From contig CAIIXF020000012.1 in assembly GCA_903813345.2 (NCBI GenBank), positions 18,297,520 through 18,361,519 on the forward strand: a stretch of DNA of 64,000 nucleotides, in the 5' to 3' direction. Shown one piece after another: positions 1 to 64,000 of the stretch. The DNA is from Owenia fusiformis (taxonomy: Eukaryota > Annelida > Polychaeta > Sabellida > Oweniidae). The notes beneath the pieces were generated by a model. It was not told the DNA's origin. It did not search any database and worked only from the letters and a program-made list of their open reading frames with translations. The stretch's first letter is position 1; each line of letters starts with the position of its first letter. The position numbers and the translations under genes were made by a program.

Positions 1-303
1 GGTTGTTTAATTCAAGTTTTTGGGAAGTCATCACTCCAGTTAATTTTTCTTGGGGGGGGGGGGTGTCAAACAACCAGACAACCAACCAACCTACCTGACA
101 TCCAACCGACCAACCAATGACCCAATAGGCTTAATCTAATCAACCAACTTACTTACTAACCAACCAACTAACCAACCAGACAACCACCAGACCACCCAAT
201 AGGTTAAAACTAACCAACCAATTAACTAATTAATCAACCAACTAACCAACACTCCACCCAACGAACCAAACCACCAACGAACCAGACAACCAACGAACCA
301 GAT

Positions 304-416
304 GACCAAGATCATGGATCTAGTGCTTAGTATTGTATTGTATTGAATTGTATTGTATTGTATAGTTTTGTATTGTATTGTTTTGTATTGTATTGTATTG
401 TATTGTATTGTATTTC
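304..416. repeat. TATTG microsatellite within the 2.47-kb unit
   Basis: A pentanucleotide (TATTG)n run with TATAG, TTTTG and similar variants. It recurs at about 2806-2886, 5277-5346 and 7740-7838 with different lengths. It creates short open frames of Tyr/Cys/Ile/Val/Leu on one strand that are not genes. Confidence 0.85.
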
Positions 417-1419
417 ATTGACCAATACTTACTCAGTAATGATTCAATTTTAAAGTTCACTTCAAGTACTACTCCAGATCTAAATTTTGAAGGTCTGAAG
501 CCTTGCGTTCATTTTAGCTACAGTTGTAGATTGAAGGGTTTTTTCTTTTGGGTTTTCATGCTAAAATCCGGGCTTAGTTTCGGGGTTTTCTTTCTTTTTA
601 ATTGAACCATCGCTGATCTTTTCCTTAAATGTACTTTCAGGTGCAGTCTTTTTGCCTTGGAGAGAACAAAAAGAACCACAAATGGAAAACCAGAGAGAAT
701 CTACAATTGGTGGTACCTACATGTATCTGCAGCATTTGTATCTACATACCTCTTGCCTTGGAGAGAACAAAAAGAAACACGAAAGGAAAACCACAGAGAA
801 TCTACAATTTGTGCTACCTATCTGCAGCATTTATATCTACATATCATCTTGTTAAAGGTACTGTACACATAATCAGTTCTATCATTTGATGATTTTGCTC
901 TCTGGTTCAGTACGGTTATTCAACAACGACACATTTTTCACTTGTTGGGATTCTAATCCCATTGCTGGCACATGTATGTTTGGCAAACATTTTTTCTAAG
1001 AAATACACTAAATGATGACTGCCTTGATTTCACTTAATGTACAAATGTACCATGAAGCCATGTTTCATTATTTTCACATGTGGTCTGTGATAGTTGCCTG
1101 AATCATTCCTACCTCACATTGGGCCAAATCAAGATGGCAACTGCTTTGAAAAACGAAACACCACATTTCAATTTATTCTTAAAGAATATACATATACTCC
1201 ACTATTCCATTCTTCCTACAGAGTTACATCTGCCCAAGCAGTTAGTTGACTTGATGATGTAAATCTTGAGCCGGGGGGCGGGGGGTACAAGGCTATGACA
1301 GATTTACTAGAGTCAATGAGAGGAATGTCTTGGTATTCCCTCCTCAACTTGTATTGTAAGTGACTCGACCAAGTTGCATCCTTGTATTTTTCATTTTCTT
1401 ATCTTGTATCTTTCAGGTA

Positions 1420-2172
1420 CAACTATGAGAGAGATGCAGCGAACACACCAAGTTAGGGCGACAGCCGGATCAGTCTTTCGACAACTTTAGCCATCAGGTC
1501 CAGTCCACGTAAACAGTATCATGGGCGAGAGGTGTTCGTGTTCCTGTCACCAAAGCACCAAAGTAAGTACATTTTTTTTATTCAATTATTACATCAGTTT
1601 AGTTCCTCTGTTTTCAGGTTCACTTTCAGCTTGGAGATGAGGAGCCCGATGACCAAGACACAACGGAGACAACAGCTGCGTGCCAACTAAGACTACAACC
1701 GACGTTCCTGCTACCTAAGTTAAGTATTCCTTCCTGGTTTTGCATAGGGATAGGGGGGCGCCTCCCAGTTTGATATTTACTCGTGGACTTTTGTTGGCCG
1801 ACCCATATTTCTGGTGGAGAAACTTGGACTCTAAGGTAAAGTGGGAGGGTGGGTGGTTGGGTTTCCGGGGGGATAGAGTTCATGTTTCAAAATCAGAAAT
1901 ATGGAAGTCTACTGGTTTATATCAAATTGGGAGAAATAAATTTTAACTTTTGTAATATTCTGTAAATTTTTAGTGTAGTGTAAAGTATAATGTAAAGTTT
2001 TATTTAAAGCTTTTATGTAAAGTTTTATGTAAAATAACAACTACTACAACATGTTTTTATCTATTTGTAGCACAGATGGTGAATCCCTGCGAAAAGACGG
2101 TCCTGTTGAAATCACATTTTTCTCCACGAGGGTCGAGTTTCCAGGACTTACCGTAGATGTTGCATTTTGACC
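1420..2172 (+). pseudogene. Exon-like segments inside the 2.47-kb repeat, no product recognised
   Basis: Pieces that look like exons recur in every full unit. One runs from a TTTCAG at about 1417 to CACCAAA|GTAAGT near 1563. One starts after TTTTCAG at 1619 and stays open for about 36 codons. One starts after TTTGTAG at about 2070 and reads about 32 codons to a TGA near 2170. Joining them in a single frame fails: there is a stop in the first piece, and a 2-bp indel at about 1490 (unit 1 against unit 2) changes the frame. They may be a decayed gene or exons of a non-coding RNA. The same pieces occur about 2.47 kb and 4.93 kb further on. No family is recognised. Confidence 0.25.
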
Positions 2173-5100
2173 AGTTTTATCTCTTGCAATCAGTTGCATC
2201 CAATTAGCAGGGGCTACTCCCAGTACTATTTCAGTTCTACTTTTAATGGGGGAGGCCTCAAGTCACTTCACTTTTTTAGTTTGAGCTGTGGTCTTATAGA
2301 TTTTAGCTTTGGTTGCTTAATTCAAGTTTTTGGGAAGGTATTCACTCCATAGTTTGTGTGTGGTGGGGGGCTACTTCCAGTACCGTTCCAGTTTAATTTC
2401 ATGGGGGGTCTCAAGTCACCTTTTTATTGAGTTGGATTTGATGGAGCGATGTGGGTCTTTTGATTGTGGACGTGGTTGTTTAATTCAAGTTTTTGGGAAG
2501 TCATCACTCCAGTTAATTTTTCTTGGGGGGGGGGGGGGGGTGTCAAACAACCAGACAACCAACCAACCTACCTGACATCCAACCGACCAACCAATGACCA
2601 AATAGGCTTAATCTAATCAACCAACTTACTTACTAACCAACCAACTAACCAACCAGACAACCACCAGACCACCCAATAGGTTAAAACTAACCAACCAATT
2701 AACTAATTAATCAACCAACTAACCAACACTCCACCCAACGAACCAAACAACCAACGAACCAGACAATCAACGAACCAGATGACCAAGATCATGGATCTAG
2801 TGCTTAGTATTGTATTGTATTGAATTGTATTGTATTGTATAGTTTTGTATTGTATTGTTTTGTATTGTATTGTATTGTATTGTATTTCATTGACCAATAC
2901 TTACTCAGTAATGATTCAATTTTAAAGTTCACTTCAAGTACTACTCCAGATCTAAATTTTGAAGGTCTGAAGCCTTGCGTTCATTTTAGCTACAGTTGTA
3001 GATTGAAGGGTCTTTTCTTTTGGGTTTTCATGCTAAAATTGTGGGCTTAGTTTCGGGGTTTTCTTTCTTTTTAATTGAACCATCGCTGATCTTTTCCTTA
3101 AATGTACTTTCAGGTGCAGTCTTTTTGCCTTGGAGAGAACAAAAAGAACCACAAATGGAAAACCAGAGAGAATCTACAATTGGTGGTACCTACATGTATC
3201 TGCAGCATTTGTATCTACATACCTCTTGCCTTGGAGAGAACAAAAAGAAACACGAAAGGAAAACCACAGAGAATCTACAATTTGTGCTACCTATCTGCAG
3301 CATTTATATCTACATATCATCTTGTTAAAGGTACTGTACACATAATCAGTTCTATCATTTGATGATTTTGCTCTCTGGTTCAGTACGGTTATTCAACAAC
3401 GACACATTTGTCACTTGTTGGGATTCTAATCCCATTGCTGGCACATGTATGTTTGGCAAACATTTTTTCTAAGAAATACACTAAATGATGACTGCCTTGA
3501 TTTCACTTAATGTACAAATGTACCATGAAGCCATGTTTCATTATTTTCACATGTGGTCTGTGATAGTTGCCTGAATCATTCCTACCTCACATTGGGCCAA
3601 ATCAAGATGGCAACTGCTTTGAAAAACGAAACACCACATTTCAATTTATTCTTAAAGAATATACATATACTCCACTATTCCATTCTTCCTACAGAGTTAC
3701 ATCTGCCCAAGCAGTTAGTTGACTTGATGATGTAAATCTTGAGCCGGGGGGCGGGGGGTACAAGGCTATGACAGATTTACTAGAGTCAATGAGAGGAATG
3801 TCTTGGTATTCCCTCCTCAACTTGTATTGTAAGTGACTCGACCAAGTTGCATCCTTGTATTTTTCATTTTCTTATCTTGTATCTTTCAGGTACAACTATG
3901 AGAGAGATGCAGCGAACACACCAAGTTAGGGCGACAGCTGGATCAGTCTTTCGACAACTTTGCCATCAGGTCCAGTCCACGTAAACAGTATCATGGGCGA
4001 GAGGTGTTCGTGTTCCTGTCACCAAAGCACCAAAGTAAGTACATTTTTTTTATTCAATTATTACATCAGTTTAGTTCCTCTGTTTTCAGGTTCACTTTCA
4101 GCTTGGAGATGAGGAGCCCGATGACCAAGACACAACGGAGACAACAGCTGCGTGCCAACTAAGACTACAACCGACGTTCCTGCTACCTAAGTTAAGTATT
4201 CCTTCCTGGTTTTGCATAGGGATAGGGGGGCGCCTCCCAGTTTGATATTTACTCGTGGACTTTTGTTGGCCGACCCATATTTCTGGTGGAGAAACTTGGA
4301 CTCTAAGGTAAAGTGGGAGGGTGGGTGGTTGGGTTTCCGGGGGGATAGAGTTCATGTTTCAAAATCAGAAATATGGAAGTCTACTGGTTTATATCAAATT
4401 GGGAGAAATAAATTTTAACTTTTGTAATATTCTGTAAATTTTTAGTGTAGTGTAAAGTATAATGTAAAGTTTTATTTAAAGCTTTTATGTAAAGTTTTAT
4501 GTAAAATAACAACTACTACAACATGTTTTTATCTATTTGTAGCACAGATGGTGAATCCCTGCGAAAAGACGGTCCTGTTGAAATCACATTTTTCTCCACG
4601 AGGGTCGAGTTTCCAGGACTTACCGTAGATGTTGCATTTTGACCAGTTTTATCTCTTGCAATCAGTTGCATCCCATTAGCAGGGGCTACTCCCAGTACTA
4701 TTTCAGTTCTACTTTTAATGGGGGAGGCCTCAAGTCACTTCACTTTTTTAGTTTGAGCTGTGGTCTTATAGATTTTAGCTTGGGTTGCTTAATTCACGTT
4801 TTTGGGAAGGTATTCACTCCATAGTTTGTGTGTGGTGGGGGGCTACTTCCAGTACCGTTCCAGTTTAATTTCATGGGGGGTCTCAAGTCACCTTTTTATT
4901 GAGTTGGATTTGATGGAGCGATGTGGGTCTTTTGATTGTGGACGTGGTTTTTTAATTCAAGTTTTTGGGAAGTCATCACTCCAGTTAATTTTTCTTGGGG
5001 GGGGGGGGGGTGTCAAACAACCAGACAACCAACCAACCTACCTGACATCCAACCGACCAACCAATGACCAAATAGGCTTAATCTAATCAACCAACTTACT

Positions 5101-8100
5101 TACTAACCAACCAACTAACCAACCAGACAACCACCAGACCACCCAATAGGTTAAAACTAACCAACCAATTAACTAATTAATCAACCAACTAACCAACACT
5201 CCACCCAACGAACCAAACAACCAACGAACCAGACAATCAACAAACCAGATGACCAAGATCATGGATCTAGTGCTTAGTATTGTATTGTACAGTTTTGTAT
5301 TGTATTGTTTTGTATTGTATTGTATTGTATTGTATTGTATTGTATTTCATTGACCAATACTTACTCAGTAATGATTCAATTTTAAAGTTCACTTCAAGTA
5401 CTACTCCAGATCTAAATTTTGAAGGTCTGAAGCCTTGCGTTCATTTTAGCTACAGTTGTAGATTGAAGGGTCTTTTCTTTTGGGTTTTCATGCTAAAATT
5501 GTGGGCTTAGTTTCGGGGTTTTCTTTCTTTTTAATTGAACCATCGCTGATCTTTTCCTTAAATGTACTTTCAGGTGCAGTCTTTTTGCCTTGGAGAGAAC
5601 AAAAAGAACCACAAATGGAAAACCAGAGAGAATCTACAATTGGTGGTACCTACACGTATCTGCAGCATTTGTATCTACATACCTCTTGCCTTGGAGAGAA
5701 CAGAAAGAAACACGAAAGGAAAACCACAGAGAATCTACAATTTGTGCTACCTATCTGCAGCATTTATATCTACATATCATCTTGTTAAAGGTACTGTACA
5801 CATAATCAGTTCTATCATTTGATGATTTTGCTCTCTGGTTCAGTACGGTTATTCAACAACGACACATTTTTCACTTGTTGGGATTCTAATCCCATTGCTG
5901 GCACATGTATGTTTGGCAAACATTTTTTCTAAGAAATACACTAAATGATGACTGCCTTGATTTCACTTAATGTACAAATGTACCATGAAGCCATGTTTCA
6001 TTATTTTCACATGTGGTCTGTGATAGTTGCCTGAATCATTCCTACCTCACATTGGGCCAAATCAAGATGGCAACTGCTTTGAAAAACGAAACACCACATT
6101 TCAATTTATTCTTAAAGAATATACATATACTCCACTATTCCATTCTTCCTACAGAGTTACATCTGCCCAAGCAGTTAGTTGACTTGATGATGTAAATCTT
6201 GAGCCGGGGGGCGGGGGGTACAAGGCTATGACAGATTTACTAGAGTCAATGAGAGGAATGTCTTGGTATTCCCTCCTGAACTTGTATTGTAAGTGACTCG
6301 ACCAAGTTGCATCCTTGTATTTTTCATTTTCTTATCTTGTATCTTTCAGGTACAACTATGAGAGAGATGCAGCGAACACACCAAGTTAGGGCGACAGCTG
6401 GATCAGTCTTTCGACAACTTTGAGCCATCAGGTCCAGTCCACGTAAACAGTATCATGGGCGAGAGGTGTTCGTGTTCCTGTCACCAAAGCACCAAAGTAA
6501 GTACATTTTTTTTATTCAATTATTACATCAGTTTAGTTCCTCTGTTTTCAGGTTCACTTTCAGCTTGGAGATGAGGAGCCCGATGACCAAGACACAACGG
6601 AGACAACAGCTGCGTGCCAACTAAGACTACAACCGACGTTCCTGCTACCTAAGTTAAGTATTCCTTCCTGGTTTTGCATAGGGATAGGGGGGCGCCTCCC
6701 AGTTTGATATTTACTCGTGGACTTTTGTTGGCCGACCCATATTTCTGGTGGAGAAACTTGGACTCTAAGGTAAAGTGGGAGGGTGGGTGGTTGGGTTTCC
6801 GGGGGGATAGAGTTCATGTTTCAAAATCAGAAATATGGAAGTCTACTGGTTTATATCAAATTGGGAGAAATAAATTTTAACTTTTGTAATATTCTGTAAA
6901 TTTTTAGTGTAGTGTAAAGTATAATGTAAAGTTTTATTTAAAGCTTTTATGTAAAGTTTTATGTAAAATAACAACTACTACAACATGTTTTTATCTATTT
7001 GTAGCACAGATGGTGAATCCCTGCGAAAAGACGGTCCTGTTGAAATCACATTTTTCTCCACGAGGGTCGAGTTTCCAGGACTTACCGTAGATGTTGCATT
7101 TTGACCAGTTTTATCTCTTGCAATCAGTTGCATCCCATTAGCAGGGGCTACTCCCAGTACTATTTCAGTTCTACTTTTAATGGGGGAGGCCTCAAGTCAC
7201 TTCACTTTTTTAGTTTGAGCTGTGGTCTTATAGATTTTAGCTTGGGTTGCTTAATTCAAGTTTTTGGGAAGGTATTCACTCCATAGTCTGTGTGTGGTGG
7301 GGGGCTACTTCCAGTACCGTTCCAGTTTAATTTCATGGGGGGTCTCAAGTCACCTTTTTATTGAGTTGGATTTGATAGAGCGATGTGGGTCTTTTGATTG
7401 TGGACGTGGTTGTTTAATTCAAGTTTTTGGGAAGTCATCACTCCAGTTAATTTTTCTTGGGGGGGGGGGGGGTGTCAAACAACCAGACAACCAACCAACC
7501 TACCTGACATCCAACCGACCAACCAATGACCCAATAGGCTTAATCTAATCAACCAACTTACTTACTAACCAACCAACTAACCAACCAGACAACCACCAGA
7601 CCACCCAATAGGTTAAAACTAACCAACCAATTAACTAATTAATCAACCAACTAACCAACACTCCACCCAACGAACCAAACAACCAACGAACCAGACAAAC
7701 AACGAACCAGATGACCAAGATCATGGATCCAGTGCTTAGTATTGTATTGTATTGTATTGTATTGTATTGTATTGTATTGTACAGTTTTGTATTGTTTTGC
7801 ATTGTTTTGTATTGTTTTGTTTTGTATTGTATTGTATTTCGTTGACCAATACTTACTCAGTAATGATTCAATTTCAAAGTTCACTTCAAGTACTACTCCA
7901 GATCTAAGTTTTGAAGGTCTGAAGTCTTGTGTTCATTTTAGCTACAGTTGTAGATTGAAGGGTATTTTCTTTTTGGGGATAAGCGTTAATTTAAAGGTAT
8001 TCATGTTAAAATTGCGGGCTTAGTTTCAGGGTGTTCTTTCTTTTTGATTGAATCATCGCTGATCTTTTCCTTAAATGTACTTTCAGGTGCATTCCTCTTG

Positions 8101-8321
8101 CCTTGGAGAGAACAAAAAGAAACACAAAGGGAAAACCACAGTGAATCTACAATTTGTGCTACCTATCTGCAGCATTTGTATCTACATACGCCTTGCCTTT
8201 GAGAGAACAAAAAGGAACACAAAACAAAAGGAAAGCCACAGAGAATCTACAATTTGTGCTACCTATCTGCAGCATTTGTATCTACATACCATCTTGTTCA
8301 AGGTACTGTAACACATAATAA

Positions 8322-8948
8322 GTTTTATTATATACCCAATATGTAACACTAATCCTGATTGGTCAATACCTAGTCACGTGATCCGAAATAGATTTACTAT
8401 TTCCCTCTGAAAGTTATATTCCCTCAAATGTGACGTCAGCGGGAATATACATTTGAACTATTGCCCGCTGACGTCACAATTGCAACTTCTATTACCCTTG
8501 GAAACGTCTGCGCATCATCACTGCGCAGACGAAAAACAGAAAAATGGAGGATGAGCACAAACACAAATCAACTCCGTTCACCATGACAGACGTGCGTGAA
8601 CGATACAGTATAAGCAACGTGTATAAAGTTCCCTAAGCTCAATACGTCTGTGTAATTTCAAGTGTTATGATAATCTATTCCGCGTGTTAAACGCGATTGA
8701 ATTTGTCAAGTGAGAGTCTCAGATGCAAAAATTTCTGTTGAGCATCTGATGACGTCACAAACAAATAAACAAACAAATAGTGACTGCCTAATTTCGAGCA
8801 ATAGTGTAAATGATTTCCCCTTGGGAATATCCTCTACAATGTACTATTCCCTCAGCCTGCGGCTTCGGGAATAGTACATTGTAGAGGATATTCCCTCGGG
8901 GAAATAATTTACACTATTGCCCTCAATGGCAGTCACTATTTGTATACT
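8322..8948. mobile_element. Fold-back (palindromic) insertion in repeat copy 4
   Basis: Copies 1-3 of the 2.47-kb repeat read straight from a GGTACTGTACACATAAT-type sequence to CTATCATTTGAT. Copy 4 has about 620 bp inserted there. The insertion ends in a long near-palindrome, 8774-8942, whose outer arms are CAAATAGTGACTGCC (8774-8788) and its reverse complement (8928-8942); the apex is near 8858. Two smaller palindromes lie inside it: GTGACGTCAGCGGG with its complement at 8430-8477, and CGTCTGCGCA with its complement at 8505-8531. No coding frame is present. It looks like a non-autonomous fold-back or MITE-type element. The exact ends and target duplication are not resolved. Confidence 0.65.
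8431..8757. promoter_or_regulatory. Three TGACGTCA (CRE/ATF-type) palindromes
   Basis: The perfect 8-bp palindrome TGACGTCA occurs at 8431-8438, 8469-8476 and 8750-8757, all inside the fold-back insertion. This is the consensus for CREB/ATF bZIP factors. No gene start is seen close by, so function is not shown. Confidence 0.3.
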
Positions 8949-9299
8949 ATCATTTGATAATTTTGCTCTCTGGTTCAGTACTGTTATTCCACAATGACAC
9001 ATTTTCCAATTGTTGAGATTCTAATTCTATTATTGTTGGCACATGTATATCTGGCAAACATTTTTTTCTAAGAAATACCACTGTATGTACAGTGATCGCC
9101 TATTATTACAAGTGTGTGATCAAAGACTCGACAAGATGCGCAAAATCCGAAATGTCGGAGGAAAGGTATAAATGTACCATGAAACCATGTTTCATTTTTT
9201 CACATATGGTCTGTCATGCTTGGCTGAATGATCATACCTACTGCACATTGGGCACTAGGATTCAGTACCCATGTTAAGTCAATGGTGCCCTTGCTAAAA

Positions 9300-10986
9300 T
9301 TCTCATTTTTCCAGAAGAGCTTACGTTGATCAAGTTTAAACAAGTAGATTCTCTTGGGATTAAATTGCTAGAATCCACTTTCAATAGTAATATGGGTTCT
9401 TAAACAGGACATTGGGCTTGCTTCTTTAGTTATGTTGGTTTTATAGGATAAATTAACCCTATACATATTATAAATCGCAAAACCATGATCTATCGTGAAA
9501 AGGAATAATGTCTTACATCCCCTTCTCCCTCACCCCTTCAATCGAGAACCAACATCACAATCCAGTACCAAAACACCAAGGGCATTTCATGTTCATTTAT
9601 ACAAAAGTCATTTTACATATTGAATAACGAATTGAAAATATCTCATCAGATCAAAAACAGTTTACTAGTACTCATAAAAGATGGAGAATTCAAAAATTAA
9701 ATCATTGCTGATTGTTTTTTTCTTTTGTATTTTCAGGCTCACTCCTCTTACCTTGGACTTGAGAACATTTGTGCTACATGTCTGCAGCATCTATATTATA
9801 TACTAGCTTGCCATACACTGCTTCAATTGATAAAAGATGATCGAGTGCGTGCAGACTATCTAGTCTATAGAATTTAATTTAATCAATATTCGACATGGTA
9901 AATCCAATCAATATATCTAACACATTGACCTCTGTAGTAGACGGCATAAATTTTCCATGTGACTTGGTACATAGGACTTGTTACATTATCTTCATGCTTG
10001 TTTTGGAATTAAAATGTATAACTTTACGTGTATTACTATGTTCATAAATTTTATTTAATGCTATAGCCTTCTTGTGTGCTGTTCTTCCTTAATCTGTTAA
10101 TGTTTCGATGTGAATGTACAAATGCAAAAAAATATGAATATGTGCAAAATCTATATTGATTATTGAATCAATTTGAAAATGGACACTATATAGATGTATT
10201 CTTTAAATCATAGATGAATAAAATGAGTAATTTTAAATCTTAACTTTTTTGTCTGTATGATGTCCAAATTATTCTTTAGCACCTAAAAACTTGGCTTCAT
10301 GGAACAAAAAGTTTCAGATGACGAGTTCAATGTTGTGCACTTTTATGCACAAACGTCTGTACTCTTGAATCAAGAGAGGAACATATTTATTTGACACCCT
10401 GTAGATGTAGCATCCTTGATAGAATATTTAAACTGGTTAATAAACCAAAGTTTGGCAATATTACTTAAAAATAGTTTTTAACGCACTGGATGTAATGGGA
10501 GGGATAGAATATGACTTTTATTCCGAGGGAAAATATGCTAATCTGCCAAGGAAATTATCCTATTGATCGAGGGCAATAGAACAACCCAAATACAAGAGGA
10601 CGGATTTGGTTCAAATATTATAAATTAATACATAGGGACAAATATTACATGGAAAATTCAGTACAAGAATTGTCCCTAAGATTTTGGATGGAACAGATCA
10701 TGAATATCTTTTTGGCGAATTTGTGAAACCTTTAAAACATTTTTAACCCCCTGTAAGAAGTTTTAGAACTATTTTGGGTGAGAAGAAATCAGTGGCAAGT
10801 TTAAAGCACAGGTAATATCAATTATATTTTGTACATAATTATCAGTATCATGAAATCCTCATGTTCGACATTGTCATTTTATCTTAAGGATGACGGCTCA
10901 GGCTAGAAAATGCTGATTCAGCATATTTCCTTATTTCAGAGTCTGAATTTGAAGTTTGTTCGAAACTATTCAATAGCTCATTTATA
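9300..10986. other. Non-coding stretch, no gene seen
   Basis: AT-rich sequence with short open frames only. A TTTTCAG followed by sequence similar to the exon-like part of the 2.47-kb unit occurs near 9735-9830, a faint further copy of that piece. A possible AATAAA lies at about 10217. A solo GACACCCTGTA end, like the right end of the nearby MITE, lies near 10394. Confidence 0.5.
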
Positions 10987-11550
10987 CAGTGCGTATCAAA
11001 AAAACGCAACAGATTGTTATCTTTGAAAGGCACAAAACCAGTGATAACAGCATTGATTTCATTCAATGCACCATAAAGCCACGTGTCTCCTCTTTACAAT
11101 GATATATCATTCATTGATATTTGGTCATGTTTGGGTGAGTAATCATTCCATTTGCAAAGTGGGCCAAAATTAGCTTCGGGCCAAGTTATAAACTTTGCAA
11201 AAGTCAGTGTACGGAGCCAGATGCAATATTGGACGAAAACATAAAACCAATGCTGAATGCATCCTTTTAATTCCATGTACCAAAAGGTCAAATTACTCCT
11301 CTTTGCAATGGAATATCATTCATTCACAGGGGGTCATCTCTGGCCGAATAATCATTAATTTTGCAAACTGGGGCAAAATTCAGGGGAACTTCCAGTGGCA
11401 CTTAGCCCTTGCATGATTGTGAATGAATGACATATCATTGCAAAGAGGAGAGACATGGCTTTACGGTACATTAAATGAAATTGATGTAGTCATCACTAGT
11501 TTTGTGATTTCACGAGATAACTACTTGTTGCGTTTTTTTGATACACCCTG
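10987..11550. mobile_element. Mariner-type MITE, TA target duplication
   Basis: Terminal inverted repeats: CAGTGCGTATCAAAAAAACG on the left and, read from the right end, CAGGGTGTATCAAAAAAACG. Both ends are flanked by TA (10985-10986 and 11551-11552). The inverted similarity continues inward for well over 100 bp. Internal blocks around 11090, 11300 and 11430 share a 'CTCCTCTTTGCAATG' type motif. No transposase remains. It is related to the MITEs at 17056 and 41429. Confidence 0.7.
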
Positions 11551-11639
11551 TAGATGGACCAAACAATTAGCAATGTGTGAAAATAATTTATGTCCTAAAC
11601 TCCACCTGTCATTCAAGTTTTCATACGCTGATCGTGGAA

Positions 11640-11735
11640 TGCCACCCAGTGACCACCAACTGCCAAGCACCAACCACCAAACTGCACAATCCACAAAAAC
11701 TTGGATAATATAACAATATGTGGCGATCATATTAA
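11640..11735. repeat. Short dispersed repeat (ATCCACAAAAA..TTGG type)
   Basis: A repeat of about 90 bp with runs of CCAACTGCCAAGCACCAA followed by ATCCACAAAAACTTGG and ATAACAATATG. Related copies lie at about 24715-24800, 28518-28605, 51250-51335 and 61857-61955. This is the most diverged copy. Confidence 0.5.
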
Positions 11736-12466
11736 AACACTATATGAAGCGATATAATTCATTCTTTGAAAACCATCTACAAACTACACATATGATATTA
11801 TAACAGTTTATTATTAGCCACTTTTAACTATTCTAGATAACTTGTTGCTCTATATGAGATGGGAAAGGTGCTAAAGCTGATTGACATGGAATATTTGCCA
11901 AAAAATACTAAGTTACTAAATCCGCAGGGGGGGGGGGGGGAGAGATTTCCCAAAGATGACATTTCGTATTAGCACGTTCGAAAATACATTTTATTAACAG
12001 GCCTTGAATTGGCATTGAAATGGATCTCCAAATGATCGCTGTAGTTTTATGAGTATTCTCTACAAGTATGGAGCGAGTAATTTCAATAGTATTACCGTAG
12101 GTTTGAAATGATGATGTTGAACTGATGATAGCGCCATGAGATTTCAGCATTTGGTTCAGCCCTTGTCAGAGAAACATTTTGTGATTGGTCAAACATCAAT
12201 AATATACCTAACCATATGCCGTATAGGATTTACCATTCACCATAGCGCCATTCCCACGATTTCAAATTTAGCTTTGCGCATGTGCAGCACTGAGAGAGCA
12301 CGTGGTCATGATTGTTCACGTGATCACATCCTGCAATTTGATTGGAGATGGTGCGGGAGATGACGTAATGGGGAATCCTCGAATACGATAGAATATGAAA
12401 TAATTGTGGGAGCTACTCACTACTTCTGCTAAGTCCGTGATAATTATAGAAGTGAAAAAAGTGTAA
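11736..12466. other. Non-coding stretch, no gene seen
   Basis: AT-rich sequence with a poly-G run at about 11927-11940. The only open frames are short and have no splice or start context. Nothing recognisable. Confidence 0.4.
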
Positions 12467-12891
12467 ATTGTTTTCCGTGGCATCTTCGATTTCCAACTGG
12501 TTATAAAATCTGTTTTGAGACGACGTCGTCGCTGATTGGCCAAATCAACAGACAATTGCAAATAATGGAGGTTTCAAAATTTGCTAAACATCTTCGAATA
12601 ATATCATGTTAATATCTGGCATGTTGATTAATATCGCGGCTTGTTATGTTACATGAAGATGTTTTACAAGAATATGCGAACATCGATTAAAACATGACAA
12701 CGAATTGTTTTCCATGGCATCTTCGATTTCCAACTGGTTATAAAATCTGTTTTGAGACAACGTCGTCGCTGATTGGCCAAATCAACAGACAAATGGGGGT
12801 TTCAAAATTTTCTAAACATCTTCGAATGATATTAATATCATGTTTATATCTGGCATGTTAATTAATATCACGGCTTGTTGTTACATGAAGA
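12467..12891. repeat. Tandem duplication of about 240 bp
   Basis: The block starting TTGTTTTCCGTGGCATCTTC (about 12467-12659) is repeated from about 12706 to 12891 with a few substitutions and indels. Both contain the palindromic stretches GACGACGTCGTC or GACAACGTCGTC and a GGCATGTT..ATTAATATC motif. There is no coding frame. Confidence 0.75.
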
Positions 12892-14030
12892 TAAACTTGC
12901 TTGTGAAAATTCTAACAAACGAAGATGGCAAGTAAGAGACGTAATTATGTCTGTCATCTCTATAGTTCCGGGGCATTCCTCCTCTTGCCACAGTTAGTCT
13001 ATTTGTCAACCAAACACGTCATCTATTCATATAAAAGTAATTTAAATACACCATAGGGATGGATAACACAACCAAATAATACGCTACAACTCCATATAGA
13101 AACTGGTAGATATTTTATTTTTTTAATTAAGCGCAGGTGAGATTTTACACAGCGCCACCATTTGACAATCGCTTTATTAAAGCTCGATGTTCTTTCGATC
13201 ATAGGGGCTTAATTAAGTATTCTGTAATCTTTTTGTGAGTGTTATCGACTAAAGTCAGATTTTGCTTTTAGAGCCTTGGAATTCATGTAATTTGCATTGA
13301 TTCGTATTTGATAAAACTGATGTAAAACCAGATCTTAGTTATTTATTTACAATTAAAATTTAAAACTTTACTTGCTTTGTCGTGTTGATTGTTTGTAGTC
13401 ATTGATTGATGGGGCAGTGAAGTATCCTAATATTGAAAATTTTTGCCATATTCTGATCACTTCTTTATTCTGTTCAAATCATTTGTGACCAATTAGTGTT
13501 TCAACCTTTATCTTTATTTAAAGGTGGCAGCACGTTACTTATAGTCCAGTAATCAATCTTAACATTCAGCTCAAATCCGATAAGTAAGTGCCATGGCCGT
13601 GCAGCTTACCACTTGTTTGCTGGTTCGGTCCAGATAGTTTGTTTGTTTGTACGGGTTGTTTTGTTGTATTAATTGATTGAGTGGGCAGTTTCGGGTTTAA
13701 GACCGGAGCTGTTACATAACTTATGTACATACATAACTTTTGTACACTGAAAAGGTTAAGAGACGAACTTTAATTGGTGATTATATACGACGAGGGTGGT
13801 ACATGATTGACATGTTTCTATGGAAAAATCACTCAAACTGATGTGGCTAAAAAGATTAATTGAACCTCGACAAACCCATTGCAAATATATTCCACAATTG
13901 TACTTTGAACCACTTGGGGAATTAAGTTCTTTATACAATATAATTTTGATATTAAAACAATAGCCCACGACGTGCCAGAATTTTACTCAAATATTTTACA
14001 AATTTACTCTGATATAAGGAATATGCCAGG
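12892..14030. other. Non-coding stretch, no gene seen
   Basis: AT-rich sequence without a supportable gene. Short open frames only. Confidence 0.4.
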
Positions 14031-14830
14031 TCCAAGAACTAGTTCTGAAGTTAAAAGTGAAATACTAGATGGAATGATAGATTGGTTCTAATTAATAACA
14101 AAGAGGTAATAAATAAGCATATAATGGATAATGGGGTCATTTAAGTAAATGACCTCATAAACGCCCATGGACATTTTTACAGTATTATGATTTCAGGGCA
14201 AAATACAACGAACAAATTAATTTTATTGATTATTATGCTGTAATATCAGCTGTACCGAAGGATTTGGAACCACTGTATAAAGATAAACTTGATCGTGAGT
14301 TAAAAAGAACAGACTACTTATAGCTGCACGAAACAAAATGAAATTCGACGACTCCAATTTAAGATTCTTCATGGTATTTGTACCACAAATGTTTACTTAC
14401 GCAGATAGGAATTAAACAGGATGCTAAATGTAGTTACTGTCCACTAAAATATACTTTAAAGCACAAGTTTTGGGAATGTAGGCGGGTTCAGATTTTTTGT
14501 AAGCTATTAAAGAGAATTTAGAGATATTACGATTATTTAATGTAAATCTTGATTTTAATGCCCATGATATGGTGCTCGAAAGATCTGTAAATAATAAAAA
14601 CACTACATGCTAAATAGGCTATCACTAGCAATCAAATATTATATATATGCAAAAAAATTTAATGAGGTAAACTTGGACGTGACTCAATTTGAAAATATAA
14701 TGTTTTGAAAGTTTGGGTATGACTGTTGCGAATGTCTGAATGAATGGAGGTGGTGTGAAAGTGGTTTAATATTTCTTCTTTGCCTTGTTAAATGTATTAT
14801 TCATGTTTGATTCAATAAAAAATAACTTTT
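14030..14830 (+). pseudogene. Decayed LINE (3' end of a non-LTR retrotransposon ORF2)
   Basis: Broken frames on the + strand recall the C-terminal part of CR1/L2/jockey-like ORF2 proteins. Around 14215-14320 the frame reads a 'DYYAVISAVPKDLEP' segment, matching the usual 'IPKEWK' region. Around 14345-14480 shifting frames give 'FKILHGICTTNVYLRR', then 'CSYC', then 'HKFWEC', the zinc-knuckle-like tail of these proteins. Several stops and frameshifts interrupt it. An AATAAA lies near 14815, close to the likely 3' end. Confidence 0.55.
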
Positions 14831-14934
14831 GTACATACACATTGGACATGATGCTTCTCTCAAAACATGTATATTGACCTTATCAAGTACTGCTTCACGT
14901 ATACAGGTATGTACATGAATATGGATGTTTACCA

Positions 14935-16598
14935 AGATTCAAGATTCAAGATTCAAGATTTTATTGTGTTTCAAACCAAACACTTGGTTTCCTCACAAAA
15001 TCAATTACAAGACATTTACATATAATTATACAGTTAAAAAAACAACATGCATTGTTTCACAAATACCATCATACAATCTTTCCTTTTTCAAATAGCTCCC
15101 GACGCTGATTAAAAAGTTTATTTATAAAATGTATCAATTCGTTAACAATTTCAAAATCATCAGAAGTCATCAAAAAGTTATATTTTTCTTCATCCGACAT
15201 ATTATCAAATGTGTCAATAAAACTTAGTTTATTAAAAAATTCAAATCTACATTTTTTATAGCCATCACACACAAGGAGAAAATGTATTTCATCCTCTACT
15301 TCCCCCTTATTGCAAATCTGACAAATTCTTTCATTTATTTCAAGTCGATGCTGTTTAGTGCCATCTTTTTTCTTTTTTTCGTGTCTCCCTGTTTCAATTC
15401 TTAAATTATGATTTGCTAATCTAAACCTGGCCATTTTAAAAATTAACATTTTGTTCACGCTTAATGTTAAATATCTTTCCAGATTGTAATCAATTTTTAT
15501 ATAATTTCCAAGTTTTCTATTTTCCCTTATGGCTCTATCATTAAGTTCTATATATTTTCTTTGCATTTCAAGTTTAATTGCTTTTAGTAATCGTTTTATT
15601 CCAAACGTACTCCCATTTTCAAAGACATGTTGAAAATGAAAGTACTTTAATATGCATTCCATATGTTTGACATATATGTTATTTTTATCCCGAAATGATA
15701 TATTTATTAAGCTATCCGCGTTTGTTTGATGCACACATTTCAACCAATATTTTATGGAATATATAAGTGAGTCTATAGCTAATGGAAATCTTCCTAAATC
15801 TTTTTTGACGGCATAACTTGAAGTATATTTGTTAACCCCTAAAAGGAATTTGCAAAATTTATTGTGTATTTTTTCAGGAATAAAGTCTTCATAAGAACTC
15901 TCTAGTTTAAGGTCCCCTTGACTAATCCTTCTGTCAACTTTCAAGTGAAGCATTGACCAAAATTCACTTCCGTATAATAATATAGGCTTAACACACATGT
16001 CAAAGATTTTTGTGTGCAATTCTACATTGATAGTTGAAAACTTAAAATTTTGTCTCATCATAAAAATAACTTTCAAACTCCCAGAGCTTTTTAAAACAAA
16101 TCCCAAATATTTATATTCATTTACTTTTTCTATATTTATACTTCCAAATTTAAAATGACTGTGTTTTATTATTTTTCCTGATTTATTAAAAATCACAACT
16201 TTCGTTTTTTCAATATTAATGTTTAATTTCCATTTTGAACAATATGTTTTTAGTTTATCAAGACAGTATTGTAGTCCCTCATTTGTTTCTGATATCAAGA
16301 CCAGATCATCCGCATATAAGAGTACATTTATTAACGTTTCATCATTACTACCGATTTTGACAGGCTTACATTGGTCGACAAAAATATCTATTATGTCATT
16401 TATATATAAGTTGAAACATAATGGACTGATTAAGCAGCCTTGTTTTAATCCTAATTTAGAGTGTATTGGACTTGTTAACCCGTTTTTAAGTTTTACTCTG
16501 TATATGACACTTGAGTACATGTTATCGATTATATCATATATTTTACCATCAGAGTTCATCGTCTGAAGTTCGTGTTTAGTTATTTTAACACTTGACAC
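14935..16598 (-). mobile_element. 5'-truncated LINE with open reverse-transcriptase ORF
   Basis: The ORF at 15069-16598 (509 aa) is the C-terminal two thirds of a non-LTR reverse transcriptase. It has 'GLKQGCLISPL' near residue 50, the catalytic 'YADD' at about residues 95-98, and a C-terminal CX2CX9HX4C motif (CQIC...H...C). The endonuclease and the first RT motifs are missing, so the element is 5' truncated, the usual result of incomplete target-primed reverse transcription. On the minus strand an AATAAA is followed by a (GAATCTT)n tail of about four units (14935-14960). Short 3' repeats of this kind are typical of CR1/L2-like clades. The ORF is still open over 509 codons, which suggests a fairly young copy. 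Segment B keeps only its extreme 5' stub. Confidence 0.85.
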
Positions 16599-16825
16599 TC
16601 GACAGACAAACAGCGACTCATCGGAGTAGCAAACCTCACCAAATTATTATAAGCAAATCCTTTATTTTGTTAAATCATTCATAATTTTTCATAAGTTTTT
16701 TTTTATAGAAAATAGCAGACAGTGTATTGTCTCCTATTGGCGAGATCTGCACAAATGACGTAACTCGAGTAATTTCAAGATCCCTTTCTAAAAAACATTT
16801 GGAATGACAAAAACCAGAGACATAT

Positions 16826-17010
16826 GAGAGTGCTCTAAGTCAACTTACTCTAGTCAATACTCAATAACTCTCCTAAGCCGACGCCGGCTGGTGTTTTTTC
16901 TAAAAAAGTATTTATTATATGTTAATGATATGTGGTTTTTAAACCTCAGTCCTGTGACACAGAAATAAAATATTTTAAACTAAACTAAATTAAACTAAAC
17001 TAAACTAAAA
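16826..17010. repeat. Retroposon-like dispersed repeat with TAAAC tail
   Basis: About 180 bp running from GAGAGTGCTCTAAG through CCGACGCCGGCTGGTG to AATAAAATATTTTAAAC and a (TAAAC)n-type tail. The same unit lies at about 41205-41390 (segment B) and, independently, inside an ABCB intron at about 54698-54872. The simple-sequence tail after an AATAAA suggests a SINE or a LINE 3' end mobilised by retrotransposition. Confidence 0.6.
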
Positions 17011-17055
17011 TGTTGATGTGGTTATTGTGTGCCAAAACTGTTATCACAAATTATA

Positions 17056-17884
17056 CAGTGCGTCCCAAAAAAAGCAACAAACAAAAACATTGTAAAATCA
17101 CAAAACCAGTGATGATTTCATCAATATCATTTAGTTTACCACATGAAGCCATGTGTCTCCCCTATCCAATGATATGTCATTTGTTTGTATCTAATCATGG
17201 ACCACTGAAAATCATTGTTTTTTCGTTTATGGGTGAAAAGGCCTTTGTGCCAAGTTATGAAATATTAATCAACTGATCCTTATTGCGCAACCAGGTAAAT
17301 CCGATTTGTACAGTAATTGGTACTGGGGATTCAATTCTTGTCACAAGATTTACATAACACTAGTTTCTGATTTAGATTAACTAAGAAAAAAGAAAAATAG
17401 GAAAAGAAAATTTAACCTTATGTGTTCATCAGTATCCTTGTTGGTTCAGTAACCGAAACATATGGAAAAAAGTGGCATAAGCAGTAGTTGTCTGTCATCG
17501 TATGAAAGGTTACTCCTGAAAGATTACATCCCTGCCCTTTCACGTGGCCACTATTTCTCTACACACAGAGACTTGCTTGTGTTTACATGTCGCAGCTACA
17601 CCTCTTTGGATCATCTGGGGTTCTGGCGGAGAGCAGCAACCTCATTGGTGACTAGTACTCTTTGTTAACTGTTGCAATGTCTAAAACTAGGTCCAGAGCA
17701 GATTTTGGCCCGTTGTGCAAAAGGAATGATTATTCAGTGGTCTGTGGTCGTATATGAATAATTAGCATGCCATTTCAAAGAGGGGATATGTGGCTTCCTG
17801 GAAAACTAAATGAAATTGATGTAATCATCACTGGTTTTGTGATTTTGCAATGTCTTTGTTTGTTGCGTTTTTTGGGACGCATTG
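17056..17884. mobile_element. Mariner-type MITE (copy A), TA target duplication
   Basis: The left end is CAGTGCGTCCCAAAAAAAGC; the right end read inward is CAATGCGTCCCAAAAAACGC. Both are flanked by TA (17054-17055 and 17885-17886). The inverted repeats extend about 160 bp with mismatches, and the middle (about 17290-17690) is unrelated. No transposase. The same insertion is at 41429-42229 in segment B, so it predates the duplication. Confidence 0.8.
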
Positions 17885-18395
17885 TATTTCTCCTGAAAAA
17901 GGTAAACAATTTTGAATAAAGCAGCCCTCTTGAAAGCCCTTCTTGAGCAGAGCACATGGAATCAGCAAATAAAAGATTAATAAAATCTGACAATACCGAT
18001 ATTTAAGTGTTATAAATGGTGTTTTTTTACCAAAATAGCAACTTTTCATGACAAAAATTTGGAGCAAATTCAATATTCTGGTATTCAAGTTATGAAAAAT
18101 TACATTTTTTTGAAAAATCACGGGCGCTTGAAATTAGGTGACCATCGAGTTCTTTTTGAACAGAAATCCTCTTTCTCTAAGACATCGGCATATAAAGAAT
18201 TTGGCGGCCATTATATTGGAAATTTATTTTCATGCAGAGGTCTTATAAGACATTAGCCTCTTGAATGTGAATCTGGTCTGTCGACCGATATTGAAATTAT
18301 CACCTAGGCAGACGAACGGACAAACGAAAAGACGGGACGGACAGATGGACGGCTTCTCTATATTCTCCTCGAACTTTCTTCGGGGATTAATAAAT

Positions 18396-21300
18396 ATGGC
18401 GTCTGACTGTATGCGAAGCAAACTTGTGAATAGGTATTGGGTGTATGGTAAGGATTACTACAAAGATGGTTTTATGCCTTACCCTCACTATCATCCCGCA
18501 GGATACTCCGATGAATGTAAACATCTTGAAATACGAAATGACGACATATTCTTCACTGGCTTTGTGAGAGCAGGTATGGGACATCGTTATTTAATATAAT
18601 TTATTTTTATTCCGATGACAAGAAATAGCAATATCTTAAAAATGACCAAAGGCCGCAAGAACTAAAAATTGCTGCCAAATAATAATCAGATCTCGAACTT
18701 GGTATAAATCTAACATCTGCAAAACTTTGAAGTAAGTGGAATTCCTGGAGTCGCCATTGCCAGGCAAAGTAAATGTAAGGTAAGGACACCTTATAAAACA
18801 CAAAAGGTAAGAGAGCTTTAAAGGATCTGACTGTACTATTGACGACGTTTGCAGGGACCCACATTGGTGTAGAGCTAATACAAAGTGTGCAGAACGTTGG
18901 CAACAAGGACTTCCTCAAGAAACACATCCACGACCGTGTGGAAATGGTTCACATATCTAAAGATGGTAAGTAAACGGTTATATTTTACGACATTAACGTG
19001 ACAAGCTGTCAACATTTGGTTACAATTAACGTGACAATACGTCACCATTTTTTGCAATTAACGTTACAAGATGTCATCATTTGATTACAATTTACGTGAC
19101 AAGACGTCACCATTTGGTTGCAATTAACGTGAGAAGCTGTCAACATTTAGCTGCAATTAACGTGACAAGGTGTCAACATTTGGTCGCAATTAACGTGACA
19201 ATATGTCACTATTTGATTGAAATAAACGTGGCAAGATGTCACCATTCGGTTGCAATTACTGTGACAAGATGTCACCATTTGGTTGCAATTAACGTTACAA
19301 GATGTCACCATTTGGTTGCAATTGACGTGGCAGGATGTCACCGTTTGGTTGCAAATGACGTGGCAAGATGTCACCGTTTGGTTGCAATTAACGTGACAAG
19401 TTGTCATCATTTGGTTGCAATTAACGTGACCAGGTGTCATTATTTACTGGAAATTGACGTGGCAAGCTGTCACCGTTTGGTTGCAATTAACTTGACAAGT
19501 TGTCCCACTTTGGTTGCAATTAACAGACTAACATGGCAAGTTGTCACAGTTTAGTTGCAATTAACGTGGCAAGATGTCAACGTTCGATTGCAATCAACGT
19601 GACAAGTTGTCAACATTTGGTTGCAATCGACATGGCAAGATGTCACCGTTTGGTTGCAATTGACTAAGCAAGATTTCACCATTCGGTGTCAATTAACGTG
19701 ACAAATTGTCATCGTTTGGTTGCAATTGACGTGGCAAGATGCCACCGTATGGTTGCAATGACGTGGCAACTGTTCGGTAGCAATTGACACGACAAGTTGT
19801 CACCGTTTGGTTGCAATTGATTTGGCAAGACGTCAACGTTTAGTTGCAATTAAAGTGACAAAATGTTACTATTTGGTTGCAATCGACGTGGCAAGATGTC
19901 ACCGTTTGGTTGCAATTGTTGTGGCAAGATGTCACCGTGCGGTTGCAATTAAAGTGATACGATGCCAATTTTTAGTTGCAATTGACGTGGCAAGATTTCA
20001 TCGTTCGATTGCAATTCAATCGACAAGATGTCACCATTTGGTTGCAATTGACATGGCAAGTTGTTACCGTTTGGTTCCAATTAATGTGACAAGTTGTCAC
20101 CGTTTGGTTGCAATTGACGTTGCAAGATGTCACCGTTTGCTTGCAATTAACATGACAAGATGTCACAGTTTGGTTGCAATTGGCGTGGCAAGATGTCATC
20201 GTTTGGTTGCAATGAATGTGACAAGATGTCACAGTTTGTTACAATTAACGTGACAAGATGTCACAATTTAATTGCAATTAACTTGACAAGATGTTATCAT
20301 ACAGTTGCAATTAACGTCACAATAATCGCTTGTTTATATACACGTTCGCTTATTTTAGCATAGTCATAAGATAAATGATTTTTTAGTAATGACAGGAAAG
20401 GTTTCCCTTTTGGAATATGGTGAAAATCCACTTCCAAGATTATCTGATCAGCCTTCACCTCGATTTCTATTCGGTCCACACCTACCCTATGAATTTTGCC
20501 CATTGGGTATACAGCAAGGAAATTGCAAGGTACATGTATTTATTCAATAATAATATAGTCGATAAATGCGTATGTTCACAATACTTTGTATAACATTCAC
20601 TGGGGATGAACTGGAAACGAGGGAGGTTTTGCCTAGAATCAAAATGGCCTCGAATGAAAAAGGAGCATTTGGCAAGAATTTTCTTTTAACAATTTTCTTG
20701 CTTTTATCTTTCAATTATACACAACTAAATATTTGGCAGGTATAAAATAATTCGTAAGTTCTGGTTTTAAATATGATTACAAATCAAATCCAGTCATAGC
20801 TGAGATAATTACGAATCAATTCTCGCTTGGGAAACGAGGCACATTTTCAATGATAAGAGGAAATGTTTAACTTGCGAAAAACTTTCCTCCTTTTCCGAGC
20901 GAGGGAATCGATTTGGAAATATCAAAGCAATGACTGCATTAATTTCTAAGGTGTCTGAAACCGTAACTTGATTTAGGGTTTGACGTGATACTTGGCAAAT
21001 CAATTAATTTTGAATAAGCTTTAAAATGATATATGACACATACAATGAAGACTCTGGTATATGTCTGCCTATGCGGGGGGCACACTTTCGGGACACCCTG
21101 TATGGTTTTCTATGAAAGCTTATATTGCATCATTCATGAAGAATGAATTAGGATCTACACGCATTGTGTCTAAAAGGGTTCCAAGCATAATGCGAAGAAT
21201 AAATAAATTACCCCCTCTATAATAGGGAAGAATAAATTCAAGATACCCGCAATAACCCCCAATAATTGTAATAAAAAATCTTATATTCAGGTGATTGTCG

Positions 21301-24031
21301 GATTTAGAAATCCCAAGTCTGTATATACAAGTTTCTTCCACGTAATTGATGGCATATCGAACACAGGGATGTTTTCTGAAAGGATTTCTAAAGAAGACTT
21401 CATGGCAGCCATCCTTACAGGGGACAGCAGAGATAGTAATAATTTGAAAGTTATATAAACCGGGGTGCAAAATGCGCGAATGAAATCAAGGGAAAAGCAT
21501 GTAGATTTAATTTTTTAAATATTTGAAAAATAAAATATTGCCGAGGAAAAAGCATAAATCCGGTCAAATCTCAGAGTAAGCCTTTTGATTAAAACAGAAT
21601 TTGAAAAAAACACAAATACATACAGCTGTTTAGGATATGTTTGATTAATTTTTTCATCTTTTCTAGTGCCCTGTTGCGGGTCGTGGTTTGACTTTTACAA
21701 GCAATGGTGGGAAAACAAAAATGAAAACATATATTTTCTCAACTATGAGAATCTAGTACAGGTCTGCAGATATATTTTTTTTATTAATATTAACAAACGC
21801 AGGTTATTATTATTTTTTGAAATGAAGCTTACCCTAGCTTTACTATCTCAAAAGCAATCGTATTTCTTCCTATGTGGTATGTACAGTATATGTATGTATA
21901 CTTTAAGTATGGTTTGCTTATGGTTTGCTTTCAACTCTTTTCTTTACATAGGATTGTCACAAAGTAGTGAAAGAAGTGGCCAACTTTCTCGGAAAAGCAT
22001 TAACTGATGAACAAGTGTCGGATATTGCTGACCATGTTAAATTTGACAAGATCAAAGAGAACCCAGCTTTTGGAAAAGCATTTGAAAAAATAAAAGATGT
22101 TAAGACTGCACATATGAGAAAGGGTAAAAGTAGAGATTTAGGATCCCGTGTTGCGTATCAAAGGAATTTTACACAAATCAGTCGTTTTGCATTTTCCGAA
22201 CGCAGGGTTCCAGACATCATCCACTAAGTTCCTTCCTTCTTCCAGAAGGAGGTACGAGTTCTGGAGGCCGGTGTTCGGAGGATGGTCGTTTTGAGAATTC
22301 TCGAGTTTAAATTGCCTATGTATCTAAACACTGGCTTATTGAACACGAATTTTACTTTCCCATGGAATCCACTGTGTCCAACCCAAACGCTCTTACATGC
22401 ATGACAGAGCGTTTCATTTACGCGGAAACGCATCGGAGCAAAATAAAATGGCGGCTAATGAAGATTCCACTATGACCGTCAGTACTGTTTCACTCGTTTC
22501 TCTTACATATCATACATGGTGACATATTATGTACCATTCGATGAACAATACCTTGAGCAAAGATCTTATATTTATTCAACTTCTGGTGGTAAATTTTTAT
22601 TTGCTTGATCAATGCTCCGTAGTGTAGATCGAACGAATCTGAAGTTGACGAATTGACCACAAATTACGAATTAAACTAGTATTTATATGAAAACGTCAAT
22701 CTTTCTGTTAAAGTAGTAGATCACAAACTCGTATATTCTCATTCCTAAAATCCCAGTTCAAATCCTAATTACTTGTTCTCAAGAAATCGCTTGTTTTCCT
22801 CGAAACGCTTCGTCGATGTAGGACACAATTTTAGAAACGCTCTTACCATTTTGTTTTGATATCATTTTCAGATCATAAGAGAAGAGTTTGGAATCGAATA
22901 TATCTCTCAAAAAGGTGTTGTACTTGTTAGGCAAATTGAAACGTCCGAACCTGCCTGGTGGTGCTAAACGTGCAACTAGCTGACTTAAGCCTACATTAGA
23001 TGATGCCATGCATACATGTGTGCTAAAACATAAAACTATTTAAAAAATGAAAAGTTTATATGTGAATTAATCTTTCTTCTTTTGATGCTAAGGGGTATAA
23101 TAGATCTTTTCTTTCTCTTCCTGAAAAGGAAAGTCAAGCTATGTATTTCCTTTAGAAACTGATCTAGACTACCGCAGCGTTTCCAGTTCACTGTGTTAAC
23201 CAGATCGGAGCGTTTCTTGAATATGAGAATGTCATCATTTTTAAGACTGGATTTTCGGTCATCAAATCACTATTACGATAATGTATGGTGCGTTGAAGCA
23301 TTGAAATTTGACCAAAATATTCGTTGGTGCTCTAATCTTGGCTCAACTAATCACATGTATTGACAAAAGGGGTTTTGACCGGTAGAATGACAAATACGTT
23401 TTTGAATTTTAATATCTATACTGCTTCGTACAGCTCTAAATCTAATCGCTTCAAACGTCAAAAGCCAGCCAAGTACAACATGAATATCATGCACCCATCG
23501 AATGGTATACTCGGAATAAGTAACTCATACCTGCTATTCCCATTATTGGGGAAATCGTCAGACGGCTCATCATTCCCGCCCGCCAGTTGTCCTACTCCGG
23601 AGCGTTTTTTTGTTTAGTTTCAGTAATGAAACGCTCCGTCGTGCATGTAGCGTTTGGGTTAGACACCGTGGAATCCAATGTAAAAATAGCTTTAACGTAA
23701 TCTATGGCTATGGTAATCTATGTGGAAATACTCATGGAGTTATTGATTTCTAATTTTCTATAAACATAATTAGTCTTATAAAATAATATTAAACGAGAGC
23801 TAATGGAATAAAATATATCATCAGAGAAATTATATTCAAGCAGATTTTGAAATTCACTGTTGAGAATCCACGAAGTTACATTTAAAGGGGTACATGTACA
23901 TGCACTTGTTATTTTTAGGCAAGATAGACGATTGGAAGAATTTCTTTACAGTGGCCCAGAGTGAACAATTTGATGAATTGTACGCTCAGAAAATGAAAGA
24001 CACGGACTTCCCCCAGCCGATTCATGAATAG
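18396..24031 (+). CDS. Cytosolic sulfotransferase, copy A (7 exons), altered PAPS loop
   Basis: Exons: 18396-18573, 18855-18965, 20387-20529, 21291-21435, 21667-21761, 21952-22123, 23919-24031. Together they make 957 nt, 318 aa, with GT-AG introns and compatible phases. The product belongs to the SULT family, which moves sulfate from PAPS to hydroxyl or amino groups of small molecules in the cytosol; the substrate is unknown. Family marks: the catalytic His in 'FGPHLP' (residue 128), 'RNPKSVYTS' with the Arg and Ser of the 3'-phosphate site (150-158), 'GSWFD', and the C-terminal '[13 protein letters not shown]' (280-292). Odd: the 5'-phosphosulfate loop reads FVRAGT, where copy B and the family have a proline and a serine (FPRSGT in B), so activity may be lost or changed. 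Start chosen at the first ATG before the conserved region. The exon 4 donor (A|GTAATA) was inferred from reading phase. Confidence 0.85.
18990..20325 (+). repeat. 33-bp minisatellite in sulfotransferase A intron 2
   Basis: About 40 diverged units of 33 bp, of the form TTGGTTGCAATTAACGTGAC plus AAGATGTCACCAT. Each unit carries the small palindrome GTGACA-AGA-TGTCAC or a variant. The array fills nearly the whole intron between exons 2 and 3. The period is a multiple of three, so it yields open frames on both strands ('[11 protein letters not shown]' repeats) that are not genes. The matching array in copy B is longer and split by a transposon. Confidence 0.9.
22189..22284. mobile_element. 96-bp MITE with 8-bp target duplication, copy A only
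   Basis: The element is flanked by GTCGTTTT at 22181-22188 and 22285-22292. Copy B has a single GTCGTTTT at the matching place (about 50210). Terminal inverted repeats are imperfect: CATTTTCCGAACGCAGG on the left and CATCCTCCGAACACCGG read from the right. An 8-bp duplication fits the hAT superfamily. It lies in intron 6 of sulfotransferase A. Confidence 0.75.
22372..23668. mobile_element. 1297-bp TIR element with 9-bp target duplication, copy A only
   Basis: TGGAATCCA occurs at 22363-22371 and 23669-23677 around the insertion. Copy B has it once, uninterrupted (about 50294). The inverted ends share CTGTGTCCAACCCAAACGCT (left) with CGGTGTCTAACCCAAACGCT (read from the right), and both continue to GAGCGTTTCATT. 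A 9-bp duplication fits Mutator-like elements; 8-9 bp would also allow hAT. Two short open frames inside (22779-23009 minus, 23360-23617 plus) are not recognised and no transposase domain is seen, so it is probably non-autonomous. Confidence 0.75.
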
Positions 24032-25685
24032 TGTTCAAAGTATGGGACTATGGCAGTAATCTACAATACTAATATGAACTGTTAGCAGTACGTAACTTCC
24101 TTCGACCTGTCTATGAATAATCAGCAACCAGAGAATGAGAGATAGAATGGGGTTCACCTTCACCATAAAACGTGTAAACAATTTATTTATAAATAGTGTG
24201 CTAAGTTCGATACAATGACAGCCATCCAGAAAACTAATATGAACTACTTCCTTCAATCTCTCCTGAATCTTTCTGTAAATGATGTGCAGAATATGACTAT
24301 GTGATTCTAATCTTTCAACCTATCTTTGAATAAACAGAAAACTCAGAATTAAAGAAAGTGCCTTCCCATTTTCATAAAATAGATTCTCAAATGGAAAAGT
24401 ATTGTCTACCTTTGGTAGACAATACTTACAAAATTATTGATTTTGATTTGTAGTCTCGAACTTTGAGAAACTTAGATAGCACAGTTTGTGACCTAGTTTG
24501 AGCACTTTTGACCTTGAACAATACTGTTTCATCAACATTATCAATATCACTCAATTGTACTTCACTAGTCACTAAAGCTGATAATAAAAAAGGTTTACAT
24601 AAATACACTGTAAGAGATGGACAACTCCTTACCACTGACTGTACATGTTTCATCATTGATACAACAAGGCATTAACATGACAAAATGTGACCATATAGTG
24701 GAAGCTTTAACAAATTGTTACCAACGAAAAACAACCACCGAATACCATCCACAAAAAAGTTGGTAACCATAACAATATGTCATCACTTCTAGTGGTGACA
24801 TAGAATGTATATACTTGAATATTGAAAGTGCATCAGGTACCTAATCTACAGCTGCCATAGGAACCAAATATTAAACACAGATTAGTCATAAAGTTCGATC
24901 CTTCAAATATTTCTTGGAAGCCTATTTTCTATATTTCCGGATGAGTCAAAAAAATTTTTTAAGATAAAGGGTTACAAGTAGAATTTACTGACCATCTAAA
25001 ATTAATAAAAGTTTCTTCAACTTTCTAAACAAACATTGTTGCATCAATATAGTGTACATATATGGGTAATAGATCCTGATAGACATGCCTTCCCTGACTG
25101 ATTATTATGTTATCAAAGGGGGGGGGGGGGTCGGATCCCTCCCCCTGGCTAGAAATCCTTTCAAAATCATGCAGTTTTTCAACATTCTGAGCACTGTCTG
25201 CATGATTTTTTTTGCCAAAAACAGTCAACAAGGCACAGGACGTGAACGAGATCACACCATCAAATAGGCCGCCAGAAAACAAGATGGCCGCCCAAAAGTT
25301 AATCAGTTCTAGTACTTGATATCCTCTATCATTTGTGTAAATTTGAAGGAAATCCAATGAGCGGTTTTCCTGAAATGGCGATGACAAGAAAAACCTTCAA
25401 AATGGCCGCCAGAAAACAAGATGGCCACCCAAAAGTTAATCAGCTCTAGTACTTCATATGCTCTATCATCTCTGCGAATTTGGAGAAAATCTGATGAGCA
25501 GTTTTCCTTAAACGGCGATGACAAAAAGCGGGACGATCACGACCACGACCAGTATGACGACTATATCCCACCGATGGTGGGATAAAAAGTTCCCCCCTTG
25601 GCAAAAGCTTCCCCTTGGTAAAACCACTCCCCCTAGGTAAATCCTGGCTACGGGCCTGTTTATATATACAGATTATATATATATA
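24032..25685. other. Sulfotransferase A 3' flank, no gene; repeat debris
   Basis: Aligns with B 50650-51790. A possible AATAAA lies at 24329-24334 (changed in B). A short dispersed repeat is at about 24715-24800. At about 25265-25530 a block of about 130 bp with 'ATGGCCGCC' motifs is present twice in tandem. The stretch ends in CTGGCTACGGGCCTG (about 25645), the inverted partner of CAGGCACCTGTAGCCGG in B (about 51619), so remnants of an older TIR element seem to be shared by both copies. Confidence 0.5.
24397..24427. repeat. 31-bp perfect palindrome, copy A only
   Basis: AAGTATTGTCTACC, then TTT, then its exact reverse complement. Copy B has only the left arm (about 51013-51026) and diverges after it, so the right arm was gained in A or lost in B. 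Confidence 0.6.
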
Positions 25686-26818
25686 CAGGGTGGGCCAAAA
25701 AAAAACCAATACCCAACTTTAAATTAGAATGAAAATAGCTATGTTCAATATGATACATTGATTTATATATCATTTTAAAGGTAATTCATTTTCGAACAAT
25801 TTGGTATATAACACTATGTCATGAAATCAATATTGAAGTTTTATTATGCTTATTTGGGAGACCGGGTCGGTATTTGAGGTATCCAGATTTTAGGGAGAAA
25901 ATAGTAAATCTGCGGAATACTGTTACTTTTTTATTTATAGAACATCATTTTGTTAGGTGAGTACATGCTTGTATATTTGCATATTGTGTGACTAAACTTA
26001 TTGTTAATGAATTTCAGTGTTGTTTATTATCAATAAGTACTCAAAGGGGGTATGTTAAAAGACATTAAACGTATATGTGACGAGGATATTATTTTCCATC
26101 AAGACATTGCCTCGTACCATAGATCAAAGGAGACATTGGCATTTCTTTGCAAACAAGGTGTCAATTTGATTGATCTCGATGCTTGGCCACCCAACAGCCC
26201 CGATGCTAATGTGTTTGATTACCGTACATGGAGCCATCTCGCGGAAATGGTACAATCAAAACCATCCAATAAACAGCATTGATGAGCTGAAACAGAATCC
26301 TAAAGTACTGAAATGAATTGTAACAGAAATCTCTCAATAAGGCTACTGATAGATTGCGCTACCGCTTGAAGCTTATTGTTGATGCAGAGGGGAGGGGGTG
26401 GGGTATATTGAGCAATTGTTAAAATTGTTTAAATAAATGAAGTGTAAAATGTTATTAAACAACACTGAAATTCATAAACAATAAATTTAGTCACACAATG
26501 ATGCAAATATCAATATCCAAGCAATGCTTGGCAAGCATGTATTCACCTAAAAAAAGAATGATACTCTATAAATAAAAAATTAACATAATTCCGCAGATTT
26601 ACTATTTTCTCCCTTAAATCTGGAGACCTTAAATAGCAACCCGGCCTCCCAAAGAAGTATAATAAAACTTTACTATTGATTTCATGACATAGTGTTATAT
26701 ACCAAATTGTTTGAAATTGTATAACCTTTAAAATGATATGTAAGTCAATGTGCCATATTGAATGTAACTATTTTTATTCAGATTTGAAGTTGGGTATTGG
26801 TTTTTTTGGCCCACCCTG
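25686..26818 (+). mobile_element. Tc1/mariner-type transposon with very long inverted repeats
   Basis: Ends CAGGGTGGGCCAAAAAAAAA and, read from the right, CAGGGTGGGCCAAAAAAACC, flanked by TA. The inverted repeats extend inward about 350-370 bp with moderate divergence (left about 25686-26050, right about 26420-26818). A transposase remnant at 26052-26282 (76 aa) shows the Tc1/mariner pattern: 'FHQDIASYH' with the second catalytic Asp, then 'WPPNSPDANVFDY' with the third. The first Asp and the DNA-binding domain are missing, so it is a dead copy. No counterpart is seen in segment B. Confidence 0.8.
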
Positions 26819-27882
26819 TAGATTATTCCTCATTGTAACAGTGAGAGTCAGTCTGTTTCTATAAAACAGAAACATAACATACTGTACAACATGTTGATCT
26901 GTCAAAATCAACTCTCAATTGAGAATCCAAATTCAAATGATCAAACTATGTAATGATTTCAAATTCAAATAAGTCTTTAATTACGTTCATATTCAAATGA
27001 GTGAGGTACATACAAAGTACAATGTTTCATATTACAAGAATAAAAATACATATTGAATTTATATGACAGTATGAAAGACAAGCGGCCTACCTAATAACAG
27101 TGCACTAATAACATTACTGTAATTATAAAGTGAAGATTCACATATTCATAGTCTAATGATTCTAAAGATGAAACGGCGCTTTCTAAAATAAGAGTTATAT
27201 ATGATGATGAAACTAAAAGTGTAGTGTTTGATGGCTTATAAATACACTTGTTTTAAAATTGCAAAATAAACGCATGCAAAAACATATATACGTTTAAAAT
27301 CAAGCCATTCATTCTAGCACTGATTGCATGTAACAACAGACTCTAGTACATGTATTGATCCTAAGAGGCAAACTGAACTAACAATAGACTTTACAATAAT
27401 AATATAACAATAGATTCTATAATAACAATACATTTGCAGATATGGTCTTAATAATCTCAAATGAAAAAGCTGGGCCAAGGCAGGATTTTCTGACAACATA
27501 GTCTAATAAGAGGCGATATAATGGAACTATAATATTGCAAATATCTGCCATACTATTAAAAGTTGCACCTCAATAAGTTGATAAAAAAGATTATGAGGAC
27601 TTCAAAGACTTAAAAGGTGAAAGATAATAAACATTACAAAAATATAAAAATGGGAATATTGCATTCCATATTTCATAATTTCCATAATTTAGTACTTCAG
27701 TGATAGCGGGATAGATAAAGAAATGTCTATCCTGACCCGAGATACATTCTACATTCCTCTATGATTATGTAGAAAGAAACACAGTAGGTTTTGGATACAA
27801 AATGTAGTAGTTGGGATCTTTTCTCTGTGTACTGTAGTCTCGATGTTTCAGAAAATAAATATTATACTAAAATGTTTTTTCC
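26819..27882. other. Non-coding flank 3' of the ABCB last exon (copy A)
   Basis: Aligns closely with B 51790-52851 without a conserved reading frame. Since the ABCB exons are on the minus strand, this is probably their 3' UTR and downstream DNA. Nothing else is seen. Confidence 0.45.
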
Positions 27883-28173
27883 TCACAGCTTGGTATTTGA
27901 ATTTGCCATAGAATGATCAACATCCCCATTGCTTAAGTTCATAACAGGGCGGTCATTCCCATCGGAAAGAGCACTTTTAACATCAAGTATTAACTCATCA
28001 CTGTTTGTTTTACTGTCATCATTGCCGTTTCCAAGTTCATTTTCAAACATTTTGGCAGTGGCTTCACCTGCAATCAACTGTCGTAGAACAAGCTTTTTGT
28101 AAATGCCACCTTTCTGAAGTAGGTCACTATGGGTTCCTTGTTCAGCTATTTTGCCCTGGTCTATCACAATAAC
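27883..28173 (-). pseudogene. Orphan last exon of the ABCB half transporter (copy A)
   Basis: 96 codons plus stop. It opens with '[15 protein letters not shown]', the end of an ABC nucleotide-binding domain after the H-loop, and ends in a polar tail. It is nearly identical to the last exon in copy B (52852-53139), with one extra codon and a few substitutions. The acceptor AG is intact. Homology with B stops at about 28325, and the sequence then jumps to DNA matching B from about 61857. The other nine exons known in B are therefore absent, which makes this a gene relic even though its frame is still open. Confidence 0.8.
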
Positions 28174-28517
28174 CTGGAATTGCAAGAAATTGAGATTTCT
28201 TGAAAAGCTACATACTTGTACAGTAAAACCTGTTCGATGGAACATCTTTCTGTAATAAACACCTGTCTACAAGGAACAGTTTTTAAAAGAACCAAATATT
28301 TTTCCATTGACCTCCATGTTATTTTTGGGGGTTTTGTTTTAATTTTTGGATACTTTTTGTTAAATCAAGCAAAATTTTCAATTCAATTTCAATTCAATTC
28401 AATTTATTTATTTCATAATTCTTATATAATATACACTATAAAAACGAGCCGCTAGACACCCTAGTGGGTATATGTTGCGGTTTTTCCTTTGTTTTACTAG
28501 AATATTGAGAGGTCTTG

Positions 28518-28605
28518 ACTGTTGACTGCCAAACACCAACTGCCAATCTCCAAACACCATCCACAAAAAAGTTGGAGACCATAACAATGGTGACATAATA
28601 AAATA
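28518..28605. repeat. Short dispersed repeat at the ABCB deletion junction
   Basis: CTGCCAAACACCAACTGCCA followed by ATCCACAAAAAAGTTGGAG and ATAACAAT. It is the first sequence shared with B (61857 on) after the missing ABCB part. Related copies sit at about 24715, 51250 and 61857. Confidence 0.55.
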
Positions 28606-29286
28606 ATGTTTCCTTGGTGACTTATACATGATTATAATTTAGCAGGCTTGTTTTTATACATCATACATGTGTGGTCAAACAACAGTAAACATTAGAATGT
28701 GCTATCAACATTTCTGTCCTGTTGATTTGAGAAACTTTAGTCCAGTCCAAAGGTTTGGATGTAAATCATCTAAATTTAACATTCAAACAAGAGCATGGTA
28801 TTAAGCAAATAGAAACTAGATAAATAATTTAAGAGACATGAATAAAGCATCCAGTAAGATACCCTTCTCAAGATCTAGTCTTGTCTGCACTCTTAAGATG
28901 AGTGATTTGTAAAACACACAGTCGCAAAACATTATGATAATCATACATTTTGTTACTCTCAGACAGCTTACCATGTTTAAGATATATTAGATCAGCTCAG
29001 ACGAATGTACAGATAGATGAAGGCTTGTACTATATCCCCCGAAATTAATTTGATAATTATAGTTAGAGGGGCAATTAAGATTCAGAGTATCCCTTATACA
29101 ACACCGGCTATCTTTACTGATTGTGATATAAAGGTATTACTAATGATAAAGAGAAAGGATTGGTCGCTAGGAAATCATTTGTTGTTCAAGGCTGACTCGA
29201 ACACAGTGGATAATAAAGAATTATAGCCAAAGACAAAGCTGCAAATATTACCAACTGCTGTGAAAAGGAGGAGGAAAACACCAGAC

Positions 29287-31697
29287 ATGAAGTTACCAAC
29301 AGTGCTACTGCTGTGCTGTTTCATGTTTGTAGCATCAACAAATGCGTTGGAATATACTATAATAGGAGTTCTAAATTTATTTTCCTCACTTCCATCTCCA
29401 CTTTTCATTGGAGAATCTCTTAAAAATGAAACAATATTGAGTCAAATGACACCAAAATGCCGGCAAGATGTTGATATTTATAATGGGATCTTAGCAAGTG
29501 GAACTGCTGGTTTCTTTGTGCCCATTTTAACAAGTAAGATTCAATATTCCTGTTAATATGCTCAGTATTTACATGTATGATGAAACATACTAGAACGATC
29601 GAACCTGCTAAGTGGAACACCTCTGTAAGTGGAACACCTCCAAGTGGAACACTTTTTGTGGTCCCAAGGGTGTTTGATTTACACACATTCTTCTGCAGTT
29701 TGTTCTTGAACAATAATACTATTTCAATGAAAAACATTATATGCTATTTTTCGAGTAATTAAAAATTGTAACTTGTTAAACAAAAGTAACATTCTGTCTA
29801 TGTATTAAAGTACAAGGCATGTGCACAAAAGTAACATCCTGTTTACATTTAGGCATGTGCACAAAAGTAACAACCTGTTTACATTTAGGCACGTGCACAA
29901 AAGTAACAACCTGTTTACATTTAGGCATGTGCACAAAAGTAACAACCTGTTTACATTTAGGCACGTGCACAAAAGTAACATTCTATTTACATTTAGGCAC
30001 GTGCAAAAATGTTACATCCTGTTAAATTTTAGGAATGTGCACAAGAGTTACATCCTGTTTACATTAAGGCATGTGCACAAATGTAACATGTTGAAGTGCA
30101 TGGCATGTGCCCAAAATTGTTGGTGACTGAATATATTAAAGAAGCAAGAGAAGGTCTCAAAGCCCCAGAGGAACAATATTGCTTTGAATTTAAATAGTAC
30201 AGCCAGATCTGTAGTCACCTATGTAAAAGGATATGATTTAAATAATGTTTGGTTATTTTAATGTTCCAAGTGCTCGACTCAGATGGAAAGGAAAAGCCTG
30301 GATCATTTGGTGGAGCTATTAACTGGATAGGAGCATATGATCAGTGTAATGGGGTAGAGGTATACAATTTATGATATATTATCATTGTAAAGGGATACAA
30401 GTGTAGTGTATTTATTTATTTTAGTATTTACTTGATTCAAAACAGAACATTTTCCGAGGTAAACGTTGACATTTTTTCAGAGAACTTAATTGTATATTTT
30501 GAATTTTTATATTTAGGTTTTTCAAGTTTCAAAATGGCAGATCAGGTTGGGGATGCATGTCAAACATGATTCATGGATGCATTCAATTGCCACACCCAAT
30601 TTATCTTTTTGACCTCTTAAACATGTGAACCTCAAGGAGGTGAATAATTGATATTAAAAAAATTCTTGATTGAATTTAACTTAATCAAGCTCTGTTGTTT
30701 TTATTTTGTTTCTATTGAACTCTACATAGTGCAACATTTATAAGCATTATTTTGTTTGTTTTTCTTGTTTTAAGATGCTTGCTTAAATTGTAAATATAGA
30801 TACTTGGAAACAATCTTTTCTCATAGTATTCCAATGTTTCTCTGACATTCTTTTTTTGAATAAAAAATTCAAAATCTCAAACTTTTAAGCGGAATTATCA
30901 AAATGTTTGATAATACTGAATTTAAATTAGATTTGTTGGAACTTTTAAAACATAAGTATGACATTGAATGTTGACAGTAAAAAATGAGATAAATTCTATG
31001 CTCAACTTATTTTCATCCACATTATTACACAAACATATAAATTGTTATTACAGATGGAAACATATAAATTGTTATTACAGATGGATGCAGACATCCCAAT
31101 AGGACAGAATACTGTCAGGCTCAAGTTCAAGGGACAGTACATGTCTATCAGAATATGGGCGATTGATCCAGACAGGAACAATGCATATGTTAGTATATTA
31201 AGGCAGTTTTGCATGTTGAGAATAATTATGTAATTTTCACGATTTTTAATTATACCTGTAGATAATTAATAAAATTGGTATTTTTTTCAATCAGTTTATG
31301 TGAATAATTACATGTTATGGTGGTAGAATAAATTCTTCTCAGTCAAAATATTACAATCAGAATGTTGGTAGGACATTTTCCTGGTTATTTCTATTACTAT
31401 TGGGTCAAAGTGTGGAACTACCTTAAGATTCAACATTTGTAATTTCTGCAAGAGTATACAGACCTTTGAGTGTTTTTCACCAAATCATGAGTCTACAAAA
31501 AAACTAGAAAGTATTCTGATTCTCCACTATTTTATTCAGACACCATTTGACATTGGAGCATGCGTCCCTGACAGTTGTAGTGAAGATGACGTAAGGAGAT
31601 ACATGACATATGGGGAAAAGTCTGTTGTTCCAATGGAGGTTTACAATGGCAATCAATGGAATAATATATGGGCAGATAGTGGTGCTATAGCTATGAT
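29287..31697 (+). CDS. NRF-domain secreted/membrane protein, copy A (exons 1-4, 3' end lost)
   Basis: Exons: 29287-29533, 30271-30359, 31081-31188 (or from 31054), 31540-31697. About 200 residues can be read. The first 20 residues are a signal peptide (hydrophobic 'VLLLCCFMFVA' then 'STNA'). The NRF domain follows: 'KCRQDV' (58-63), 'GAINWIGAYDQCNGV' (about 97-111), 'FKGQYM' in exon 3, and 'IGACVPDSCSEDDV' (153-166). NRF-6-like proteins carry this Cys-rich N-terminal domain before a multi-pass acyltransferase-3 domain; members act in lipid handling and drug uptake in nematodes. Exon 4 ends in 'IWADSGAIAM', where the first membrane segment normally begins. No downstream exon is found. Instead the exon end is amplified 30 times and followed by a retroelement, so this copy may be broken or incomplete in the window. 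Confidence 0.8.
29815..30110 (+). repeat. 36-bp minisatellite in NRF A intron 1
   Basis: About eight units of roughly 36 bp, of the form GCATGTGCACAAAAGTAACA plus ACCTGTTTACATTTAG. The period is divisible by three and gives a spurious open frame. The matching intron in copy B has fewer units (about 63185-63350), so array length changed after duplication. Confidence 0.85.
31031..31080 (+). repeat. 27-bp tandem duplication of the NRF exon 3 acceptor
   Basis: ACATATAAATTGTTATTACAG occurs twice, its AG ending at 31053 and at 31080. Both AGs are followed by ATGGA. Use of the first would add nine in-frame residues ('METYKLLLQ') before the second; use of the second gives the usual junction. The motif looks like a duplicated polypyrimidine/acceptor unit. 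Confidence 0.75.
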
Positions 31698-33931
31698 GTA
31701 AGTACATGTTGGTGTAGAAAATGGCAAACAATGGAATAATATATGGGCAGATAGTGGCGCTATAGCTATGATGTAAGTACATGTAGGTGTAGAAATTGGC
31801 AAACAATGGAATGATATATGGGCAGATAGTGGCGCTATAGCTATGATGTAAGTATATGTAGGTGTAGAAAATGGCAAACAATGGAATGATATATGGGCAG
31901 ATAGTGGTGCTATAGCTATGATGTAAGTACATGTAGGTGTAGAAAATGGCAAGCAATGGAATAATATATGGGCAGATAGTGGTGCTATTGCTATGATGTA
32001 AGTACATGTAGGTGTAGAAAATGGCAAACAATGGAATAATATATGGGCAGATAGTGGTGCTATAGCTATGATGTAAGTATATGTAGGTGTAGGAAATGGC
32101 AAACAATGGAATGATATATGGGCAGATAGTGGTGCTATAGCTATGATGTAAGTACATGTTGGTGTAGAAAATGGCAAACAATGGAATAATATATGGGCAG
32201 ATAGTGGTGCTATAGCTATGATGTAAGTACATGTAGGTGTAGAAAATGGCAAACAATGGACTCATATATGGGCAGATAGTGGTGCTATAGCTATGATGTA
32301 AGTACATGTAGGTGTAGAAATTGGCAAACAATGGAATAATATATGGGCAGATAGTGGTGCTATAGCTATGATGTAAGTACATGTTGGTGTAGAAAATGGC
32401 AAACAATGGAATGATATATGGGCAGATAGTGGTGCTATAGCTATGATGTAAGTACATGTAGGTGTAGAAAATGGCAAACAATGGAATGATATATGGGCAG
32501 ATAGTGGTGCTATAGCTATGATGTAAGTACATGTAGGTGTAGAAAATGGCAAACAATGGAATGATATATGGGCAGATAGTGGTGCTATAGCTATGATGTA
32601 AGTACATGTTGGTGTAGAAAATGGCAAACAATGGAATAATATATGGGCAGATAATGGTGCTATAGCTATGATGTAAGTACATGTTGGTGTAGAAAATGGC
32701 AAACAATGGAATAATATATGGGCAGATAGTGGCGCTATAGCTATGATGTAAGTACATGTTGGTGTAGAAAATGGCAAACAATTGAATAATATATGGGCAG
32801 ATAGTGGCGCTATAGCTATGATGTAAGTACATGTAGGTGTAGAAAATGGCAAACAATGGAATAATATATGGGCAGATAGTGGTGCTATAGCTATGATGTA
32901 AGTACATGTTGGTGTAGAAAATGGCAAACAATGGACTCATATATGGGCAGATAGTGGTGCTATAGCTATGATGTAAGTACATGTAGGTGTAGTAAGGGCA
33001 AACAATGGACTCATATATGGGCAGATAGTGGTGCTATAGCTATGATGTAAGTACATGTAGGTGTAGAAAATGGCAAACAATGGAATAATATATGGGCAGA
33101 TAGTGGCGCTATAGCTATGATGTAAGTACATGTAGGTGTAGTAAGGGCAAACAATGGACTCATATATGGGCAGATAGTGGTGCTATAGCTATGATGTAAG
33201 TACATGTTGGCGTAGAAAATGGCAAGCAATGGAATAATATATGGGCAGATAGTGGTGCTATAGCTATGATGTAAGTACATGTAGGTGTAGAAAACCACAA
33301 ACAATGGACTCATATATGGGCAGATAGTGGCGCTATAGCTATGATGTAAGTACATGTTGGTGTAGAAAATGGCAAACAATGGAATGATATATGGGCAGAT
33401 AGTGGTGCTATAGCTATGATGTAAGTACATGTAGGTGTAGAAAATGGCAAACAATGGAATAATATATGGGCAGATAGTGGCGCTATAGCTATGATGTAAG
33501 TACATGTAGGTGTAGAAAATGGCAAACAATGGAATAATATATGGGCAGATAGTGGTGCTATAGCTATGATGTAAGTACATGTAGGTGTAGAAAACCACAA
33601 ACAATGGACTCATATATGGGCAGATAGTGGCGCTATAGCTATGATGTAAGTACATGTTGGTGTAGAAAATGGCAAACAATGGAATGATATATGGGCAGAT
33701 AGTGGTGCTATAGCTATGATGTAAGTACATGTTGGTGTAGAAAATGGCAAACAATGGGATAATATATGGGCAGATAGTGGTGCTATAGCTATGATGTAAG
33801 TACATGTAGGTGTAGAAAACCACAAACAATGGACTCATATATGGGCAGATAGTGGCGCTATAGCTATGATGTAAGTACATGTTGGTGTAGAAAATGGCAA
33901 ACAATGGAATGATATATGGGCAGATAGTGAT
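31645..33931 (+). repeat. 75-bp array: amplified NRF exon 4 end plus 5' splice site
   Basis: The unit is the last roughly 50 bp of exon 4 ('GNQWNNIWADSGAIAM') followed by GTAAGTACATG and about 14 bp of intron. The first donor is at 31698 and the last at 33871, a distance of 2173 bp or 29 intervals of 75 less 2 bp, giving 30 donors. Two units (around 32990 and 33145) are 1 bp shorter. Units differ at few positions (for example GTAGG or GTTGG, AATAAT, AATGAT or ACTCAT). In frame, each unit has TAA straight after the last codon, so use of any downstream donor would truncate the protein. The array stops inside a unit at 33931, where a retroelement begins. Confidence 0.95.
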
Positions 33932-36022
33932 TTGTGCAACTTCTCTAATAGTGCAATTATCACGTGATATCATATTTCTACACAATTTTTTGAGTGTCTG
34001 AGACTTTTCTGGTGGTAATTTTACAGTCATTTCGACAGAGTTCAAAATGAATCCAAGAAACGTTATTACCTGTGTAGGTTCTAGTGTCACCTTCTCAGGG
34101 TGGATTATGAAGCCAAGCTTTCGAAGCAATGTGATCGTGTCAAACAAATTCTGCTTGCATTGTTCATAGGTTTCTGCAAATAAACAGCAATCGTCAATGA
34201 ATGCTACTGACAAATGACCTTCATTTCGCAATTTAGCGTACACAGGCTTCATTATTTTAGTGAATATTCTAGGAGCGGAACTCAGCCCTTGAGCCAAACA
34301 TGTATACTGATACAATTGGCCTTTCCATTCAAATTGCAGAAATCTTTGAGAATCATAAGCAATGGGAACACTGTAATAAGCGTCCTTAGCGTCGACGCAG
34401 GACATGTACATATTTGGTAACAAAATGTCAATAGCATGCTGTAGATTCTCCATTTTGAAATGATGATATTCTACGTTTTTATTTAAATCAGATAAGTTGA
34501 GGATTTTTCTTTTTGATCCATCATGTTTGGGCGTAAGAAAGATAGGTGAAACATAACCTCTCTCTGAGTGATTAACCGGGATGATTATACCCTTCTTTAG
34601 AAATTTATTGATTTCTATATCCATGTTTTCGTTCTCAGATTTAGAGAATTTTGAATTTCGAGCCCATTGATTTTGTATAATATCATCATTACAAAATTCA
34701 ATTGTATAGCCATTAATTGCATTTAAGATTGATTTGTCTGACGTCAACAATTGCCATTCATGCATAAATTGTTTGAGACGACCACCTTGAAATTCTTTGA
34801 CTGAATTGTATAGAATTGATCTTACCTTTTCAGGCTCGGTGTCAATCTTGATAGGCTCTTCTACTGTGAAGCAGCTTGGTCCTGGGACGACTTGTTCTGG
34901 GACCACTTGCCTCTCTTGGCGCCATTTCCTTTGTAGGAATTCCGCTGACCGGTGTTTGACTTGTCGCCTTGCCATAAAAAATGGTTATTGGCTCCACGTC
35001 CACGACCACGGCCTTTATAGCCTCCATGGTAACCACGACCTCGGTTACTGAAAACGCCTCTCAGTTGGGTTTTATTCATCTCGGAAATTTCCTTGACTTG
35101 TTTCGAGATATCGTCTCCGAATAGCTACTGAGTGATTGGGACGGATTTTGCGCATAGGTGTTTAAAACCCTGGTTGATTTCGTTTTTGAACAATTCTCGT
35201 CTGCGCATATTCAACTTCAGGTTCGCATACGTGCAGAAAAGTATATTTTCATATACCATTTCGGCGATATTCCCCAGCACGTCGTCGTATTCATCAGTAT
35301 CTTTAGATAACGATTGTTTTAGGCCGTCCACTTTCTCAAGAGCACGTGACGAGGCAATTATGCCTTTCACCAGAGGTGATTGGACCTTCTGATATTTTAT
35401 ATCATTGGAGCGTACCTCAGACGTTACCCTTGCCCAAATAGGTTCGTTTACCTTGGTAGTGCATAATAAGGGTACATTCTCGGGAGTTTTGTGCTCCTCC
35501 ATTTTAGCGGTCATATCATCTTCGTCTGGCTTCGATTGCACAAGCTCCGTAACCATTTCGGCCATAAATTTATTTAACGGAGGGCCCATCTTGTAACTTG
35601 GCCTTATCATGGATTTTCTTCATGAAAGTGGACAGAGCATTAGCCTCGGAGTTTCCTTCATGTGTTTTACCAGAGGTTTCACACGAATCAACATCCATAG
35701 CATTATCAGACTGTTCATAATCCTCATCATAATCAATTTGATTGGAAATATCCCAGGAGAATTTCATATCCTGAATTGCTTCGGTCATGCTATCTTTAAT
35801 ATTTCCTAGACCGACAGTCAATGCTTGCGTGATGTCGTGGACTAATTTCACCGAGAGTCCAGAATCCTCATTTGATACACTTGGTGTATCTGTTACAGAA
35901 GACCTCTTAGAGGTGGTAGATTTACTAGTAGACTTTGATTTACTAGAACCAGAATCCATGGTTAGTGTAGTTGGCGTTTTCTTTCCCTGTTTGGGACTAG
36001 AAACTTGTGCTTCAGCCATCAT
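33931..36022 (-). mobile_element. Truncated DIRS-like retrotransposon (gag and RT)
   Basis: On the minus strand from 36022: a gag-like ORF, Ser/Thr/Lys-rich at the start, to 35570. A 1-nt frameshift near 35580-35600 moves the frame to the ORF 35610-35125 ('NKFMAEMVTELV'). An in-frame TAG at 35125-35127 is followed in the same frame by a Gly/Arg-rich tail to about 34861. An overlapping ORF from 34975 encodes the reverse transcriptase: 'YVSPIFLTPKHDGSKR' (141-156), 'VDAKDAYYSVPI' with the catalytic Asp (about 194-205), 'GLSSAPRIFTKI', and 'FIDD' (259-262). The style is that of DIRS/tyrosine-recombinase retroelements. The RT stops at about residue 348, where the 75-bp array begins. RNase H, methylase and recombinase are absent. 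The copy is dead, with a frameshift, a stop and a 3' truncation. Confidence 0.8.
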
Positions 36023-36590
36023 ATAAATTCCACGTGGTATAATTTAGCTTGCCACGTAGGTCTATTCAAATAACACACCTGAATAGAATTGACTCAATTA
36101 TGAGCTTTGCGTTGTAATTGGTTGACCAAATAGGCTTAGCACAGTATATACGCATTCAATATTGAATGCTTCACTGAACACACGTTACAAATTTAGAAAA
36201 TTCTCATAACGTACTAATGAATAAGGTTGTATCAATGTACATGTACACTAGTAAGTTGTAAACTTACTGAGGGAAATGGATTCCTAATATAAATATCCCT
36301 GCAATTTTGCAGTTAAGTTCAATTTTGAACTGATGTGAAATAATTATATTTCAAACATGAACATGTGAAGCTGCTTTGAGCCCACGTCTGTTCTCTTTGC
36401 GTGTCTGCAACACACTGATTACTTATTAGTCTGTTGCGTGCGCAATGCTTTCTCACGTGATCTCCTTGAATATGTAACATGGTAGAATCTTGCATAGCAA
36501 TAACGTTAAAATAAAATGTAGTCACAGGATTGTACATACTTATTGGCAAAGGAGTGTACCTACTTATTGGAATAGGATTGTACCTTCTTA
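36023..36590. other. Non-coding stretch between DIRS-like element and 24-bp array
   Basis: Probably the 5' leader or terminal repeat of the DIRS-like element followed by unique DNA. A terminal repeat could not be confirmed because the other end is missing. No gene seen. Confidence 0.4.
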
Positions 36591-39500
36591 TTGCCACAAT
36601 ATTTTACCTATTTAATGCAACAGGATTGCCAAAAGATTTACCTACGTATTGTCACAGGTTTGTACCTACTTATTGCCACTGGTATGTACCAACTTATTGC
36701 CACTGATTTGTACTTACTTATTGCCACTGGATTTGTACCCTCTTGCTGCCACAGGGTTGTACCTACTTACTGCCACATAATTGTACCTTATTCCTACCAC
36801 AGCCTGACAGGATTGAACCTACTTACTGCCTCATGGTTGTACCTTCTTACAGCCATAAGTGTACCTTCTATTTGCCACAAGATTGTACCTACTTATTGCC
36901 ACAGGATTGCACCTACATATTACCACAGGTTTGTACCTACTTACTGTCACAAGTTTGTACCTTGTTATTGCTACAAGATAGTACCTACTTATTTCCACAG
37001 GATTGTACCTACTTACTGCAACAGGTTTGTACCTTCTTACTGCCACAGGATTGTACCTATTTACTGCCACAGGTGTGTACCTACTTACTGCCACAGGATA
37101 GTACCTAATTATTGCCACAGGATTGTACCTACGTATGGCCACAGGATAGTACCTAATTATTGCCACGGGATTGTACCTACGTATAGCCACAGGATTGTAC
37201 CTACGTATAGCCACAGGATTGTACCTACGTATAGCCACAGGATTGTACCTACGTATAGCCACAGGATTGTACCTACGTATGGCCACAGGAAAGTACCTAA
37301 TTATTGCCACAGGATTGTATCTACGTATAGCCACAGGATTGTACCTACGTATAGCCACAGGATGGTTCCTACGTATAGCCACAGGATGGTACCTACGTAT
37401 AGCCACAGGATTGTACCTACGTATAGCCACATGATTGTACCTACGTATAGCCACAGGATGGTACCTACGTATAGCCACAGGATTGTACCTACGTATAGTC
37501 ACAGGATTGTACCTACGTATAGCCACAGGATTGTACCTACGCATAGCCACAGGATTCTACCTACGTATAGCCACAGGATTGTACCTACGTATAGCCACAG
37601 GATTCTACCTACGTATAGCCACAGGATTCTACCTACGTATAGCCACAGGATGGTACCTACGTATAGCCACAAGATTGTACCTACGTATAGCCACAGGATG
37701 GTACCTACGTATAGCCACAGGATTGTACCTACGTATAGCCACAGGATTGTACCTACGTATATCCACAGGATTGTACCTACGTATAGCCACAGGATGGTAC
37801 CTACGTATAGCCACAAGATTGTACCTACGTATAGCCACAGGATTGTACCTACGTATAGCCACAGGATTGTACCTACGTATAACCACAGGCTTGTACCTAC
37901 GTATAGCCACAGGATTGTACCTACGAATAGTCACAGGATTGAACCTACGTATAGCCACAGGATTGTACCTACGTATGGCCACAGGATAGTACCTAATTAT
38001 TGCCACAGGATTGTATCTACGTATAGCCACATGATTGTACCTACGTATAGCCACATGATTGTACCTACGTATAGCCACAGGATGGTACCTACGTATAGCC
38101 ACAGGATTGTACCTACGTATAGCCACAGGATTGTACCTACGTATAGCCACAGGATTGTACCTACGTATAGCCACAGGATTGTACCTACGTATAGCCACAG
38201 GATTGTACCTACGTATAGCCACAGGATGGTACCTACATATAGCCACAGGATTGTACGTACGTATAGCCACAGGATTGTACCTACGTATAGCCACAGGATT
38301 GTACCTACGTATAGCCACAGGATTGTACCTACGTATAGCCACAGGATTGTACCGACGTATAGCCACAGGATTGTACCTACGTATAGCCACAGGATGGTAC
38401 CTACGTATAGCCACAAGATTGTACCTACGTATAGCCACAGGATTGTACCTACGTATAGCCACAGGATTGTACCTACGTATAGCCACAGGATTGTACCTCC
38501 GTATAACCGCAGGATTGTACCTACGTATAGCCACAGGATTGTACCTACGAATAGTCACAGGATTGTACCTACGTATAGCGACAGGATTTTACCTACGTAT
38601 AGCCACATGATTGTACCTACGTATAGCCACAGCATTGTACCTACGTATAGCCACAGGATTGTACCTACGTATAGCCACAGGATTGCACCTACGTATAGCC
38701 ACAGGATTGTACCTATGTATAGTCACAGGATTGTACCTACGTATAGCCACAGGATTGTACCTACGTATAGCCACATGATTGTACCTACGTATAGCCACAG
38801 GAGTGTACCTACTTATTGCCACAGGATTGTACCTTCTCACTGCCACATGATTGTACCTACGTATAGCCACAGGATTGTACCTACGTATAGCCACAGGATT
38901 GTACCTACGTATAGCCACATGATTGTACCTATGTATAGCCACATGATTGTACCTACTTATTGCCACAGGATTGTACCTACTTACTGCCACAGGATTGTAC
39001 CTACTTACTGCCACAGGACTGTACCGACCTATTGCCACAGGATTGTACCTACTCATTGCCAATCCTGTAGGTAGAATCCTGTGGCAGTGAGTAGCTGCAA
39101 TCTTGTGGCAGTAAGTAGGTACAAGCCTGTGGCTATACGAAGGTACAACCCTGTGGCAATAATAAGGTAGTATCATGTGGCAGTACGTAGGTACAATACT
39201 GTGGCAGTGAGTAGATAAAATCCTTATTGCCACAGGCTTGTACCTACTTACTGCCACAAGATTGCAGCTACTGTGGCAATAAGGATTTTACCTACTCACT
39301 GCCACAGTATTGTACCTACTTACTGCCACAGGATAGTGCCTTATTATTGCCACAGGAGTGTACCTTCGTATAGCCACAGGATTGTACCTACGTAAAGCCA
39401 CAGGATTGAACCTACTTATTGCCACAGGATTGTACGTACTTACTGCCACAGGATTGACCCTACGTAAAGTCACAGGATTGTACCTACGTATAGCCACAAG

Positions 39501-39900
39501 ATTGTTACCTACTTATTGCCACAAGATTGTACCTACTTACTGCCATAGGTTTGAACCTACCTACTGCCGCAGGATTGTATCTACTAACTGCCACGGGATT
39601 GTTCCTACTTACTGCCACAGGATTGTAACTATGTACTGCCACAGGTTTGTGCTCTTATTGCTACAAGATTGTACCTACTTACTGACTGTCATAGGTTTTT
39701 ACCTTCAAATTGCCACAAGATTGTACCTACTTACTGCCATAGGTTTGTACCTACCTACTGCCATGGGATTGTATCTACTTACAGTCATAAGTGTACCTTC
39801 TAATTGCCACAAGATTTTACCTATTTATTGCCACATGATTGTACCTACGTATTGCCACAGGTTTGTACCTACTTACTTCCACGGGATCGTACCAACATAC
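36590..39900. repeat. 24-bp minisatellite, about 137 units, with an inverted block
   Basis: The core unit is ACAGGATTGTACCTACGTAT plus AGCC. Central units (about 37180-38900) are nearly uniform; the flanks (36590-37130 and 38940-39900) have the older-looking TACTTATTGCCACAGG or TACTTACTGCCACAGG variants. This is the usual pattern when arrays renew from the middle. Between about 39062 and 39226 the units run on the opposite strand. The period is 3x8, so long open frames appear on several frames and both strands (827, 309, 239 and 222 codons). They are repeat artefacts with no start or splice context. Confidence 0.95.
39176..39330. repeat. 60-bp near-perfect inverted repeat in the 24-bp array
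   Basis: Left arm 39176-39235 and right arm 39271-39330 are reverse complements with about two mismatches, around a 35-bp loop. The loop region (39230-39271) is itself the reverse complement of 39091-39132. The array therefore contains nested hairpins at the orientation switch. Confidence 0.85.
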
Positions 39901-40832
39901 TTAAAAGTACTAATTAAAACTAAATACAAATGAAGCATAATTATATGGAAAATCAAACCGCAATCGACTTGTAGACGGTTTATCTATATACGATTTATAA
40001 AATGGTAATACTTACTGTTTACGTAGAAGATGAAGATAAATTCCATGTATACATCATTCCTCAAATATTTCATAGCATCGGATTTCGAAGCACGAATGGT
40101 GTGGTTATAAAGTGGAAATATAAAATGTTCGATATTATGTGCATGACCGTTTTCTGAACTGAAAAACAAGACAAAACGTCTCCCCATCTTAACTGAAACT
40201 ATTTCAAATCTTCATATGACTGTGTATTATACATTAGCATTGTGACCTACTTAGACATCCGACTGGCACTTGTAATCTGATACTGCTACCTACTGATACG
40301 CTTGAACTTTATTAATGGTTATTTACAGAAATATATCATGAATAACCAACAATGGTGTATTAAAAGGATTTAAGTGATTTCCCTAAATCAGATAAATACC
40401 ACGAGGTATTGTTGCATGGTTGAAATAAGCAGTAAATAACCTAACTCATCGATGATATTTTGATAAATCAGGTAAATACGCATAAATAACCGAATAGATA
40501 TAAACGTATAAATACAAACATGTCCATTTATGTTCATTAAAGCGATTTTCGGGTTTAATAACCAACTAACTATTTGCGGGATTTAGTGGTATTTACTTTA
40601 TTTCACACAGTGTTATCTCCCTATAACTTTGAGATACACTTGACTACAGTGCTAGCAACATAATATGTATAAATCAGTGCTATAGTTAATGTATAACTGA
40701 TTTTATAGAATGGTAATATAGTACCCCCCTGAAATATTATTCTAGGGGGGTAAAACTGCTCAGAATCATTCGTCCACAAACTAAAAAGACCCAGACATAT
40801 ATGAATTGATGCTAAATGAAGTTATCTTTCAG
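39901..40832. other. Non-coding stretch before segment B
   Basis: AT-rich, no gene seen. A short inverted repeat TACCCCCCT...AGGGGGGTA lies at about 40721-40753. Confidence 0.4.
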
Positions 40833-40898
40833 AACAATTATGTCTATCAAGTGGCCCATGAACTTCCCAAAACCCATGCTATATCCTGGCCTATACAG
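40833..40898 (+). other. Candidate isolated exon (22 codons), unknown
   Basis: TCTTTCAG precedes an open 66-nt stretch (reading 'NNYVYQVAHELPKTHAISW...') that ends in ACAG|GTATGT, a good donor. It lies exactly at the left edge of segment B. It might be an exon of whatever gene lay at the breakpoint. No family is recognised. Confidence 0.25.
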
Positions 40899-40919
40899 GT
40901 ATGTACATGTATATGGATG

Positions 40920-40990
40920 TTTACCATCAGAGTTCATCGTCTGAAGTTCGGGTTTAGTTATTTTAACACTTGACACTCGACAGACAAACA
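40920..40990 (-). pseudogene. LINE 5' stub (copy B)
   Basis: Matches the start of the LINE frame in A (about 16542-16610) directly joined to the sequence left of the LINE in A. Both A breakpoints carry TTTACCA (14928-14934 and 16542-16548) and B has it once (40920-40926), so about 1614 bp were deleted. Confidence 0.8.
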
Positions 40991-41428
40991 GCGACTCATC
41001 GGAGTAACAAACCTCACCAAATTATTATAAGCAAATCCTTTATTTTGTTAAATCATTCATAATTTTTCATAAGTTTTTTATAGAAAATAGCAGACAGTGT
41101 ATTGTCTCCTATTGGCGAAATCTGCACAAATGACGTAACTCGAGTAATTTCAAGATCCCTTTCTAAAAAACATTTGGAATGACAAAAACCAGAGACATAT
41201 GAGAGTGCTCTAAGTCAACTTACTCTAGTCAATACTCAATTACTCTCCTAAGCCGATGCCGGCTGGTGTTTTTTAAAAAAGTATTTATTATATGTTATTG
41301 AAATGTGTTTTTTAAACCTCAGTCCTGTGACACAGAAATAAAATATTTTAAACTAAACTAAATTAAACTAAACTAAACTAAAATGTTGATGTGGTTATTG
41401 TGTGCCAAAACTGTTATCACAAACTATA

Positions 41429-42229
41429 CAGTGCGTCCAAAAATAGCAACAAACAAAAATATTGTAAATCACAAAACCAGTGATGATTACATCAATATCA
41501 TTTAGTTTACCACATGAAACCATGTGTATCCCCTATCCAATGGTATGTCATGTTTTATATCTGATCATGGACCACTGAAAATCATTGTATTTTCGTTCAT
41601 AGGTGAAAAGGCCTTTGTGCCAAGTTATGAAATATCAATCAAGTAATCCTAATCAGGTAAATCATCATGTAATTGGTCCTTGGGATTAAATTCATGTCAT
41701 AAGATTTACATAACACATGTTTCTGATTTAGATTTACTAAAAAAAGAAAAAGGAAAATAAAATTTAACCTTATGTGTTCATCAGTATCCTTGTTGGTTCA
41801 GTTACCGAAACATATGGAAAAAGAAGTGCCATAAACAGTCGTTGTCTGTCATCTTATGAAAGATTACATCCCTGTCCTTTCACACGACCACTACTGTATT
41901 TCTCTACACAGAGAGACTTGCTTGTGTCTACATGTCGCAGCCACACCTCTTTGAATCATATGGAGTTCTGGCGGAGAGCAGCAACCTCATTGGTGACTAG
42001 TACTCTTTGTTAACTGTTGCAATGTCTAAAACTAGGTCCAGAGCAGATTTTGGCCCGTTGTGCAAAAGGAATGATTATTCAGTGGTCTGTGGTCGTATAT
42101 GAATAATTAGCATGCCATTTCAAAGAGGGGATATGTGGCTTCCTGGAAAACTAAATGAAATTGATGTAATCATCACTGGTTTTGTGATTTTGCAATGTCT
42201 TTGTTTGTTGCGTTTTTTGGGACGCATTG
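41429..42229. mobile_element. Mariner-type MITE (copy B), TA target duplication
   Basis: The same insertion as 17056-17884, with TA on both sides, CAGTGCGTCC on the left and its partner on the right. It has small indels compared with A. No transposase. Confidence 0.8.
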
Positions 42230-42742
42230 TATTTCTCCTGAAAAAGGTAAACAATTTTGAATTTAGCAGCCCTCTTGAAAGCCCTTCTTGAGCAGAGCAC
42301 ATGGAATCAGCAAATAAAAGCTTAATAAAATCTGACAATACCGATATTTAAGTGTTATAAATGTTTTTGTTTTTTTACCAAAATAGCAACTTTTCAAGAC
42401 AAAAATTTGGAGCAAATTCAATATTCTGGTATTCAAGTTATGAAAAATTACATTTTTTTGAAAAATCACGGGCGCTTGAAATTAGGTGACCATCGATTTC
42501 TTTTTGAACAGAAATCCTCATTCTCTAAGACATCGGTATATAAAGAATTTGGCGGCCATTATATTGGAAATTTGTTTTCATGCAGAGGTCTTATAAGGCA
42601 TTAGCCTCTTAAATGTGAATCTGGTCTGTCGACCGATATTGAAATTATCACCTAGGCAGACGAACGGACAAAAGAAAAGACGGACGGACAGATGGACGAC
42701 TTCTCTATATTCTCCTCGAACTTTCTTCGGGGAATAATAAAT

Positions 42743-45700
42743 ATGGCGTCTGACTGTATGCGAAGCAAACTTGTGAATAGGTATTGGGTGTATGGTAAGG
42801 ATTACTACAAAGATGGTTTTATGCCTTACCCTCACTATCATCCCGCAGGATACTCCGATGAATGTAAAAATCTTGAAATACGAGATGATGACATATTCTT
42901 CACTGGCTTTCCGAGATCAGGTATGGGACATCGTTATTTTATATTTATTTATTCTCATTCCGATGACAAGAAATATCAATATCTTAAAAAATAACCAAAG
43001 GCCACAAGAACTAAAAATTGCTGCCAAATAATAATCAGTTCTCGAACTTCTCGAACATATGCAAAATTTTGAAGTAAGTGGAATTAATGGAGTCGCCATT
43101 GCCAGGCAAAGTAAATGTAAGGTAAGAAAGAGAGCTTTAAGATCTGCCTGTACTATTGGCGACGTTTGCAGGGACCCACATTGGTGTAGAGCTAATACAA
43201 AGTGTGCAGAATGTTGGCAACAAGGACTTCCTCAAGAAACACATCCACGACCGTGTGGAAATGGTTCACATATCTAAAGATGGTATGTAGTTATATTTTA
43301 CGACATTAATATGACAAGCTGTCAACATTTGGTTACAATTAACGTGACAATATGTCACCATTTTTTGCAATTAACGTTACAAGATGTCATCATTTGATTA
43401 CAATACAGTAGGACGGCACATTGAAAAAAACCATTGTTGTTTACCAAACTTTATATCAAAGTGGTGTAGCGATATATGACGTCATCGCACTACTTGTTTC
43501 TGGTCCGTTGGCTACCATCTTTATGAGGTCCATTGAAATGGTAAACATTTAAACATTTAAAAATGAAAGTGACGGATAGAATTCTACTGATCTCTTCTTT
43601 CGAACTATCTCATTTTAATGTTAGAAAAATGCACATGAATGGGAGTAAAATGCAATCAAACACGTGAGACTTTCACTCATTTTGTACCCTATATTCGTGC
43701 GAAATTAACATTGATTAAACATCATTTTTTTAAATGTCTGAATCGCTTAAAAGTTAAAGTAAATACTATATTTTATAAGTACCAAATATCAATCAGTTCA
43801 GATAAAATGCCTTCATTTGTTACATTTTCTGCGAAAACGGTTGGGCATAATTTCGGTAGAAATGTGTATTTTACGACGTTATATGCATAGTTGAATCCAA
43901 AAAGAAGCGTCATTCAGAAAATTATCATGTGTGCGTAAAAGCATGTGGATATTTCATTTTGAGTAACTGAATTTTCAAATTGACATATATATTGTCTTTG
44001 GAACATCACCTTTACACAGAATTATTTTCATAATGATTGCTCGTTTTGTTCCATGATAAAATGCAATTTTAGACCTGCAGCTGACTCATATCAAAAATTA
44101 TTTAGCAATGAGTTCAGGCTCACTGATTTTTAAGATAGATGAAATGAACAAAAAAGGGAAAGGGTTATGTGTGCGGTAAAGCATGTGGATATTAAACTTT
44201 CAATAAATGAATTACAATTTTGATGTTTATATGATCTGAAGAACATCACCTTTGCACATAATTATTCTTATAATAATTGTTCGATTTCTTTCATGATCAA
44301 CTGCAATTTTAGACCCGACAAGTATTAAAGAAGAATCGGACAATGTATTAAGGCTCACTGATTTTTAGGATAAATAAAATGAGCAAAGGGAGAAAAGGTC
44401 ACGTGTGCGTAAAAGCGTGTCAGTATATGGATTTGAAGAAACGAATTAAAGTTTTGACATTAATATTATTTGTGAAGCATCACCTTAACATAGAATTATT
44501 TTTATAATTTTTGCTTGGTTCCTTCCATGAGAAAATGCAATTATAGACCTGGCACGCGTATCAAAGAAGTATTTGGCAATTACGTCCAGTCTCTTTGGTT
44601 TTCAAGGTAAATGAAATAAGCAAAACTAGAAAAGGTCATGTGTGCGTAAATGCGTGTCACTATTTAATTTTGAAGAAATGAATTAATTTTTTGACATTAA
44701 TATCATTTGTGAAGCATCACCTCTACGCAGAATTATTTTTATAATTTTTGCTTGGTTCCTTCCATGAGAAAATGCAATTATATACTTGGTACACGTATCA
44801 AGGTTGTATATAGCAATTGCGTTCGGTCTCCTTGGTTTTCAAGGCAAATGAAATGAGCAAAACTGGAAATGGTCAGTGTGCTTAAAAGCGTGTGAGTATT
44901 TAATTTTTTATAATTTTTTTGACATTTTTGACATTTATTATATCTATGGGGAATCATCTTTACACAGAATTATTTTTTGATTCAAATTTAGTTCCTTCTA
45001 TTAGAAAGGCATGGCTAAGATTGGTTCATATGTATAACTGTAATGAGATTTTTATGTTTGAATCGCACAAAAAGAGATAATGTCAAATGTGCGTGAATGC
45101 ATGTCAATATCTTATTTTAAAAACTGAATTATGATTTTGACATTTTCATAAGCTTTAAACCATTGCCTTTCCACATATTTATTTTCTTAACATGAGAACT
45201 TTAAACACGTTCTAAATAAGAAAGGTCAATGTGAGTTGAATTAAAATTAAGGAAAATATCAATTATCTGCGCATTTTCGTTATATTACGTCATACGGGAT
45301 TTCGTGCTTTAAGTGGGCTGAAGGTGAAGAATGGCACGGGTACGAAAACGTTTGTTACCAATTCATCTTTCAAAACACATTTTTATTTTTTACATATCTA
45401 TGATCTATGATAAATAACCTATGTAAAGAATTATTTTCAAATTAATTGCTAGGTTAATTCAATAAGCAATTCTGAGGTATATTTGAACTTTAATTCCATA
45501 GCAGATGTAATTCGGACGAAAGTTTTAAAATTCAAGAAGAGATTAAATCAATCAAAATAAAACTTATGATTCAACCGAGTCGACAATACTTGGTTCAGTT
45601 CTTTCATTTTCAATCGTACCATGGTCATAGATTAACATAAGTGACCGTTCGAAAACATACCATTTTTGTAGAAAATGAAAGAAAATCGCGTTATAACATG

Positions 45701-48700
45701 TATCGAGTAATTGCCAAGTTTACGTCTTAAGTTTGATGTGGTAAACAGCATTCTTCATTAAGTCACACACATAAGTTAAGGGAAGCAAAAGATCATTTTA
45801 AAAATGAAACATATCAATAGATATTTTTAACATTGAAATACTTTTAGAAAGTAAGCTTATACTAGTAGATTTGCTAGACAGCTGTTTGGAATTCATCAAC
45901 TTTTCTCCACAGGATCATTTCGTAGTACAAATGCAGGTCATTCAAAGGAAATATAGGTTTCAACATCCCCGTCTATGAATATTGATCTTTTTCAGACAGC
46001 AAAGGTAAGTTTAAAACAGAAATACTTCTTACGAATCCAAATTACATTTTAAACTTAGAATTGTGATCTACGATTTTATGGGTATGTCACAAATTTGATT
46101 AGATACATTCACTCAGCACGCCGTTAAACATATAATTAACTTTACAAGCGTAACCATAGGTAACTTCGATTTTAGTATGTTCAAGTTCAAGTTCTGTAGT
46201 CTCGAAAGTCAAACGATTATCATAGTTTATTTGGCCTGCTTTTAGAATTGGGAAAACAAAGGCAAGGTTTATGTTTTATGAACATTCTGATTTGATAGCA
46301 AACTTTATTTTTGAGTGTATTAAATCAAATAAAGCTTATTGCGTCGGGACCTGTACGTTCGCCCAATTAAAGGCAAATGTGCCGTCAATTAAAGAAACAA
46401 GCACAGTGGTACACCGTTTTTGGAAAACATAACACTGATAATAGAAATTCATCAATTGTTATGAAATTTGCACCATCATTAAAAGGAATCTCGAATTTCA
46501 TGATGACAAAATATCGGATAAATATGACAAGAAATAAAAATTTGTTACATTTTTTCCCAAAAAGTTGTAAAATAAAAATAAACTAAAAAAATAATATTTT
46601 CACGACAAAAAATAAATAGTTCAACTGTTTTGATTCTACATGACGTTTTCAAAGAGTAGAGAGCTAGAATCAAAGCACCGTTCCTGCAAGTTTCAAATGA
46701 AAATATTAAAAACTGTGCGAGTAAGAGGACCGCAACTTTTTATGTCTACACTGACAAAAACTTGAAATTCCCGTTCTAAAGATATAGTCCCACGCGGAAG
46801 TGCACGTCATAAAGCTGATGGGTTAAGGCAATGTGCCGTCCAACTGATATACGTGACAAGACGTCACCATTTGGTTGCAATTAACGTGAGAAGCTGTCAA
46901 CATTTGGTTGCAATTAACGTGACAAGATGTCGCCATTTGGTCGCAATTACGTGACAAGATGTCATCATTTGGTTGTCATCGTTTCAATTGGTTGCAATTT
47001 ACGTTACCAGGTGTCACAATTTGGTTGAAATTGACAAGGCAAGTTGTCACCGTTTGGTTGCAATTAACGTGACAATTTGTCACAGTTTGGTTGCATTTGA
47101 CGTGGCAAGATGTCAACGTTCGATTGCAATGAACGTGACAAGTTGTCACCATTTGGTTGCAATCGACATGGCAAGATGTCACCATTTGGTTGCAATTGAC
47201 TAAGCAAGATGTCACCATTCGGTGTCAATTAACGTGACAAATTGACATCGTTTGGTTGCAATTGACGTGGCAAGATGCCACCGTATGGTTGCAATGACGT
47301 GGAAACTGTTCGGTAGCAATTGACGCGACAAGTTGTCACTGTTTGGTCGCAATTGATTTGGCAAGATGTCAACGTTTGGTTGCAATTAAAGTGCCAAGCT
47401 GTCACTATTTGGTTGCAATTGACGCGACAAATTGTCACCGTTTGGTTGCAATTGATTTGGCAAGATGTCAGCGTTCGATTGCAATTAACATGACAAGTTG
47501 TCACCGTTTGGTTGCAATTGACTAAGCAAGATGTCACCATTCGGTGTCAATTAACGTGACAAATTGACAACGTTTGGTTGCAATTGACGTGGCAAGATGC
47601 CACCGTATGGTTGCAATGACGTGGAAACTGTTCGGTAGCAATTGACGCGACAAGTTGTCAACGTTTGGTTGGAATTGATTTGGCAAGATGTCAACGTTTG
47701 GTTGCAATTAAAGTGCCAAAATGTCACTATTTGGTTGTAATTGACGCGACAAGTTGTCACCGTTTGGTTGCAATTGATTTGGCAAGATGTCAACGTTTGG
47801 TTTCAATTAAAGTGACAAAATGTCACCATTTAGTTGCAATTGACGTTGCAAGATGTCACCGTTTAGTTGCAATTGTTGTGGCAAGATGTCATCGTTCGGT
47901 TGCAATTAAAGTGACACGATGTCAGTTTTTAGTTGCAATTGTTGTGGCAATATGTCATCGTCCGATTGCAATTAAATAGACAAGATGTCACCATTTGGTT
48001 GCAATTGACATGGAAAGTTGTTACTGTTTGTTTCCAATTAACGTGATAAGTTGTCACCGTTTGGTTGAAATCAACGTGACAAGTTGTCAACATTTAGTTG
48101 CAATCAACGTGGCAAGATGTCACCGTTTGCTTGCAATTAACATGACAAGATGTCACAGTTTGGTTGCAATTGGCGTGGCAAGATGTCATCGTTTGGTTGC
48201 AATGAATGTGACAAGATGTCACAGTTTGTTACAATTAACATGACAAGATGTCACAATTTAATTGCAATTAACTTGACAAGATGTTATCATACAGTTGCAA
48301 TTAACGTCACAATAATCGCTTGCTTATATTCACGTTCGCTTATTTTAGCATAGTCATGAGATAAAAATGATTTTTTAGTTATGACAGGAAAGGTTTCCCT
48401 TTTGGAATATGGTGAAAATCCACTTCCAAGATTATCTGCTCAGCCTTCACCTCGATTTCTATTCGGTCCACACCTACCCTATGAATTTTGCCCATTGGGT
48501 ATACAGCAAGGAAATTGCAAGGTACATGTACAATTTGTTCAATAATAATTTAGGATAAATGTGTATGTTCACAATACTTTGTGTAACTTTCACTGGGGAT
48601 GAACTGGAAACGAGGGAGGTTTTGCCTCATATCAAAATGGCCGCGAATGAAAAAGGAGCATTTGACAAGAATTTTCTTTTCACGATTTTCTTGCCTTTAT

Positions 48701-50649
48701 CTTTCAAATTATATGCAACTAAATATTTGACAGGTATAAAATAGTTCGGAAGTTCCGGTTTTAAATACGATTACAACTTGGAAATCAAATCCAGTCATAG
48801 CTGAGATAACTACAAATCAATTCTCGCTTGGGAAACAAGGCAAATTTTTCAATTAGAGGAAATGTTGCTTGCGAAAAACTTTCCTCGTTTCCCGAGCGAG
48901 GGAATCGATTTTGAAATATCAAAGCAATGACTGCATTAATTTCTAAGGTGTAATTATCTGAAACCGTAACTCACAAACCAATTACTTGATTTAGGGTTGA
49001 ACGTGATACTTGGCAAATCAATTAGTTTTGGATAAGCTTTAAAATGATATATGACACATACAATGAAGACACTGGTAAATGTCTGCCTAGGCGGGGGGGG
49101 CATACTTTCGGGACACCCTGTATTGTTTTCAATGAAAGCTTATATTGCATCATTAATGAAGAATGAATTAGGATCTACACACATTGTGTCTAAAAGGGTT
49201 CCAAGCATAAAGCGAAGAATAAATAAATTGCCCCCTAAAATAGGGAAGAATAAATTCAAGATACCCACAATCAACCCCAATAGTTGTAATAAAAAATCTT
49301 ATATTCAGGTGATTGTCGGATTTAGAAACCCCAAGTCTGTATATACAAGTTGCTTCCACGCAATTGATGGCATATCGGACACAGGGATATTTTCTGAAAG
49401 GATTTCTAAAGAAGACTTCATGGCAGCCATTCTTACAGGGGACAGCAGAAATAGTAATGATTTGAAAGTTAAATAAAAAAGGATGCAAAATGCGCAAATG
49501 AAATGAAGGAAAGAGCATGTAGATTTAATTTTTTAAATATTTGAAAAATAAAATATGGCCGAGTAAAAAGTATAAATTGTCAAATCTTTGAGTAAGCCTT
49601 TTGATTAAAACAGAATTTGAAAAAAAACACAAATATATACAGCTGTTTAGGATATGTTTGATTAATTTTTTCATCTTTTCTAGTGCCCTGTTGCGGGTCG
49701 TGGTTTGACTTTCACAAGCAATGGTGGGAAAACAAAAATGAAAACATATATTTTCTCAACTATGAGAATCTAATACAGGTCTGCAGATATATTTTTTATT
49801 AATATTAACAAACGCAGGTTATTATTTTTTTGAAAATGAATCTGGGTTGAAATGAAGCTTGCTCTAGCTTTACTATCTCAAAAGCAATCGTATTTCTTCC
49901 TACAGTATGTGCTATGTACAGAATATGTACGTATACTTAAAGTATGGTTTGCTTTCAACTCTTTTCTTTACATAGGATTGTCACAAAGTAGTGAAAGAAG
50001 TGGCCAACTTTCTCGGAAAAGCATTGACTGAGGAACAAGTTTCGGATATTACTGACCATGTTAAATTTGACAAGATCAAAGAGAACCCAGCTTTTGGAAA
50101 AGCATTTGAAAATTTAAAAGATGTAAAGACTGCACATATGAGAAAGGGTAAGTGGCAAAGTAGAGATTCAGGATCCCGTGTTGCGTATCAAAGGAATTTT
50201 ACAAAAATCAGTCGTTTTGAGAATCCTAGAGTTTAGATTGCCTATGTTTCTAAACACTGGCTTAATTATTGAATACGAATTTTACTTTCCCATGGAATCC
50301 AATGTAAAAATAACGTTAACGTAATCTACGGCCAATGTGGAAATACTCATAGAGTTATTGATTTCTAATTTTCTATGAACATAATTAGTCTTATGAAATA
50401 ATATTAACACCAGAGCTAAAGGAATAAAATATATATCACCAGAGAAATTATATTCAAGCAGATTTTGAAATTCAGTGTTGAGAATCCATGAAGTTACATT
50501 TAAAGGGGTACATGTACATGCACTTGTTATTTTTAGGCAAGATAGACGATTGGAAGAATTTCTTTACAGTGGCCCAGAGTGAACAATTTGATGAATTGTA
50601 CGCTCAGAAAATGAAAGACACGGACTTCCCCCAGCCGATTTATGAATAG
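42743..50649 (+). CDS. Cytosolic sulfotransferase, copy B (7 exons), intact PAPS loop
   Basis: Exons: 42743-42920, 43172-43282, 48379-48521, 49309-49453, 49684-49778, 49976-50147, 50537-50649. They total 957 nt, 318 aa, with identical exon lengths and phases to copy A. SULT family: PAPS-dependent sulfation of a small molecule in the cytosol; substrate not predictable. The 5'-phosphosulfate loop is FPRSGT (56-61), equivalent to the YPKSGT of the family. Catalytic His is at 128 in 'FGPHLP', Arg150 and Ser158 of the 3'-phosphate site in 'RNPKSVYTS', and '[13 protein letters not shown]' at 280-292. Slightly longer than a typical SULT (about 280-300 aa) through an N-terminal extension. About 17 residues differ from copy A. 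Intron 2 is about 5.1 kb because of a minisatellite and a transposon insertion. This copy has every motif needed for activity. Confidence 0.9.
43310..48310 (+). repeat. 33-bp minisatellite in sulfotransferase B intron 2, split by a transposon
   Basis: About three units at 43310-43405 and about 44 at 46857-48310, separated by the 3451-bp element. Same unit as in copy A. Parts of the array have a higher-order block (47220-47530 is repeated at 47540-47790, including the frame-breaking 'GGAAACTGTTCGGTAGC' variant), which shows amplification of a multi-unit block after duplication. Confidence 0.9.
43406..46856. mobile_element. 3451-bp TIR element (CAGT ends) with internal 236-bp repeats, copy B only
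   Basis: Left end CAGTAGGACGGCACATTG; right end read inward CAGTTGGACGGCACATTG (17 of 18 match). Flanked by ATA at 43403-43405 and 46857-46859, a 3-bp target duplication. Copy A has an uninterrupted array at this place. About six diverged tandem units of about 236 bp run from about 43930 to 45300, each starting near GTGTGCGTAAAAGC and containing ATCACCTTTACACAGAATTA. No transposase domain is seen, only short open frames, so it is non-autonomous. A 3-bp duplication and CAGT ends could fit CACTA/EnSpm-like or Academ-like elements; the superfamily is not settled. Confidence 0.8.
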
Positions 50650-52851
50650 TGTTCAAAGTATGGGACTATGGCAGTAATCTACAATCAATATGAACTACGT
50701 AACAGAACTACCTCTTTCGACCTGTCTATGAATAATCAGCAACCAGAAAATGAGAGATAGAATGGGGTTCACCTTCACCATAAAACGTGTAAACAATTTA
50801 TTTATAAATAGTGTGCTAAGTTCGATACAATGACAGTTATCCACAACACTAATATGAACTGCTTCCTTCAATCTCTCCTCGATATTTCTGTAAATGATGT
50901 GCAGAATATGACTGTGTGATTCTAATCCTTCAACCTGTCTTTGAATCAACAGAAAACTCAGAATTCAAAAATATGTCTTTCCCTTTTCATAAAATAGATT
51001 CTCAAATGGAAAAGTATTGTCTACCTTTGGTTAATGAGCCTAACTGTAAAACGTTTCAACAGCATTATCAACATTAGAAAGATCTGTTCTGTTCAATTGT
51101 ACTTCACCAGTCACTAAGCTGATAATAAAAAGGTTTACATAAAATAAGTGATGGACAATTCCTTACCACTGTACAAGTTTCAACATTGTTACAATAAGGC
51201 ATTAACATGACAAAATGTGACCACATAGTGGAAGTTTTTGCAAATTGTTACCAACGAAAAACAACCACAGAACACCATTCACAAAAAGTTGGTAAGCATA
51301 ACAATATGTCATCACTTCTAGTGGTGACATAGAATATTGAAAGTGCATCAGGTACCTAATCTACAGTTGCCATAGGAACCAAATATCAAACACAATAGTC
51401 ATAAAGTTCGATCCTTCAAATATTTCTTGGTAGCCAATTTTCTTTATTTCAGGTTGACTCAAAATATATTTTTAAGATATAGGGTGACAAGTAAAATTTA
51501 CTGACCGTCTAATTAATAAAAGTTTCTTTAACTTTCTAAACAAACATTGTTGCATCAATATAGTGTATGGGTAATAGGTCCTGATAGACATGCCTTCCCC
51601 GACTGATTATTGCGTTATCAGGCACCTGTAGCCGGGGGGATCCCTCCCAGTAACTAGAAATTATTTCAAAATTTTGCAGTTTTTTACCATTCTGAGCACT
51701 TTCCGCATGATTTTTTTGCCAAAAACGGTCAAAAAGCTCCCCCTTGGCAAAAGCTTCCCCTTGGTAAAACTGATCCCCCCAGGTAAATCCTTATTGTAAC
51801 AGTGAGAGTCAACTCGTTTCTATAAAACAGAAACATAACATACAAGATGTTAATCTGTCAAAATCAACTCTCAATTGAGAATCCAAATCCAAATGATCAA
51901 ACTATGATTTCAAATTCAAATACGTCTTTATTTACGTTCATATTCAAATGAGTGAGGTACATATAAAGTACAATGTTTCATATTACACGAATAACATATT
52001 GAATTTATATGACTGTATGAAAGACAAACGGCCTAACTAATAACTGTGCACTAATAACATTACTGTAATTATAAAGTGAAGATTCACATTTTCATAGTAT
52101 AATGATTTTAATGATGAAACGGTGCTTTAAAATAAGAGTTATATATGATGAAACTAAAAGAGTAATAAATATGAGGTATTGTCAGTGTTTGATGTCTTAT
52201 AAATACACTTGATTTAAAATTACAAAATAAACGCATGCGAAAACATATAAACGTTTAAAATTACTTTCTAGAGCACTGATTGCATGTAACAACAGACTCT
52301 AGTATTAATCCCAATAGTCAAACTGAACTAACAATAGATTCTACAATAATAATATAACAATAGATCCTATAATAACAATACATTTGCATATATGGACTTA
52401 ATAATCTAAAATGTAAAAGCTGGGCCAAGGCAGGATTTTCTGACAACATAGTCTAAAACCCAGGGTCTAATAAGAGGCTAAATAATGGAACTATAATATT
52501 GCAAATATATGCCTTACTATCAAAATTCAAGTTGCACCTCAATAAGTTGATAAAAAACGATTATGAGGACTTCAAAGACTTAAAAAGTGAAAGATAATAA
52601 ACATTACAAAAATATAAAAATAGGAATATTGCATTCCATACTTCATAATTTCCATAATTTAGTACTTCAGTGATAGCTGGATAGATAAAGAAATGTCTAT
52701 CCTGACCCCTAGATATATTCTACATTCCTCCACAATTATGTAGAAAGAAACAGAAGGTTTTGGATACAAAATGTAATAGTTGGGATCTTTTCTCTGTGTA
52801 CTGTAGTCTCCATGTTTCAGAAAAAAAATATTATACTAAAATGTTTTTTCC
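50650..52851. other. Intergenic: 3' flanks of sulfotransferase B and ABCB
   Basis: Aligns with A 24032-27882 minus the mariner element and the 130-bp tandem block. Contains one short dispersed repeat (about 51250-51335) and part of an older TIR element (51619-51790). The two genes converge here. No further gene is seen. Confidence 0.5.
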
Positions 52852-55800
52852 TCACAGCTTGGTATTTGAATTTGCCATATAATCAACATCCCCATTGCTT
52901 AAGTTCATAACAGGGTGGTCATTCCCATCGGAAAGTGCACTTTTAACATCAAGTATTAACTCATCACTGTTTGTTTTACTGTCATCATTGCCGTTTCCAA
53001 GTTCATTTTCAAACATTTTGGCAGTGGCTTCACCTGCAATCAACTGTCGTAGAACAAGCTTTTTGTAAATGCCACCTTTCTGAAGTAGGTCACCATGGGT
53101 TCCTTGTTCGGCTATTTTGCCCTGGTCTATCACAATAACCTGGAATTGCAAGAAAGAAATTGAGATTTCTTGAAAAGCTACATACTTGTACAGTACAACC
53201 TGTTCAATGGAACATCTTTCTGTAATAAACACCTGTCTACAAGAAACAGTTTTTAAAAGAACCAAATATTTTTCCATTGACCTCCATGTTAACAGACCCT
53301 CTCTATATAGAACACTTGTTTGGTGGGAACAAGGAACAGTGTTTTAAGGCAAACTTTGAATTACGAGAAAAATTAATTAGTTCCCTAAAACATCATGGTA
53401 TTTCATTGATAGGAACATGAAATATATGTTTCCATAAAATAGTGAGCCACTTTTTAAACTAGATAAGATGAATTCTAATGGTTGACAGGTCCAGTGAGAC
53501 CTGAGCACATAAGTAGGACACACTGCGCACAGTAGACAGTCTATGAGCTATTATGACAACAATTCTATTCATCATGGCACAGTCTACAGGCTGAGTCACA
53601 TATATGATCTTACCTGAGACGCACTGCGTACAGTAGACAGTCTATGAGCTATTATGACAACAGTTCTATTCATCATGGCACGGTCTACTGGCTGAGTCAC
53701 ATATATGATCTTACCTGAGGCCCATTGCACACAGTAGACAGTCTATGAGCTATTTTGACAACAGTTCTATTCATCATGGCACGGTCTACTGGCTGAGTCA
53801 CATATATGATCTTACCTGAGACGCACTGCGTACAGTAGATAGTCTATGAGCTATTATGACAACAGTTCTGTTCATCATGGCATGGTCTACCGGCTGAGTC
53901 ACATATATGATCTTACCTGAGACGCACTGCGTACAGTAGACAGTCTATGAGCTATAATGACAACAGTTCTATTCATCATGGCACGGCCTACTGGCTGAGT
54001 CACATATATGATCTTACCTGAAACGCACTGTGTACAGTAGACAGTCTATGAGCTATTATGACAACAGTTCTATTCATCATGGCACGGTCTACTGGCTGAG
54101 TCACATATATGATCTTACCTGAGATGCGCTGCGAACAGTAGACAGTCTATGAGCTATTATGACAGTTCTATTCATCATGGCACGGTCTACTGGCTGAATC
54201 ACATATATGATCTTACCTGAGATGCACTGCGAACAGTAGAAAGTCTATGAGCTATTATGACAACAGTTCTATTCATCATGGCACGGTCTATTGCTTCCTG
54301 TACTAAATGTTCACTTTCTGCATCGAGAGCACTTGTTGCCTGTAAAAGATATAAAGCAGCTGAAAGTAGTCTTCTCAATATACAGTGAAACCTTTTAAGT
54401 GTAACTCGTCTAGCAGTGGAACACTTTTCAGAGTCCCAAGTCCATCTGACTTAATGTTAAACTAATCTCTATAAGAGGAACTCCGAGTGGAACCTCCAAG
54501 TGGAACACTTTTTAGAGGTACCAAAAGTGTTCCACTTAAACAGGTTTTACTGTATAGTACATAAGAATAACAGACAATGTACTTGTTTATCTCTTCAATT
54601 AAATGCATGCATATTCATTTATTGTGATAATGGCCATTAATAGAAAAATATTTGTCAAAGCATTTAAAGATGGCAGCACTTGAATACTACTCTATTTAAG
54701 AGTGCTCTTACTCTAGTCAATACTCGATTACAATTAGATATACATTTAATGGTGTCTCCTAAGCCGATGCCGGCTGGTGGTTTTTTTAAAAAAAAGTATT
54801 TATTATATGATATTGAATGTAGTTTTTAAACCTGTGACACAGTAATAAAATATTTTAAACTTAAACTATTAAAGTTATAATAACAAGTGATGTGAATTCT
54901 GCACCCTATTGGACAACACTGATCTAATTCCTCTTACCTCATCTAATAACAAAACAGCCGGGTCCATGATTAAAGACCTTGCTATGGCAACTCTTTGTTT
55001 CTGACCCCCAGACAGTCTCACCCCCCTCTCCCCCACCAATGTGTCATAACCCTCCTCAAATGTCATGATGAAGTCATGAGCGTTTGATTGTTTAGCAGCT
55101 TCAATAACCTGCAAGTAAATACAACAAATAAACAAAAAATAAATAAATAAAGCTGAAAACTGAATTCAAACCATTAAAATGCAGATCATTTATAATATAT
55201 GTGATTATTATTTCCATGCCATCATACTCGTTCTCTCATTGGTCAATTAGATACCATGTGACTAAAAATATATAGAGATATCCCATGTCTCCCTGTTTAG
55301 AAAAACGTGTGAAAGGTGTATTCACTGGCAGTGACATCATTTTTAGTGAATACCACTATATATTCAATTAAAATGCCATCACATCACTTACTTCCTGGGA
55401 ATTTAGTAAAAAGTATTTTCATCCGATATGATAGATGGTAAAGTTTTATCAGGAAGTCTTCCCAAGAAAAAGGTTCACAACTGTATATCAAACACGGGAT
55501 AAAGATTTTACAAATGTAAAAAAAGACAACTAATCAAAGCACGAAGACTTTGGACTTTAACATAGAAGTTCCGAATCTAATTTTTATCCATGGTGTGACT
55601 GAGATCATGAATTATAACAGAATATTGGCAAACGTTTGGAAATACATTGAAACTAAGCGTCACACAGAATTCAATATTTGTATCATATTACTTAGAACAC
55701 TATAGTTGTAATGTTAATATTCAATCATTTCTCCACAGTAAAAGTATAAATCATTTATTCTTGTCCTTGAAAAAATTAGCATATTCAAATAATTAAGAAT

Positions 55801-58800
55801 TAGAGATACATTCTAGAGTGATAAAATTGCAAGTAACAATTTTAATTTTCTTTTACTTTTCAAACACCTCAAAAAGATCCATGAAAAGTTGTCAAAATAA
55901 AGGAGTTATTGCAGATTTACATACTTTTCCAACAACAAACCTATAATGGCATGCCATCAGTTTTCAATAGCAGCTAGGCCAAACTTCTGGATATTAACCT
56001 TTATTACATGTAATAATATGATGACAAAAATGTTGACATTTTCATTTTTTGAGAATGTATGAACTTCTGGAATTGGAGAAAATATTGTTATTTCAAATGA
56101 TATTTTAAAATACTGGGCTGATGTGTTTTAACACAATTTCTTAAATGCTCTCACTTTTTCACATTTCAGCACACCACTTCTTCATATTTTATAAGATTCT
56201 TCAAATATATCCAATTCTTCACATTTCCAAAACAAATTTCACATTTCCATGCCTTTTTCTTCACTCATTTTTAAGTTTTTTTTTACCTTTTTGCATTTAC
56301 TTTGATTCAACTTACTTCCTCTAAAGTAGCCTCTTTGCCATATGCAATGTTGTCTTTGATAGAGCAAGCAAATAGAACAGGTTCTTGTTGAACCATTGAG
56401 ATTCGCTTCCTAAACCACACAGGGTCTAAGGTCTTCAAGTCCATGCCACCTGGAAAAATACCAGGTACATGTTGAGTATCATTGGACAAGTTGAATTAAG
56501 TGGGTACATGCAAATTATTACAGCACATGTTGAGTCACCATGACTATCTCAGCACATGTTGGATCACCAAGACTATCTCAGCACATGTTGAGTCACCATG
56601 ACTATCTCAGCACATGTTGACTCACCATATCTCAGCGCATGTTGACTCACCATATCTCAGCACATATGTTGAGTCACCATGACTATCTCAGCACAAATTG
56701 AGTCACCAAGACTATCTCAGCACATGTTGAGTCACCAAGACTATCTCAGCACATGTTGACTCACCATATCTCAGCGCATGTTGACTCACCATATCTCAGC
56801 ACATATGTTGAGTCACCATGACTATCTCAGCACAAATTGAGTCACCAAGACTATCTCAGCACATGTTGAGTCACCAAGATTATCTCAGCACATGTTGACT
56901 CACCATATCTCAGCACATGTTGACTCACCATATCTCAGCACATATGTTGAGTCACCATGACTATCTCAGCACAAATTGAGTCACCAAGACTATCTCAGCA
57001 CATGTTGGATCACCAAGACTATCTCAGCACATGTTGACTCACCATATCTCAGCACATATGTTGAGTCACCATGACTATCTCAGCACATGTTGGATCACCA
57101 AGACTATCTCAGCACATGTTGACTCACCATATCTCAGCACATATGTTGAGTCACCATGACTATCTCAGCACATATTGAGTCACCATGACTATCTCAGCAC
57201 ATGTTGAGTCACCAAGACTATCTCAGCACATGTTGAGTCACCATGACTATCTCAGCACATGTTGACTCACCATATCTCAGCACATATGTTGGGTCACCAT
57301 GACTACCTCAGCACATGTTGAGTGACCAAGACTATCTAAGCACATGTTGAGGTAACAGGATACATGTTAAGTATCATATCATATTGTCAATATGAATAAG
57401 ATAATGGGGCACATGTTGCATATCATTTAAAATGTTGATTCATAACAGAGTACAGCTTGAATATGTTTGGGATATTTGGGGTTTTCCTTATTTTAGGTTT
57501 CATTTATTTGACCTTTAAGACATTTTGTTAATATTTTCGACACAAGAAACAAGAAAATAATTCTGTGCCGTGGAATAAAACACTGACAATAGCACTTCCT
57601 TTTAATTAACATATATTTATTACCAATATATTTTCAAGTCTTTTTAACCAATTTTAAATAATGGTGGTCAAAATGACTATGACTTTTACTCAAAATGTTT
57701 TTTGCTAAATTGTTCATAAGATTTCCTGTGCCACTGATACATCCATCATCTCAGGACAACAATGTTGTACTTTAAGTGCACTTTAAATCTTACCTAATTG
57801 GATGCTTCCACTATTTGGGTCATAGAATCGTTCAATCAGGTTAACGATGGTGGACTTTCCTCCACCAGAGGGCCCCACTAGAGCAACCATCTTCCCCTTG
57901 GATACATTAAATGACACACCCTGAATTTAAAAATGAATGGTTTTTAATATCACAGTACTTTTCAATTTATTCATATATATGAAATATATGAAATAGTACA
58001 CAATGAAATGGGTGACAAAGATTTGTGTATATTCCCACAGATGGAGTGAGTAAAATACAAGTATGTTACATTATGCAGTTTTGGGGATCTGCCGTTGCAT
58101 GTCCTCAACAAAAAGAAATACAATCATCAATAGGTTTTTTTTTCATGAAAATGATATTATTGATGGATTTAGAATTTGTTAGTTAGAGTCTAGTCTAAGA
58201 AACATTTTCATTTGTTCATTTTGATTTGGGTTGGGAGTTTATTTGCAACACATTTTGAGGTTTATTAACAATGATAATCATTAGCATATTTATTAAAATG
58301 GGACTGAAAAAAGTGTTCACATTGAGAGGTGTTCAGATATACAGGTTTTATACTAGGCCTATTCATGCATTACATTACAAAAATTAATGAGACCTTATTC
58401 TGCATATAATGTATAAACAGGAAAATTGCTGTTCAGTTGGTCATAAGATCAGAAAATTCTGGCAAAAGAATGAAGCTCGCTTACCTTTAACACTTCTGTC
58501 TCTGGCCTAGATGGGTAGGTGAATCTGACATCATTGAATTGAAGATCTAAAAATGAATAGTTGAGAACCTACAGACATAACTAAGTTTTGGCATAAACTT
58601 GAAAGACAATGTAAAAGTTGACAACTACAAAAATTATCGGTTCATTAGTGTAAAAAACTACACAGTATTACTTTTGTACCTTTTAAAAATATTTCATGTC
58701 TTGTCACTGACTTCACTTTATTTTAGAGCGCATTTTCTCTATTTCAACATACTGTTAAATAATGTCTTTAGTCGACAAAGATCCACGTATTAAAGACCAT

Positions 58801-60292
58801 GATACAATTACTCTTTTATTGTGACATCATTTATAATATTACAAAATACTTTATTATATACAGTAGTCACTCTACCTCCCTGCAGGCAGTCATACATGCT
58901 TCCTCCCTCTGTTGGAATATCAGGGAGTCTGTCCAGTAATTGGAATATCCTTACAGAGGCCCCAACTGCTTGCATGAAATCCCCATACAAAGCTGACATG
59001 AGACCAAACCCTATAGCAACTTGTAGTGTATAAAGCAGGAATGCTGTAAAATAAGTACTTCTTATTAATAATCTGGCACACAACATTAGGCAAAGGTCCA
59101 ATAAGTTTAGAAGGAAATGACCTAATGGCCAGGCTTTTTAATCTTAAATAGCATCTTACTGTAAAATGTCAAATTGAAAGAAAAAACCCTTTAATTCTAT
59201 AAAAGGCAAGCAAGAGAATTTGAGGTTGCTAAATTAGTGAAACAAATGATTAATTATTAGGTCCTACCTTGCTTTTTGTGACTTATCCATAAGTGCTTCA
59301 CAAAAGTGTTATGAATGAAAACACCTTCATGTATAATTGATAACATATACCAAAATATGAATATGAAAATATAAATAAGTAAACCCTAATTTTGAACTGA
59401 GGACTGGGTCAAATGAGACTTACCAGTGAGAATACCAGCAGTGAGTTCCTTTTCAAAAACTAGTTTTCCACCATACCACAGTACTAGACAAATAGCTCCA
59501 GAAGACAGGCACCCTATTACACCCTCAAATACACCTACAATTAATAAAAATTCAAACTTTATTCAGTTACAGGGGCCTATAGCTTTAAAATTAGTGAGAC
59601 AAAATTAAAACGAAGAAAGTATATTACTGTCTGCTCACCCTATGTTTTTCTTAAAGAGTTTGCAATTACATCCACAAAGATTTAGCCATAGCTCAACAGG
59701 ACATTATTTTCTAATATAATGACCTAAAACTGTTTTTAAAGAACACACAATTTAAAATACAAAAGATATGCTATTATACCACATGTTTTTTCTAACCTGT
59801 GGCCAAAGCAAGTTTCTTTCCAACTTGATAACTTTTATCAACATCCACATCATAATGATCCACAACTTTAGTCTCTCCTGCAAACGTCCTAACAGTCCTG
59901 AGACTAGAGATTGCCTCCTCTGCAGTCGTACTTGCATCTGCTAAGCGGTCTTGAAACTGTTGTCGCATTTTCTTAAGAAACTTTCCTATATGTAAATAAT
60001 TTGTTATTTATGACATAGTTCGTTGTCAAAAGAAACAAGATTGAAATTGCAACACTCTTGAAAATGTTAGCATATGCTGTACTAAAAAACGTGACATAAA
60101 AGTACTAAAAACTATGCATATATAGTTTTCTCTAATGATAAAAATAGGAAAGTTACCATATTGCACGGCACCAAGAGACACCACTGGCACAACAGACAGT
60201 AGGACACCTGTCAGCTTAGCATTCAGGATAAACATGAAGACAAGGGAGCCAATGATCTGCAGAATGTACCTCACTAACATTGACATATTCAC
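52852..60292 (-). CDS. ABCB-type half transporter (ABCB10/ABCB8-like), 10 exons, 5' end missing
   Basis: Exons in coding order: 60292-60157, 59985-59797, 59534-59424, 59043-58876, 58546-58485, 57920-57794, 56449-56316, 55108-54938, 54339-54217, 53139-52852; 1509 nt, 502 aa plus stop, all phases compatible. The N-terminal half is the later part of the transmembrane domain ('[10 protein letters not shown]', '[19 protein letters not shown]', '[13 protein letters not shown]'). The ATPase domain is complete: 'FTYPSRPE' A-loop, Walker [10 protein letters not shown] (238-246), Q-loop 'MVQQEP', signature LSGGQ (341-345), Walker B 'AVLLLDE' (360-366), D-loop SALD, H-loop His397 ('[12 protein letters not shown]'). 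One ATPase per chain and closeness to ABCB10/ABCB8 suggest a homodimeric, possibly mitochondrial, exporter. The C-terminal tail is polar. First TM exons and targeting region were not found up to 64000. Confidence 0.85.
53515..54216 (-). repeat. 101-bp array: amplified ABCB H-loop exon end plus 5' splice site
   Basis: Directly downstream of the H-loop exon (54339-54217) its last 72 nt (24 codons, '[16 protein letters not shown]' and on to 'SASQ') plus about 29 bp of intron are repeated. Donor-proximal exon edges lie at 53614, 53715, 53816, 53917, 54018, 54119 and 54217 (the true exon). One further exon-like copy, without a good donor, is at about 53518-53590. Each donor is CAG|GTAAGATC, and reading on through it gives a TGA within six codons. 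Units keep the codon frame with a few substitutions. The array sits in the intron before the last exon. Confidence 0.92.
54698..54872. repeat. Retroposon-like dispersed repeat with TAAAC tail, in ABCB intron
   Basis: Same unit as 16826-17010: GAGTGCTCTTACTCTAGTC, CCGATGCCGGCTGGTG, AATAAAATATTTTAAAC. Here the tail is short. It is an independent insertion, not part of the A/B alignment. Confidence 0.6.
55109..56315. other. Large ABCB intron, no exon seen
   Basis: AT-rich intron between the Q-loop and signature exons. No open frame with splice context; nothing recognisable. Confidence 0.45.
56455..57365 (-). repeat. 29-bp minisatellite with higher-order repeat, ABCB intron
   Basis: Units of the form GACTATCTCAGCACATGTTG plus AGTCACCAA, about 23-31 bp, arranged in a higher-order block of about 130-155 bp (compare 56589-56740 with 56744-56880 and 56884-57000). 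It lies against the acceptor side of the Q-loop exon (56449-56316): a first degenerate unit, CAGGTACATGTTGAGTATC, begins within about 15 bp of that acceptor. Confidence 0.85.
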
Positions 60293-61857
60293 CTGAAACA
60301 CATTAAAACATATGTCATCTATTAATAGAGTGCAAGGGTAACTTTTATTGAACAATTAAAGTTACTTCATAATGTTCATTAAGTTGACAAAGTCCCACTA
60401 ATATAGCAAGTGTATGGCCCATTTGCTGGCCATTTAAATAATGTGCTCTAAATGGGTAATTAATTAATCTAATGGGTCATATTACTACACAGTTTCAGTA
60501 GCCAGGCATGGAACAAGTGAGGCAATATTATTTTTTCAGAGGTTTCTTTAACTAAAAGTGTGAAAATGAAGTCCAAACTTGTCTCATCAAGAAGTTTTTG
60601 CGTTACCTTATTTTGATCCTAGCAACATCCTTGTAATTTTACAAACTGATGGGTTACTATGTATATGCATACGATTAAAAATTGAAAATACAATTATCCA
60701 GAATAATAGTCACTCTGAGAAAGTATATCTTCGATCATAGGACCATTGGCTAAGGTTGATGGAAATATTTTTTAATAAAGATGGCATGGTAATCGATCTG
60801 TTTATTTATAATATTGGATTCTGGTGCTGCCATCTTTATATTGGCCAAAAACCTATGCATATGACACACACAAAAATGACACATTTCTGCACCATCTGAC
60901 ACAAAACAGTTTTCAAATGTAACTACCGTTGTAACAAGTGTAGTGTTACAGATACACCTATTTCTCAGACAAATGGAATGCAACAGGTTTGGGAATATCT
61001 GCTAGTGTTAAAATCTAATTGATCAAAAAATGATTTATGGTGTACTCGGTCATCATTTAGATACAGAACTCAATAATAGCACATTGAAAAGGAGCGATTA
61101 AGAGGGCAATGTTTATTTGATGATTTATTTGATCCATGGTACACCCACTGACTAATAGCTTTTTTTTCTCAAACAGATTTTTGCCTGCAAGGAGAGTAGC
61201 ACAACACATTTTTGACTTACACATTACATCTTTTCCCCCAAACCCCTTCAGAAATCATTCAAAAATACAAAAATTGCAAGATATATACCCAAATATTGAC
61301 CACATAGCTAATACCATGTATGTTGTCTACAAAATAACTGATAACTTAAGAATTGAAATAAACAAGCAGCTATCCTTATCATAGGATGGTCTTGTTTATA
61401 TATAGATGGTGCCTATGATGATTCAACTTCATAGGACATGTGCCAAATTGATGATTATAGCTAAGATTCATGACTTTGGTGTTAAATTAAGATAAGGTTT
61501 CCAAAATCCCACAACTTTCTAAAACATTTAACTTTTCTAAAACATTGAAATCATTATTTAGTTACATTTGTAACATTAAGAAGTAAGATACTTGTTGGAT
61601 GGGTGTTAGTTTTAGCTTTGAAAGCCTGCAGATGAGTACCATAAATCTTTTCCTTCCCTTTTGGCATTTTACTGAATTCAATTTCTAATTTGTAAAATGA
61701 GATTCTTTAGTATAAGCCACATGTAAATTATTATGATATATGGTTTTACTATTTCATCTAGAAAGATGCTGTAACTATTTTTGAAGTTTATATCACATCT
61801 AACAAGAGAGATAAACACTTCTCAATGCAAAATGTCACAACCTGCCATTTGTTACAG
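60293..61857. other. Non-coding stretch where 5' ABCB exons would be expected
   Basis: No minus-strand segment with transmembrane-domain motifs and splice sites was found. Either the 5' exons lie beyond the window, leaving NRF B inside a long ABCB intron on the other strand, or copy B has lost its 5' end. Confidence 0.4.
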
Positions 61858-61955
61858 ATGCTGACTGCCAAACACCAACTGCCAAACTCCAAACACCATC
61901 CACAAAAAAGTTGGAGACCATAACAATATGCCACCACTTATGGTGGTGACATAAT
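61857..61955. repeat. Short dispersed repeat upstream of NRF B
   Basis: CTGCCAAACACCAACTGCCA, then ATCCACAAAAAAGTTGGAG, ATAACAATATG and a short inverted ACCACTTATGGTGGTGAC. It is the right-hand edge of the region missing from copy A. Confidence 0.55.
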
Positions 61956-62646
61956 AAAAAAAATTATGTTTCCTTGGTGACTTATACATGATTATAATTT
62001 AGCAGGCTTGTTTTTATACATCATACATGTGTGGTCAAACAACAGTAAACATTAGAATGTGCTATCAACATTTCTGCTCTGTTGATTTGAGAAACTTTAG
62101 TCCAGTCCAAAGGTTTGGATGTAAATCATCTAAATTTAACATTCAAACAAGAGCATGGTATTAAGCAAATAGAAACTAGATAAATAATCTAAGAGACATG
62201 AATAAAGCATCCAGTAAGATACCCTTCTCAAGATCTAGTCTTGTCTGCACTCTTAAGATGAGTGATTTGTAAGACACACAGTCGCAAAACATTATGATAA
62301 TCATACATTTTGTTAATCTCAGACAGCTTACCATGTTTAAGATATATTAGATCAGCTCAGACGAATGTACAGATAGATGAAGGCTTGTACTATATCCCAC
62401 GAAATTAATTTGATAATTATAGTTAGAGGGGAAATTGAGATTCAGAATATCCCTTATACAACACCAGCTATCTTTACTGATTGTGATATAAAGGTATTAC
62501 TAATGATAAAGAGAAAGTATTGGTCGCTAGGAAATCATTTGTTGTTCAAGGCTGACCCAAACACAGTGGATAATAAAGAATTATAGCTAAAGACAAAGCT
62601 GCAAATATTACCAACTGCTGTGAAAAGCAGAAGGAAAACACCAGAC

Positions 62647-63631
62647 ATGAAGTTACCAATAGTGCTACTGCTGTGCTGTTTCATATTTGTAGCATCAACA
62701 AATGCGTTGGAATATACCATATTAGGAGTAGCAAATTTATTTACTTCACTTCCATCTCCACTTTTCATTGGAGAATCTCTTAAAAATGAAACCATATTGA
62801 GTCAAATGACACCAAAATGCCGGCAAGATGTTGATATTTATAATGGGATCTTAGCAAGTGGAACTGCTGGTTTCTTTGTACCCATTTTAACAAGTAAGAT
62901 TCAATATTTCATCTACATTCCTGTTAATATGCTCAGTATTTACATGTATGATGAAACATACTAGAACGATCGAACCTGCTTAGTGGAACACCTCTGTAAG
63001 TGGAACACCTCCAAGTGGAACACTTTTTGTGGTCCCAAGGGTGTTTGATTTACACACATTCTTCTGCAGTTTGTTCTTGAACAATAATTATATTTCAATG
63101 AAAAACATTATATGCTATTTTTTGAGTAATTCAAAATTGTAACTTGTTAAACAAAAGTAACATTCTGTCTATGTATTAAAGTACAAGGCATGTACACAAA
63201 AGTAACATCCTGTCTATTTGTTGAAGTACTAGGCGTGTGCACAAAAGTAACAACCTGTTTACATTTAGGCACGTGCAAAAATGTTACATCCTGTTAAATT
63301 TTAGGAATGTGCACAAAAGTAACAACCTGGTTACATTAAGGCATGTGCACAAATGTAACATGTTGAAGTGCATGGCATGTGCCCAAAATTGTTGGTGACT
63401 GAATATATTAAAGAAGCAAGAGAAGGTCTCAAAGCCTCAGAGGAACAATATTGCTTTGAATTTAAATAGTACAGCCAGATCTGTAGTCACCTATGTAAAA
63501 GGATATGATTTAAATAATGTTTGGTTATTTTAATGTTCCAAGTGCTCGACTCAGATGGAAAGGAAAAGCCTGGATCATTTGGTGGAGCTATTAACTGGAT
63601 AGGAGCATATGATCAGTGTAATGGGGTAGAG
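62647..63631 (+). CDS. NRF-domain secreted/membrane protein, copy B (exons 1-2; continues past window)
   Basis: Exons: 62647-62893 and 63543-63631, same lengths and phases as in copy A. The protein starts with a signal peptide ('VLLLCCFIFVA', then 'STNA'), followed by 'KCRQDV' and the 'GAINWIGAYDQCNGV' motif of the NRF domain. Five residues differ from copy A in exon 1; exon 2 is identical in protein. Later exons lie beyond 64000, so it is not known whether this copy carries the duplicated acceptor or the 75-bp donor array. It lies on the opposite strand to ABCB. Confidence 0.8.
63185..63350 (+). repeat. 36-bp minisatellite in NRF B intron 1 (short allele)
   Basis: About four or five units of the same repeat as 29815-30110, fewer than in copy A. 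Confidence 0.75.
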
Positions 63632-64000
63632 GTATGCAATTTATGATATATTATCATTGTAAAGGGACACAAGTGTAGTGTATTTATTTATTTTAGTATT
63701 TACTTGATTCAAAACAGAACATTTTCCGAGGTAAATGTTGACATTTTTTCAGAGAACTTAATTGTATATTTTGAATTTTTATATTTAGGTTTTTCAAGTT
63801 TCAAAATGGCAGATCAGGTTGGGGATGCATGTCAAATATGATTCATGGATGCATTCAATTGCCACACCCTATTTATCTTTTTGACCTCTTAAACATGTGA
63901 ACCTCAAGGAGGTGAATAATTGATATTAAAAAAATTCTTGATTGAATTTAACTTAATCAAGCTCTGTTGTTTTTATTTTGTTTCTATTGAACTCTACATA

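Follow-up and report, generated by a model that had tools for sequence, protein, structure and literature searches.

A 75-bp minisatellite across an exon–intron border repeats a splice donor 30 times in a truncated NRF-domain gene copy of Owenia fusiformis

Mirages are minisatellite-like tandem repeats that extend across an exon–intron boundary and carry splice signals, and the closest described cases come from lancelets. The available portions of the lancelet reports place them in Adh3 and in the globin genes BflGb6 and BflGb9 (PMC3087553), and also in TnC and PGBD5 (PMC3902484). According to the same portions, the repeat units measure 10 to 160 bp, copy number is variable, and regular splicing is reported to proceed undisturbed (PMC3087553, PMC3902484). 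Structurally, a mirage is recognized here by a unit that takes in sequence from both sides of a single exon–intron border and by splice signals in many of the repeats; copy numbers that vary between alleles or tissues are a further trait, and the cephalochordate host of the described cases is no part of the definition.

A second comparable system is the minisatellite of the human 6-16 gene (IFI6/G1P3), reportedly described by Turri, Cuin and Porter in 1995, an account available to us at second hand. For IFI6 isoforms, the accessible part of one report states that two downstream repeat units serve as donors (PMC4526556). To judge by their titles, the publications found on repeated donors and border minisatellites include no report of the locus described below and no annelid case. 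An earlier note on this locus had called minisatellite growth exactly across an exon–intron border unusual; the lancelet mirages (PMC3087553, PMC3902484) and the human 6-16/IFI6 minisatellite provide precedents.

The locus lies in a 64,000-nucleotide stretch of Owenia fusiformis DNA, C12:18297520-18361519 within a 498-Mb assembly, which is referred to here as the window. A 75-bp minisatellite, array A, occupies positions 31645..33929 on the + strand, as delimited by TRF, donor positions and unit variants, and comprises 30 full donors and a partial unit. TRF returns it as a single array in the window, with a period of 75, 30.5 copies and 94% matches. The donor word GTAAGT occurs 30 times on the + strand of array A, first at 31698 and last at 33871, a copy number that reflects one assembly. 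Outside the array, the + strand of the window carries 18 such words in 61,713 bp, which corresponds to 0.67 expected inside compared with the 30 observed. Donors are spaced 75 bp apart in 27 of 29 steps and 74 bp apart in the remaining 2, which sit before donors 19 and 21, giving a span of 2173 bp. Each unit joins 53 nt from the end of exon 4 to 22 nt from the start of intron 4. Array A thus draws on both sides of a single border, called by hand and supported by paralogs, and splice signals recur throughout, with intact donors in 30 of 30 positions in array A and 14 of 14 in a second array, array B. The two arrays therefore differ in donor number (30 and 14), a difference between paralogs rather than alleles.

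The gene copy that carries array A, copy A, has its exon 4 at 31540..31697 on the + strand, and this is the last exon found in it. Exon 4 reads TPFDIGACVPDSC...GAIAM-AT/gtaagt, and its translation, TPFDIGACVPDSCSEDD...NNIWADSGAIAM-AT/gtaagt, leads directly into a TAA that lies in frame inside the first donor. The 75-bp unit corresponds to 25 codons; because 75 is divisible by three, TAA is in frame again in the first (translated) units, and farther downstream the two 74-bp steps shift the reading frame. Most of the anatomy proposed in the earlier note holds up against these data: the 30 donors from 31698 to 33871, at 29 × 75 less 2 bp, agree with the counted positions and the two 74-bp steps; an NRF exon 4 ending in AT before a donor is supported by its gap-free alignment to exon 4 of two paralogs; and tandem amplification across the border is borne out by the TRF array with its 53 nt of exon and 22 nt of intron per unit. 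The proposed consequence that a donor other than the first would bring a stop into the message is likewise predicted by the frame of exon 4.

A 300-bp array query searched against the whole assembly gave at least 16 matches, and among the matches listed all fall at three places on C12: array A, a second array at 18362409-18363480 in copy B, and a single-unit place at 18398106 in copy C. The earlier note had named a dispersed satellite abutting the exon by chance as a finding that would overturn it; this candidate is rejected, as the unit appears, among the matches listed, only at the three C12 paralogs.

Copy C provides the reference gene structure. All exons were called by hand, starting from this copy; its 16 exons are labelled E1-E13 and E15-E17, with the label E14 skipped. 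Hand-spliced, copy C is open throughout and encodes 770 residues, in which an NRF domain (PF20146, E=1.2e-11, residues 80-169) precedes an Acyl_transf_3 domain (PF01757, E=4.1e-19, residues 347-741). Its intron 4 is 105 bp long and contains a sole GTAAGT, located at its start. Exons 1–4 of copy A align to those of copy C without gaps, all on the + strand: exon 1, with a start codon and an N-terminus that looks signal-like by eye, at 29287..29533 (98.5% over 267 bp including 10-bp flanks, with edges set by hand), exon 2 at 30271..30359 (92.7%), exon 3 at 31081..31188 (95.3%) and exon 4 at the position given above (97.1%).

Copy B enters the window at its right end, with exon 1 at 62647..62893 (+ strand, ungapped to copy C, 95.5%) and exon 2 at 63543..63631 (+ strand, placed by comparison with copy C). 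The rest of copy B, with exons 3-17 and all 14 donors, lies beyond the window end. In window numbering the donors run from 64943 to 65925 (C12:18362462-18363444), with a spacing of 75 bp in 12 steps and of 82 bp in the remaining one. Array B is flanked by native exon 4 on the left and by copy C-like intron sequence on the right, and intron 4 of copy B measures 1086 bp. Across introns 1-3, copies A and B show 78 mismatches in 1680 aligned bases with 9 gap openings, compared with 301 mismatches in 1727 aligned bases for copies A and C. A, B and C are three tandem paralogs on C12, and these alignments indicate that A and B are sister copies, the closest pair among them.

Copy B aligns to copy C without gaps in 13 of 16 exons, and the gap of exon 11 is located at the donor. 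Exon 5 of copy B has gained 4 bp, and translation by hand then meets an in-frame TGA about 17 residues in; this exon also shows gaps of 4 and 2 bp relative to copy C; exon 12 has lost 4 bp and is frameshifted. The TGA of exon 5 falls among hydrophobic residues presumed to form the first membrane segment.

A more distant relative, the C3 paralog, shares 43-45% identity over three matched exons. One of its exons ends at the corresponding place, with GTGAGT next, and the 901 bp around that exon end contain no GTAAGT and no tandem repeat. Given this arrangement and the one donor of copy C, the single-donor state is most likely ancestral. Judged on copy C alone, the array may instead have been lost from that copy rather than gained in A and B, but the C3 paralog favors gain.

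Copy A retains exons 1-4 only and lacks the acyltransferase part, so the succession of an NRF domain and Acyl_transf_3 is absent from it. Its exons 5-17 gave no blastn match in window positions 26000-61000 and no tblastn match at E<=0.01 across the whole window; in the genome search, the matches of exon 5 are confined to copy B, copy C and the C3 paralog. As these exons were not found, array A has no later exon of the same gene nearby to which its donors could be spliced. Nor does the array end in native intron: at about 33928, partway through the exonic portion of a unit, it meets a truncated retroelement with a reverse-transcriptase ORF (33928..36043, - strand, RVT_1 E=2.5e-20, outer end taken from the ORF list). 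We take this element to be DIRS-like. Its broken inner edge and the array overlap by 2 bp (TG).

Seven other places in the genome match the retroelement at 99-100% from the array junction onward. Two near-identical copies that were examined (L014 and L015) run on past the junction, at which the element beside array A is cut. Insertion of a whole retroelement at the end of array A is ruled out, as the sequence continues beyond the cut in these two copies. A deletion that took exons 5-17, the right end of the array and part of the retroelement would explain the junction. Between array A and the next duplicated segment lies a 24-bp satellite (36526..39893, no strand assigned), defined by TRF and the duplication map, and it occupies the place expected for the 3' half of copy A. 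An AATAAA word is present at 34179, 250 bp beyond array A.

The unexpanded copy C also offers a candidate seed for the array. Relative to the exon 4 end, it carries the hexamer AATGGC at -53 and again at +17, and the donor lies between these two occurrences, which are spaced 70 bp. In array A, the same hexamer stands at the intron-to-exon joint in 23 of 30 units, and array B has it there in 9 of 13; the other units have variants of it, such as AACCAC. The AATGGC pair thus brackets the donor and coincides with the place where units meet, and slippage or unequal exchange between its members would account for the position of the array across the border. Shared hexamers are common by chance: when 60 nt of exon were compared with 60 nt of intron, 72% of 5000 shuffles gave one. 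The seed argument therefore rests on the coincidence of the hexamer with the unit joint. The intronic part of the array units is 5 bp longer than in copy C, which brings the unit to 75 bp, and this difference near the joint counts against the seed model.

Arrays A and B share several unit variants: CCA at unit positions 3-5, C at 17, 19, 39 and 69, T at 66, and G at 9 and 16. It follows that a diversified array predates the split of A and B, or that units were exchanged between them. The series of events would begin in the ancestor of A and B, where AATGGC may by chance have been present in exon 4 and, some 70 bp further on, in intron 4. Through slippage or unequal exchange, the presumed mechanism, these seeds would have led to duplication of the segment between them, which holds the donor and the 53 nt of exon 4 before it. 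The array could then have expanded and diversified before a local duplication carried it into A and B, with the first donor probably in productive use as long as the gene was functional. In the order suggested here, exons 5-17 and the right end of the array would later have disappeared from copy A, leaving the junction with the truncated retroelement, and copy B would have become frameshifted in exon 5 and exon 12. The array is accordingly best read as an exon–intron-border minisatellite, a mirage, that probably grew passively, with the donors as passengers, in copies that are now broken.

The array-bearing copies may have been functional for some time. Exons 1-4 are open in both A and B. Between these two copies, exons 1-4 give a dN/dS of 0.29, based on 9 synonymous and 10 nonsynonymous differences (Fisher P = 0.009); the corresponding values are 0.45 for A and C and 0.39 for B and C. 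Downstream, exons 6-10, 13 and 15-17 of B and C, compared with exons 5, 11 and 12 dropped, give a dN/dS of 0.25 (14 and 13 differences, P = 0.0005). No indels separate A and B in 602 exonic bp, compared with 3.2 expected from the introns (P = 0.04). These values, from small numbers, hint that the array-bearing genes stayed under constraint for a time after the A/B split. Such constraint accords with the reports of mirages as harmless to regular splicing; it does not show that the ladder of donors itself does anything. The same signals count against the passive-growth model, in that the copies may be more than plain junk.

The first alternative to passive growth, which we consider unlikely, is that the array harmed its hosts: alternative donors would have led to stops and mRNA decay, the role of the genes would have been lost, and degeneration would have followed. 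Both copies with an array are broken and single-donor copy C is open throughout, and splicing from any donor except the first would include the in-frame TAA of donor 1. Three copies are, however, too few for a correlation, and the dN/dS values of A and B (exons 1-4) and of B and C (downstream exons) suggest function after the array arose. Lancelet mirages, as far as the partly available reports go, are also described without disturbance of splicing (PMC3087553, PMC3902484).

Open exons 1-4, their dN/dS of 0.29 between A and B and the missing exonic indels could also be read as signs that A and B now encode a short secreted NRF-domain protein, for which these exons are kept. The 3' half is absent from A and frame-shifted in B, and the AATAAA at 34179 might end a copy A transcript. 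The short protein would stop in the first donor in A (...GAIAMM and stop) and some 17 residues into exon 5 in B. This interpretation appears improbable, given that the numbers are small, that the constraint may predate the breakage, and that a single AATAAA word is weak as a transcript end. A still bolder version, which seems somewhat more doubtful again, starts from working genes that carried the ladder of 14-30 identical strong donors after the A/B duplication. With an in-frame stop brought in by each downstream donor, the ladder would switch production away from a membrane acyltransferase and towards a short, secreted protein with the NRF domain, and A and B would since have become dedicated short-form genes. 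If this were true, mirages would also arise outside cephalochordates.

GTAAGT base-pairs with U1, and the earlier note had envisaged a working U1 ladder, in which many U1 sites would suppress premature polyadenylation or tune splicing. The pairing is established and the word is intact in every donor of both arrays, yet a working device of this kind is very unlikely. In a comparison of 43 units (30 of A and 13 of B, the last B unit being left out because of its different length), 52 of 75 columns are invariant, including the six donor columns; the units were located through the donor word, and their even spacing leaves no gap for lost donors. Six given columns would all be invariant by chance with P about 0.10, and conservation of the donor hexamer does not significantly exceed that of the other columns. 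Selection on the donor hexamer is thus not supported. Variable columns are more frequent in the intronic part (9 of 16) than in the exonic part (14 of 53; P = 0.036), an excess that is set aside because variants spread within arrays and units are not independent. Paralog C has no array and a single donor, both array-bearing copies are damaged, and no exons 5-17 were found for A; apart from the donor sequences themselves, a working ladder is unsupported. Finally, although repeats are prone to collapse or expansion, an assembly error behind the array length or the truncation is extremely unlikely, as there are two arrays, each with its own variant order and flanks.

With passive growth as the preferred reading, the locus can be placed among the known systems. 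Unexpanded copy C, medium array B and long array A lie on one chromosome, and the birth of a border minisatellite can therefore be read from sequence, seed included; as a birth series, C, B and A are unusually clear. Provided that there is transcription from copy B or from an intact related allele, the locus would also offer a natural test of spliceosome choice among many identical donors. In domain content, copy C resembles NRF-6-like acyltransferase-3 proteins, with NRF and Acyl_transf_3 domains, and copy A differs from them by the absence of the acyltransferase part. Like the IFI6 minisatellite, as far as it is covered by the accessible account, the units here supply several splice donors; unlike IFI6, in which two downstream units are reported to be used as donors (PMC4526556), every downstream donor here is predicted to add a stop. 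Arrays A and B resemble lancelet mirages, as partially available, in spanning an exon–intron border and carrying splice signals, and they differ in having an annelid host and host copies that are truncated (A) or frameshifted (B). Compared with what the same sources give for BflGb6, where 6 and 3 units occur in two haplotypes and the acceptor side is repeated, the arrays here have 30 and 14 donors and repeat the donor side. Three matches above cut-off to the haemoglobin (erythrocruorin) linker family PF16915, which is not known outside annelids, also point to an annelid. The host thus suggests that mirages are not confined to lancelets. Judged by its sequence, array A is of mirage anatomy with more units, a longer case of a known kind.

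At copy B of the tandem NRF/acyltransferase-3 paralogs, the coding end of exon 4 corresponds to unit 1 of the 75-bp array (locus L009, C12:18362409-18362483 in chromosomal coordinates). This unit carries G at unit positions 9 and 16 and C at position 39, and the same exonic variants are also present in intronic units of the array. Their shared occurrence suggests that exchange with the array may have rewritten this exon.

A segment of ~12 kb lying 5' of copy A (16542-28321) is found again, in pieces, 5' of copy B (40920-53291), with an identity of 85-93%, indicating that the upstream neighbourhood was probably duplicated along with the NRF copies. Between copies A and B lie two further minisatellites, with units of 101 bp (53517-54290) and 29 bp (56521-57351).

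Tandem arrays of a 33-bp unit, which contains the near-palindrome GTGACAAGATGTCAC, are located at 18992-20322, 43305-43404, and 46851-48312. The start of the window (1-8328) is occupied by a larger tandem repeat, with a unit of ~2.47 kb present in at least three full copies at 91-97% identity. A reverse transcriptase ORF, presumably LINE-type, lies on the minus strand at 15069-16643 (RVT_1 match, E=5.2e-21).
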